Position numbers and translations under genes: made by a program. Below are positions 1 to 64,000 of a stretch of 64,000 nucleotides of DNA, piece by piece; position 1 is the stretch's first letter, and every line of letters begins with the position of its first letter. The notes under the pieces are model-generated. The model was not told where the DNA came from, ran no database searches, and saw only the letters and a list, made by a program, of their open reading frames with translations. Origin of the DNA: Chrysoporthe austroafricana (Eukaryota; Ascomycota; Sordariomycetes; Diaporthales; Cryphonectriaceae); contig JYIP02000002.1 of the NCBI GenBank assembly GCA_001051155.2, positions 5,623,315 to 5,687,314 on the forward strand, given 5' to 3'.

Positions 1-389
1 CGTGGGGAAAGAATACCGCAATGTGACAGCCCCAAATGGCTGCATACGGCCCCACGGGCCCCTGCTCCGATCTAACTTTTGGGCAAAGTGGACACGCGAT
101 GTCACCCAAGCAGAGCCAGAAAATTGATGTAAAGCGCTGATTAGCGTATCATAGAGCGGTTTACGGCAAGTTCCCAGCAAGCTTTGATCCTAGACATGCA
201 GGAGACTGCAAAGAATCAGGCTTGATCCCTGGTCGAGATCATGGGCAAGGCAAAGCGGCTGCGGTGCCGACGTCTTATTCATTCCGCGATAGAATCGTGT
301 CAATGTTACCGCGACATTTGATGAATGGATCTGGTGGATAAAAGAACGTTGCTGTTAGTTGGTGCACGTCAAAGTGCTGTACCGGAAGC

Positions 390-615
390 CAACATTCGGA
401 TCGCGGTCGCGATGGCGAGGAGATGAAGGAAGACCGACAGGGCCAGATCCAGCAGATTGACATTCAGAAGCAGCAAGGACGGGAGGCCCCACAAAGCGGA
501 TCGCGTCGAGAAGGAGCTGCTGGAGCAGAAAGAGGCACTCGCCAGGGAGGCAAGCACCTGGCGAGGCGACCGGAATGTCGCGGCCCAGCAACAAACAATT
601 TCCGAATATCCTGTA
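390..615 (+). pseudogene. possible coiled-coil coding relic
   Basis: Two overlapping forward frames read as charged, Gln/Glu/Lys-rich helix. One frame has an ATG at 423 followed by MKEDRQGQIQQIDIQKQQ. About 60 bases on, a second frame reads ADRVEKELLEQKEALAREAS and ends at a TGA at 616-618. Both halves look like one coiled coil broken by a frameshift, or exons of a gene that begins outside the window. No family is recognised, no clean splice sites join the halves, and the opposite strand is also open here. This is a weak call, kept because residue composition changes sharply at both ends. Confidence 0.2.
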
Positions 616-618
616 TGA

Positions 619-2400
619 AGCCTCTGCGCCGAGCACGATGCGTCGTCACTAGTAGTTTTGCACCAACAATCCCACCGTAGGTGGAGGACTGAAGTCTAGA
701 GAAAACACGGCAAGTGCATCGAGCGAAAGCAGTCTGGTCGACTTACATGTGACGTGTCATCTCGAGGGAGCTCGGTCCTCGTGATTGGGCAATCGGTTGC
801 AAATTGCTGCTCGCCAGTCTAGAATGTATACAGCTTGGCCGGAAACATGACCGCGATGTTCTTCAATGCCCTGGGTTTGAGTCATTCATGATTAGTCGAG
901 TATTAAATGGCTATGTATCTGTGGGTTGAGTTGAGGAGTATGGATTACCTAAGTATTACCGACGGTAGACAGCGTGTGATGTGCCCAGGCAAAGTCCATA
1001 TCTTACGATTTCGTTGGTGTGTATAGTACCTTGAACAACAATAACAACAACAGCAACAATAAGGAAGAAATATACGGAGTTCGCTACCACGCATAATCGA
1101 TACAGCGCGTCTTTGAACCAAGAATCTGATGCCTCTATGCGTTAACAGTTCTTGATAGGTGCCTCTCGATGAAGTTTCCTTTCTCTCTCCTAGGAAGCTT
1201 CCTGCTGTAGTAAATCACAGAGCCGCTCCATTCCAGCACGGTGCTGGGCTAACAAACCTCAACTCATAAGGCCCCCGTCCGGGGCCGGCGAGTGTTGATG
1301 CCTCTGTCCACTTCAGTGCCACCCCTCTTGAGAATGGGGCAAGTAAATCACGACATTGATCCAAAGCACCGGCAAAACACTAACGTCTGCCGGCAATTTC
1401 TTTTTGACTGTCATAATCATCGCCAATCTAACCGCCACGATCCTGAGCTGGACCAAGCCTGGTCCGAGATAGACATGGGCTCAGATACGCAGTGGTGCTA
1501 GATCAGAGTTGTTGAAAGGTTTTCCTCCTAGGACTTCAGTTATTTTGTTTCGGATTGCTAGTTCTCGCGATAGATACTGCATTTAGGCCCTGTTCGAGTT
1601 AAATTACTGGCTATATATTTCGAGCTACTGATCTCCAGCAAGAGGGCGCTAGGATGAGGGCTGCCGCATCAAGCAAGACACTTGACGAATTAATAGCTTC
1701 CTAGATGGCCTTAACAACCTCCAATGTGAATAGGACCACAACAGCACTTGCGGCCCTAGCAGGGACGATTGTGCTAGCCGCTTTCTTCTTTCCCTGTGCG
1801 ACCAGGAGTGCCAGTCTCCACCCTTCTATAAACTCGTGTTGAGTTCTTCTGAGCCTCTCTAATACACATGAGGAAGAGTGGCGTACGCCTTTTCACTCTG
1901 AGAATTTATGAAATCGTTGCTCAAATTCTCTCCGAGGTCTAGCCATGGTTGCTCGCATAGATGTCGTTTCCGGGAACTGCAACAACTTACAACAGTACGT
2001 CTTACTCAAACTTGCCCCTCGGGTACTGGTAATTTCGGTCGACAAGAGCGCAGCAGGGGCGCAGCAATGAGCCAATACCCTTGTCGTCAGAGCTCTGTGC
2101 ACATCTTCAGAATGCGTGGCCGTACTAGTGGCTTGACTCTGATCGCGTCAGAGCGTCGGCAGGTTCGATTGAAATAATGAATTAAGTTGAATTATTATAT
2201 TAACTTTGCAGCAATTTGTAACGAGGTTAAGCGTTGAAGATTCTGCCCACAAGATTAATGCAAAAGAGGGGTTACGGTCATGCGCCGGAAATAAAGGGGG
2301 ATTCGGCGTGCCACTACCATACGACGAAATTTTTTTTCTCTCAAAGCACAGTTGTTCCTACAATCTAAACTTTCTAATTCCAAGTGTCTGAATCAGCAGT
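619..2400. other. intergenic, no gene seen
   Basis: Only short open frames without family motifs occur here. A CAA-rich simple repeat lies at about 1033-1060. The stretch just upstream of 2401 is pyrimidine-rich (an eight-T run near 2330 followed by CTCTC), which suits a fungal promoter for the hydrolase gene. Confidence 0.5.
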
Positions 2401-3411
2401 ATGGCAACTCAAGAGCCCCCTCTGCTTGTAATTCCGCGCCCGGGGACTATCATCCCGAAGAATGCGCTACCTTCGCCAATTCAAGCACCTACAGAGGCTG
2501 ATATGATCAAAAACTTCGGGGACCTTCTGCCTAAAGCATCGTATTTAACTACTCCTCACGGGAAAGCGGCATACTACGTTTACTCGCCCACGATGTCGAC
2601 GTCCATGAGTCCCCCGCCACTTACCATTCTTATGATCCACGGCATTCAGACTCCAGCCCTCGGTCTTCAGCCCCTCGCCACAGCGCTTCGCACTCGCTAT
2701 CCTGCAGCCCACATCGCCCTGGTCGACCTCTGGGGCCATGGATTGACTGACACACCATTCGCGCCACACATTCCCTCGTTATTCTACGGCCTACTAGACG
2801 CGGTCCTTGCGGCATTGGCCTGGCAAGAATCCATTCATCTCGTCGGGTACTCGTTCGGTGGCTCACTGGCAGCGGGCTATGCGGCCCTTCATCCCGAACG
2901 TGTGGAAACTGTGGCTTTGATAGCACCCGCAGGCTTGATGCGCTTCTCTCTATTCCCAGAGGAGGTCCAGAGGAGGTACGGGCTCATGGGTTCTGCTGGC
3001 GATGGCGATGTCGACGAGGAAGGCACGCGTGATTTGGTTATAGAGTTCCTTGAAGGCGGTAAGCTGACCGTGCCCGACGACTGGAGGGACAGGGCAATTA
3101 AGGGCGAGGTTGTCGCGGAGGCTGTGCGGGACTGGGAAATGAAAGTGCATCCAGGCCACGCGGGGAGCGCAGTTGCAATATTCAGAGACGGCGGCGTGTT
3201 CGAGAAACAAGCCACGTTCAAGACTGTTGTAAAGTCTCTGGGGGCTGAAAAATGTCTAGGGATAGTGGGTGAGCTAGACGAAGTTTGCAGCAGACAAAAT
3301 TTGCTTGATGTTGGGTTATCGAATGTTACTATTATTCCTCAGGTTGGTCACGCTGTTGTTAGGGAGCGAGTTGATGAAGTTGCTACTCTCATCCGAGAGT
3401 TCTGGGGTTAG
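2401..3411 (+). CDS. alpha/beta hydrolase fold protein
   Basis: Uninterrupted 336-residue frame from ATG to TAG. The fold's hallmarks are in order: oxyanion-hole HG at 80-81 after a hydrophobic strand (LTILMIH), DLWGHG at 109-114, nucleophile elbow GYSFGG with Ser151, acid candidate Asp293 in GELDE, and catalytic His317 in QVGH. The spacing fits a canonical Ser-Asp-His triad with a lid region between about 180 and 260. There is no signal peptide, so the protein is probably cytosolic; the first 30 residues are Pro-rich. This family covers esterases, epoxide hydrolases and C-C hydrolases, and the substrate cannot be read from sequence. It lies upstream of and co-directional with a Zn2Cys6 regulator. 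It is intact, and codon use is unlike the RIP-damaged DNA to the right. Confidence 0.9.
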   Translation: MATQEPPLLVIPRPGTIIPKNALPSPIQAPTEADMIKNFGDLLPKASYLTTPHGKAAYYVYSPTMSTSMSPPPLTILMIHGIQTPALGLQPLATALRTRYPAAHIALVDLWGHGLTDTPFAPHIPSLFYGLLDAVLAALAWQESIHLVGYSFGGSLAAGYAALHPERVETVALIAPAGLMRFSLFPEEVQRRYGLMGSAGDGDVDEEGTRDLVIEFLEGGKLTVPDDWRDRAIKGEVVAEAVRDWEMKVHPGHAGSAVAIFRDGGVFEKQATFKTVVKSLGAEKCLGIVGELDEVCSRQNLLDVGLSNVTIIPQVGHAVVRERVDEVATLIREFWG

Positions 3412-3483
3412 CTTTTATTAAAAGTAGTATTTGGGACTACTTCCATAGACTATTTCTATAGACTGTGATTTCTTCTTTTCTTT

Positions 3484-3510
3484 AGAAGAAGAAGAAGAAG
3501 AAGAAGAAGA
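3484..3510. repeat. (AGA)9 microsatellite
   Basis: Nine uninterrupted AGA units lie in the 3' flank of the hydrolase gene. They are preceded by TTCTTCTTTTCTTT (from 3470), so transcribed RNA could pair the CTT-rich and GAA-rich arms into a hairpin near the transcript end. Confidence 0.9.
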
Positions 3511-4017
3511 CAGGCAAATGCAACCTGGATCTGCCACAGACGGTGGTTATGTTTAAGCCCAGAGGATTAAATATATCTCATTCACGGTAAAAAGCATAAC
3601 ATAACAAGCTTCGCAGAAATGTAGTTCTTTGATTGCCGCTGTTTAAATTGAAGTTGAGCACCAGTGACGAGATCGAAAAGACTGGAGCTTAGCGCTGTAC
3701 ACGTACATGTCTTCTGAAACTTGTCGACGCAACTGCTGCTTCCGCCGTACAATATTGTGTCATCGTTTGGAAATGTCCGAAGGACCACCTCTTCTGGAGC
3801 ATTAGAAATGAAACGAGGCCGGGATGTATCGCTATGTTAGTAGACTAGGGTGCATACGAACCAACCGCGAATGTGGGGCTCCTCTTTTGAACGCAGCCGA
3901 TGTCTAAAGATAAGCCGCCCAGGAGCACCAGCGCGGGGAGATTGCTCCTCATTTCAGCCATATCGATGCATCCAACACTATCCAGGTAGCATCGTGGTCA
4001 TTCGAATCGTCGCGACT

Positions 4018-5352
4018 ATGGAGGGTGGCTCCCAATCCAATCGGGCCTGTGACAGGTGTCACGCCGTCAAGGAGAGATGCCGGTGGATCGCAGGGTCGAC
4101 CGCATGTGAGCGCTGCTCCCGGCTCCAGCACATCTGCCGAAACAACCGCCCTGCGAAGAAGCCCGGCCGAAGGCCTCGCGCTTCGCCACAGCCCGAACAC
4201 TCCAGCGCAAAGATGGTCAAGAGCATCTCCACATGTAGCGACATATCGACGTTTGAGCTTCAGGTGCTCGATAGAGCCTTTGACGACGAGCTACTCGAGG
4301 AGTTTCTAGTGGGCCGGAGCTTCTGCGATAGCCATCGCCAACTTCTAATCTCGCAGTTCATGGCATCGCAAATGACCCTCGAAGATGCCTTTTTGGCATG
4401 TGCCATAAGTTGGGTCGGTGATTTGGACGGCAAGCCTGACACGATCCAGCTGAACACTTGCTATCGAAGAGCATCGTCTGCACTCTCAACTTTGCGTTCC
4501 CTCAGCATCAGCAATACTGACGAGATGGCGCATTGCCTTACACTGGGTTGTCTGATCTTGACATTTGCTTTGAAACTGAGGGTTTACGACAGGCTAGCAA
4601 TATGTCGCCAGACGCTAACCCTGATCAAGCCTGTGTACGACTCACAGCAGCACCTCAACCCCGACGAGGTTGCCTTCCTGCCGTGCTTCATCATCACTGA
4701 TCTGGTCGACTGTCTACTTCGATGTAGGGTCCCGACCCTACGATACAAGAAGGCGGGCTCGGATACATATGTGGACCGTTATGTGGGCCTCTGCCACTCA
4801 CTTCTTCCTCACTTTCATGACATCTGCGAACTAAGCCACGCGCTTTCCCATGCCGACCAGTACGACCTGCGTGATGTGCATAACGCGTTGGATTCGCTCG
4901 AGTCGATCATCGAAAGATGGCAACCGTCGGTGCCCGGAGGCTTCAGCAAACGCTTTATGGCCACCGAAGTCGCCCAGATGCTCTGCCAAGTGCAGGTGCT
5001 ACGCACCGCGGCCCTCTTGGTGATCCATCGACTACGGTACCATTTCGGCTCGAACGACGCACCCGCGCAGGTGATGTCCGCTTCCATCCTTACACAACTC
5101 GAGACGACAATTCAAGTTACGGAAAAGCCTGTCAGGTGTACCGAGCTGGCCTTCGTAGTAGCCTGTTTCGAGCTACGGACGGAGAGTGAAAGGAGATATT
5201 GGCTGGGGAAAACCTCGATCATGGTCGACTATTCGAAACAGTTTAGGAACTTTTTGGAGCGTGTTATCTCTTCATTCTGGGCGTCAATGAATGACTCGGA
5301 AGGGATATTCTGGTATAATATGCACCAGAATCTTGAAATGGAGCTATTGTAA
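4018..5352 (+). CDS. Zn(II)2Cys6 transcription factor
   Basis: 444 residues from the ATG at 4018. The frame is open up to an ATG at 3850, but the extra 56 residues lack domain character and the zinc cluster normally sits near the N-terminus, so 4018 is preferred. Cysteines 11, 14, 21, 30, 33 and 40 follow C-x2-C-x6-C-x8-C-x2-C-x6-C, the Gal4-type binuclear zinc cluster. A basic linker follows (KKPGRRPR, residues 46-53). The remaining ~390 residues are mainly helical and resemble the regulatory region of short fungal pathway regulators, without a clear middle-homology signature. No intron is needed. It converges tail to tail with the MFS gene 150 bp away and follows the hydrolase gene, so local regulation of both is plausible but inferred. 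Confidence 0.9.
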   Translation: MEGGSQSNRACDRCHAVKERCRWIAGSTACERCSRLQHICRNNRPAKKPGRRPRASPQPEHSSAKMVKSISTCSDISTFELQVLDRAFDDELLEEFLVGRSFCDSHRQLLISQFMASQMTLEDAFLACAISWVGDLDGKPDTIQLNTCYRRASSALSTLRSLSISNTDEMAHCLTLGCLILTFALKLRVYDRLAICRQTLTLIKPVYDSQQHLNPDEVAFLPCFIITDLVDCLLRCRVPTLRYKKAGSDTYVDRYVGLCHSLLPHFHDICELSHALSHADQYDLRDVHNALDSLESIIERWQPSVPGGFSKRFMATEVAQMLCQVQVLRTAALLVIHRLRYHFGSNDAPAQVMSASILTQLETTIQVTEKPVRCTELAFVVACFELRTESERRYWLGKTSIMVDYSKQFRNFLERVISSFWASMNDSEGIFWYNMHQNLEMELL

Positions 5353-5505
5353 ATTCCGAAATAACTAAGAATGAGCCAAAATCCACACACGCACAGGAGA
5401 AAATGATGGATACATTAAAGTGCCATCAGGCTCATGTGATCCTTTTCGTATGCATATCCGATCAGATCAGCCCAAGTAATCCCCGACGCATAGACGGACC
5501 AAATT

Positions 5506-7379
5506 TCAGATGCCACCCCGGCGATTCGGCTGGCGCATGGCATAATGGAGATACATGGAAGCCGAGTTGATACGGGCCTGCTTCCCCCAGATGAGTAACG
5601 GAATTGGGATAAGCGCAATGACGAAAGCCAGGAGAGCTATAAGAATAAAGGTGTTTTGGACCCCCATCCCGTCGATCCAGGGGGTAAGAGTAAACATTAC
5701 GATCACCGACAAGCCATTTCGGACAAAAATGACAGCCACAAGCGCGTCTCCGATTATCTATACCAGTGTTAGCTTGGAATCTGGGCAAATCCACTCGATG
5801 CCTAAGCAGGATAGGAGCTCGACGTACATCCCCACACGAATCGGTAAGGTAAGATAGCGCAGTGTCGGCACAAAAGACGAATCCAGCGGAAAAGGTGCCG
5901 CTGCCGAAAGCTAGAAAGACCCACGACATGCCCTAGAAGAAATATTGGAGTGAGTCCGTGTGACCATGACAGGTGGGATGGCGTGGTGTGTGGGTTTTAG
6001 ATGAAGGTGGTGCATACCTTTGCAAGGCCTATTCCGATCATCAGTAGGCCCGCCGCGGTGATAAAAGCGCCTGGAATCGCCGGGTACAAGCGCATTTCTG
6101 GCTCGTAGATGTTGCCATTCCTTTTGGCCAGGGCCACGACCAGCCGGTCGCTGACCGGCGATATGATGGCCGTGCCAACCAGTGCCCCTACGAACGGAGC
6201 AATATTGTAAATACCGATCTGATCTGGAGTGAAGTTCCAAGGTGCATAAGGCAAGTATGCGGCGAGAACAGTACCCACGACGGTAAACCAGGCCAAGAGC
6301 GACCCGTAGGTAATCGCAGCATACGCAACTGCTGGGAACTTTATAAGCACGATAAACGGCTGGTAGAAATGGTGCGCTATGGGTGCGCCAGTGTTGGTGA
6401 TTAGCGTAAGACGTTGTCGCAATGGCTTCTTTGTCCTGCGTTCACTAGCAAACTGTTTCGATGTTGTCTGTGCCAGTTTTGAACCGTCTCGGCACTGCTT
6501 CGGTGCCTCTACTGCAGCGTCAGCGTCGAGATCAGGCTGGACCGGCTCGCCTTCGGAGACCGGTATGTAAGCCGTCTCCTCGAAAAAGAACAGCACAAGG
6601 ACGAGAGTGGCACCCAGAAAGATGGCACACCACCACCACATCCATCTCCACCCTTGAGAATCGACCACGTATCCTGCGGCGACAGGTCCGAGGTATGCTC
6701 CGGCGGCCTGCCCGAGCAAGAAAAGGCCATTCATGGTAGCATACTGGTGGACGAAGAACAGATCAGCAATCGTAACCTGCACGATGGTCTCGCTGATGGC
6801 CCCTCCCAGACCCATGACCAGATTCGAGGCAATGATTTCTCCGTTGGTCTTGACTTTGGCTGACCAGATCGCAGAGGCCAGCTGAATGATCACACTTAGC
6901 AAGTACAATGGACGACGACCGTATCGGTAGGCGAAAGGCATGAATATGATGCAGCCAATGGATAGACCGGCATAATTGAGCGCTGTAGCAATGTTGTAGA
7001 CCTCGTACGTCATCCCTAATTCCTCCACCATCGGTGAATAGGCAACGTAGAAGATGTCGATGAGGACGAATGTGAATAGCACGTAGAATAAGACGAGGGT
7101 GAAATTTACGGCTTTCCGCAGTTTCGCCCAGTTCTAACAACATGCATGTTATTGCTATCGCCCACCACTTAAGCTACGAGGATGAACACGTACCAGGGGA
7201 TCATGGCAGTCGCTCGTGGGCGTAGGGCTGAGGACCACGGTATCGCCATTGCGAGATGAGCCTTGATATGTCCCTCAGCACTTCCGCCTTTACACTCAAG
7301 TTTTGCTAGCGGTCGAATTCTCACCCTCGACGAGTCGTACCGTGCCCGGCGGCATTGCGACGACGTGGGGGACGTCCAT
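5506..7379 (-). CDS. MFS transporter, HOL1/DHA1 type, five exons
   Basis: Spliced from 7379-7325, 7261-7194, 7133-6018, 5932-5828 and 5757-5506, giving 531 residues. All four introns are GT-AG (63, 60, 85 and 70 bp) and all junctions keep frame. Exon 1 starts MDVPHVVAMPPGTVRLVEG; the junction of exons 2 and 3 gives DPLNWAK, the usual motif just before TM1 in fungal drug:proton antiporters. MFS motif A is GRRPLY at 113-118, motif C region GQAAGAYLGPVAAG at 182-195, followed by WRWMWWW. YEPEMRLYPA near 384 is typical of the HOL1-like subgroup, and RNGLSVIVMFTLTPWIDGMG lies in the last exon. About 12 membrane helices are expected, in plasma membrane or vacuole. The substrate is unknown. The weakest splice site is the first acceptor (CAAG). 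Confidence 0.88.
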
Positions 7380-10300
7380 GGCCTGTATCTGATGTGTGGG
7401 AATGTGCGTGCTTGCGTGGGACTAGAAAGTCCAGTCAGAGTGACAGAAAACAAGCGTTCAGGATATCGAGCAGATGGACAAAGCATTGTTTATTACGGAA
7501 ATATCTCGACCAGCGCTAAATGTCGTGTCCTTGATATCTTCTCCTTGTTTCTTATCTCGATGCGCCATGTCACCCAATGTCGGCCCCAGCGTATCAGGAG
7601 ATAAGCCCTTGGCCAGGTGCTAAACGCGGGGGATCTCCAACGCACTTCTCGGCAAATACGAGTGATAGATTCGCTTTCGAGTTTGAAGATTGTGATTGTT
7701 CGGATCATCTGATCCCCCCTGCTTCCAAGGAGCATGAGAAAGGCGCAAATTGACTCCGTCCACTGGCCAACGCTAATAGACGCGATTAATCAAGCGTAGT
7801 GGGAAGACTGGACTAGGAGCGGCTTGACGTTTATAACATCTGTCGACTGTAGTGAAGGTTTCATATGGGCTTTGGTAGAAGTTTCAGCGCGCCAAGTCTT
7901 ACCTTCCGAAGACTTCACTCAGAAATATTCTGAAGATCAAATCCATGCCGAGGTTTGCGGCTGTAACTGCCAGAACTAGCTTTTGTAGCGCACGGAAGCC
8001 GAAAGGCTCTATATTAGTGTTGTGCAAGTATGAAATGAGCCGCTTAACTCGCCGGCTTATCACGTTATCAGGCCAATTATTTGCAGGACCGAAATGCGTT
8101 ATGAGTTTCGTCAGCTTAACTCCGAGCTAATTCTGCATCAGCCAACTTCAAATCGTTTCAAGCAGCAATGCACCGAAGTTTCCCAGGCGGCTTTAGCCAG
8201 CTTCTTGCTACTATATCAACCTGCTACAAGTCACCGCTGTGTACATAGGTACAGTATATACCCCAGGCGGCCGTGTTCTTACCTAGTGGCTGCTATCGTG
8301 CTTCTCCCTGTTCGTAGTCAGTCCAGGCCCTATGACAGATGCTAACCCTTGCCTTGTGCTCTTCCTGTAGGGTACCTCTGGGCCACGTACCGTCGAGATA
8401 TACGCGTCGTGAACCTGTTGATAGTTCCTATCCCTAGCACTCCATCCAAGCCCCGGCCTCCCCGTTTCCAACAACGACCTGGGAGCCCGCCGTAAACAGC
8501 GCAGCGTCTGGGCCACCGTGATCATGACTTCCGCTTGAGCGATATTCTCTTCCCCCCTCAGCCGCCACGTCCGGAGAGAAAGGGCGACATATTTAATTCC
8601 ATCCGCGCGGCCGATTTCTTCGTCACACCCACGAATTCGTCCACGATCTAGGTTTTGATCGCTGACCAAAAGAATGGTGTCAACGATCATTTCTTGGAGG
8701 TCATTACTCTTGATGTGAACTATGACACCTCGAGTTTGTGACTTCTTCTTTTGTCATGAATATAAACAAGCACGTCCGAGGTGATTCCAAGCCTTCATCT
8801 ATGCTGCTGACTGATACGAAATGTTCGTCACAGTGGGAGGGCTGTTGGCCCGGGGGAGGATGGAGGTAATACACTACCGCTTGGAGGCCATTTCTGTTGT
8901 TGACGAGGCCCAGAGGCATAGCAAAGACTGATCTGCAGCAGAAATGGTCTGGCGATAATCTCCTGTTTAAAGGTGGCTCAGGACCAGATCCAGGCATCGA
9001 AGAAACGGTAGAAGGCCTATCAGGATGCTACATGCCACGAGGCCCATAAGAATCCTTGCAAAGCGTCTTTAATCAATGTAGCGTGCCTGTGACAAGGAGG
9101 GTCGTGCACCTCCCCAGGTAGAATCCTTGCCTTCTTCCTCACAAAAGTAACGACTGATTCGTTCATTGTCTCCAAGCGCTGTTGCTCGTTTCTGCAGCTA
9201 GTAGTGAAGGGCAATGATAGGATGAGCAGTGGCTCATGAACCGGGCCAAAGTAATACCTTGGTGTATAAACTTTGTTTAAAGAAAAAAAAAAAGAGGGCG
9301 GGCGAGGGGCGCGGCGAGAGGCTCCAGTTGCAGTGTTCTTCAACTCCTTGCTTACAGTCTCAACTGGCAACAGGTTAAACGCGCCCGCACCTCGAGCTTT
9401 TGCTGCTCATCCCTGTAATCTAATGGATTTGGAGCCAACTAATGCATAGGAGTCCCAAATCCGCGTGATTTCCTCAACGCAGGACTTATTACATCTAGCT
9501 CTCCCGCTGACCCGGCTCGCTGCAAAGGTATTCAAGTACGGAATCAAACGCGCAGAGCAGAGTATGTTCAATAGCTGCAATCGAGAGACAGACTGTCTGT
9601 AGCCTTCTAATTACACGCATTTCATAGATTCTGGCCACCTAGGGATTCGCATTTGGTATAGTTGAAGTCGAAAATATTCGTTTCAGTAGGTCTAAGATAT
9701 GTATCATGGGGCTTTGGCGGACGGATGCCTTAATACTTGGTGTTTAGAGATAAAATCCGCGCTTTCGGCTGAACGGGCTACGGTAATTCGGCTTGATAGC
9801 TCTAAGCACTCGTTTGTATTGGTAATGAACGGGGATTGTAAAAAGAGGGTGGCAGGAGCTTAGATGAAGAGGTTTGGTTCGACCTTTGAAGCCCAGAGTC
9901 CAAGGTCACGGGTAAGCGCTTGTATACAGAATCTCAGGTTACCTAAGCGTGCTAAGTAGTAATGTTAACTAATTTCAAGTTAGCTGCCGATAGAATGCTG
10001 TCGTTCAGAACCAATACTGCTATTAGTACGAAAGGTTATTAAGACTTTTGACGGGGGAGATATTTTCCAGTTCTCCATTTATTTTCTTTATCTGAACCTT
10101 TTTTTAAAGCAAAATACATTCTCGCAAAGAATACTAAATAGCGTGGGAATGCAATGAAATAGATGTAAGACTTTCTATTAAGGACAAAGAGGGTAGTTTG
10201 TCAAAGCAAAGAGAAAGGTGTCAGACGGCTTGCGACATTCGTCAAGCAGAATGTTAGTTATGATCTGGAAGGAATCAAATCACTAGAGATAAGGCTACGT

Positions 10301-11998
10301 TAGATAGGAGACAGCCGAACGCCTTCGTGAGAGGTGATGGCGCGATCGGGCTCGCAGAATACGAGTCGAGCAAATTAGGAGTCGTTTAGGTATTCTTTGA
10401 GCAAGGCCCGTGAAGAGGCTGCATTCTGTCGCGGAAGTCCTAGTGCTGTGGCTTTCTTTTGCTCAAGTATCTATACACTTCTGTGGCAAGCTGCTTTCAT
10501 CTGCCGAATTACTGCTATAGGGGTTCCGTTCGTTCAGAGCCGCAAACCGGTTATACCTGTTTGATAGTCGTATTCGCCGCTGTCGTTATCGAGTTTCAAA
10601 CGCGTATCATGCCTGTTAAGAAAGCTGCTAGCTTGTTCTTACGATCTGCAAATTGTATGGGTTTAAAATATTTGGTAAGTGACGTAACATTACGAATACG
10701 TTGATATCATCCTTTGTCCAGGTAGTGCTCAGATTTTCGGCTTGAATAGAGTCTCCTAGTCGACGCCATGCGGTTTCTATAGTTGCCTCTTATCCTGTCA
10801 CGTTATTTGCAAAGAAGTTTGGAAACTATTATACTCTTCCGTTGTCAGATGCAATGATCATGGATCGCTTTACCTTCTTCGAAATTTGAGGATTAGCTCT
10901 ATCACCGCATTTTCTCACCTCAAGATCCTCCTTTCCAAAGCGTTATGCTACTTTCTAACAAATTCGAATTTTAGAGAATTCTGAATTATTCCGTGCCGAC
11001 GATACTCTACATATTTTAATCAAGTCGAACGGTGTATAGAGAAATATAATTTCGACGTTCCAGTCGGCTTGAGCTTGGGCTTTATGTTTCCCGAGTGGGA
11101 CTTGACGGCTGCGCTTATAGTTTCGTCGATAGCACTAAACAGCCTTAAACTTGAGAGGGAAAACATGCAAAAGCGAAATCGCTAATGCGCACATCAGCTT
11201 AACTCTTATATTTATCTACAAATTATGCTATAGTCTGGTCAACCGATGCTGGCGTGCAATTAGCTAGATCGGTAATAATACTAACACTCTTCCGCCTTCT
11301 GAAACTTACAATAATTTAATAATCGGTTCCCGAACAATTATACCTATCAGCGGAAAATGTGTTTAAGAGCTTTGGATTATCGTACAGTCGCTTTCTTCAC
11401 AATGGGGCTGTGAGATAATTACAGCTTCGAACACTGCCCGACGTTTTAAACAGTTAAAGGTGGGAAACTAACAAAAAGATATCGGAAAATTTAAGCAATT
11501 AAATCTCTCCGGAGGCAAAGTTTCGAATAGAATATTTACGTTCGAATGTTTTTTTTTCGGGTGGCCTTTTTGTTTTTGTTTTTTTCTTTCTTTTTTTTTC
11601 GGTTAAAGAAATTCTTTGTTAACTACTTATTCTTTCTTTCTTTTTTCCTCTATCTTTATATATCTCTATAACTTGGGAATATAAATTCGATATTTTTTTA
11701 TTCAAGTTTGAAATAATGATACTAAGAGTATATTATAAATTTTTGTCCGAAAAAGTAAAACTTTGTTCGTATTTAGTGATTAAAACTTTCGGACTGTTTC
11801 TGTATAACGTGTTCATTTTAATAGTCACTTAAAGATAGTTTCTAAAGTAATCCAAATATATCACTCCAATGTCAAGGCGTAGTATTGAATCATTGCACCT
11901 TGCAGAACCTCTGTCATTCATTTACATACGAACTTTGCGTATTCTTTTCGACGTTGCATGCCCATTCATTTCCGCATCACAAGAGGACTATGGCCCTT
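7380..11998. other. long stretch without a convincing gene
   Basis: 4.6 kb between the MFS and peptidase genes. 7380-8280 shows only short shadows. The reverse strand at 8690-8283 is open for 135 codons (see separate entry). 9279-9314 is an A-run followed by a G-rich tract. From about 9.7 kb the DNA becomes more AT-rich with scattered stops on both strands, possibly an old unrecognised repeat. 11546-11610 and 11630-11650 are T-rich tracts. No RNA gene or LTR was found. Confidence 0.5.
8283..8690 (-). CDS. unrecognised open frame, doubtful
   Basis: 135 codons from the ATG at 8690, and the same frame stays open upstream to a TGA near 8758. The first half has ordinary protein character, for example EMIVDTILLVSDQNLDRG and YVALSLRTWRLRGEEN; the tail becomes Arg-rich and less natural. 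No motif is recognised. It could be an exon of a gene with upstream exons in 9000-9370, but no supported splice pair was found. It may equally be chance. Confidence 0.2.
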   Translation of the reverse strand: MIVDTILLVSDQNLDRGRIRGCDEEIGRADGIKYVALSLRTWRLRGEENIAQAEVMITVAQTLRCLRRAPRSLLETGRPGLGWSARDRNYQQVHDAYISTVRGPEVPYRKSTRQGLASVIGPGLTTNREKHDSSH

Positions 11999-12910
11999 CT
12001 AGCCATAGGTGCAACTGACGGTGGAGCCAGACGAAGAGCAGCTAGACTCAACACTACCGAGGAGACCCGAGCGCATGTCGATGATAGTGGAGCCAGTAGT
12101 GTCGACTGTCTCGCCATCCTGGGTAGCCTCACAGCCGGTAAACTCAACTGAGCCGTAGTCTGCGAAGGTGACAAGGGAGCCGCCCTCCTCGAAATCCTCG
12201 ACGATCCACTCGGCGTTATACTCGCACAGCTCAGCCACCTCAACCGTGAAGGTGTGGCTGACGGAGTCACCGGTGGTTAGGTTCTCGATGGTGGCGGTCC
12301 CAGCCCTCAAGCTCGTGGCCTCCACGGTAGCCTGGATAGAGTCTCCGGCCGAGACAGTGATGCCACTGAAGTCGATGGAGGCGTGGGGGTACCACTCGTA
12401 CCAGGCGTCGTAGGTGGTGGTGAGGGCAGACTTGGTCCATGAGACGCCAGTTTGAAGGATCGAGGTGGCTGTTTGATCCGGTCAAGACGTGGCACGGAAG
12501 TTAAAGAGGAGTTTAACAGAGTCCGGAAACATTGGGGTGGCTAATTTAATCACCCAATATCTCTGGGATTCATAAAACATTTGAAAGGGCAAAAAGTATT
12601 ACATACAGCATGTATCTCCATCGATACCAACCCAGGCAGCTCCGGATCCTGTGGTGGAAGGAGTTGGCACAGTGAACTGGGCAGTTACACCAGTGTACCC
12701 AGTCCCAACAAGAACGGCTCCGGACCAGTTGGAAGAATATGAAACCATTGTATCGTTAGTGGCTTGATCGGCTGGTGTGTCGAGGCGTTTGTTTGGGTTC
12801 GAGTGGCGGCGGGCAGCCCGACTCTTTGCCATCTTCTCGGATCGAGTGGCTGGTGCAGCAATAGCACCGCTGGCGAGGAGCAGGCCACTGGCGACGGTAG
12901 TGAACCTCAT
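11999..12910 (-). CDS. secreted glutamic peptidase, G1 (eqolisin) family
   Basis: Exons 12910-12607 and 12468-11999, with an intron of 138 bp (GTATGT...CAAACAG), giving 257 residues. The start is the ATG at 12910 beginning MRFTTVASGLLLASGAIAAP, a classic signal peptide. A basic propeptide follows (KR at 41-42). The mature part begins near SYSSNWSGAVL, and AAWVGIDGDTC precedes the intron. The catalytic pair is Gln107 in ILQTG and Glu188 in NAEWIVEDF, exactly the family's Gln/Glu dyad. YDAWYEWYP (121-129) and the C-terminal beta strands match aspergilloglutamic peptidase, which is of similar length. It acts outside the cell as an acid protease. Five cysteines are present in the mature part. The reading frame has no damage. 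The neighbouring DNA gives no operon-like partner. Confidence 0.92.
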
Positions 12911-15636
12911 CTTGACGGTTGACAAAGCCGGATTAGAGAGGCAACGATTCCAACGAATAAATTCAACCGGGAAAGAAGATCGAGAACGAACTACAACGTG
13001 GACGATGAACTCACGAGAGGTTCCGGCGAAGCCTAAGCTATAAGTAACTGAGTGTTTGGCAATGAAGAATGATAGTCGCTTAGAATCCTGTGTTGAAAGT
13101 TAGTATTTATTATCAAGTCACAAGACCTTCCCAACTCTGTATGGTCTACCAGCTCAAAATGGGAGGTACATTTTGAAGTCGGCATTCCGGCTTGAGCAGC
13201 TTCCTGAACTAGATATTAATTAGATGCATATACGATGCTACAAGTAGTATTGAGACTGAAAAATTGAAGAATGGAACATCGGCAATAGTTGAGATAATAA
13301 TTGTATCCGACCTCAGGCATTGGAATCCGGGCCTCAGGGCTTCCATATTCCCGATACTTATAAGTCAAACCATGTATTTCCGGACCACCTGCTGTTCCGG
13401 ACTAGTATGTTGACCCAGAGTAGCGCAATACCGGATGCTCGACGCATGTGCGGCGACCCCCACCATTGTATAGCCAACCATATGTATATGTAAGGAACTA
13501 TAAAATGACAGGGGAGATGGGCTTAGCGGTCTCTTTTTACTGACTACCTAGCTGCATTCATGAGCCGACAATGTAATAGTACCGTATGCGAAATGACCGA
13601 AGCGGGGGAAGCGGGGACCTGCTACTTTCTTAAAGGGCTGTGCGTGGCCCCATTCGCTTATTTGTCTTATTTTCTCACCTGCATCTTTGACTGAGTTATG
13701 ATATAATAATTAAGTACAGCGATATTGAAGTCGGAAATAAGCAGGCTTCGTTATATTCCTTCCGAACTTCCTACAACTTCGAAACGCCTGCTCAAACAAT
13801 TTACGCTGTGCTCAGAGCGCGGGGCAAGGGGCAACTTAGAGAGTTCAAATGCACAAAATGTAACGGCTTTGGAAGAAGGTCTTTGATATGCCAACGGTAT
13901 GTTATACTGTATTAATCAATCTACATCCGATACAGTGTTTCTTTTCTATCATCTTTCAAAGTACGGAGTAGCTTCAGGCGGCACCTGTTCTCGGCAAGCG
14001 GTAAGACGATGACAGCGAGGGAAGAGAACGCAAATAATGACTGGGGGAGCACTGAAGCGTGGGCACGCAATGCCAAGTGAGGACACTCGTTATATGAATA
14101 ATAACGGGAGTCCCTTTCAAACAATCCTTGTTTTATATAGGCCTCTCTTTCTTTTGCCATCTCATTCTATAGCCCCGGTAAGAGAGCTAACACTTGGCTT
14201 CTCATAAGCTTGTTCATAATTCCATATCCACAGCATTCACATCTAGCTAGTTGTAAGTAAGTCCCGCAATATAAAGGCCTGGTCTGCCTGTGGTGATCTA
14301 GTCTTTAGCCTGAACAATAGCCATGCTTTCTGTTCCTCGGCGAGGGCTTCATCGTAGCAAATAGGGCTGTAGCGATCTTTAAAAGAAAACGATATAAAAG
14401 ACCGTGGAAGCAATAGAAACTGTCTAGGGCTAGCGTTATAGGTTTACCGTAAAAACGCATTACTATTTACAGATTTTACATATGCTGTGGTGCAAGTTTC
14501 TGCCTGGCCTTGCGTTACATGTCCTACAGTTTAAATCTAAGGGGTCAACCCGAGGCCCCGTTGCGCACTACATGGCATCGCATAGGGCAGATCCTGTAAG
14601 CATTTAGGGCTATCCCGTGCGCTTGCAAATCATACAAATATTCAGTTGTGGAAGATTCTCGATATTTTGTGTATTTTAATCGAATAAAAGCCTCTTTTCT
14701 GCTATTTAAAAGCGTAATGTGAAGGCCCTTTTTCGTGCCGCTTAAAATGCTAGTTGAAGAATCGGGACTGAAACGGAAACGGAATGAAGAAACCTAATGA
14801 ATTACACTAGTATTCTACCAATTTCAATAACAAAGGCGAAGCAACTGTTTTATTTCCTAAATTGATTGAAATTAATATAAGTGCTGCTAAGAGGTTATAA
14901 TAATTTGAGCAATTAGTAAAAAGAGTTCCTTTCAAAATAAAAGCAAGAACAAAAATAATAGTATTTCTAAAGAAACCTTAATATTATATAACCTTTATAT
15001 ATATATAAATATTCCTTTCTGGAATCCAAGTGATATTTCCAATTCTTTTCACTTGTATAGCAGCTCTCTTCAACCATTATATTCTTATTATAATTCAATT
15101 TCTTCGATTATCCGATCTGCTATGGGAAATAAGCGGAGTTTTCCGACAGAATCCCGATGGTCCATATATCCGCACCCTTACGACAAAGTGACAGATTTAC
15201 TAGAGGAAGACGATCTTGCATTTGAATTTACAAGACGGATAACGATTCATCTTGCAAAAAGCAATAGCTACTATCGAATTTCAAAATTCTCAGCATACAA
15301 TTCAGCGGGTCGGTATAGAAGCCGCACGGGACGACTCTGATTGGTGCCTTGTTTTATACCAAATAGTTATCCCTTATCGCTAATAGACGCATATTGCACG
15401 TCGGCGTAATGGATTAGTGTAATAATCACGCCCGCGTCCTTAACGAGCAGTGGTATTATAAGATACCAAAATCTTATAGTTTAATTAGCATTGTCTTCCA
15501 GAGTCGATTTAAAACAAGAAATGTTTTGCGTTACCGCAGTATATATTAATAGATGCCATTATCGATTCTCACTATCCCCCGCCCCCCATCTGACTTTGGG
15601 GCCAAAAGCCCCTCGATAAGTGTGCTAAGCCCCTAG
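12911..15636. other. intergenic, nothing firm
   Basis: The peptidase promoter should lie just right of 12910. The rest holds only short frames. One forward frame at 15122-15340 begins MGNKRSFPTESRWSIYPHPY and runs 72 residues to a TGA, with no recognised family. 14630-15050 is AT-rich with TATATATATA near 15000. No RNA genes or repeats were identified. Confidence 0.4.
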
Positions 15637-16266
15637 TCACTTGCATTCGTCTCCCTTAGCCGTTATCTTGATAGTGTCCTCTCTTTTATACCATTGTGCT
15701 TGTCTCGGATTTGTTCTCGCAGCTACGATGCAGACCTTAACGCCATTCTTTTTCAGCGCTAGATATTCAATCCTTATCCAAATATTTTATGAATCGAGTA
15801 CGGTTCCGTCAGTAGTGAAGAGATACGTAATGTCCGTTGATACTTCCGCGATAGCGCCGCTCAATGTCTCTTGCAAAACCTTGGTTATGATGTATTTGCT
15901 CCAGTTGCACTGCCTGTCAAACGCCTCCGTCCCGTACTCATTCCAAACCATGTTGTAAGAATAGCCACTTATGTTTTTACCAAATTTTGTAGGTCTTGCG
16001 GCGTCGACGCCCGCACTATTGTAGAAAACGCTGTTTTTCCCGATATAGGGCATATTGTTCTGAATGTATTTGACAGCGATATCCATTGTAACGACTTGTC
16101 CATTGTCGCTTTCGAAGCTGGAGCTACTGCATCTCGAACTGGCCGTTCTATCTATACGAGGGTACGAACGGGCCGGATGGAAGATAGAGTTTGTATCCTC
16201 CGTCGGCAAGGCAGTGGCAATCGAGAAGAAGGCTAGTGAGCCAATAGAACTGATTCCGAACTTCAT
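15637..16266 (-). pseudogene. small secreted protein gene with one internal stop
   Basis: The ATG at 16266 opens MKFGISSIGSLAFFSIATAL, a good signal peptide, followed by a Ser/Arg-rich link and a compact domain (KNSVFYNSAGVDAARPTKFG, then MVWNEYGTEAF and ITYLFTTDG). The frame meets TAA at 15789-15787 after 159 residues. The same frame then stays open for 49 codons (from NIWIRIEYLAL) to TGA at 15639-15637, and that tail reads like a natural continuation. I infer a 209-residue ancestral protein cut by one nonsense change, possibly C-to-T in a Gln codon. A frame-keeping intron over the stop was not found. The pattern is reminiscent of fungal secreted proteins of unknown function, but I cannot name the family. 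Stop readthrough or a sequencing error are alternatives. Confidence 0.6.
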
Positions 16267-17266
16267 GGTTGTCTTAGCTATTGTGTTTTGTGAAAAATCT
16301 CTCGGAAGGAACAACGGTAGGCAGTTGCCTGGGTAAGATAGCTGAAAAGACTTTCTAAAATATAAGGAAGTTGATGGTGTTATGAATAGCTTTCGAATAT
16401 TTTCTAAGTTACGATATCCACCAGTACTTATATACTTCTGCATCGTCCGGCTTTCTCTCTCTATGCCTTCTAGCAGAATGTTTTCAGATCAGAAGACTTA
16501 TCGGTTGGATTATCCAACAGATACCAAGGCTATCGGAATAACGGCCAACTCCGCTAACTCTTCTAAGATGTAGTTGAGCCAATCAAGCCTGCACTATAGT
16601 TTATGAGATTCTAACATGCCATTTCAATGGGTTTTGTGGCTAAAATTGTAGATAAACAGTCGAGAATAGTAGTTGTAACTACCTGATGGACTAAAATAGA
16701 GCGTTCTTTCTATAATATCGTTTAGACAGACCATATTTCAAATGGTTCGGAAGTAAGATTCAACACATTTTATACCCAAATTGCTAACGGCCTAACGAAA
16801 CTGTTATGATATTCAGCTACAGGGCCAGTTTTAGTGGATTTTGTAACTGAAAACAGGCTGCAGGTGGCTAGGTGTCATGCTTGCCACGCCTGCCGCCAGG
16901 AATATCACGTAAGCGAGCCCCACTTCGACTACAGGTTTAGCTCAGAGCTTAGAACCAACTTGTATTCATTGACACATCATAAGCATAACTGGTATTGCAG
17001 CAGTAATTCCGAACGAAAGGGGATGGAGCCTTCGCGCCTCGTTGGCAACTCAATCAAATGATACGACGCAATACGTTAGCTAACATCGACCCGATCTTCG
17101 AAGGTAGCTCTCCTCTTTCACGCTGTACTGCGGACGGTTTGGCCCTTCTTGCCCTCGTATATATATGTTAATCGTATTGGCTGCCTCGGAGAAGGAGGAA
17201 CAGCTGCCAGTTTCTTTACCAGTTGCTTCAACCGCGAGACGCTCGGAGGCCTAGCAGTACAGTATT
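16267..17266. other. intergenic, nothing firm
   Basis: Divergent gap between the secreted-protein relic and the 2EXR gene, so it should contain both promoters. Only short frames are present, none with a motif. Composition is mixed, and no repeat was seen. Confidence 0.5.
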
Positions 17267-17821
17267 ATGGAGATCGTGCGGTTTCACAAGTTTCCAGAGC
17301 TCCCTATCGAATTGCGTCAGCGGGTGTTCGAATTGGCCTTGCCGCTCTATTGCCCTCGAGTCCTTATAACCCATTTTGGACGCGACCCGGAACATTCAAC
17401 TTTGAACCTTGGCATGCAGCCTCTGTACCGCCAATCCGTTACAGTCATTTCATTAGTATCCAGAAAGGCTTGGGAGGCCGTTCGCCGAATCTACTATACC
17501 TACCACGCTGGTCTCTTCACCATTATTGCGGAACAGTCCACGATGTTCACTATGCCGGTCCACTTCAATCGGATGACTGACATGCTCTTCATTGTCGGTC
17601 GATTCGTAGAAGCTAACTGCTCTTTGCCTTCGTGCACTTGTCTGCCTTCAATGGTTGCGGACCCAACGACCTCAATTGCCGTTGACTTTGTCTCGCTCAT
17701 GAAAAGCGAAGCTAGCGAGAAAACTGGAAAGGAGTTAAAGAAGAAACTACGCACATTCTTTGAAACCTCACTGCCCGCAAGCACTATACCATCATCATCG
17801 AAAATTCTATTTAGCACATGA
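17267..17821 (+). CDS. 2EXR-type protein, probably truncated
   Basis: 184 residues from ATG to TGA at 17819. The start reads MEIVRFHKFPELPIELRQRV and continues FELALPLYCPRV, the signature of the fungal 2EXR (F-box-like) family: F-x2-FP-x-LP-x-ELR-x2-V/I-W/F-x2-ALP. VISLVSRKAWEAVRR at about 58-72 matches the usual second conserved block (VNRESR...). Members are expanded in Pezizomycotina, function unknown, with protein-interaction roles suspected. Family members are usually longer (250-400 residues), so the TGA may be a frameshift product. A second coding-like stretch follows in another frame. The gene sits next to the border with RIP-affected DNA. Confidence 0.65.
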   Translation: MEIVRFHKFPELPIELRQRVFELALPLYCPRVLITHFGRDPEHSTLNLGMQPLYRQSVTVISLVSRKAWEAVRRIYYTYHAGLFTIIAEQSTMFTMPVHFNRMTDMLFIVGRFVEANCSLPSCTCLPSMVADPTTSIAVDFVSLMKSEASEKTGKELKKKLRTFFETSLPASTIPSSSKILFST

Positions 17822-17847
17822 GCGGCGATCAGAGAGTCAGAAAGGGT

Positions 17848-18303
17848 ATGTTCGACAGCGATGCTGAACATCTGGCCCTTATCGATATCCGTAACACTGC
17901 CACTATCAACAGATACGAGGACTATAGGCGGAGCAGCATGAAGAGGCGGGGCAGCATGAAAAGGCGACGTTTCACCTCGCGGTGGAGCTCCCAGGCTGGA
18001 AACGATAGCCATGGTCCCCAAACCGCCGAGCAGGACTTCGGAAAAATACTGCACCATATTAAGACACGTTAGCTTGAGCTTAATGAATGCTTCGATCCCC
18101 AGGCTGATAATGAACTATTGGTGCCCTGGAGGTTTGTGCCGCCTTGTCCCCTCGAAAAGCCCAAAAGCTGGGAAAAACTAGACACGAAGGACTGGGACTA
18201 TGAACACCCTGTTGCGAAGGCATGGGTCGACAAGCTGCCAGATTTTACTGTTGCTATACTTGTAAATCATTGGGAAAAGGAAGAGATTAAAAAAGAGAGT
18301 TGA
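17848..18303 (+). pseudogene. possible displaced 3' part of the 2EXR gene
   Basis: A forward frame shifted relative to the 2EXR frame is open to a TAG at 18070-18072. After the TAG it reads natural protein (LVPWRFVPPCPLEKPKSWEK, later DFTVAILVNHW) to TGA at 18301. ACGTTAG directly before 18073 could be a splice acceptor, and GGTATGT at 17846 a donor, but the donor lies downstream of the 2EXR stop. Either a frameshift has broken the gene or this is a separate exon. Confidence 0.3.
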
Positions 18304-18309
18304 AGCTAT

Positions 18310-19421
18310 CATGAGCTTAGGTGGTGCCACTTTGAAGCATTATCATGTTATATACCTGTCATTTAAAAACGGCAACAAACATTACAGGTATACCAGACTA
18401 AACTGTATCGAGACACTATAAAGGCCTCCCTATTTCTATATAGGCAATAAGTACCCGAAAGTATATGCACTTATTAATTATACTAAATAAGCTATTTCAA
18501 GCTTTATAAGCCAGTACTTTCGTTCTGCCTTATTAATTATCTTATTTAAATAGAAAATTGGTTATATAGCTATGCTTGCTATTAATAACATTCCGTTTTA
18601 TATATAATCGTTTGCTAATTGGAAAATAATATTTGAAAACTTTATTTCTTTAAATGTATCTAGTTAAATAAAGAGAAGTTTATTTAGAATATAGTAAAAT
18701 AAAGCATTCTTAATTTCTAAAGCTATTTTGAAATTATAAAAACTATTAATTTTGTTTAGTATTAAGGCGAAAGTAGCTTGCGTAATATAGTTTCGCTATC
18801 TTATATTTAAAAGTAAATAGTTCGATTAGCAAGCTTCGCTTAATATTCTAGTTTTCCTTTTTTAAAATGAATTGATTCGATAATTATATTTAAGAATTAA
18901 GTAGCGTAAATATTCGGTAAATCCAATAAACCTTTCTAGTTATAATATTTTGAAGAATTCCAGGTCGCGAATAGCTTATATCCGATATTCCGTATTGGAA
19001 ATTTCAAATCCGTTTATTTTAAATTTTAAAATTTGAATTAAAAGATATTCAAAAAATAATTTAAATCCTGCTAGTAAAATGTTTTTGCATAAAAATAGTA
19101 AGAAAATAGTTTATAAGTATTGCAAATAGTTTTATTTTAAAGTTAAATAGATAATAATATTATTTATAAAAATAGAAGCAAACTTATAATATAATTATAA
19201 GAATTAATTTATAAAATGCTAAATATAAAATAATAAATTTCGAAATCTTATAAGTAGAACTATTATCTTTTCTTAATCGCAATAATTAATAATAATAAAT
19301 CGGTCTTTATAGTCTGGATATATTAAGACTTAATAGAAAAATTACTATATATTTATTATTATAATATATATTTTTCTTTTTAGCTATTTAATAATTTCTT
19401 ATTATAATAATAAAAGGTAAA
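18310..19421. repeat. AT-rich, RIP-like relic at the compartment border
   Basis: Base composition drops abruptly from balanced to very AT-rich just after 18.3 kb. All six frames are full of TAA and TAG. A stretch near 19290-19345 resembles the RNase H region of the gypsy copies (compare about 24550-24610), so part of this is probably an older fragment of the same family. No LTR end is visible before 19422. Confidence 0.45.
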
Positions 19422-19880
19422 TATTATAAATGCTGCAGTAATCCTAAAATAAACTATAATATTAAAGGGTTTATGCTAGCAAAGACGGTATTAAATATAG
19501 CCTTGAATACCGGAAATACGTTTAACAAATATTCGCAATATTCATAAGCTTATATAGCTATTATTTAAATGTTTAGTAAGGTCCAAATAATATTTAGATT
19601 TACGACTGAAAAGCTATAGGGATTTAACTAGTAAATATCCTATCTTTATATACTTGGCTTTTTATCTATTAGATCTATTGGGTTTATTAAATCTGGAACA
19701 GATTTCCAGATCCTAGATTTGCCGGATTTATAACAAATCCCCAAATCCCACTTCCTTTATAACCTTAACCCTGGATTACGTAAGCGGTTGTAAGGGTTCT
19801 ATAGGAAAGGCTAGCAGTAAAGCGTTCTATAAGATTCCCTTCTTATACTATACAGTTTGATCTTTTGCTAAGTTATAATA
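19422..19880 (-). repeat. LTR of element C
   Basis: 459 bp. It begins TATTATAAATGCTGCAG (ancestral TG at the end now TA) and ends TTGCTAAGTTATAATA. The purine-rich tract on the reverse strand next to it (complement of TTATCCTTTTCTTATCG, 19881-19897) is the polypurine tract, which proves the element runs leftward and makes this its 3' LTR. Confidence 0.85.
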
Positions 19881-20214
19881 TTATCCTTTTCTTATCGATT
19901 ATTGTTCTTAATAATCTTTCGTAAGTAATCCGATTTGCAAGGGCGTATTATTATGCTTTCCTAATTAGGATATCCGATAGAATTTCGAAACCGAAATCTT
20001 TTAATCTTTATCTTAATAAAAATAAGTAACGTAAATCCTTAATTTTTCGAATTATTCATTACGCTATTATTATACGACCTTATTTCTATTATAATTATCT
20101 TAATCTGGAATTGTATGCAATTTCCAAATAAGATTTATCTTATTGCTTTAAATGCATTTAGTATAATTAATCGAGCTATAATATTTTAGAATTAATTAAT
20201 ATTGCGAAGCTTTC

Positions 20215-20570
20215 TTTTATATTTAACTCGTTTCAGAAACTGAAAGACGAGATTGAAAGCTTAGAAGATAAGCTAATAAGGCTATAGAAATAGAAACGAA
20301 TATAGCGAAAGCGGATAGCCCGGGCTGTCCATTATAGCTTATTCAATTTTGAAAACTTAAAACGGTTAGAGAAAGAAAAAGCCGAAAAAGAGCGCTATAA
20401 GGCCGAAGCTAAATATCGTATTTCGGAAACTTTAATTTCCGAAAGTCTTTTTCCCGAAAGTTTTAATCTGGATATTGCCTTGCAGCAATTTGGTTCCGAT
20501 ATCAATTAGTTCGCTATTAATCTGATTGCGGGGCATAAGATTATATTAAGTCTTTCTGATTATTCTTCCG
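20215..20570 (+). pseudogene. antisense accessory ORF of C, coiled-coil part
   Basis: The forward frame retains the helical part: FQKLKDEIESLEDKLIRL, then after several RIP stops LKRLEKEKAEKERYKAEAKY and PESFNLDIALQQFGSDIN. It is opposite in strand to the element's gag-pol and lies between the chromodomain and the 3' LTR, as in B, D, E and F. The cysteine-rich N-terminus is too degraded to read here. A TAG after SDIN corresponds to TGG in copy F, so the original protein continued further. Confidence 0.6.
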
Positions 20571-20619
20571 GCTAACTAGTTAATTGCTTTTCCCAGTACT
20601 CTTTGAATGCTTATTATGC

Positions 20620-21562
20620 ATTATTTAGATTACTAACTGGTTTTTAGCTATTTTCGTTCGAATAATATCTTTTCCATTTAATTAAGTATTCTTTATATCT
20701 GATTAATCCCTAATACTTAAAGATCCGTTTAATTTCGTATTCTGGTTTATTAGTTTCAATTTGTATAAATTCGTCTATTTTGATTGCGTTAAGTATTAGT
20801 TCGAAAAACGAAATGTAAAATACCGGGTAGATATTCATTCTATAAGGCAATACAAGTTCGAAATTGATATTTGAAATTTTCTTTAGAATCCTAAATAAGC
20901 TAAGTTTTTTGTAATTTAGCGAATAAAAGGGCTTTATTATTTTGATATGCTTTTTTTATCGAATAAAATAAACTTTATTCCTTTTTTATAAAATTAGTTT
21001 TTTAATTTTTTTGGGATTAGTATATTTCGTTATTCTTTCTTGTATAAATTTCAGTTTTTCTTGAAATTCTTTTTGGATTTTCTTGATTTTCCGGATTCGT
21101 TTTTCTGCTATTTCTATATTTATTCCTAATAATTCGTTATAATATGCTATCGGATTATAGCTATAAAGCGTATAAAATAGTAATTTCTTTATTATATTCG
21201 TATTTATATTATTATATACGAATTGTATTAATAATAGCAAATTAATCCAGTTATTTTATTTATAGTTTATATAATGCTATAAATATTATTTAATAATCTG
21301 GTTCGTTCGTTCTATTTATTTATTTATTTGCGAGTAAAACGCTATAAATATTTTTTACTATATTCCGAATAGTTTTATAAGTGAAATCCAGAAATTTGAT
21401 ACAAATTTTCTATTTCTATTAGAAATAATTTCTTTAAGCATATTATAATTAGCTATAATTGTTTTAAAAAACGTATATGCGAAGTTTTCTGCTATATTGC
21501 TTTCTTTATATAAGAGGAAATAAGCGTATTTGCTTAATTTACAAACTATTATTAAGATATTA
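20620..21562 (-). pseudogene. chromodomain and integrase end of pol, element C
   Basis: The reverse strand gives a chromodomain (YEIKRIFKY, YKEYLIKWKRYYSNENS then TAG where Trp is expected) preceded by the integrase C-terminal part. The frame continues to the integrase core, where element A is inserted. RIP stops occur throughout. Confidence 0.65.
21558..21562. other. target-site duplication of A, left copy
   Basis: TATTA, identical to 29122-29126 on the other side of element A. Uninterrupted copies (for example 23960-23990) have the two flanks joined, confirming the insertion point. Confidence 0.85.
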
Positions 21563-21973
21563 TGTTATAAACGCTGCAGCAAGTCCCTAGATGCACTGCA
21601 GAGGTAAGGGGTTTATATTAACAAGAGGGGTGCCAAGTACAGCCTTGAGATTCAGGACAAGTTCACTAAGTATTGCGATATTCATAAGCCAATATGGCTA
21701 TCAATAGTAGAGTCCAATTGATACTTAGATTGACGACTGAAAAATTACTTGTCTACCCAGCCAGAGAATTCTTCAGCTCTTTTATATCTGACTCTTTGTC
21801 TTTGGCCCATAGTTGCTCGATAAGGCTCACTGCTGCTCACCGGGCCTCAGTAAGCCAGGCTAAGCCCTAATAACCCTAACCCTAGCTTACGTAATCCTTG
21901 CGGGGTACGTATTTCCATTTCCTGGTTTGATCCCAGGCCAGTATTTCTTCTTTTTGTATATTAGTTCATAATA
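21563..21973 (-). repeat. 3' LTR of element A
   Basis: 411 bp. It begins TGTTATAAACGCTGCAGC and ends TTAGTTCATAATA, the same length as its partner. An AACCCTAACCCTAG telomere-like motif is at 21872-21885. The polypurine tract is the complement of 21974-21990. Confidence 0.9.
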
Positions 21974-22171
21974 TCATCCCCTTTCCGTCGGTTATTATCC
22001 CTAACAATACCTTTTGTGAGTACCCTTGTTCGGCAGGTTTCTTATCGCGCTTTCCTAATTAAAATGTCTTACAGAGTCGGCAAGTCTCGTAGTCTTTCGT
22101 CTATTCTATCTTCCAAAAGTCTTGCCCGTCTTGAGCGATTTTCGTTTATCGAATCTCGAGGGTACGAAATC

Positions 22172-22303
22172 ATGCCTTGCTCGTTCTATCTTGAAGAGGG
22201 CTTGTTATATCGTATGGTAAATAGGGTTAAGAGTTGTTCTAATTGTACGAAACGGGAGCGTTCTTGCGATGCCGGACGGGTTCCGTTATCGTCTTGTGAG
22301 TTC

Positions 22304-22338
<35 letters not shown>

Positions 22339-22950
22339 CCTTTTTTTATTTTTTTTTTTTTTTACTATTTTTCCCGTTTCTTTTGTGGTGGGAGTGGGGA
22401 AAAGGGGGACCTTTTTAAATTTTTCGTTTTACCTATTATTTTTCCCGAATAAATAATTGTGAGTTTGGGGAAAAGGGGCACCTTTTTTAACTTCAGTCCC
22501 TATTANGTTATTGTTTTGGTTTTTTTTTTGTGGGTTTCCCTTTTTTTTTTTTTTTTTTTTTTTTTCTTTTCTGATCCTGTTATAATGTTACGAGTTACCG
22601 ACAAATTGTCCCGGATCGATAGTCGTGAGATTGAGGAAAAGGGGCAGCTTCTTAAGCTTCAGTCCCGTATAACCGAATCCTTAGCTCGTTTTGCGCGCTT
22701 AAAGAAATAATGCCGTTTTTTTCAGGAAAAAGGAATAAAGTTAGTAAATCAAGGTCTGGAAAAGGAAGAGCATAGTCGTATGGCCGTTAAAGTGCAAGCA
22801 GTAGTTTCTGAGGAATCTATAGCTATTATCGCAAATCCTTTTTTTAATGGTTTTAATTGGAATTCTGTAAGTACTGGCAATTCTGTAATGGACTGGTCTA
22901 GTTTTTTGGGTAAGGCCGGTTCCTATTCTGGATCCGGGCAGTTTTCTTAA
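22172..22950 (+). pseudogene. accessory ORF of A: cysteine-rich plus coiled coil, second type
   Basis: Begins MPCSFYLEEGLLYRMVNRVK and continues SCSNCTKRERSCDAG, with a surviving C-x2-C-x6-C and a second Cys pair apparently lost by C-to-Y changes (MPCSFY, LLYRM). After a disturbed poly-T interval (22295-22585) the frame resumes as helical protein (SRIDSREIEEKGQLLKLQ, SLARFARLKK). One TAA at 22708 follows, likely from CAA. It continues for 80 codons to the TAA at 22948, ending MDWSSFLGKAGSYSGSGQFS. The strand is opposite to gag-pol, reading inward from the 3' LTR. From memory, fungal genomes carry intact relatives of this layout; function unknown, nucleic-acid binding inferred. Confidence 0.65.
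22295..22585. repeat. poly-T runs, degenerate triplicated segment and an N
   Basis: T-runs at 22307-22338, 22341-22363 (one A inside) and 22541-22565 alternate with imperfect copies of the segment GAGGAAAAGGGGCAGCTTCT found intact near 22632. Similar copies begin near 22391 and 22450. There is one ambiguous base at 22506. This looks like poor assembly or replication slippage inside the accessory ORF rather than natural coding. Confidence 0.7.
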
Positions 22951-23024
22951 ATAATTCGGAATAAATGGAACCTTTATAAGCTCATTCCCTTCCGTTACTA
23001 TTTGTCCAGGTAGTCTGCTAATGT

Positions 23025-26000
23025 TCGAAATGCATTTTGTAAGTTAGTTTTGGGTTCTTACGAGTTTTCGCTTGCTGGGTAGTTTTTCCATTTAACGAGG
23101 TATTTGGGATTATAATCTGGTTTGCGGTATCTGAGAATTCGTTCGACTTTGTATTCTGGTTCATTATTTTCGACCTGAATATTTTTGTCCGTTTTGGTTA
23201 ATTTTGGTACTAATTCGAGAAATGAAATATAGAATATTGGATAGATCCTTATTCTATAGAGTAATGCAAGTTCGAAATTGATATCTGAGACTTTCCTTAG
23301 GATTTTGAATGGTCCTAATTTCTTATAATCTAGTAAGTGAGAAGGTCTTGTTATTTTAATATATTCTTTTCGTCGAATAAAGTAAATTTTATTTCTTTCC
23401 TATAGGATTAGTCCTTTAATCCTTTTGGAGTTAGCGTATTTCGTTATTCTTTCTTATACGAACTTTAATTCTTTCTGGAATTTTTCTTGAACTTTCTTAA
23501 TTCTTCTGATTCGTCTTTTTGCAGCTTCTGTATTTGCTCCTGGTATCTTATCGTAATAAGCTATCGGATTATAGCTATAGAGTGCGTAAAATGGTAATTT
23601 TTTCGTTATGCTTGTATTTGCGCTATTATATGCAAATTGCGCTAGGGGTAAGAAGTCGACTTAATTATCTTGCTCGTAGTTTATATAATATCGTAAGTAT
23701 TATTTGATAATCTGGTTAATTCTTTCCGTTTGTCTATCTGTTTATAAATGGAATGCTATGGATATTCTTTATTATATTCCGAATAATTTCGTAAATGAGG
23801 TTTAGAAATTTGATACGAACTTTCTATCTTTATCAGAAATGATTTCTTTAAGCATGCTATAATTGGCTATAATTATTCTGAAAAACGTATATGCAAATTC
23901 TTCTGCTATGCTGCTTTCCTTATATAGTAAGAAATAAGCGTACTTGCTCAGTTTGCAAACTATTATTAAAATGCTATTATACTGCATTCTAGTTAAAAGT
24001 TTTCGTAAGAAGGATAGCTTAGTAATAAAGTCCTAACTAATAAATTGCCAAACTGCTTCCGGAACCGGGAATGGTTAAAGCAATCCATAGGGCTTGTAAT
24101 ATTCGATTTTGTTTTTCCTGCAGCTATCGCATTCTCGTAAAATCCTTTCGATTTTCCGTCTGAATCCTAATAAGTTCCAGTATCTCTTGATTCTTTCGTA
24201 AGTAGCTCTAATTCTTTAGTAACCATATGCTGGTATATTATATATGGTTCTGATATATTTATCTTGTTTTTCGGGAATTATATTTTCAGGATTTCTTTCT
24301 TAATTCTCAATTCTGATAATCGTATTAAGTTCTCTTGTTTCGTTTACAAGACTACCGTCTTTATCTTATCTGAAAATATTTTGCAATTCTTTAAGTTCTA
24401 TATCCCGGTAGTCTGCTCGTTTGCTAAAGGTATCGGCTCTGCCATTCTCTGATCCTTTGTAATATATAATCTTTAGGTCAAATTATAAAAGGAATTCTGC
24501 CTATCTGATTTATTATTTATTCAGGACTTTCGTTATTATAAATATTATCAGGTTTTTATAGTCTGAGTATATTATTATCTAGTATTTTGTTCCAATTAAG
24601 TAGTATTACTATTTTTCGAATGCTTTTATAATTGCCATTAGCTCTTTATCTGGAATGCTATAATTGAGCTCTAGGCCATTCAATTTTTTCGAAAAGTTGC
24701 TTATAACCCTGAGGCGTCCTTAGTTATTTCGTTAGCTTAATTGTTTGCCGAATGCGTAATCTGATATATCGGTTTCGATTTCGAATAGTTTGTTTGGGTT
24801 TGCTTCGCAAAATATAGGTTCTGATATAACTCGTTTTTTGATTTCGTCAAATGCTTTTTAAGCTTCCTGAATCCATTCAAATTTGCAATCCTTCTTTATA
24901 AGATCCGTAAGTAATCGTACTATCTTGCTATAATCTCGAATGAATTGTCGATAGAAGTTAGCATAACCGAGAAATGCCCTAATTTCCTTAGTCTTTTCTA
25001 GTATAAGCCATTCTTTTATTGCTTATACTTTATCTTTTTGTATGCTAATCTGTCTTGATTCGATAATATAGCCTAAATAGTCGACTTTCTGCTAATGGAA
25101 CTGGCATTTGCTTGGTTTTACGAGGAATTTATTATCTTATAACGTTTGGAATACTTACCGTATATGCTATTTGTATAATACGAGGTTTTTAGAATAGATA
25201 AGGATATTATCGAAATAAACGATAATAATAATATCCAGGTATTCGCGGAAAATATCGTTAATCATTTCTTGGAAAAATACGAATGCATTGGTTAATCCAA
25301 AAGGCAAGATTATATATTCGAAATATCCGTAGCAAGTCCTGAATGCTATTTTCCAGATATTATCTTCCTTAATCCGGATATAATAATATCCCTCTTTGAG
25401 GTCCAGGGTAATAAACCATTTTGCTCTTACTAGACAATCTCGCATTTCTCCTATCAATAGCAAAAGATAGCGGTTCTTAATTGTAATATCGTTAAGCTGC
25501 CAATAATCTACGCAAAGCCGTAATTTGCCGTTCTTCTTTAAAACAAACAGGATTGGGTATCCCGCAAATGATCGTAATTTCCGTATATAGCCTCTCTTGA
25601 GGTTTTCGTCGATATATTCCTTGAATGCTTGGAATTTTGCTTGATCGAGCTTGTAAATGGGATAGTTCTGCGGCTTTATCCCTTTTTTCAGCGGGATCTT
25701 ATAATTAAAGGGGCCGTATTCAGGTAAGCCGTTATCGAATTTTCCTTGCTATAGTTTCTTGAATTCGTAATATTCCCGTAATACGTTTTTAAGGTCTAGC
25801 AATAATCCTTTTTCGTCTTCTGCGATCTGTAAGAATATAAGGTATCGCTATGCGTATCTTGCCTCGCTAGCTTCTTGTTTTTAGGGTTTCCTCGTTTCTG
25901 GTAGTTTCGGGTATCTATCGGGTGCCGAGCCGAATTGTTTTTTAGCATATTCGTGCTATAGAAGCTATATTTCCTTATAGTTCTACAATCCGCATTTCTT

Positions 26001-28700
26001 CGTATTGCCCTATGCTTAACCGAGCTTCTGTTAATCGATAGTTACTTGTAATCTTGGTCCGTCCCTAACTTTCGTTTGGAAGTTCAAAATATCTGTAACC
26101 CTTCTTTGTATTATGGCTTGCCTTCTTGCCTTAGGGGTATTTATAAGCCTGTTTGAGCGCATCTCACTTATGCTATCCTTAATAACTAAATCTTTTTCTC
26201 TATTAGTAATTGCGACTTTCTCGGTAAGTGCGGCTTATTCCTATAAAATCTGGCCAGTAATCCAATTAATTCGAGAGTTATGCTTCTTAAGCCAAAGTAT
26301 TCCCAAGATTAATTTATGCTATGCCGTATTTATAATATCAAAAGTAACGTTTATCGTAAGGCCTTGGATTGAGACAGGCAAATAATTAGTTTCCATATCG
26401 ATTATACCTAAGTTGTACGTAATTGACTTCCTTTCCACAGTATTGAGCTTATAGGAATCCTTTTTCTGCATCCAGGGAATCCGTTCTCTATTAACGACTT
26501 TGGGCGAAATGAAATTTCCTTATATGCCGCTATCCAATAATGCGTTATATCGTTATCTTTTGATATATGCGTCCAGAATAATATGCTCTTCGTTTTCTTT
26601 AGTAATAGCATATAAGGACCTCGTAGTCCTGATCGGCTATTATCCCATTATAAGCGATCCTTCTTTTTTAGGGTATCCCGGGCGCTTCTCGCTGCTTGCT
26701 ATGCTAGCCTTTTCGCTTGGGCATAGCTTCGCTGCCGATTCTTCTCGATTTTCTGCAGCCTGTACTATTCTTTAGCTTTATCCTATACGTATATAGAGCA
26801 TACTATTACGTAGCATTATCCTTACGTATTTTCCCTATTAACGCATATTCGTAAGCAATCATTAAATAGCCTAACGTATGCATTATTATCTTCGATATGC
26901 AAGACTTTCCTGTACTTTCTTCTTTCTTCCGTAACGGGATGGATCAATTGGTCTTATTCCCTAAGCGGGAACTAACCGTATTTGACTTTCTCGCTAAAAT
27001 ATGTCTGGCAATTATAGTAAATACAGCAAATCCAAGCAAGTTCATAATAACGAGGGTATGAATGACTAATCCTTCCGTCTTCCTAGAATAAGCATTTACT
27101 ATTCTGGAATGGTATGCTTTGGAAGAATTCCTTTATCGTAAGCCTATAAATGATATGCTCAACTTCCGTATATTTGGATATCCACTTGCTATAATTCTAG
27201 CAGTTCTTCTGCTAATAGCGAGCTATTTTTTCTAATAATTCTTCGTTAAGGACTGGAATTAGTAGATTATCCGGCTGTCTATCGGGATATGCCGATTCTT
27301 CGATAATAATACTGGATATTAATAATTCTGGTTTTATAATGCCGATTTCTTCTTCTATTATATTGCTCTATTATCGTTTCAAATAGTAATCCAGAAGATA
27401 TTTCCCTAGGTCTTCCCTGCCTTATAGGGGTCTTTTACTAGAGCAATCGGAATTGCTATCCTGGATAATAGCGTTATAAAGCGGGCCTTTTTTGTTTATA
27501 GCGAGTTATCGCTATTTTTGAAGCTTGCGTAAGAACTATCCCGAACCTTCTTTCTTTAAGAAATGCAATATGCAGTAATTCTAATAGCAAGTTATCTAGC
27601 TAGTACTGCCGTAATCAAGGTCCGCTGCTTATTCTGATTAAATGTTTTTATTCAGCTAATTGGGTTCCTGTCGCTAAGTAACGTTAAGCTATTTCTCTAG
27701 AACTGGCTTCTATTCTCGCTTCCTTTATTCTTATCGACAATTGCGAGCGATATAGCCTTTCTTGCCGCAATTGTAATAAATAACCCCTTTGCATTGCTCG
27801 CATACGAGGGTATCTAGTTCTATAAGCCTAGCATATATAATACTTGAATAAGCCGTATTATTCTTGCTCTTATATTGGAACCTGCGCTTCCCAATATTTG
27901 GCTAATATTGCGGGGTAATACCGTAATTCTTTTGCCGCTATTGCCGTCATTCGTATAATCGGTTATCAATACGGATTGCTTTATTAATGAATTCGCTAAG
28001 CTTTTCGGGTCGGTCCTTCTTATAGAATTCGTCCTTGACTTCTTCTTTGAATCTTGCATAATAAATATCTATAAGGGGTTCGTCTTCGTAATCAAGGTAA
28101 GCAACGATCTGCCGGAATTTCGCCATATAATCCGCAGCCGAACCGGTTTGTCGAAATGCCTCTAGCTGCTATACTGCAGTTCGTCATTTATCCGGGTTTC
28201 CAAAAGTCTTAGTAAAAGCTAACTCGAAATTGGCATAGCGCTAGAAAACGCGCTTGGTATCTTCCGAACGGAATTCCTCGCTATTATCCAAATAATTGCG
28301 AAAGGTTGGCTCCCATTACTGGAAAGCCATTCTTTCGAAGCGACTTCCCGCGAAATCAATCTTGTCATAAGTAGTTCTGAACTAAATTCCATAATGCTTG
28401 AAATAGGCCTTAAATTACGTCAAGAAGGCCTGGAAGTTTCCCCGAATGCCTTTATACGGGCCGGGCTTATTAAGCTTGAAAGCCCTGGCTTGCTGGAAGG
28501 CATTAAGGCGGATAATTTCGTTCTTGATTTCCTCAAGCTGCTAGTACAAGGCTACATTCTGCTATTAGAGTTGCTCGTTAGTAAAGGCAACCGGTACTTC
28601 TTCCTGAAAAGCCTGATTATTAGACGAGGACGGGATCTAGGGCGCTATTATATCCTGAATATTGCTTAAGGGATATATACTAAACCAATCTTGAATAAGA
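23025..28700 (-). pseudogene. gag-pol of element A
   Basis: Reverse strand, several stops per kb. The gag capsid runs from about 28650 (ADYMAKFRQIVAYLDYEDEP, later RPEKLSEFINKAIRIDNRLY). The zinc knuckle near 27736-27780 reads YNCGKKGYIARNC, with first Cys and His turned to Tyr. Protease LLDSG has its Asp-Ser-Gly at 26527-26535. Reverse transcriptase is at 25167-25463 (AKWFITLDLKEGYYYIRIKE and ILPFGLTNA), with YFDN at 25206-25217 where YxDD is expected. Integrase is around 23400-24150 (LSKYAYFLLYKESS, IISDKDRKF). The chromodomain is at 23025-23165 (YKVERILRYRKPDYNPKYLV, with TAA at the conserved Trp). Domain order PR-RT-RH-IN-chromodomain identifies a Ty3/gypsy chromovirus. Confidence 0.88.
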
Positions 28701-28710
28701 ATTATTAAAA

Positions 28711-29121
28711 TATTATGAACGCTATAGCAAATCCCTAGATGCATTGCAAGGGTAAGGGGTTTATATTAATAAAAAGGGTACCAAGTATAGCTTTGAGATT
28801 TAAGATAAGTTCATTAAGTATTACGATATTTATAAGCCAATATGGCTATCAATAGTAAAGTCCAATTGATACTTAGATTGACAACTGAAAAACTACTTAT
28901 TTATCTAGCCAGGGAATTTTTCAGCTCTTTTATATCTGACTCTTTATCTTTGGCCCATAGTTGCTCGATAGGGCTTACTGCTGCTCACCGGGCCTCAGTA
29001 AGCCAGGCTAAGCCCTGATAACCCTAACCCTAGCTTACGTAATCCTTGCGGGATACGTATCTCCATTTCTTGGTTTGACCCCAAGCCGGTGTTTCTTCTT
29101 TTTATATATTGGTTTATAACA
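28711..29121 (-). repeat. 5' LTR of element A
   Basis: 411 bp, begins TATTATGAACGCTATAGC and ends TTGGTTTATAACA. Aligned by eye with 21563-21973, differences are C/T and G/A transitions, for example CTGCAGC versus CTATAGC. The telomere-like AACCCTAACCCTAG is kept at 29020-29033. Confidence 0.9.
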
Positions 29122-29126
29122 TATTA
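29122..29126. other. target-site duplication of A, right copy
   Basis: TATTA, matching 21558-21562. After it the integrase sequence of element C resumes (ATTGCATTTTAATTAAAAG). Confidence 0.85.
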
Positions 29127-30925
29127 TTATATTGCATTTTAATTAAAAGTTCTCGTAAAAAAAGTAGCTTAATAATAAAATCTTAGCTAATAGATTTCTA
29201 AACTATTCCTGGAATAGGAAATAGTTAGAGCAGTTTATAAGGCTTGTAATATTCGATCTTATTTTTCTTATAGCTATTGCATTCTTATAAGATTATTTCA
29301 ATCCTTTTTTTCAATTCTGGAAAATTTTAATATTTCTTAATTCTTTTATATATAGCTCTAATTCTTTAATAGCCGTATGCGAATGCATTATATATATTTT
29401 TGATATATTCGTTTTATTCTTTAAAGGTTATATTTTCTAGCCTTTTCTTGTTATTAGAAATTTTAATAATAATATTAAGTTCTTTAATTTTATTTATAAA
29501 GTTGCTTTTTTATTTTGCTAAAAGATATTTTGAAATTCTTTGGGTTTTATATTTTAATAATTTAATCGTTTGCTAAACGCATTTGCTTTGCTATTTTCAG
29601 ATCTTTTGCAATAAACGATTTTTAAATCGAATTATAAAAGAAATTCTACTTATTTAACTTATCGTTATAAATATTATTAAGTTCTTATAATCAGAATATA
29701 CTATAATCTAATGCTTAGCTCTTATTAAGTAATATTGCTATTTTTAGAATGCTTTTACAATTGTTATTAATTCTTTATCTGGAATGCTATAATTAAGTTT
29801 TGGGCCGTTTAATTTCTTTGAAAAGTTGCTTACAATTCTAAAGTATCCTTAATCGTTTCGTTAACCAAATTGTTTTCCGAACGTATAATCTAATATATCG
29901 GTTTTAATTTCAAATAATTTATTTAAGTTTGCTTTATAAAGTATGGGTTCTGATATAACCCGTTTTTTAATCTTATTGAATGCTTTTTATATTTCTTAAA
30001 TCTATTCGAATTTTCGATCTTTTTTCGTAAAGTTTATAAGAAAGCATATAATTCTGTTATAATCCTAAATGAATTATCGGTAAAAATTAGCATATTCAAA
30101 GAATGCTTTAATTTTCTTAGTTTTTTTAATATAAGCTATTCTTTTACTGCTTAAATTTTATTTTTCTGTATGCTAATTCTTTTTAGCTTTATTATATAGC
30201 CGAAATAATTAACTTTTTGCTAATAGAAATAGTATTTGCTTAATTCGATTAAAAACTTATTATTTTGTAAGATTTGAAATACTTATTATATATATTGCTT
30301 ATATAATTCGAAATCTTTCGAATAGATAAAGATATTATTTAAATAAATAATAATAATAATATTTAAATATTTGCAAAAAATATTATTAATTATTTCTTGG
30401 AACAATACGGGCGCATTAATAAGTCCAAAAAGTAAGATTATATATTCGAAATGTTCGTAACGAGTCCTGAAAGCTATTTTCCAAATATTATTTTCTTTAA
30501 TTCGGATATAATAATATCCTTCTTTAAAATTAAGTATAGTAAACTAATTTATTCCAATTAAGCAATTTCGTATTTCACTTATTAAAAGTAGGGAATAGCG
30601 GTTTTTGATCGTAATATTATTAAGCTATCGATAATTTATATAAAGTCGTAATTTGCCGTTTTTCTTGAATACGAACAGAATTAAATATTTTGCGAGTAAT
30701 TATAATTTCCGTATATAGCTTCTTTTCAGATTTTCGTTAATATATTCTTTAAATGCTTCAAGCTTTGCTTAATTAAACTTATAAATAAGATAATTCTGCA
30801 ATTTAATCCTTTCTTTTAAAAGGATTTTATAATCGAAAAGGCTATATTTTAATAAGCCGGTATTAAATTTCCTTTGCTATAATTTCTTGAATTCGTAATA
30901 TTCCTTTAATATATTTTTGAATTCG
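29127..30925 (-). pseudogene. rest of pol of element C (integrase, RNase H, RT)
   Basis: Continues the integrase interrupted by A and runs through RNase H and reverse transcriptase on the reverse strand. It is more damaged than A: long stretches lack any open frame, yet the order and spacing follow A closely. It ends at 30925 against the LTR of B. Confidence 0.75.
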
Positions 30926-31372
30926 TATTATAACTTAATATAGGAATAGCTTGCTAACGTATTAAAAGGGGAGAGGGGCTAATAAGCCAGCTTGTATAAT
31001 AACTTTATTAAAGAACATTTATAGAGATTATATAACTCAGGGTTAAGGGTTGGACCGATAGAATCGCTATCGGTCCTAACGGTCTTGTATAGATTAACGA
31101 TATCGATAGCGGTTTTATCGGTTCAGAACTGAAAAGCGGAATATATAAAGATAAGATATTTACCAAATAAATTACTATAGCTTTTTAGTCGTAAATCTAA
31201 ATACCATTTGAACCTTACTCTACTTTCAAGTAATAGCCTTATAAGCTTATAAATATTGCAAATATTTATTAAACAAGTTTCCGATATTCAAAGCTATATT
31301 TGGTATTGCTCTTGCTAGTATAAACCCTTTAACCTTACAGTTTATCTTAAGATTGCTATAGCATTTATAATA
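30926..31372 (+). repeat. 5' LTR of element B
   Basis: 447 bp, begins TATTATAACTTAATATAGG and ends GCTATAGCATTTATAATA. It contains a perfect inverted repeat at 31054-31074 (ACCGATAG, 5-base loop, CTATCGGT) and a near copy just downstream, a candidate regulatory or structural element of the LTR. Confidence 0.85.
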
Positions 31373-31489
31373 TTTTTACGATTCTTATTCAAGAACGGTT
31401 TAGTATATACTTTTTAAGCAATACCGGAAATACGATAACGCTTTAAACCTTATCTTCTTCTAGCAACCAAGCTTTTTAGAAAGAAGCTT

Positions 31490-34400
31490 TAACTATCCTT
31501 ACTAACGAATAGTTCTAGCAATAAAATATAGCCTTATACTAGCAGCTTAAGGAAATTAAAAACGAGGTTTTCCGCTTTAATGCCCTTTAATAAGCTAAAA
31601 CTTTCAAGCTTAATAAGCTTAGGCCTTATAAAAGCATTCGAAAAGATTTCTAAGCTTTCTTAATGCAATTTAAAGCTTATTTCAAATATTACGGCGCTTA
31701 ATTCAAGATTATTTACGATAAGATCGATTTCGCGAGAAGCCGCTTTAAAAAGATAGCCTTTCAATAATAGAAGCTAACTTTCCGTAATTACCTGGATAAT
31801 AACGAGGATTTCCGTTTTGAAAATACTAAGCGCGTTTTCTAGCGCTATGCCAATTTTGAATCGGCTCTTACTAAGATTTTTGGAAACCTGGATAAGAAAT
31901 ATACTGCAATATAGCAATTGGAAGCATTCCGATAAATTAGCTCGGCTGCGAATTATACGGCCAAGTTTAAATAAATTATCGCTTATCTGGATTACGAAAA
32001 CGAACCTTTTATAAATGCTTACTATGCGGGATTTAAAGAAAAAGTCAAAAACGAATTTTATAAGGAAAACTGACCCGAAAAACTTAACGAATTTATTAAT
32101 AAAGCGGTCCGTATCGATAATCGGCTCTATAAGCAGCGCTAGCAATAATAGAAGAACTATAATAGCGCTTTAAAATACCAATTTAATTTAGAGAAATGCA
32201 AATTCTAGCAGAAAATTCGGAATAATACAGCTTATTCAAGCATAATATATACTAGACTTATAGAATTAAATATTCTAATATAAGAATAATATAAAAGAGT
32301 TATTTGTTATAATTGCAGCAAGAAAGGTTATATTGTATACAATTGCTATTAAGAAAAGAAAAAATAAGATTGGAAATTAATCCCGGAAAAATAAAAATTA
32401 ATATTATTTAATAATAAGAATTCAATTAGCTGGATAATAATATCTTATCGGAATAAATAACGGATTTTAGCTATAGCAATATAAGCTGGATAGCTTGCTA
32501 TTAAGATTATTGCTTATTGCATTTCTCGGCAAAAAAAAGTTTAAGATAATTTTTATAAAAGCTTAAAAAATAAAAGCAATTCGCTATAGGAAGAAAAGGC
32601 TTTATTTATAATGCGGTTATAAATAGCAATAATTCCGATTATTCCAATAACCCTTTAGATATTAAGGAAGAAGATTTAGGAAAGTCTTTTTTAAATTACT
32701 ATTTCGATTAGCAATAGAACGCAATAGTAAAAGAGAAATTCGGCATTTAGAAAATAGAAATATTCGTGCCGAATGCTATGCTCGAAAAAATAATATTGCA
32801 AGATAAGCAACCAGATAATTTACTAACCTTTACGCTCAAAAAAGAACTCAATACGGTAATAAAAAAAACGTTTACTTAGCATGCAAAATAAGAACAATTA
32901 AAGCAAAATAGCTAGATATCCAAACATACGAAAATTGAATACTTTTATTACGGATTTATATTATAAGAACTCTTCCAAAGCATCCCGTTCTAGAATAGCG
33001 AATGCAAGCTTTAGGAAAATAGAAAGATTAATTACTTATACTTTTATTATTATAAACTTGCTTGGATATACTATATTTACTATAACTGCTAAATATATTT
33101 TAATGAAAAAGTTAAATATAATTAGTTTCCAATTAAGGAATAAAACTAATTAATCTAACTTATTATGGAATCCCGAAAAAAATATAGAAAAGTTTTATAT
33201 ATTAAGAATAATAATGCTTATATTAAACTACTTAATAATTATCCGTAAAAATGCGTTTAAAGAAAAGCGATATGGGAATAATATTATATTATAATATGCT
33301 TTATTTATATGCAAGACAAAGCTAAAGAATGGCATCGATTGCAGAAAGCTAAAAAGGTAATGCAATATAGCTAAAGCCAAATACGAAAACTGGCAAGGCA
33401 AGTAGCGAAAAAAGCTTAGAATATTCCAAAAAGGAAAGATCGCTTATAACGGAATAATAGCCAATTAGGATTACGAAATCCTTATGCGCGATTACGAGAG
33501 AAAACGAGAAATATATTATACTAAACGCATATATTAATGGGTAACGATATAGCATACTTTTGGATAGCGGCGCATAAGGAAATTTTATTTCGCTAGAAAT
33601 TATTAATAGGGAACGAATTCTTTAAATGCAAAAAAAGAATCTTTATAGACTTAATATTATAGAAAGAAAAGCGGTTGCATATAACTTTAATATAATCGAT
33701 ACGGAAATTAATTATTTATTTATTTCAATCTAAAGCTTTATAACAAATATTACTTTCGATATTATAGATATAGCATAATATAAATTAATTTTAAGAATAC
33801 TTTAGCTTAAAAAATATAACTTTCGAATCGATTGGATTATTAATTAGATTTTATAAGAATAAGCCGTACTTATTAAAAGGGTTGCAATTAACGAAAAAAG
33901 GAAAGTCTTAATTATTAAGAATAATATTAGGAATATGCGTTCAAATAAGTTTAAATATACCTTTAAAGCAAGCGGATTTGCTAGAGAATAGGGAAGAGTT
34001 ATAAATATTCCGAACTTACAAATACGGGTTAAAGACGAATTAGAAATTCAAGCAATTAGCAATTAATAGAAAGCTAATCTAGTATAGAGCGTTATAAAGC
34101 TATATAAGCTATAGAACTATAAGGAAATACCGCTTCCAAAACGGCAAATATAAAAAGATTATAAACGAAAGTTCAAGCCAATATGCAATAGATACCCGAA
34201 ATTATTAGAAATTAAATTCCGAAAATAATAATAAGAAGCGAACGAAACAAAATATGCTTAACAGTACCTTTTGTTCTTCCAAATCTCAGAAAACAAGAAA
34301 GGACTATTACTTGAACTTAAGAATATATTAAAGGAATATTATAAATTCAAGAAATTATAATAAAAGAAATTCGATACCGGCTTATTAGAATATAGCCTTT

Positions 34401-37080
34401 TTAACTATAAAATCTTATTAAAAGAAAGGATTAAATTGCAAAACTATCCTATTTATAAGCTTTATTAAGCAAAGCTCGAAACATTCAAAAAATATATCGA
34501 CAAAAATCTAAAGAAAGGCTATATACGGAAATCGCGATTATTCGCAAAATATTCAATTCTATTCATACCCAAAAAGAATAGCAAATTACGACTTTATATA
34601 AATTATCGATAGCTTAATAATATTACGATTAAGAATCGCTATCCTTTACCTTTAATAGGAAAAATGCAAAATCGATTAATTAGAACAAATTAGTTTATAA
34701 TATTCGATTTTAAAGAAGGATACTATTATATTCGGATTAAAGAAAATAATATTTGGAAGATAGCATTTAGGATTTATTACGGATATTTCGAATACGTAAT
34801 TTTACTTTTTAAATTAATTAATGCGCTTATATCCTTCCAAGAAATAATTAATAATATTTTTTGCAAATACTTAAATATTATTATTATTATTTATTTTAAT
34901 AATATCTTTATTTATTCAAAAGATTTTGAATTATATAAATAATATATATAGCAAGTATTATAGATTTTGTAAAATAATAAATTTTTAATCGAATTAAGCA
35001 AATATTGCTTTTATTAGCAAAAGATTAATTATTTCGATTATACGATAAAACTAAGCAAGATTAATATATAAAAAAATAAAGTTCAAATAGTAAAAGAATA
35101 GCTTATACTAGAAAAAATTAAAGAAATTAGAATATTTTTCGGCTATATTAACTTTTATTAATAATTCATTCGAAATTATAATAAAATCGCACGCCCTTTT
35201 ACGGATCTTACGAAAAAAGATCGGAAATTCGAATAAATATAAGAGATATAAAAAATATTTAATAAAATTAAGAAACGAATTATATTAGAATTTATATTCT
35301 ATAAAGCAAACCTAAATAAGCTATTTGAAATTGAAATTGATATATCGGATTATGCATTCGGAAAATAACTTGGCTAACGAGACGATTAAAAATGCTTCAG
35401 GATCGTAAGCAACTTTTCAAAGAAATTAAATAGCTTAGAATTCAATTACGGCATTCCAGATAAAAAATTAATAGCAATTATAAAAGCATTTAAAGAATAG
35501 CAGCATTATTTAATCGGAATTAAATACCAGATTATAATGCATTCCGACTATAAAAACCTAATAATATTTATAATAATAAAAGTCTTAAATAAATAATAAA
35601 TCAAATAGGCAGAATTTCTTTTATAATTCGATTTAAAAATTATTTATTGCAAAAGATCCGAAAATAGCAAAATAGATATATTTAGCAAATAATTAAATTA
35701 TTAAAATATAAAACCCAAAAAGCTTTAAAATATCTTTTAATAAAATAAGAATAGCAATTTTATAAATAAAGCTAAGGAATTTAATACAATTATCAGAATC
35801 TTTAATAATAGAAAGAAACTAGAAAATATAATTACGGAAAAATAAAACGAATATATTAGAAATATATATAATATACTTGCATACGGCTATTAAGGAATCA
35901 GAGCTATATATAAAAAGATTAAGAAATATTAAAATTTTCCAGAATTAAGGAAAAGAATTGAAATAATTTTACGAGAATACAATAGCTATAAAAAAAACAA
36001 AATTGAATATTATAAGCCTTATAAACTATTCTAACCGTTCTTTATTCCGGAAGCAGTTTAGCAATTTATCAGCTAAAATTTCATTATTAAGCTACTCTTT
36101 TTACGAAAACCTTTAACCAAAATGCAATATAATAGCATTTTAATAATAGTTAGCAAACTAAGCAAATATATTTATTTCTTCCTTTATAAAGAAAGCAATA
36201 TAGTAGAAGACCTTGCATATATATTTTTCAGGATAATTATAGCCAATTACGGCATGCTTAAAGAAAGTATTTCCGATAAAAATAAAAAAGTTATATTAAA
36301 CTTTTAAACTTTATTTATAAAACTATTCGGAATATAACAAAAAATATTTATAGCATTCCATTCGCAAACGGATAAATAAATAAAACGAACGAATCAAATT
36401 ATTAAATAATATTTATAATATTATATAAATTACAAATAAAATAATTGGGTTAATTTACTATTATTAATATAATTCGCATATAATAGCGCAAATATAAGTA
36501 TAACGAAAAAATTACCGTTTTACGTATTTTACGGCTATAACCTGATAGCTTATTACGACAAATTATTAGGAGCAAATGCAAAAGCGGCAGAAAAACGAAT
36601 CCGGAAAATCAAGAGAATCCAAAAAGAATTTTAAGAAGAACTGAAATTTGTACAAGAAAGAATAATAAAATATGCCAATTCAAAAAAGATTAAAAGACCA
36701 ATCTTATAGGAAAAGGATAAAGTTTATTTCATTCGATAAAAAAAGCATATCAGAATAATAAAACTTTCTTATTCGCTAAATTATAAGAAATTTGGCTTAT
36801 TTAGAATTCTAAGAAGGATTTCGAATATCAATTTCGAATTTGCATTACCTTATAAAATAAAAATCTACCCAGTATTCTTTATCTTATTTTTCGAATTAGT
36901 ACCGGAAATAAATTAAGACAAACGAATTATTACAAATCGAAATTAATAAATCGGAATACGAAATCGAACGGATTTTCAAGTATCGAGAATTAACCAAATA
37001 TAAAGAATACCTGATTAAATAGAAAGGATACTATTCGAACGAAAATAATTAGGAATTAATTAGCAATTTAAGGAATGCAT
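31490..37080 (+). pseudogene. gag-pol of element B
   Basis: The gag capsid region is about 31500-32200. The zinc knuckle at 32303-32350 reads CYNCSKKGYIVYNC (His to Tyr, one Cys to Tyr). Protease LLDSGA is followed by TAA then GNFIS, with Asp-Ser-Gly codons at 33563-33571. RT lies at about 34560-34935, with YFNN at 34892-34903 in place of YxDD. RNase H is at about 35250-35700, and the integrase core includes 36122-36307 (SKLSKYIYFFLYKESN). The chromodomain is near 36955-37075 (YEIERIFKYRELTKYKEYLI, then TAG for Trp). Both catalytic RT aspartates are changed, so this copy is dead. Confidence 0.85.
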
Positions 37081-37189
37081 AATAAGCGCTCAAGAAATAT
37101 TAGAAAAAGCAATTTACCAATTAACTAAAAGAATAGTTAAAAGGATTAAAAATAGCTTTATATCCCGCAATTAAATTAACGGTCGACTA

Positions 37190-37640
37190 GTTAATATCAG
37201 AATTAAAATGCTATAAGATAGCATCTAAATCAAAACTTTCAGGGAAAGGACTTTCGGGAACCGAAGTTTTCGCAATACGGCGCTTAACTTTAGCTATACA
37301 ACGCTCTTTTGCAGCCTTTTCTGCTTCCAACCGTTCTAATTCTTCGATAATATCTAAGCCCCGATATATTGCGCGAGCTATTTTCTTAGCTTATAAGCGG
37401 CGCTGCTTCCGTAACCGAAAAACTTTCGCATTAGCTAATATCGCTTCTTCTTTAGCAATATCCAATTCCGCTTTAACTTAGAAATATTATTTTACAATCC
37501 TCTATATCTAAACGGGAATAAGGCCCGCTATATTACAATTACTATGCTTGCTGCAAATATATTCGGTATAACGTAAAAAGTCTTCTTCCGAAATGCAATA
37601 GAAAAAGTTACAATTTAAATAAAAAGAATACGCAAGCATT
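37190..37640 (-). pseudogene. antisense accessory ORF of B
   Basis: Reverse strand from the ATG at 37639. The N-terminus has Cys-to-Tyr losses (MLAYSFYLNC, then RYTEYICSKHSNC), followed by a coiled coil (LDIAKEEAILANAKVFRLRK, then IIEELERLEAEKAAKERC) and the tail PESPFPESFDLD. Stops and at least one frame change are present. It corresponds to the accessory ORFs of C, D, E and F. Confidence 0.6.
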
Positions 37641-37815
37641 TCGGAATAGCAGGAAAAGACTATAAGCCAAAGAGTATTGCTTTAATTTATTTTCTTATAA
37701 AAGCGTTTTTCAATTTTGCAGGATATTCTAATTAGAAAAGGGATATTAAAAGAAAAAGGTTAATAAAAGCTTTATAGAAAATTGTTAGAAACGATAATTA
37801 ATAAGAAAGGAATAA

Positions 37816-38189
37816 TATTATAACTCAATATAAAAATAGCTTGCTAACGTATTAAAAAAGGGGAAGGGCCAATAAGCTAGCTTATATAATAACCTTATTA
37901 AAGAATACTTATAGGGATTACGTAACCCAAAATTAAGGATTGGACCGATAGAATTGCTATCGGTTTTAACGGTCCCGTATAAACTAATAATATCGATAGC
38001 GGTCCTATTAATCCAGAACTGAAAAGCGGAATATATAAAGATAAAATATTTACTAAATAAATTATTATAGCTTTTTAATTATAAATCTAAGTATTATTTA
38101 AATACTATTCTATTTTCAAGTAATAGCCTTATAAGCTTATAAATATTGCGAATATTCGTTAAATAAGTTTTCGGTATTCAAAGCTATAC
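37816..38189 (+). repeat. 3' LTR of element B, truncated
   Basis: 374 bp of the expected ~447; begins TATTATAACTCAATATAAA directly after a purine tract (GAAAGGAATAA). It breaks off after CAAAGCTATA where element D starts; the remaining ~70 bp of the LTR is not seen elsewhere in the window. Confidence 0.85.
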
Positions 38190-38626
38190 TATTATAAACG
38201 CTGCAATAATCTTAAAATAACTATAAAGTCTGAAGGTTTATGCTAATAAAAGCGGTATTAAATATAATACTATATACCGGAAACTTGTTTTAATAAATAT
38301 TCGCAATGCTTATAAGCTTATAAGGCTATTACTTGAAAGTATAATAGGGTTTAAGTAATTTTAGATTTACGATTAAAGAGCTATAATAATTTACTTAATA
38401 AATATCTTATTCTTATATATCCGGCTTTTCAATTCTAAATTACTGGCTTATTAAGTAATTCGATAATCCTGGCTTACTGGATTACTTGGTAATCTAGTAA
38501 TCCTTATCTTATTTATTTCTAACTTTGAGTTAATGCTTATAAGAGTTCTTTTGAATAAGGATAGAGCAGGGTATTTAATTGCTAATTATTGCTCTTGCAA
38601 TTTTAATTTCTTGCTAAGTTATAATA
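38190..38626 (-). repeat. 3' LTR of element D
   Basis: 437 bp, begins TATTATAAACGCTGCAATA and ends TTGCTAAGTTATAATA. The adjacent polypurine tract is the complement of CTATCCCTTTCTTATTA. Confidence 0.85.
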
Positions 38627-38812
38627 CTATCCCTTTCTTATTAATTATTATCCCTAATAATTTCTTGTAAGCATTCTTATTTATAACTGTCCTGTAATCT
38701 TTCTTTCCTAATCGGGATATCGAGCAGGGTATAAAAAACTCGTTTTGTTCGTTCGATTAAGACTTTGCATTGCGATTCTCTTTTGGAAGCGGTTTTGCAA
38801 CATGCCTTACAA

Positions 38813-39247
38813 ATGCCTTCTTGCTCGTTTTGCAAAGGTCGTAACATTCTTAGTTATCAGGTTTCGGAAAATAACTTCTCTCGTTATTCGGAATATATAC
38901 GGCTTAACCGTTCTCGATACGATATTTTAAGGATTACTTCAAATAAGTTTCGCAAGATAGCTTATTAGTATTAGAAGCTAAAAGAAGAACTGGAAGCCGC
39001 AAAGGAAAAGGTATTCCGTTTGCATTAATAGAAACGCATATAGTATAAAAAGATAATATAGGCTATTTGTTAGGGTATCGATAATATTGAAGAATTAAAG
39101 CGAATGGAAGCGGAAAAAGCGGAAGAGGAATACTGTAAGGCTAAGGCTGAATAGCGCATTTCGGAAGTTTTAATTCCCGAAAGTCCTTTCCTTAAAAATT
39201 TCGATCTGAATGCAGCCTTGCAGCAATTCGATTCCGATATCGATTAG
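38813..39247 (+). pseudogene. accessory ORF of D, best-preserved cysteine-rich N-terminus
   Basis: The ATG at 38813 gives MPSCSFCKGRNILSYQVSEN, then SRYSEYIRLNRSRYD. An intact C-x2-C is followed by Tyr residues where further Cys are expected (SRxSEx, RSRx), the product of TGC/TGT-to-TAT changes. A coiled coil follows (LKEELEAAKEKVFRLH, IEELKRMEAEKAEEEYCKAK) and the tail SPFLKNFDLNAALQQFDSDID. The frame is maintained through 145 codons with only substitution stops. Strand is opposite to gag-pol, starting about 190 bp inside the 3' LTR boundary. Resembles, from memory, a family of small fungal proteins with a Cys cluster plus coiled coil; function unknown. Confidence 0.65.
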
Positions 39248-39379
39248 TCTATTATTAACCTGTTTGTAAGGCATAGGATTATATTAAGTATTTCTAATTA
39301 TTTTTCCAATTAGCTAATTAATTGTTTTTCTTAATACTTTTTAAATGCTTATTATGCATTATTTAAATTGCTAACTAAT

Positions 39380-41985
39380 TCCTAATTATTCTCGCTTGAA
39401 AGGTATTTTTTCTATTTAATTAAGTATTTTTTGTAAGTTATCGGTTTTCGGTACTTAAAGATCCGTTCAATTTCGTATTTTGGCTTATTATTTTCGATTT
39501 GTATTATTTTGTCGGTTTTGGTCGATTTTGGTATTGGTTTAAGGAATGAAATATGAAAGACTGGGTGGATTTTCATTCTGTAAGGTAATGCGAGTTCGAA
39601 ATTAATATTTGAGATTTTTTTCAGGATTTTGAATAGTCCAAGTTTCTTATAATCCAGCAAATAAAAGGGTTTCGTTATTTTAATATGCTCTTTTTGTCGA
39701 ATAAAATAGATTTTATTTCTTTTTTATAGGATTAGTCCCTTAATCTTTCTGGAATTAATATATTTTATTATTCTTTCTTATATAAATTTTAGTTCTTTCT
39801 GAAATTCTTTTTAAACTTTCTTAATTCTTTTAATTCGTTTTTCTGCTATTTTTGCATTTGCTTTTAATAATTTATCGTAATAAGCTATCGAATTATAGCT
39901 ATAAAGCGTATAGAATAGTAATTTCTTTATCGTACTTATATTTGCGCTATTATATGCGAATTATACTAATAATAGCAAGTCGACCCAGTTATTTTATTCG
40001 TAATTTACGTAATGCTATAAGTATTATTTAATAATCTGGTTAATTCGTTCCGTTTATCTATTTATTTATAAGTGAAATGCTATAAATATCTTTTATTATA
40101 TTCCGAATAGCTTTATAAGTGAAATCTAGAAATTGGATGCAAATTTCTTATTTCTATCGGAAATAATTTCTTTAAGCATGCCGTAATTAGCTATAACCGT
40201 TTTCAAGAATGTATATGCGAAGTCTTTTGCTATGCTGCTTTCCTTATAAGGAAAGAAGTAAGCGTATTTGCTTAATTTGCAAATTATTATTAAAATGCTA
40301 TTGTATTGCATTTTAATTAAAGGTTTTCGTAAGAAAAGTAATTTGGTAATAAAATCCTAGCTAATAGATTGCTAAACCGTTTCTGGAATAAAGAATAATT
40401 GGAATAGTTTATAAGGCTTATAATATTCGATCTTATTTTTCTTATAGCTATCGTATTCTCGTAAGATATTCTTAATCTTTTTCCTGAAGCTTGAAAGGTT
40501 CTAATATCTCTTAATTGTTTTATATATAGCTCTGATTCTTTAATAGCTATATATTAATGCGCTATATATTGCTTTAATATATTTATCCTGTTTTTCAAGT
40601 AATATTTCTTTTAATTTCTTTTCGTTATTGCCGATTCTAATAATCGTATCGAGTTTTCTAGCTTCGTTTATAAAGTTGCTATCTTTATTTTGCTAAAAGA
40701 TATTCTGGAATTCTTTTAGCTCTATATCTTAATAATCTAATCGTTTATTAAACGCGTTTGCTTTGCTGTTTTCGAATCCTTTGCAATAAATAATTTTCAG
40801 ATCGAATTGCAAAAGGAATTCTGCTTATTTAATTTGTCGTTTATTCAAGACTTTCGTAATTATAAACGTTATCAGATTTTTATAATCCGAATATATTATA
40901 ATTTAGTATTTAGTTTCAATTAAATATTATTGCTATTTTTCGAATGCTTTAATAATTGCTATTAATTCCTTATTTAGAATACTATAATTGAGTTTTAAGC
41001 TATTTAACTTTTTTGAAAAGTTATTTATAATTCTGAAACGTTCTTAATTATTTCGTTAACTAAATTGTCTTCCGAATATATAGTCCGATATATTAATTTC
41101 GATTTCAAATAGCTTATTAAGGTTTATTTCGCAGAATATAAGTTTTGATATAACTCGTTTCTTGATTTTATCGAATGCTTTTTATGCTTTTTATATCTAT
41201 TCGAATTTTCGATCTTTTTTCGTAAGATCCGTAAAGGGGCGTGCGATTTTGCTATAATCTCGAATAAACTATCAGTAGAAGTTAGTATAGCCGAAAAATG
41301 CTTTAATATCCTTAATATTCTCTAATATAAGCTATTTTCGTATTGCTTTAACTTTATTTTCTTATATGCTAATTTGTTTTAATTCGATAATATAGCCGAA
41401 ATAATTAACTTTTTGCTAGTAAAAATAGCATTTGTTAAATTCAATTAGGAATTTATTATCTTATAGCGTTTGGAATACTTTGCGTATATATTGCTTGTAT
41501 AATTCGAGATTTTTGGAAAAGATAAAGATATTATCGAAATAAATAATAACGGTAATATTTAAGAATTCGCGAAAGATATAATTGATTATTTCTTGGAAAG
41601 ATATTAGTATATTTATAAGTTCAAAAGGCATAATTACGTATTCGTAATATCCGTATCGTATTCTGAAAGCCGTTTTCCAGATATTATTTTCTTTAATTCG
41701 GATATAATAATATCTTTCTTTGAAGTCAAATATCGTAAATCATTTTGTTTCTATTAATCGGTCTCTCATTTCGTTTGCTAAAAGCAATGAGTACTAATTC
41801 TTAATTGTAATATCGTTGAGTTATTAATAGTTTATATAAAGTCGTAGCTTATCATTCTTTTTTCGTACGAATAGGATTAAGTATTTTGCGAATAATTGCA
41901 ATAGTCGAATATAGCTTCTTTTCAGGTTTTTGTCGATATATTCTTTAAATATTTCGAGCTTCGTTTTATCGAATCCGTAAATTTT
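39380..41985 (-). pseudogene. pol of element D (chromodomain, integrase, RNase H, RT)
   Basis: Reverse strand. 39412-39660 is open and carries the integrase tail (FELALPYRMKIHPVFHISFL) plus the chromodomain start (YEIERIFKYRKPITYKKYLI, then TAG). 40126-40311 holds the integrase core (KLSKYAYFFPYKESSIAKDF). The RT palm region is near 41500-41790. The 5' part is missing. Confidence 0.8.
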
Positions 41986-43289
41986 AAAAAACTTGGACTT
42001 AATTTCTTCTATCCTTAAGTAAAAGTGTCTTTAAAGTAAAAGATAGTTTTTTTGTATAAGCAAAAATTTGGCGCTAATAAAAACCGGGAGTAAAGGATCG
42101 TTTTCAGATTGTATAATCTATACTTAACCCGTTTTTCAAAATATTTGCATCGCTTCAATTCGATCTCTTATCTATCTAATATAGTTTATAATATATTTAA
42201 ATATAAGAACTGTATAACGTTTAAGAGGATTGCAATTGCAAACCTTAAGTTTTTATTTAGAAAATTAATAGAGCAAGCCTTATTTTTTGAAATAACCAAT
42301 CAAAACGAAACGAGTTTTATATTAATCTTAATTCGGAACTTTAATTAAATAATTAACAGATTAAAGAACTTTCTATATTACCCTTAACCCGCTTGCATTT
42401 CTAATCAGAAAATAGATTAATAAGATAAATAAGAGAAAAAGCTAAAACTTGCTATCCTTTCAAACCCTTCTTTCCGTATATCGTAAATATCTATTTCGAA
42501 TATAGCTAATCAAATCTATTTATTTGTTTTTTATTTTTAATTATATATTATAATATATAAAGAATGCTATTTCGGCATTCTAGCAAACGAAATTCTAGCG
42601 TATTTAGCTATTTTACGTTATTAAATGCCAAAAAAATAGCGATAATCTATTGCCCGCATTATTCAAAGCTTGCTTAGCATTTATTATATATAATAAGACT
42701 TGCAAGATTTCCGATTTCCAGATCCGTTAAGCAATTCTATCCCGTTTCTTAATAATATCCAAACAAACAGCTTTGCTTGCTAAAAATGCTATTTTATTAG
42801 CTAGCAATATAATAAAATGCGAGATTACTATCGCATTTCGTACGGATGGGTTAATCCTTGTATAAATAGCTGTCTATTTGCTTATAAAGCTATTCTCTTA
42901 ATTTTTTAGCGAATGCAAGTATGCTATTAACGGCTCTTTCCGAGCTAGCAAACTAGCAAATAATTCGAAGTAAAATAGTAAAGCAATATTGCAAAAAATA
43001 AGTATAGCAGCGAGGAATTTCCGAAATAGCAAATTATCGTATCTTTTCGCTAAATATAACAAACGTTTACCGATCAGATAAATAAGCAAATTCAAAAAAA
43101 GGACGAGCAGTTAAAGCTTAATTTATAACTTTGCAAAGTAAGCTAAGCCGCTTATTTGCAAAGTTTCGATTTAATTAGAATTAGGGATTTCGTTATGCCG
43201 ATTCGGGAAGATAAGCCGGTCTTGCAAGCTATATAGGATAGCTTTTAGCGGAATGCTTAGCAAGTACGGGATATAGCGATCGCTATTAT
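41986..43289. other. AT-rich stretch, partly upstream end of the helicase relic
   Basis: Not similar to the gypsy copies. A forward frame at 42109-42348 is open for 79 codons (LYLTRFSKYLHRFNSISYL...) and could be an N-terminal part of the helicase gene, but the match is too weak to claim. 42535-42565 is nearly pure A/T. Confidence 0.35.
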
Positions 43290-44029
43290 TATTGGCTATT
43301 TTGTCTTTTTCGAAATTAACCGGAAAGATAAATATACGAAACCCAAGCAGCCGTTCGATAGCCGGCTCGAGCCTAGCTCGTAAAAGCGGTATTTGAATAT
43401 CTAGCGCTAGATTATTAGCTATATCGTACGAACCTAAGTTATCCTATTTGATTAGCGGCCAGAATATCGATTAATAACCGTATAAAGCCGTTTATATTAA
43501 TAGCTTTTATATTAAGCCGAAAGTATTTCGGTACGCTCGCATACGGATATTCTATTGCAATATAATCGGGCTTATTTGGATTTTACGATTCAGCTTCTCG
43601 ATTATCCGTTTTAAAATATTAAATATTATACCGCTCTCTTAAGCGCTTTGGCTGTTCTTAATATCCGAAACAATAGCGGCTAAGCAATGCTATTCGATTA
43701 TACTAATATTTATTCTGCTATAATTAAAATAGCCCGAATATTCGTTATTTCGTAAAGTTATCTCGAATGCGAAAACGAGATTATAATAGAACGAGCCGAA
43801 ACTAGCATAGCAATTTCCGAATAATAAGCAAAGGAGCAATGCTATAAGCTTTTCGAAATCGTTTAAGCTAAAGTTTATCGGTATATAATAACTATTGGCC
43901 CTAAAATTAAGCTAATGCTATTCGATTGGATTTATAAAGCACGCTTATATAGTTTAAAGATCCGGTATACGTTTGCAATGCAAGGCAAAGTCGAATAGCA
44001 AGGAAATCGGATTTTCTATTATAGCATAT
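43290..44029 (+). pseudogene. N-terminal part of RIPed RecQ/telomere-linked helicase-like gene
   Basis: Forward frames carry a domain that precedes the helicase in fungal telomere-linked RecQ proteins. Recognisable pieces are KDKYTKPKQPFDSRLEP, IISYIVRT, RPEYRLIT, YTALLSALAVLNI and, in the frame leading to the breakpoint, WIYKARLYSLKIRYTFAMQG. The identification rests on my recall of the family pattern and on the continuity with 58631 onward. Stops are TAA/TAG, with Trp and Gln codons the likely sources. The gene is cut at 44029 by element F; the frame at the cut is AGC-ATA-T, completed on the far side. Its start is not identified. Confidence 0.65.
44025..44029. other. target-site duplication of F, left copy
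   Basis: CATAT, repeated at 58626-58630 after the 3' LTR of F. Confidence 0.9.
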
Positions 44030-44459
44030 TATTATAACTTAATAAGAAACCAGGGTTATAATAAAAGAAGGTAGCGCTTAAGCGCCCGATTCCTTCTTGC
44101 TTTAAAGGAACTTCGAGTATTATTAACTCAGAGTTAAAGTTAAATAAGATAAGGATTACTGAATTATTAAGTAATCCAATAAGCCTGGATTACTGGATTA
44201 TTTAATAAGTCGGTAATCCAGAATTAAAGAACCGGATATATAAAGACGGGATATTTACCAAATAAATTACCGTAATTCTTTAATTGTAAATCTAAATATT
44301 AATTGGGCTTTACTATTAATAGCCATATCGGCTTATAAATATTGTAAATATTTATTCAAACAAGTTTCCGGTATTTAAAATTGTATTTAATACCGGCTTT
44401 ACTAGCATAAACCTTTTGACTTTACAATTTATTCTAGGATTGCTATAGCGTTTATAATA
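44030..44459 (+). repeat. 5' LTR of element F
   Basis: 430 bp, begins TATTATAACTTAATAAGAAAC and ends GCTATAGCGTTTATAATA. It differs from 58205-58625 by transitions plus a short deletion in the latter (the AT-ATTTACCA part before AAATAAATTAC). Confidence 0.88.
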
Positions 44460-44505
44460 TTTTTACGATTTTTATTCAAGAATAGTTTAGTATATACCCT
44501 TTAAG

Positions 44506-44510
44506 CAATA
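44506..44510. other. target-site duplication of E, left copy
   Basis: CAATA; the right copy at 52023-52027 is TAATA, a single C-to-T difference. In element B the uninterrupted site reads CAATACCGG (31423 region), confirming the reconstruction. Confidence 0.8.
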
Positions 44511-44950
44511 TATTGTAAATGCTGCAGCAATCCTGGAATATACTATAAGGTCAAAGGGTTTATATTAGCAAGAGCGGTATTAAATATAGCTTTAAGTACG
44601 GAAATACGATTATTAAGTATCGCAATATTTACAAGTTTTATATAACTATTAATAATAGGGTCCAATTGATATTTAAATTGATAACTGAAAAGCTATTACT
44701 ATTTATTTAGTAAATATCTAGCCCTTATATATCCAGCTTTTTAGTAATAATTACTTTGCTTACTTGGTAAGCGTAGCGAGCATGCTTACTTTGCTTACTT
44801 AATAATCCAGGTAATTACTTACAACTTTAACCTTTGCTTATATAAGCGTTTGTATAGTTATACAATTAAGCCCGAAAATCCCGGTATTGAATAGGCCGTT
44901 CTAAGCAGCTTTTAATACTATATTCTGGTTTTATATATTGGTTTATAATA
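44511..44950 (-). repeat. 3' LTR of element E
   Basis: 440 bp, begins TATTGTAAATGCTGCAGC and ends TTGGTTTATAATA. The polypurine tract is the complement of TTATCCCTTATCCTATCGG just inside. Confidence 0.9.
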
Positions 44951-45141
44951 TTATCCCTTATCCTATCGGTTAATATCCTTATCAATTTCTGTAAGCTTCT
45001 TTAGTCTTTCTTATTATTTATCGTGCTTTCCTAATTAGGATATCGAATAGGGTTAAGGATTCCCGTATTCTTAAACCTCGTTCTGTTCGTTTTAAGCGTT
45101 ATAACTGCTTAGTATCCGTTATTCTTCAAAATTCTTTTATT

Positions 45142-45597
45142 ATGCTTTCTTGTTCGTTTTGTAAGGGTTATAATATCCTTTTTTATTACGTTTCGCCTTA
45201 AGATTCCTCGCGTTATTCGGAATATATATGCCTGAATCGGTTGCGTTATAATATACAGGGCGTTTTTTCGTTCTAGCTTGCGCGTATTAGCGATCAGTAT
45301 CGCAAGCTCGAAAAGGAACTCGAAGCTGCTAAAGAGCGCTAGCGGGCGGCGGGTACCGAAATTGCCCGTTTGCGGAAATAGAAGAAACTATAGTTTGAAA
45401 AGATAATGCGGGCGGTTCGTCGTAATTTGTCCAGTCTGGAAGAGTTAGAACGGCTGGAAGCCAAGGAAGCCGAAAAGGAGCGTCGTAAGGCCGAGGCCGA
45501 GCGTTGCATTATGGAATCTTTCGTTCCTGAAAGTCTTTTTCCCGAGAGTTTCGATTTTAAAGCTGCCTTATAGCAGTTCGGTTCCGAAATTAATTAG
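45142..45597 (+). pseudogene. accessory ORF of E
   Basis: The ATG at 45142 gives MLSCSFCKGYNILFYYVSP, then SSRYSEYICLNRLRYN. After scattered stops a strong coiled coil follows: RISDQYRKLEKELEAAKE, then SSLEELERLEAKEAEKERRK, then FVPESLFPESFDFKAAL. It is 152 codons to the TAG at 45595, with all stops explainable by Gln or Trp codons hit by transitions and no net frameshift. In copy F the equivalent of this last TAG is TGG and the protein continues, so the ancestral C-terminus lay further on. Confidence 0.68.
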
Positions 45598-45894
45598 TCC
45601 GTTGCTATTTCAGAAGTTGGGCTCGAAAATACGGCCGGTTCTTCTAGTATTAACTATCCTTTTGGTTAATTAATAAGTTTTTCTGATTAGTCGTTCTTTT
45701 ATTCTAATATCGAGCGCTAATTAGTAATAGCATCTTATTATTTGCGGTTTTGCTTGACTAGTTGCGGATTTCTCTTTACTAATACAGGTTTGCTTATATT
45801 AATACTGTAACGGGCTTCTTAATTAAGCTGTTTTACTAAGAGAATCTTTATATCCTAATAGCTACTTTTTCCCAATAAGCCTAAAATGCTTATT

Positions 45895-48800
45895 TCGCAT
45901 TAGCTAAGTTCTTAATTAATTCTTAGCTGTTTTCGCTTGAATAGTATCCTTTCTATTTAATCAGATATTTCTTATAATTTATTGGTTTTCGATATTTAAA
46001 AATTCGTTCCATTTCGTATTCTGGTTTATTATTTTCTGCCTATACTGTATTATCTATTTCGGCTGTTTTATATGCAAGTTCAAGAAGCGAAATGTGAAAA
46101 ACTGAGTAGATTTTCATTCTGTAAGGCAATGCAAGTTTAAAATTAATATTTGAGATTTTCTTCAGAATTTTGAATAGTCCGAATTTCTTGTAATCTAGAG
46201 AGTAGGAAAGTCTGGTTGTTTTAATATATTCTTTTCGTTATACGAAATAGATTTTATTTCCTTCTTGCAGAATTAATCTTTCAATTCTTTTGGAATTAAC
46301 GTATCGGGTTATTCTTTTTTATACAAATCTTAATTCTTCTTGCAGTTCTTTTTATACTTTCTTGATTTTCTTAATTCGTTTTTCTATTGCTTCTATATTT
46401 ATTCTTAATAACTCGTCATAATAAGCTATCGAGTTATAGCCGTATAATGCGTAAAATAATAATTTTTTCGTTATACTTATATTTGCGCTATTATATGCGA
46501 ATTATATTAAAGGCAATAAGTTAACCCAATTATCCTATTCGTAATTTATATAATGCTATAAGTATTATTTAATAATTTAATTTATTCGTTTTATTTATTT
46601 GTCCGTTTATAAATAGAATGCTATAAATATCTTTTATTGCATTCCGAATAATTTCGTAAGTAAAGTCTAAAAGTTTAATACGAATTTCCTATTTCTATCA
46701 GAAATAATTTCTTTAAGCATGCCGTAATTGGTTATAACTATTTTCAAGAATATATATACAAAATCTTTTGCTATACTGCTTTTCTTATACGGAAAGAAAT
46801 AAGCATACTTGCTTAATTTGCAAATTATTATTAAAATGCTATCGTATTGCACTTTAATTAAAGGTTTTTGTAAGAAAAGTAGCTTAGTAATAAAGTCTTA
46901 GCTAATAGATTGCTAAATTATTTCTGGAATAGAAAATAATTAGAGCAGTTTATAAGGCTTATAATATTTAATCTTATTCTTTTTGCAGCTATTGCATTTT
47001 CGTAAGATATTTTCAATCCTTTTTCTGAAATTTAATGGATTCTAATATCTCTTAATTCTTTTATATATAGCTCTAATTCTTTAATAGCCGTATACGGGTA
47101 TATTGTATATATTCCTAATATATTTATCTTATTCTTCTATCGTTATATTTTCCGGTTTCTTTTTATTGCTAGATATTCTAATAATCGTATTAAGCTTTCT
47201 GGCTTTATTTATAAAATTGCTATTTTTATTTTATCGAAAGATATTTTATAATTCTTTTAGCTTTATATTTTAATAATCTGATCGTTTGCTAAATGCATTT
47301 GCTTTGCCGTTTTCCAATCTTTTGCAATAAATAATTTTTAAATCGAATTGTAAAAGGAATTCCGCCTATTTGATTTATCGTTTATTCAGGACTTTCGTTA
47401 TTATAAATGTTATTAAGTTTTTGTAATTGGAATGCATTATAATCTAATATTTCGCCCCGATTAAGTAATGCTACTATTTTTCGAATGCTTTTACAATTAT
47501 TATTAGTTCCTTATCTGGGATACCGTAATTGAATTCTAGGCCGCTTAGTTTTTTCGAGAAATTGCTTACGATTTTAAAGCGTCCTTAGTTATCTTATTAA
47601 CCGAGCTGTTTTCCTAATGCATAGTCTAATATATCGGTTTCGATTTCAAATGGTTTGTTTGGGTTTATTTCGTAAAATATAAGTTCTGATATTATTTGTT
47701 TTTTGATTTTGTCAAATGCTTTTTGCGTTTCTTATATTCATTCGAATCTTTGGTTTTTTTTTCGTAAGATTTATAAGAGAGCGTACGATTCGGCTATAGT
47801 TTCGAATGAATTATCGGTAAAAGTTGGCATAGCTAAAGAAGGTTTTAATTTCTTTTATCTTTTCTAATATAAGCTATTCTTTTATTGCTTGGACTTTATC
47901 TTTTTGCATGCTAATTTTATTAAGTTTTATCGTATAGCCAAAATAATTAATTTTTTATTAATAGAAATAATATTTGCTTAATTTAATAAAAAACTTATTA
48001 TTTTGTAAAGTCCGAAATACTTGCTATATATATTATTTATAGGATTTGAAATCTTTTGAATAAATAAGGATATTATCGAAATAAACGATAATAGTAATAT
48101 TTAAGTATTTGCGGAAAATATTATTAATTATTTTTTGGAAAAATGCAAGCGCATTAGTTAGCTTAAAGAGTAAAATTACGTATTCGAAATATCCGTAACG
48201 AGTCCTGAATGCTATTTTCCAAATATTATTTTCTTTAATTCGAATATAGTAATATCTTTCTTTGAAATCGAGTATAGTAAACCAATTTGCTCCGATTAAT
48301 TGATCTTGCATTTCCCTTATTAGAAATAAGGGATAACGGTTTTTTATTATAATATCGTTAAATTGCTTATAATCTATATAAAGTCGGAATTTGCTATTTT
48401 TCTTTAATACGAATAGGATTGGATATCTTACCGGTAATTGTAATTTCTGTATATAACTTCTTTTCAAATTCTCGTTAATATATTCTCTAAATGCTTCGAA
48501 TTTCGCTTAATCGAATTTGTAAATAAGATAATTCTTGGGTTTTATTCTTTCTTTCAATAAGATCTTATAGTTAAAAGGGCCGTATTCTAGTAAACCGGTA
48601 TTCAATTTTCTTTGCTATAATTTCTTGAATTCTTAGTATTCTTGTAATACGTTTTTAAGTTCTAATAGCGATCCTTTTTCGTTATTTGCGATTTGGAAGA
48701 ATAAGAGGTACCGTTAAGCGTATTTTCTTTCTATTGCTTCCTTTCTTTATCTATATATCCTGGTTTCTAATAGCTTTGAGTATTTGCTATTTATAAAGCC

Positions 48801-51560
48801 AAATTTCTTTTTGTAATCTTTTTATATTTATTATGCTGGAAGCTGAATCTCTTTATAGTTTTATAGTTTATATAGTTTCGTAATGCTCTATACCGGATTA
48901 GCTTTTTATTAATCGCTAGTTGCTTGAATTTTCGGTTTATTTCTAACTTGTATTTATAAGTTCGAAATATTCGTAACCTTTCCCTATCGTTTGGCAAGTG
49001 CTTCTGCTTTAAAAGTATATCTAAGCCTATTTAAACGCATGCTTTTGCTGCTATTTTCAATAATTAAAACCTTCCTTTTTTCATTAATTGCAACCCTTTT
49101 AATAAGTACGGCTAGTTCTTATAAAATCTGGCTAATAATCCAATCGATCTAAGGGTTATGCTTTTTAAGCTAGAATATTCTTAAGATTAACTTATGCTAT
49201 GCCGTATTTGTAATATCGAAAGTAGTTTTCGTTATAAGGCTTTAAATCAAGATAAATAAGTAATTAATTTCTATATCGATTATGCTAAAATTATATATAA
49301 CCGCTTTTCTTTTTATAGTATTAAGTTTATAAAGATCCTTCTTTTGCATTCAAAGAATCTATTCCCTATTAATAATTTCTAGCAAAATAAAATTTCTTTA
49401 TACGTTATTATTTAATAATGCGCCGTAATGTTACCCGTTAATATATGCATCCAAAATAATATATTCTTCCTTATTATTCGTAATAGTATATAAGGACCTT
49501 ATAATTCTGATCGGCTGCTATCCTTTTACAAGCGATCCTTTCCTTTTAAGTCGTTCTATGCTTATCTCGCTACTTGCCTTGCTAGTTTTCTTGCTTAGCT
49601 TTGAGCATACTGTTTTGCCTTTTCAGCTTTTTGCAATTAGTATTACTCTTTAGCTTTATCTTGCATATAGATAGAATATACCGATATATAGCATTATCCT
49701 TATACTATTTTTCCTTAAATATACTTCTATAAATAATCGTTAAGTAATTCGATATAAGCGTTGCTATATTCGATATATAAAACTTTTCTATATCTCCTTT
49801 AGGATTCCATAATAAATTAGACCAATTGGTTTTATTCCTTAATTGGGAACCAATTGTATTTAATCTTCTCGCTAAAATATATTTAGCAATTGTAATATAT
49901 GCAATATGTCCAGGCAAGTTTATAATAACGAAAGTATAAGTAACTAATTCTTTCGTTTTCTTAAGGTTTGCATCCGCTATTCTGAAACGGGATGCTTTGA
50001 AAGAGTTCCTATAATATAAGCCCGTAAATAAAGTGCTTAATCTTTATATGCTTGGTTATCCAGTCGCTATGCTTTTGTCGTAGCTATTTTAGAATGCTAT
50101 ATTCCTCTAATTCTTTTTCAAATATAAGGGTTAGCAAGTTGTCTGGCTGTCGGTTTAGTAATGCTATTTCTTCTATTGCAGCATTAAATATTAATATTGT
50201 CGTATTTAAAGTACTGAATTCCTTTTTTATTATTATTTCTTATTGTTTGTCGAAATATATTTCTAGAGGAAATCGTCTTAAATCCTCTTCTCTAGCAATT
50301 AGTAAGTTGCTTAAGCAATTTGAATTGCTATCATTTATAGCCGTATCGTAAAGAGGGCTTTTTCTTCTTATAACGAGTTGCTTTTATCCTTTAAGCTTTT
50401 ATAAGAATTATCTTAAGCCTTTTTTCGCCAAGAAATGCAATAGGCAATAATCTTAATAGCAGGCCGTCCAGCTTATGCTGCCGTAATTAAGGTCCGCTAC
50501 TTATTTTAATAGGATATTATTGCTTAGCTAATTGGGTTCCTATTACTGGGCGATATTAACTTATTTTTCCGAAACTAGTTTCCATTCTTGCTTCTTTTTT
50601 TCTTAATAGCAATTGCAAGCAATATAGCCTTTCCTGCTACAATTGTAATAAGTAATTCCCTTACGCTATTCTCGCATAAAAGCGTCTAGTTCTATAAGTT
50701 TAGCATATATCGTACCCAAATAAGCCGTATTATTTCGGTTGCTATATTGGAACTTGCGCTTTTTAAAATTGGGTTAATACCGAAAGGTACTATTATAATT
50801 CTTTTGTTATTATTATTTTCGTTCGTAAAGTCGGTTATCGATACGGACGGCTTTATTAATAAACTCGCTAAATTCTTCGGGTCGGTTTTCCTTATAAAGT
50901 TCGTCCTTAATTTCTTCTTTAAATCTTATATAATAAGCGTTTATAAAGGGTTCGTTTTCGTAATTAAAATAAGCAATAATTTGTCTGAATTTGGCCGTAT
51001 AGTCTGCTGCTAATCCTGTTTGCCGAAATGCTTTCAATTGCTATATTATAATATATCGCTTGTCCGGATTTCCGAAAGTTTTAGTAAGGGCTTTTTTGAA
51101 ATTGGAATAGTACTGGAAAATACGTTTAGTATCTTCGGAACGGAATACGTTATTATTATCCAAATAATTGCGAAAAGTGAGTTCTTATTACTGGAATGCT
51201 ATTCTTTCGAATCGGCTTCTTGCGAAGTCGATCTTATCGTAAATAATCCTGAATTAAGTACTATAATGCTTAAAATAAGCCTTGAATTGAGTTAAGAAAG
51301 CTTAAAAGTCTTTACGAATGCTTTTATAAGGCTTAAGCTTATCAAGCTTGAAAGTTTTAGCTTATTAAAGGGTATCAAAGCAAAAAGTCTCGTTTTTAAT
51401 TTCTTCAAGCTATTAATATAAAGCTATATTTTATTCCTGGAATTATTCGTTAATAAGGATAACCGGGTTTCTTTCCTAAAAGGCTTAATTGCTAAAAGAA
51501 AATAAAGTATAAAGCGCTATCGTATTTCTAATATTGCTTAAAAGGTATATACTAAACCGT
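45895..51560 (-). pseudogene. gag-pol of element E
   Basis: Reverse strand. The gag part at 51037-50813 is open for 74 codons (TAKFRQIIAYFNYENEP and KAVRIDNRLYERK). The zinc knuckle near 50606-50655 reads YNCSRKGYIACNC. At the protease site the Asp-Ser-Gly is now Asn-Asn-Asn (49406-49421). The RT at 48467-48033 is open for 144 codons with FVLKKNSKFRLYIDYKQFND and YFDNILIYSKD (YFDN near 48072-48083). The integrase core is at 46852-46667, and the chromodomain at about 46030-45895 (YEMERIFKYRKPINYKKYLI, then TAG). Domain order is as in A. Confidence 0.87.
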
Positions 51561-51582
51561 TCTTGAATAAGAATTATTAAAA

Positions 51583-52022
51583 TATTATAAACGCTATAGC
51601 AATTCTGGAATATATTATAAAATTAAAGGATTTATACTAGCAAGAGCGGTATTAAATATAGCTTTAAGTACGGAAATACGATTATTAAATATCGCAATGT
51701 TTACAAATCTTATATAATTATTAATAATAAAGTCCAATTAATACTTAAATTGATAACTGAAAAGCTATTATTATTTATTTAATAAATGTCTAGCTTTTAT
51801 ATATCCAGCTTTTCAGTAATAATTACTTTGCTTATTTAATAAGCATAGCGAGCATGCTTATTTTGCTTATTTAGTAATCCAAGTAATTATTTATAACCTT
51901 AACCCTTGCTTATATAAGCGTTTGTATAGTTGTATAGTTAAGCTTGAAAATCCCGGTATCGAATGGGTTATTCTGGGCAGCTTTTAGTGCTATACCCTGG
52001 TTTTGCATATTAGTTTATAATA
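51583..52022 (-). repeat. 5' LTR of element E
   Basis: 440 bp, begins TATTATAAACGCTATAGC and ends TTAGTTTATAATA. Same length as its partner, with only transitions noticed between them. Confidence 0.9.
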
Positions 52023-52027
52023 TAATA

Positions 52028-55000
52028 CTAGAAATACGATAGCGCCTTAAACCTTATTTTCTTTTAGCAATTAAGCCTTTCAGGAAGAAATCCCGATTAT
52101 TTTTATTAACGAATAATTCTAGCAATAGAATGTAGCTTTTTATTAATAGCTTGAAAAAGTTAAGAATGAAGTTATCCGCTTTAATGCTTTTTAGCAAGCT
52201 AAGGCTTTTAAGTTTGATAAGCCTGGGCTTTATAAAAGTACTCGAAGAGATTTCCAGGCCTTTCTGATATAGCTTAAAGCCTATTTCAAGCATTACGAAA
52301 CCCAATTTAGAATAACTTATAATAAAATCGATTTCGTAAAAAGTTATTTGGAAAAGACAGCCTTTCAGTAATAAGAGCTAACTTTTCGCAATTATTTGGA
52401 TAATAGTAAAGATTTCCGTTCTAAAGATACTAAGCGCGTTTTTCAGCGCTATGCCAATTTCGAATTAGTTCTTATAAAGACTTTCGGAAATCCAGACGAA
52501 CGATATATTGCAATACGGCAGCTAGAAACATTACGGTAAACCGGCTCGGCCGCAAACTATACGGCCAAATTCCGATAAATTATCGCTTATCTAGATTATA
52601 AAGACGAACTTTTTATAAACGCTTATTACGCGGGACTTAAGGAAGAAATTAAGGACGAACTTTATAAAAAAGACCGGCTTGAAAAATTCAATAAATTCAT
52701 TAATAAGGCAGTCCGTATCGATAACCGACTTTACGAATAGCGCTAGTAATAATAAAGGAATTATAATAGCGCCCCGAAATACTAACTTAATTCAGGGAAG
52801 CGGAAATTCTAACAAAAAACCCGGAATAATACGGCCTATTCAGATACAATATATATTAAACTTATAAAATTAAATATTCTCGTACGGGAATAATGCAAAG
52901 GCATTACTTGCTATAATTGCAGCAAGAAAGGCTATATCGTATGCAATTGCTATTAGAAAAAGAAGAAGCGAAACTGGAAACCAATTCTAGAAAAATAAGT
53001 TAATATTGCTTAATAACAAAAACCCAATTAATTAAATAATAATACTCTACCGGAATAAGTAGCGAACCTTAACTATAGCAATATAAGCTGGATAGCTTGC
53101 TATTAAGATTATTGCTTATTGCATTTTTCGGTAAAAGAAAGTTCGGGATAATTTTTATGCAAGCTTAAAGAATATAAGCAATTCGCTATAAGAAGAAAAG
53201 GCTTTATTTATAATGCGGTTATAAATAGCAGCGATTCTAATTATTCGAGCAACTCTTTTAATATTAAAGAAAAAGATTTAGGAAAGTTCCTTTTAAGCTA
53301 TTATTTCGAATGACAATAGAATATAATAGTAGAAAAAGAATTCGGTATTTAAAAAAAAAGAATACTTATACTCAATGTTATATTTGAAAAAACAACTTTA
53401 TAGGATAGATAGCCGGATAATTTACTAATCTTTATGCAAGAAAAGAAACTTGATATAAAAATAAAAAAAACGATTTCCTAATATATAAAACAGAAATAAC
53501 CAGAACGAAATAACTAAATATCCAAATATACGAAAGTCGAATACTTTATTTATAGGCTTATATTATAGGAACTCTTCCAAAATATCCCGTTTCAGAATAG
53601 CAAATACAAGCCTTAAGAAAATAGAAGGATTAGTTACTTATACTTTCGTTATTACAAGCTTGCTTAAATATATTATATATACTATAACTATTAGATATAT
53701 TTTAACGAGAAAATTAAATATAATTGGTTTCCGATTAGAGAATAGGATTAATTGATTTAACTTATTATAGAATTTCGAGAAAAATATAGGGAAATCTTAT
53801 ATATTAAGAATAATAACGCTTATATCGGATTACTTAATAATTATCCGTAAAAATGCATTTAAAGAAAAACGATATAAGAATAATATTATATTATAGCATA
53901 TTCCATCCATATGCAAGATAAGGCTAGAAAATAGCATTAATTGCAAAAGATTAAGAAGCTAAAGCAATATGCTTAAAGCTAAGCAAGAAAATTAGCAAAG
54001 CAAATAACGAAATAAGCTCAGAATATTTTAAAAGGAAAAGATCGCTTATAACAGGATAGCAGCCGATTAGAATTATAAGGTCCTTATGCGCAATTATGAA
54101 AGAAAACGAAAAATATATTATATTAAACGTATATATTAACGGGCGGCGATATAGCGCATTTTTGGATAGCAGCGCATAAAGAAATTTCATTTTGCTAGAA
54201 ATCGTTAATAGAGAACGAATCCTTTAAACGCAAAAGAAAGATCTTTATAGACTTAATATTATAGAAAGAAAAGCGATTATATATAACTTTAATATAATCG
54301 ATACGGAAATTAATTACTTACTTATTTCGATTTAAGGCCTTATAATAAATATTACTTTTAATATTATAAATATAATATAATATAAGTTAATTTTAAAAAT
54401 ACTTTAGCTTAAAAAGCATAACTTTCGAATCGATTGGACTATTAGCCAAATTTTATAGGAATAAGCCGTACTTACTAAAAAGGTTGCAATTAATAGAAAA
54501 GGGAAAGTTTTAATTACTAAAAATAATATTAGGAATATGCGTTCAAACAAGCTCAAATATACTTTTAAAGCAAAAAGGTTTGTTAAAATAAAAGGAAGGG
54601 TTACGAATACTTCGAATTTACAAGCATAGATTGAAAATAAATTAGAAATTCAAGCGATTAGCAATTAATAGAAAGCTAATCTAGCGCGGAACGTTATAAA
54701 GCTATATAAGTTATGGAATTATAAAGAGATATAGCTTTTAAGATAGCAAATACAGAAAGATTACAGGCAGAAATTCGGATTAAGAAACGATAAATACCCG
54801 AAACCCTTAAAGGTTAAATTCCGAAAATAATAATAAGAAGCAAGCAAAGCAAAATACGCTTAATAATACTTTTTATTCTTTTAAATCTTAGAAAATAAAG
54901 AAAGACTATTACTAAAATTCAAAAATATATTAAAGGAATATTACGAATTCAAAAAACTATAATAAGAGAAATTCGATACCGGTTTATTAGAATACGGCCC

Positions 55001-57433
55001 TTTTAATTATAAAATTTTACCAAAAAAAGGAATAAAACTATAGAATTACTTTATTTACAAGCTCGACTAAGTAAAGCTCGAAGCATTTAAGGAATATATT
55101 GACGAAAACTTAAAGAGAAATTATATACGAAAATTACGTTTACTTGCAAGATATTCAATTCTATTCGTATTAAAGAAGAACGGCAAATTACGATTTTATA
55201 TAGATTACCGATAGCTTAACGATATTACGATTAAAAACCGCTATCCTTTATCTTTAATAAGAAAAATGCGAAATCGGTTAATCGGAATAAACTGGTTTAT
55301 TACGTTCGATTTCAAAGAAGAATACTATTATATCCGGATTAAGGAAAACAATATTTGGAAAATAGTATTTAGGACTCGTTACGGATATTTCGAATATATA
55401 ATCCTATTTTTCGGACTAATTAATGCATTTGCATTTTTCTAAGAAATGATTAACGATATTTTCCGCGAATACTTGAATATTATTATTATTATTTATTTTG
55501 ACAATATTCTTATTTATTTAAAAAACTTTGAATTATATAGATAGTATATATAATAAGTATTCCAGATTTTGCAAGATAATAAATTCTTAATCGAACCAAA
55601 TAAGTATTATTTCTATTAATAGAAAATCGATTATTTCGGTTATATAATAGAACCAAGCAAGATTAGTATATAGAAAGATAAAATTTAAGCAGTAAAAGAA
55701 TAACTTATATTAAGAAAAATTAAAGAAATCAGAATATTTCTCGGCTATATTAACTTTTACCGATAGTTTATACGAAACTATAATAAAATTGCATGCCCCT
55801 TTATATATCTTACGAAAAAAAACCGAAAGTTCGAATAAATATAAAAAGCATAAGAAATATTTGACGAAATTAAGAAACGAATTATATTAGAACTTATACT
55901 TTGCGAAGCAAACTTAAATAAGCCATTTGAAATTGAAACCGATATATCGGATTATGCATTCGGGAAATAATTCGGTTAACGGGATAATTAAAAATGCTTC
56001 AGGATTATAAATAACTTTTCAAAAAAATTAAACGGCTTAAAACTTAATTACGGCATCCCAAATAAAGAATTAATAGCAATCGTAAAAGCATTTAAAAAAT
56101 AATAGCATTATTTAATTGGAATTAAATATTAGATTATAATACATTCCGATTATAAGAACTTAATAACGTTTATAATAACAAAAGTCTTAAATTAATAATA
56201 AGTTAAATAAGCAGAATTCTTCTTATAATTCGATTTGAAAATTATTTATTGCAAAAGATTAGAAAATAGCAAAGCAAATGCATTTAGCAAACGATTAGAT
56301 TATTAGAATATAAAACTTAAGGAATTCCAAAATATTTTCGGATAAAAAAAAAATAGCAATTTTGTAAATAAAGCTAAGGAATTTAATACGATTATCAGAA
56401 TCTCTAATAACGGAAAAAACTAGAAAATATAATAACGGAAAAACAAAACGAATATATTAAATACGCATATAATGCATTCGCATACGGCTATTAGGGAATT
56501 AGAGCTATATATAAAAGAATTAAGAGATATTAAAACTTTCTAAAATTGAAAAGAAAGATCGAAATAATCTTACGAAAATGTAATAGCTATAAAAAGAATA
56601 AAATCGAATATTATAAGCTTTATAAACTATTCCAATTATTCTTTATTCCAGAAACGGTTTAGCAATCCATTAGTTAAGATTTTATTATTAAGCTATTATT
56701 TTTACGAAAACTTTTAATTAAAATATAATACAATAATATTTTAATAGTAATTTGCAAACTAAATAAATATGCTTATTTTATCCTATATAAGGAAAGCAAT
56801 ATAGCAAAAGATCTCGTATATATATTCTTGAAAACGGTCGTAATTAATTACGGTATGCTTAAAGAAATTATTTCCGATAAAGATAAGAAATTTATATTTA
56901 ATTTCTAAACTTTACTTATAAAATTATTCGGAATATAACAAAAAATATCTATAATATTCCATTTATAAATAGATAAATAAACGGAATGAATAAACCAGAT
57001 TATTAAATAATACTTATAGTATTATATAAATTATAAATAAAATAATTAAGTCGATTTGCTATTATTGGCATAATTCGCATATAATAGCGCAAATATAAAT
57101 ATAATAAAGAAATTACTATTTTATATATTTTATAGCTATAACCCGATAGCTTATTATAACGAATTATTAAAAGCAAATGCAAAAGCAATAGAGAAACGAA
57201 TCTGAAAAATCAAAAGAACCCAAAAAGAATTTCAGAAAAAACTGAAATTTGTATAAGAAAGAATAATGCGATTTGCTAACTCTAAAAGGATTAAAGGACC
57301 AATCCTATAAGAGAAGGATAAAGTCTATTTTATTCGATAAAAAGAATATATTAGAACGATAAAACCTTTTTACTTATTAGATTATAAAAAACTTAATCTA
57401 TTCAAAATTCTAAGAAGAATTTCAGATATTACT
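52028..57433 (+). pseudogene. gag-pol of element F
   Basis: Gag resumes right after the duplication of E. The zinc knuckle at 52905-52955 reads CYNCSKKGYIVCNC, with only the His lost to Tyr. The protease is LLDSS with Asp at 54165-54167 (Gly to Ser). RT is at about 55090-55540, with YFDN at 55494-55505. RNase H is at about 55900-56300, and the integrase at about 56400-57430 includes KLNKYAYFILYKESN near 56755. The chromodomain is missing: the integrase tail at 57434 jumps to sequence that in B lies after the chromodomain, a deletion of roughly 200 bp. Confidence 0.83.
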
Positions 57434-57569
57434 TAAGCGAAAATAGCTAAAAACCAGTTAATAACTTAAATAATATATAATAAGCGCTTAAGAAATATTA
57501 GAAAAAGCAATTAACCCGCTAGCCGAAAAAAAAGCTAAAAAGACCCGGAATAGTTTCGGACCCCGCAGT

Positions 57570-58019
57570 CAAATCAATATTAGCCCAGTTAATATCAAGA
57601 CCAAATTATTGCAAGACTATATTCAAATCGAAGCTTTTAGAAAAAAAACTTTCGGGAATTAGGATATCCGAAATACGATATTCAGCTTTAGCTTTACAAC
57701 GCTTTTCTTTAGCCTTTTCCGCTTCCAACCGCTCTAATTCCTTAATATTATTAATGTTCCGACAGATAGCTCGCATTATCTTTTTATACTATATGCATTT
57801 CTGCTAATACAAGCGAAAAACTTTCTTTTCCGCAACCTTTAATTCCTTTTCCAATTTCTGGTATTAATAAGCTATTTTGCAAAGCTTATCCGGAATAACT
57901 CCCAAAACGTTATATCGGGAATAGTTAAGCTGCATATATTCCGAATAACAAAAAGAGTTTCGTTCCGAAACTTAATAGCTAAAGATATTATAACTTTCGC
58001 AAAATAAGCAAGAAGGCAT
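57570..58019 (-). pseudogene. accessory ORF of F
   Basis: Reverse strand from the ATG at 58019: MPSCLFCESYNIFSY, then a TAA, then VSERNSFCYSEYMQLNYSR; coiled coil YQKLEKELKVAEKKVFRLY, NIKELERLEAEKAKEKRCKA; then FSKSFDLNIVLQ and GLDINWANIDLTAGSETI. Here the codon after GLDIN is TGG, showing that the stop at this point in C, D and E is a Trp codon turned to TAG. A shorter frame on the same strand (58087-57872) is a shadow. Confidence 0.63.
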
Positions 58020-58204
58020 TTATATAGCATACTGTAAAACCGCTTCCAAAAGAGAATTATAACGCTATATTTTAGCCGAACGAGCAAAACGAATTTTCTA
58101 TACTTTGCTTAATATCCCGATTAAGAAAGAAAAATTATAAAATAATTATAGATAAGGATTTTTACGGAAAATTATCAGACGATAATTGATAGGAAAAAGG
58201 ATAA

Positions 58205-58625
58205 TATTATAACTTAATAAGAAACTAGGGTTATAATAAGGAGAAGTAGCGCTTAAGCGCTTAATCCTTTCTTGCTTTAAAGGAATTTCGAATATTATTA
58301 ATTCAGAATTAGAGTTAGATAAGATAAAGATTACTGAATTATTAAGTAATCTAATAAGCCTGGATTATTAGATTATTTAATAAGTCGATAATCCAGAATT
58401 AAAGAACCGGATATATAAGGATGGGAAATAAATTACTGTAATTCTTTAATCGTAAATTTAAGTATTAATTAAGCCTTATTATTAATAGTTATATCGGCTT
58501 ATAAATATTGTAAATATTTGTTTAAATAAGTTTCCGGTATTTAAAGTTATACTTAATACCGGTTTTGCTAATATAAACCCTTTAACTTTATAGTTTATTC
58601 TAGAATTGCTATAGCGTTTATAATA
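58205..58625 (+). repeat. 3' LTR of element F
   Basis: 421 bp, begins TATTATAACTTAATAAGAAAC directly after the purine tract GATAGGAAAAAGGATAA (58188-58204), and ends GCTATAGCGTTTATAATA. Confidence 0.88.
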
Positions 58626-58630
58626 CATAT
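58626..58630. other. target-site duplication of F, right copy
   Basis: CATAT, identical to 44025-44029. Confidence 0.9.
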
Positions 58631-61600
58631 AAGTTTCGTTTATTCAGATTTCCGATATAGCTTATAGTTTATTAAGCTTAGCGTAATAAAGCTTTGCCGA
58701 AATGTTCGAAATTCCGGACTTAAATATTTTGCTGTTTATTAATTAGCTTTCGATCGAAAATGATTATTATAAAAACTAGATTAGCTATTCGTTCTTTACC
58801 GATTATCGAAATTAATAGCTTCTTAATTGCTAAGAATGGCTATTATACCGTATTCTTTCTTATACGGAATTATATACCGGTTGGTTCGAGCAAAGCTTAT
58901 AACAAATCCGGATTCGTGCTTTCCGCTAATTCCGCTGCTAAGCAAAGAAATTCCGTAAGCAAATTCTAGTTTTGATATACTTTACCGGAAGGTAGCCGGT
59001 ACGGACTTCTGAAATCTTAACTTTCCGATTAAAGAATTCGGCATACGGAAGCATCCGTAATCTCTTTATTTATAGCAAGCTTATTTATTTTGTAACTTTA
59101 TATTATAAAAGGTACCGGGCAATAATATAGCTTAAGATTATTTACCGTTATTTGCTATACGAAGTCGGGGCTTTTGTTATTTAGTATTTCTGGCTCGCCT
59201 TTCTTTTTTGGCAGCAAATCGAAAGGCTTTTAAGCGCTAGCCAGGCGCGAAATCCGTTTTTCTAAGCCGAATCTGTTTTAATATCGGCATAACAGGAAGA
59301 AAGGCCGGATTCGGAATAAGCGGTTCGAAATGCGCAGCTATAGCTTTCGGATCAAATATAGCGCCTTTTCCAGCAATATACGCTATAGCTATTAAGTTCC
59401 AAAATTACTATTAGCGCTTAGCAGCGTATAGCGATTGCTATTGCCCGCTAATATTAAGGAAAAAGCTATAATAGCCGCAAGCAAGAACAATAGGAAAATA
59501 ACGAAAACGATTTAATTAATAACGAAAAAATAAATTATATCTTGGACTTATAAGCCGGGCATAGTATTATAACAGCTTATATAATATACGGAAAAGAGCT
59601 ATAGTAAAAATAGTTCGAATTCGCTTTCCGAAAAGACTAATTTCGAATAGCTAATACTTAATAGTATTGCTTTTTCGGCTTCCGAAGCTCTTATAGCTAT
59701 CAAATTCTTTCTAAGCGGAAAAAAGAGATTTTCGAAAGAGAATTCGAATAAAGCCGGCTATAACGCTTCCGGCAGCTTTATAAAACCGACTTTCCCGGCC
59801 AGTTATAGCAGATAATAAGGGAATAAGCGCATTTTCGAAACGGCTAAAAAGCTATACTTAAAGCAATTATACGAAACGAAATGCTTATCTTGCAAATTAC
59901 TAGGACTAATAATAGAAAAGCTCTTTCTTTCTTACTTTTAGCTTATTGTTTGCTTTAAAGCGTTTCAATTATTATTCTTCCAATTATTGCATTATAAAGC
60001 AATTTAATCCGAAAATGCTAAGTATACCAAATCGATACGCATATCTAAGCCGGGTTTACAATTAACCGTATTGCAATTATTATTTTTATTATGCTTGAAT
60101 TTACTATTATGCAGCAGTTTCGCATTTTTATTAACTGGTTCCGGATTCGCAAGCAATTAAATCGGGTAATTATAGATAAATGCTATATTTCTTTCGATAT
60201 TAAAAATAGCTTTCGGCCTAAAGTATAAAAGCTTGAAACAATTATTATAGCTTATAATATATAGCATATTTTTTTAATAGCTATGCTGCTTTCTTGAAAT
60301 AAACTTTCGTTTTTCCGTACGATATAGATTTCTCGCCTTATTATTTTCCGGATATTTATAATTCGAAAGAATATTAGCTATCGAATATATAAAGTTATAT
60401 TCGATTAAATCGAAATTTCTATTCGCAAAGCAATCGCGTTAATCTTAACGTATTAAAACGAAAGCAAAACGATTATTTATAGCAGAACTATCCAGCGCGT
60501 CGAAAGGTTTAAAGCCGCTCTGGGTTGCAAGATATATTATAGCAAAATAATTAATACGCTTAGCAAGCTTGCTATTATCCAGAAATAGATAGAAAATAAG
60601 CATATTATTATAATTATTAATGCATTAAGAATAGATTTCGATATTCTTACGATTTATATAATTATTTATACCGAATTGCTAAAGCAATTACGAGATTATG
60701 CTTAGGAAAACGGATAAGCAAGCCGGGATGGAAATAATAATACTGCTTTTCTTTTCTGGGATAGCCGGGCTGCCAAGAATATTAATAGCGAAATCAGCCA
60801 GTTTTTGCAAGAAAAAAAATGCCGCTATATCGTCCTCGACCAAATTTTCGATAAGCATATAATCCGGATGCAATATACGAATAGCGAAATAGCTTATAAC
60901 TTATACGAAATAAAGATTTTGCAGCAAAGCAAGTACGAAACAGATTAGAATATTAGCCGGGAGCTTTTTAACCAAATATAACGGAAAACCAATTAAACGC
61001 AAAAAGAAATAGCTAGAAATATTTAGGAAAAGGCTTAGATAGCCAATACTTTTATCCGGCAGCTCGAAATATAAGCCGGGGCTTGTATTTTTTATAAAAG
61101 CAGAAAACGAAAAGGCATAGCCGCCTTATATACGAAAGCAGATTGCCTATTTTAGCAAGATTCGGTTTGGTACGAAATCGAAAGGAAGCAAAAGGAATTG
61201 CAGGAAATCGTTTTTGCAAAAAAAGGCCTGGCGCTATATTCGGGATATTTTTAGTACGGGATTCCGTAAGCGTTTTGCAAATCGTAAGCAATTATGCTAT
61301 CGGATTAGAAATCGTATTGCCGCAAAGCTAGCAGGATATGCCAGTATCCTGGTTTAATCGGGTTTATTTTTACAAGCTTCTAAGCGCTTTATACTTATAA
61401 GATTTCGGCATTCGTTTTATTATTTTTTGAGCAAAACAGGCTATTAAGCTAAAAGCAAAGTGCTATTTATGCGTAGTTAAGCTAGCATTATAAATGACTT
61501 GATATTGAAACGAATAATTTATATTGAGCTTTTTTCGAAATAACGGAAGCGGTTAATTATATGCTAGCAGAAAGAAAATAAAGTTTAATTCGGCAGCTTA

Positions 61601-61640
61601 TAAAACGGAAAGAAAGGAAAGGAAAAAAAAAAAAAATCGG
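58631..61640 (+). pseudogene. helicase and C-terminal part of RIPed RecQ/telomere-linked helicase-like gene
   Basis: One forward frame runs from 58633 (GTT) to at least 60732 without net shift. It contains a recombinase-like block (TGR, stop, PVRTSEI at 58987-59016; IRNLFIYSKLIYFVTLYYKR). Then come RecQ motifs: motif 0 HFRNG-stop-K (59830-59850, Gln lost); motif I T-R-T-N-N-R-K at 59899-59919, a TGTGSGK with each Gly changed by G-to-A; motif II IIDKCY at 60169-60186 for IIDECH; TIIYSRTIQRVERF; and motif VI YA-stop-ENG-stop-ASRDG at 60697-60732 for YAQE-GRAGRDG. A zinc-like C-terminal region (KCRYIVLDQIFDKHIIRM) and a further domain (IANTFIRQLEI, LALYSGYF) follow to about 61.6 kb. It unwound DNA 3'-5' by family; function here is abolished. 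Confidence 0.8.
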
Positions 61641-64000
61641 AAGGAAAAAATAAATCGATTTCTATAGCAAGCCAAATCCAGGAAAGCCTAATTAGAAATA
61701 TAATATAGCGAATTTCTATAAAAAACTATTAAATCCAAAATAAATAGCAAAAATGCAGCGCAAGCTTGCTTGCTAACTTTCGGCTTCCCAATCTATTAAG
61801 CCTGCTATATTTACTATTGCTTTAGTATTTTCCTTCCGGCTTTATAGCTAGTTCCCTAATATTCAAACGGGCTTTTTGCCCTTTCGTATATCCGCTTTTT
61901 ATTCCCGTATTTCAGCTTTCTATTCTTGCTATAAAGCATTGCTTATTCTTCCCGCTAGCTTATTTAATACTGCTTGCTATCTTTCGAAATCGGGTTCTTA
62001 TATCGATATTGGCTAGCGAAACGGGTCTAAAGCTAATATAGAGAATAGCGAGCAAAAAACTCGTTCTAATGCTAACCTTTAAATTTCGGTCGAAGCTCTA
62101 TTTGCTATCGATATATCGCTACCCGTACTTACCGACCTCGATAATAGCGTATTGCCGAAACTTATTTGGGATATCGATTTCGCTATTGCTCGCTAAGCAA
62201 TATTTCTGTTATTTAAAGCTTGTAGCAGCCTTTTAAGCTATTTCGATAAATTAAGCTCGGCAATTAAAGTATCGATATTAAGTATAGTCTCGAAATCTAT
62301 TAGAAATTCTCGTAACGAATTCCGTACGGAATTTCGCGGAAAAATGCATACCGAGCTTGCAAGCAATATACTGTAAACGGGCAAAGGCTAATTAGATATC
62401 TTAAGTTCGGTAAAGGCTTTGGCAATAAGCGTAAGGAAAGGAAAACCCGAAAGCAAGATAGCTATATAGCTTTTTCTCGAAATTTCGACTTATATTATAC
62501 TTTTCTTAAAACTAAAGTATTTTTCGATATTTATTATTGCTCTTAGCGATTACGGGCAAAGCTTCCGGTTTCGAATATTAGGGTTAGCAAAAGGATTTGC
62601 TATTCTGCTATAGCAAGCTAAGCTAGTATAAGCGAAAACGGGTTACGGATCCAATCGGCTATTTATAAACTAAATTCTATAATTTCCGGATTTATTAGCC
62701 GTATACTTATCGGGTCGACCCAAGCATTTTTCGCCCGATCTGAAAGCTATATATTAGTTAAGCTTTTCTTGCTATTGCGCTACTAATCGTCCAGAATTTT
62801 CGTAAAGAATTCGTTCGCTTGCAAAATTCTTCCGGGCATACCGATCTTAAAGCGAATAGCAATTAGAAACGCTTTTTCGATATAGCGCTAGAGCAGCAGC
62901 TTGCTATTCGCATTTATATATAAGACAAATCGCTATTCGTCCGTAAATTCCTTGCCGCGCTATTTTTCGAGTTTCCGGAAAAAAAATGCAAGTTATTCGC
63001 TATATATAAGCCGCAACTCTATTCGTTTTCCTAGAAAAAAATAAATATATAGCAATAGTTTAAGGCTTTATTAGCCGGCAGCCTATTTATTGTTATTAAA
63101 TGCTATTCGATAAGCTTTATAATAATCTGCTAAAGCTTATCCTTACTAGTTAATAAAGAATTGAATATTTGGATAGTATAGCAATAGTAATCGTATATAG
63201 CTATAAATTAATAATACGAGCGAATGCAAAAGAAAATTGCTTAGCGCATTTTAAGCCCGTATTTATTTCGAAAATATAAAATAGAATGGCTTTCAAAATT
63301 GAAAACTCAATTCGGTATCTAGATCTAGCAAGTTAAATTTATAAGCTGCTATTAAATTAAGCCTATTAAAGCTATATCCGTAATCTATTCGCGCTATAAG
63401 ATAAAAGCTTCGATATCGTAAAGCGCAAATACGATATAGATTTAATAAATCCTATTAAATATAGCTTAATCGAAAAGCTAATCTGAATTATTGCGTAATT
63501 GCAAATAAAAAATAATATTGAGAAAGAAATAGCGGAATATAGCAATTGCATTAGCTAATAAAGAGTTAAGTAATTCCAAATCGAAATAATTTGAATAATT
63601 TGCTAATATTTTCGGATTAATCGGAAAATAATTATTACTAACCGAATTTATAATAATCCGGTTCAAATTAAAGGCTATATAGAGATATTATCGAAATAAA
63701 GCTATATATTCTGCTAGGTTAAATATTTGGGAAACTAATCGGACTTTCTTAGCTAATATTATAAAGCGCTATTATTTTGCTTTATCTAATATCTTATAAA
63801 TTTTATTTGCTATTGCTTGAAAAGGGTTAATATATTAAGGAAAGGCTATATTAAAACGAATAAAGCGAAAAATCTTTAAATTATTAAGCAACTTTGCTCG
63901 GGCTTTTTCGAAAAATAGTATTAAAATATCCGCAAGGTTAGCAAACTTCTTTCTTTTGCTATTCGATATTTTAAGTTCCGATTGCTAATAATTATAATAC
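61641..64000. other. unidentified degraded coding-like stretch
   Basis: AT-rich but with fewer stops than the gypsy blocks. Forward pieces such as LPKLIWDIDFAIAR (62150 region), RNSRNEFRTEFRGKMHTEL (62305-62360), FGKGFGNKRKERKTRKQDSY (about 62410-62465) and LIIRANAKENCLAHFKPVFI (63210 region) look like former protein. No family recognised, no LTR, and no similarity to the gypsy copies noticed. It may be another RIPed gene or a different transposon. Confidence 0.4.

What the first reader, a model, noticed from the sequence alone, without database searches (positions are those of the whole stretch)
43290..61640. One RIP-killed RecQ/telomere-linked-helicase-like gene split by a 14.6-kb nested transposon
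Left (43290-44029) and right (58631-61640) pieces belong to one gene. The target duplication CATAT flanks element F. Deleting 44030-58630 gives AGC-ATA-TAA-GTT-TCG, with GTT at 58633 in the same frame as the helicase motifs. Motifs 0, I, II and VI are all present but altered by G-to-A or C-to-T only. Telomere-linked RecQ genes sit near chromosome ends in many fungi, so this suggests a subtelomere that has been silenced by RIP.
Basis: partly seen in the sequence, partly recalled or inferred. Interest (0 to 1): 0.88.

Follow-up and report, generated by a model that had tools for sequence, protein, structure and literature searches.

The report
Dead telomere helicase gene, retrotransposon-split
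A gene predicted to encode a RecQ-type DNA helicase is cut in two by a 14.6-kb nested retrotransposon, and it and every related copy found in this likely fungal genome, lying near what are likely chromosome ends, carry many stop codons, likely put there by the genome defence called RIP; it is a well-marked example of a known kind of chromosome-end gene.

Summary
The finding is right in nearly every point. The two pieces are halves of one gene: for 20 of 27 genome matches to the left half, the right half follows in frame after exactly one codon; in the window that gap is 14,601 bases larger. CATAT flanks the insert; uninterrupted sister copies carry the site once. The insert is two LTR retrotransposons in opposite orientation, one nested in the other, Ty3/gypsy type. 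The gene is RecQ-type and reaches further left than stated, to an OrsD domain at 42523. Of 30 family matches, 28 face the nearer contig end and the other two face a telomere; at three contig ends telomere repeats directly join the unit's 3' flank. All matches have stops. Sixteen copies differ almost only by transitions (57 to 1; transversions 0.25%), mostly at CpA and CpT: near-identical copies likely mutated by RIP. The unit recurs with a period of about 10.8 kb. Much the same thing (helicase plus DUF3505/OrsD, retrotransposon-bearing subfamily, one orientation at all chromosome ends) is in print for Colletotrichum higginsianum. It is a new member of a known kind, of modest interest.

The parts
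42523..42831 (+). OrsD (DUF3505) domain, N-terminal part of the same gene, degraded
   Evidence: Pfam PF12013, E=2.8e-5, 25.0 bits (cut-off 26.6) in frame 42001 with stops as X; same frame as 43291; sister copy on C1 scores 42.1 bits
43291..44028 (+). Left piece of the helicase gene, middle region, 246 codons, 16 stops
44025..44029 (+). Target-site duplication CATAT, left copy
44030..44455 (+). LTR of element A, left copy (about 86% identical to the right copy)
   Evidence: self-comparison and LTR alignment
44511..52022 (-). Element B: second LTR retrotransposon, nested in A in opposite orientation; LTRs about 44507-44954 and 51579-52026; flanks CAATA/TAATA; limits approximate
   Evidence: Pfam on the minus strand: RVT_1 7.1e-17, RT_RNaseH_2 2.9e-18, RT_RNaseH 8.4e-16, SH3_Tf2-1 1.1e-8
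52023..58204 (+). Internal body of element A; with B's body it forms an inverted repeat (46141-57434, 76%)
58205..58625 (+). LTR of element A, right copy
58626..58630 (+). Target-site duplication CATAT, right copy
58633..61638 (+). Right piece of the helicase gene, 1002 codons, 66 stops
59827..60816 (+). RecQ helicase core (residues 399-728 of the right piece)
   Evidence: TIGR01389 E=4.9e-5; motif columns counted over 16 copies
61639..63850 (+). 3' flank of the repeated unit; telomere repeats join it at the point equal to 62053 on C18 and to 63850 on C16
   Evidence: 61700-63900 has 24 other matches in the genome, one of them only 75 bases

Best explanation
The sequence holds one gene, predicted to encode a RecQ-type helicase and one of about 30 matches near contig ends, that carries 66 stop codons in its right half alone, likely from repeat-induced point mutation (RIP), and that is split by a 14.6-kb pair of nested LTR retrotransposons which likely inserted into it. 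The gene belongs to a unit (OrsD domain, middle region, RecQ core, about 5.7 kb of 3' flank) that reads toward the chromosome end and recurs after about 10.8 kb (insert subtracted). Likely course, inferred: the unit spread among chromosome ends by recombination while the copies were nearly identical; RIP then mutated every copy; gypsy-type elements entered the array, here first element A at CATAT and then element B inside A. Shown: anatomy, copy number, orientation, mutational bias, insertion footprint. Inferred: RIP as the cause, recombination as the way of spread, the order of events, kinship with named telomere-linked helicases, and that the intact protein acted at chromosome ends.
For: Junction: 20 of 27 left-piece matches continue into the right piece one codon on; window gap 14,604. 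Single site in the 12 uninterrupted copies printed. RecQ family: TIGR00614 6.8e-33 on the C1 sister copy, window piece 4.9e-5, profile of 17 copies to RECQ5 and BLM chains E=7e-7 to 4e-5, Pfam OrsD, DEAD and Helicase_C all over cut-off on the C1 copy. Family: 33 genome matches, all with stops; 30 of them one family, 66-78% amino-acid identity to the window's copy. Orientation: 28 of 30 toward the nearer contig end; the other 2 lie on C13, a 28-kb contig, and face its telomere. Telomere repeats abut the 3' flank on C16 and C18 and a point further downstream on C13. RIP-like bias: transitions/transversions 57 over 120 pairs, transversions 0.25%; mean mutated fraction CpA 0.43, CpT 0.36, CpG 0.12, CpC 0.07, counted where the neighbour is invariant and at least two copies keep the C; 55 of 66 window stops are sense codons in at least one sister copy, 52 of these by transitions only. 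Tandem unit: L009 3349-3952 repeats window 41965-42567, and C1 shares the same inter-unit junction; C1 holds three gene copies 11-18 kb apart.
Against: 11 of the 66 window stops are stops in all 16 copies, so these copies cannot show that the frame was ever open there, and 3 further stops differ from a sister codon by more than transitions. RIP was read from bias, not observed; a simple index is not diagnostic, (CpA+TpG)/(ApC+GpT) being 1.12 in the right piece. Pfam found nothing in the window's two pieces as given. On C12 only the first 600 bases of a following unit were seen. C12's right end bears no telomere repeat. No intact relative from a named species could be compared. Four of the 20 fetched family loci were left out of the 16-row count (L023, L029, L030, L031), and 10 further matches were not fetched. 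The genome search scores only the best candidates, so an open copy could have been missed.
Confidence: 0.92

Rival explanations
1. The helicase unit is itself an autonomous telomere-seeking transposon rather than a subtelomeric segment spread by recombination; the protein would carry its own DNA-joining activity.
For: Near-identity of copies before mutation and one orientation fit a burst of targeted insertion; by eye the middle region has an R...K...RH...GHS...Y order recalled from tyrosine recombinases; the divergent second family against IntA gave E=0.013, the lowest of all pairs tried, but a probability of only 3%.
Against: Profile comparison of the middle region with 81 XerD sequences gave E=0.14, no better than the reversed control at 0.10; FimB 0.078 (reversed 0.58), Cre 0.47, lambda Int 0.53, IntA 0.75, all with probability under 1%. 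A motif scan did not single out the sites, but it also failed on Cre and lambda Int, so it had little power. Single-sequence structure prediction was useless, pLDDT 42.6. No telomere repeats lie at the unit junctions looked at.
Confidence: 0.07
2. The C-to-T bias is not RIP but ordinary methylated-cytosine decay over long time.
For: Transition-only divergence alone would fit.
Against: CpG, the usual decay site, is little hit (0.12) while CpA and CpT are (0.43, 0.36); transversions are only 0.25%, so there was little time for slow decay.
Confidence: 0.04
3. Two separate genes lie by chance on both sides of the insert.
For: Before the genome search nothing excluded it.
Against: Sister copies carry both halves joined in frame.
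Confidence: 0.01

Closest known systems
Telomere-associated repeats DHX_G198, DHX-chim_G203, DTX-chim_G199 of Colletotrichum higginsianum (PMC5576322; passages read)
   Same: Long units (11.3-18.5 kb) at all 24 subtelomeres, one orientation, helicase plus DUF3505 (OrsD) domains; subfamily G203 arose by a retrotransposon insertion (chromodomain LTR-gypsy in the discussion; the figure legend says non-LTR)
   Different: There single per end, transcribed, shared blocks 88-100% identical; here the unit recurs in tandem and every match has stops
Subtelomeric RecQ family of Mycosphaerella graminicola (PMC4522978; passages and section 9 read)
   Same: Low-GC (34.7%) RecQ gene tightly linked to telomeres, 13 copies (7 full, 6 truncated), in a genome with CpA-type RIP bias
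   Different: A large open frame and a 3,480-bp coding sequence are reported; here about 4.5 kb of frame, OrsD included, and no open copy found
Telomere-linked helicases of Fusarium oxysporum, TLHcr (PMC12857005; passages read)
   Same: Many helicase-bearing regions at chromosome ends
   Different: Frames of about 3.5 kb reported, often next to telomeric non-LTR elements (FoTeRs)
UTASa/UTASb of Ustilago maydis (PMC10532341; passages read)
   Same: RecQ-like unit next to the telomere; an OrsD domain in the linked UTASb
   Different: The two parts are described as separate repeats; some members are upregulated in telomerase-negative mutants
Subtelomeric RecQ genes of Agaricus bisporus var. burnettii (PMC7473861; passages read)
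   Same: Up to 19 subtelomeric RecQ models, full and truncated
   Different: Not RIP-degraded; var. bisporus lacks them without reported telomere defects
Y' elements of Saccharomyces cerevisiae (named in PMC4522978; details recalled)
   Same: Helicase-bearing subtelomeric unit that may stand in tandem
   Different: Telomeric repeats may lie between tandem Y' units (recalled); none were found at the junctions looked at here

Membership tests
RecQ-type superfamily 2 helicase | Sequence match of the helicase core to RecQ models | tested here: met
   Window 4.9e-5 to TIGR01389; sister copy 6.8e-33 to TIGR00614; both below those models' curated cut-offs, as degraded and distant members would be
RecQ-type superfamily 2 helicase | Motifs I, II, V, VI with their key residues | tested here: inconclusive
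   Of 16 copies: motif I Lys 16; motif II Asp 10, Glu 11, fourth position Tyr 16; motif VI first Arg 7, second Arg 14; the canonical letters are recalled
Telomere-linked helicase (TLH) family | Located next to telomeres, multicopy | tested here: met
   30 matches, median 13.3 kb and at most 85.5 kb from a contig end; present at 4 of the 6 contig ends with TTAGGG arrays
Telomere-linked helicase (TLH) family | Sequence relation to a named TLH | not testable with these tools
   Protein database unavailable; assigned by domain make-up and place only
RIP-mutated repeat | Transition bias in a preferred dinucleotide context in repeated DNA | tested here: met
   ts/tv 57; CpA 0.43, CpT 0.36, CpG 0.12, CpC 0.07
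RIP-mutated repeat | RIP machinery and sexual cycle in the host | not tested
   no search for RIP genes was made
Ty3/gypsy LTR retrotransposon | Direct LTRs, short target duplication, Pol domains | tested here: met
   LTRs, CATAT; RVT_1, RNase H and SH3_Tf2-1 over cut-off in element B, gag and integrase zinc domain below it; element A assigned only by its likeness to B
Tyrosine recombinase domain in the middle region | Profile similarity to known tyrosine recombinases | tested here: not met
   E=0.14 against XerD, reversed control 0.10; low power because all rows are degraded

The most novel reading that the evidence does not exclude
This genome is a natural null mutant for telomere-linked helicases: a near-identical, tandem helicase family spread over its chromosome ends and was then driven to extinction by RIP in every copy, while the ends went on being capped by TTAGGG repeats, showing that the helicase is a dispensable, selfish passenger of chromosome ends and not a maintenance factor.
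Probability: 0.35. Interest if true: 0.5.

Novelty: new member of a known kind. Interest (0 to 1): 0.33.

Why it matters
Subtelomeric RecQ genes are described from many fungi and their role is unsettled (passages of PMC7473861 and PMC4522978). A genome in which no open copy was found (0 of 33 matches) while six contig ends carry TTAGGG arrays is a useful natural experiment. It is not the first hint of dispensability: Agaricus bisporus var. bisporus lacks such genes, which is why the interest of the novel case was lowered from 0.55 to 0.5. The very low transversion divergence also gives a clean picture of what RIP does to a multicopy chromosome-end unit.

Tried and rejected
Tyrosine-recombinase reading of the middle region: tested by profile comparison, motif scan and structure prediction, no support. 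Relatives in viral contigs: none confirmed. Relatives in the protein database: not obtainable. A second gene in the 3' flank: no Pfam match at E 0.1 in six frames of window 61641-64000 or of the following 3.4 kb. A repeat name recalled from memory was not found in the paper library. (protein search, none of 7988 candidates scored) used the wrong strand and says nothing; (alignment) had the wrong strand for 11 of its 20 rows and was replaced. In one search the first of three proteins was out of frame; the other two, in frame, gave no NCBIfam match. The two literature searches for a link between these helicases and tyrosine recombinases listed no paper on it; only listings and, for PMC10799480, passages were seen.
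Full report
Observation. The window is C12:5623315-5687314 of a 48.15-Mb, 22-contig genome; C12 is 5,717,739 bases long. The left piece (frame 43291-44028) and the right piece (frame 58633-61638) carry 16 and 66 stops. Searching the genome with each piece, stops as X, gave 27 and 33 matches. In 20 of the 27 the right piece follows the left one in frame after exactly one codon; in the window the gap is 14,604 bases, that is 14,601 plus the same codon. Of 12 uninterrupted copies printed, 9 show CATAC or CATAT and 3 TATAC once at the site where the window has CATAT on both sides of the insert. The two halves are therefore one gene.

The gene. An OrsD domain lies upstream in the same frame (42523-42831, E=2.8e-5, just under its cut-off), so the gene starts further left than 43290. 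On the sister copy with the fewest stops among near-full-length ones (C1, minus strand) OrsD, DEAD and Helicase_C all pass their Pfam cut-offs and TIGR00614 RecQ gives E=6.8e-33. The window's own right piece gives E=4.9e-5 to RecQ TIGR01389. A profile of 17 of the 20 fetched loci (L029-L031 left out) finds RECQ5 and BLM structures at E=7e-7 to 4e-5. Scanned one by one, 10 of these 17 match Helicase_C, 6 OrsD and 2 DEAD at E 0.1.

The insert. LTR copies of element A end the insert (44030-44455, 58205-58625). Inside A sits element B (about 44511-52022) of a related family in the opposite orientation, flanked by CAATA/TAATA, so that the two bodies form an inverted repeat over 46141-57434 at 76% identity. 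B's minus strand carries reverse transcriptase, RNase H and Tf2-1 SH3 domains over their cut-offs: Ty3/gypsy type.

Place in the genome. Of 30 family matches (some are pieces of one gene), 28 are transcribed toward the nearer contig end and the other two lie on the 28-kb contig C13 and face its telomere. Median distance to a contig end is 13.3 kb, maximum 85.5 kb. TTAGGG arrays were found at six contig ends; four of these carry the family (C5, C13, C16, C18), C15 carries the divergent family, and C17 gave no match. On C16 and C18 the telomere array directly joins the unit's 3' flank, at points equal to window 63850 and 62053; on C13 it joins at a point equal to C12:5690499, downstream of the window. 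The flank 61700-63900 has 24 other matches in the genome, one of only 75 bases. Downstream of the window the unit's 5' end begins again (L009 3349-3952 equals window 41965-42567), which gives a period of about 10.8 kb once the 14.6-kb insert is subtracted; C1 has the same inter-unit junction and three gene copies 11-18 kb apart. No telomere repeats lie at these junctions.

Mutation. Sixteen right-piece copies (window plus 15; L023, L029, L030 and L031 left out) differ by 49,808 transitions and 871 transversions over 120 pairs; transversions are 0.25%. Mean mutated fraction at C by 3' neighbour, in columns with an invariant neighbour and at least two copies keeping the C: CpA 0.434 (202 columns), CpT 0.355 (343), CpG 0.115 (100), CpC 0.069 (30). 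Of the window's 66 stops, 55 are sense codons in at least one sister copy, 52 by transitions only; 11 are stops in all 16 copies. Every one of the 33 matches has stops inside, at least 8, and 26 in the best near-full-length copy. This is what RIP does; RIP itself is inferred, and that the organism is a fungus is inferred from the RIP-like bias, OrsD and TTAGGG.

Compared with print. C. higginsianum has telomere-associated repeats of 11.3-18.5 kb with helicase and DUF3505 domains at all 24 subtelomeres, in one orientation, one subfamily with a retrotransposon insertion (PMC5576322, passages; its discussion says LTR-gypsy, its figure legend non-LTR). M. graminicola has 13 low-GC subtelomeric RecQ copies (PMC4522978, passages and one section). 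An Epichloe RecQ pseudogene near an alkaloid gene fragment was taken as a hint of telomere linkage (PMC3585121, passages). The present case adds a tandem unit, exact telomere joints, a measured pre-mutation identity and a family without an open copy found in this assembly, but it is the same kind of thing.

Rejected lead. The middle region suggested a tyrosine recombinase by eye; profile comparison gave no support and the other tests had little power.

Noticed in passing
C22:2152145, C18:4986078, C15:2449, C14:9602, C2:1347627 and C2:1338128 (L043-L048): A second, divergent family (about 24% identity to the main one): six long copies, five of them 73-76% identical to the sixth, all with stops. 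The five on contigs of known length are on the minus strand and so point away from the right-hand contig end (C22, C18, C2 twice near it; C15 has its telomere there), opposite to the main family. A weak DEAD match in one of four scanned; no NCBIfam match in the two scanned in frame.
   Followed up: partly
C19:4811704 and 4822233 (L139, L029): A different element lies within about 10 bases of the site hit in the window gene; a sequence like its end also borders a C6 copy and occurs near C12's right end. Possible insertion hotspot or chance.
   Followed up: partly
window 18500 to 64000: GC falls from about 50% to 21-40% near 18.5 kb and stays low to the end of the window; the last 1.5 kb of the contig, read separately, look AT-rich too.
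   Followed up: no
genome-wide, L032-L035: 23 DUF3435 matches (Starship captain-type, recalled), 16 with stops and 7 without.
   Followed up: no
C12 right end, L010 8228-9759: The end of the contig matches C6:16941-18471 in an orientation opposite with respect to the contig ends, and breaks off in an AT-rich simple repeat.
   Followed up: no
L037 (C1:10660-13000): A stretch equal to window 42009-42464 is present twice, with a short run of N in this locus; assembly gap or duplication.
   Followed up: no
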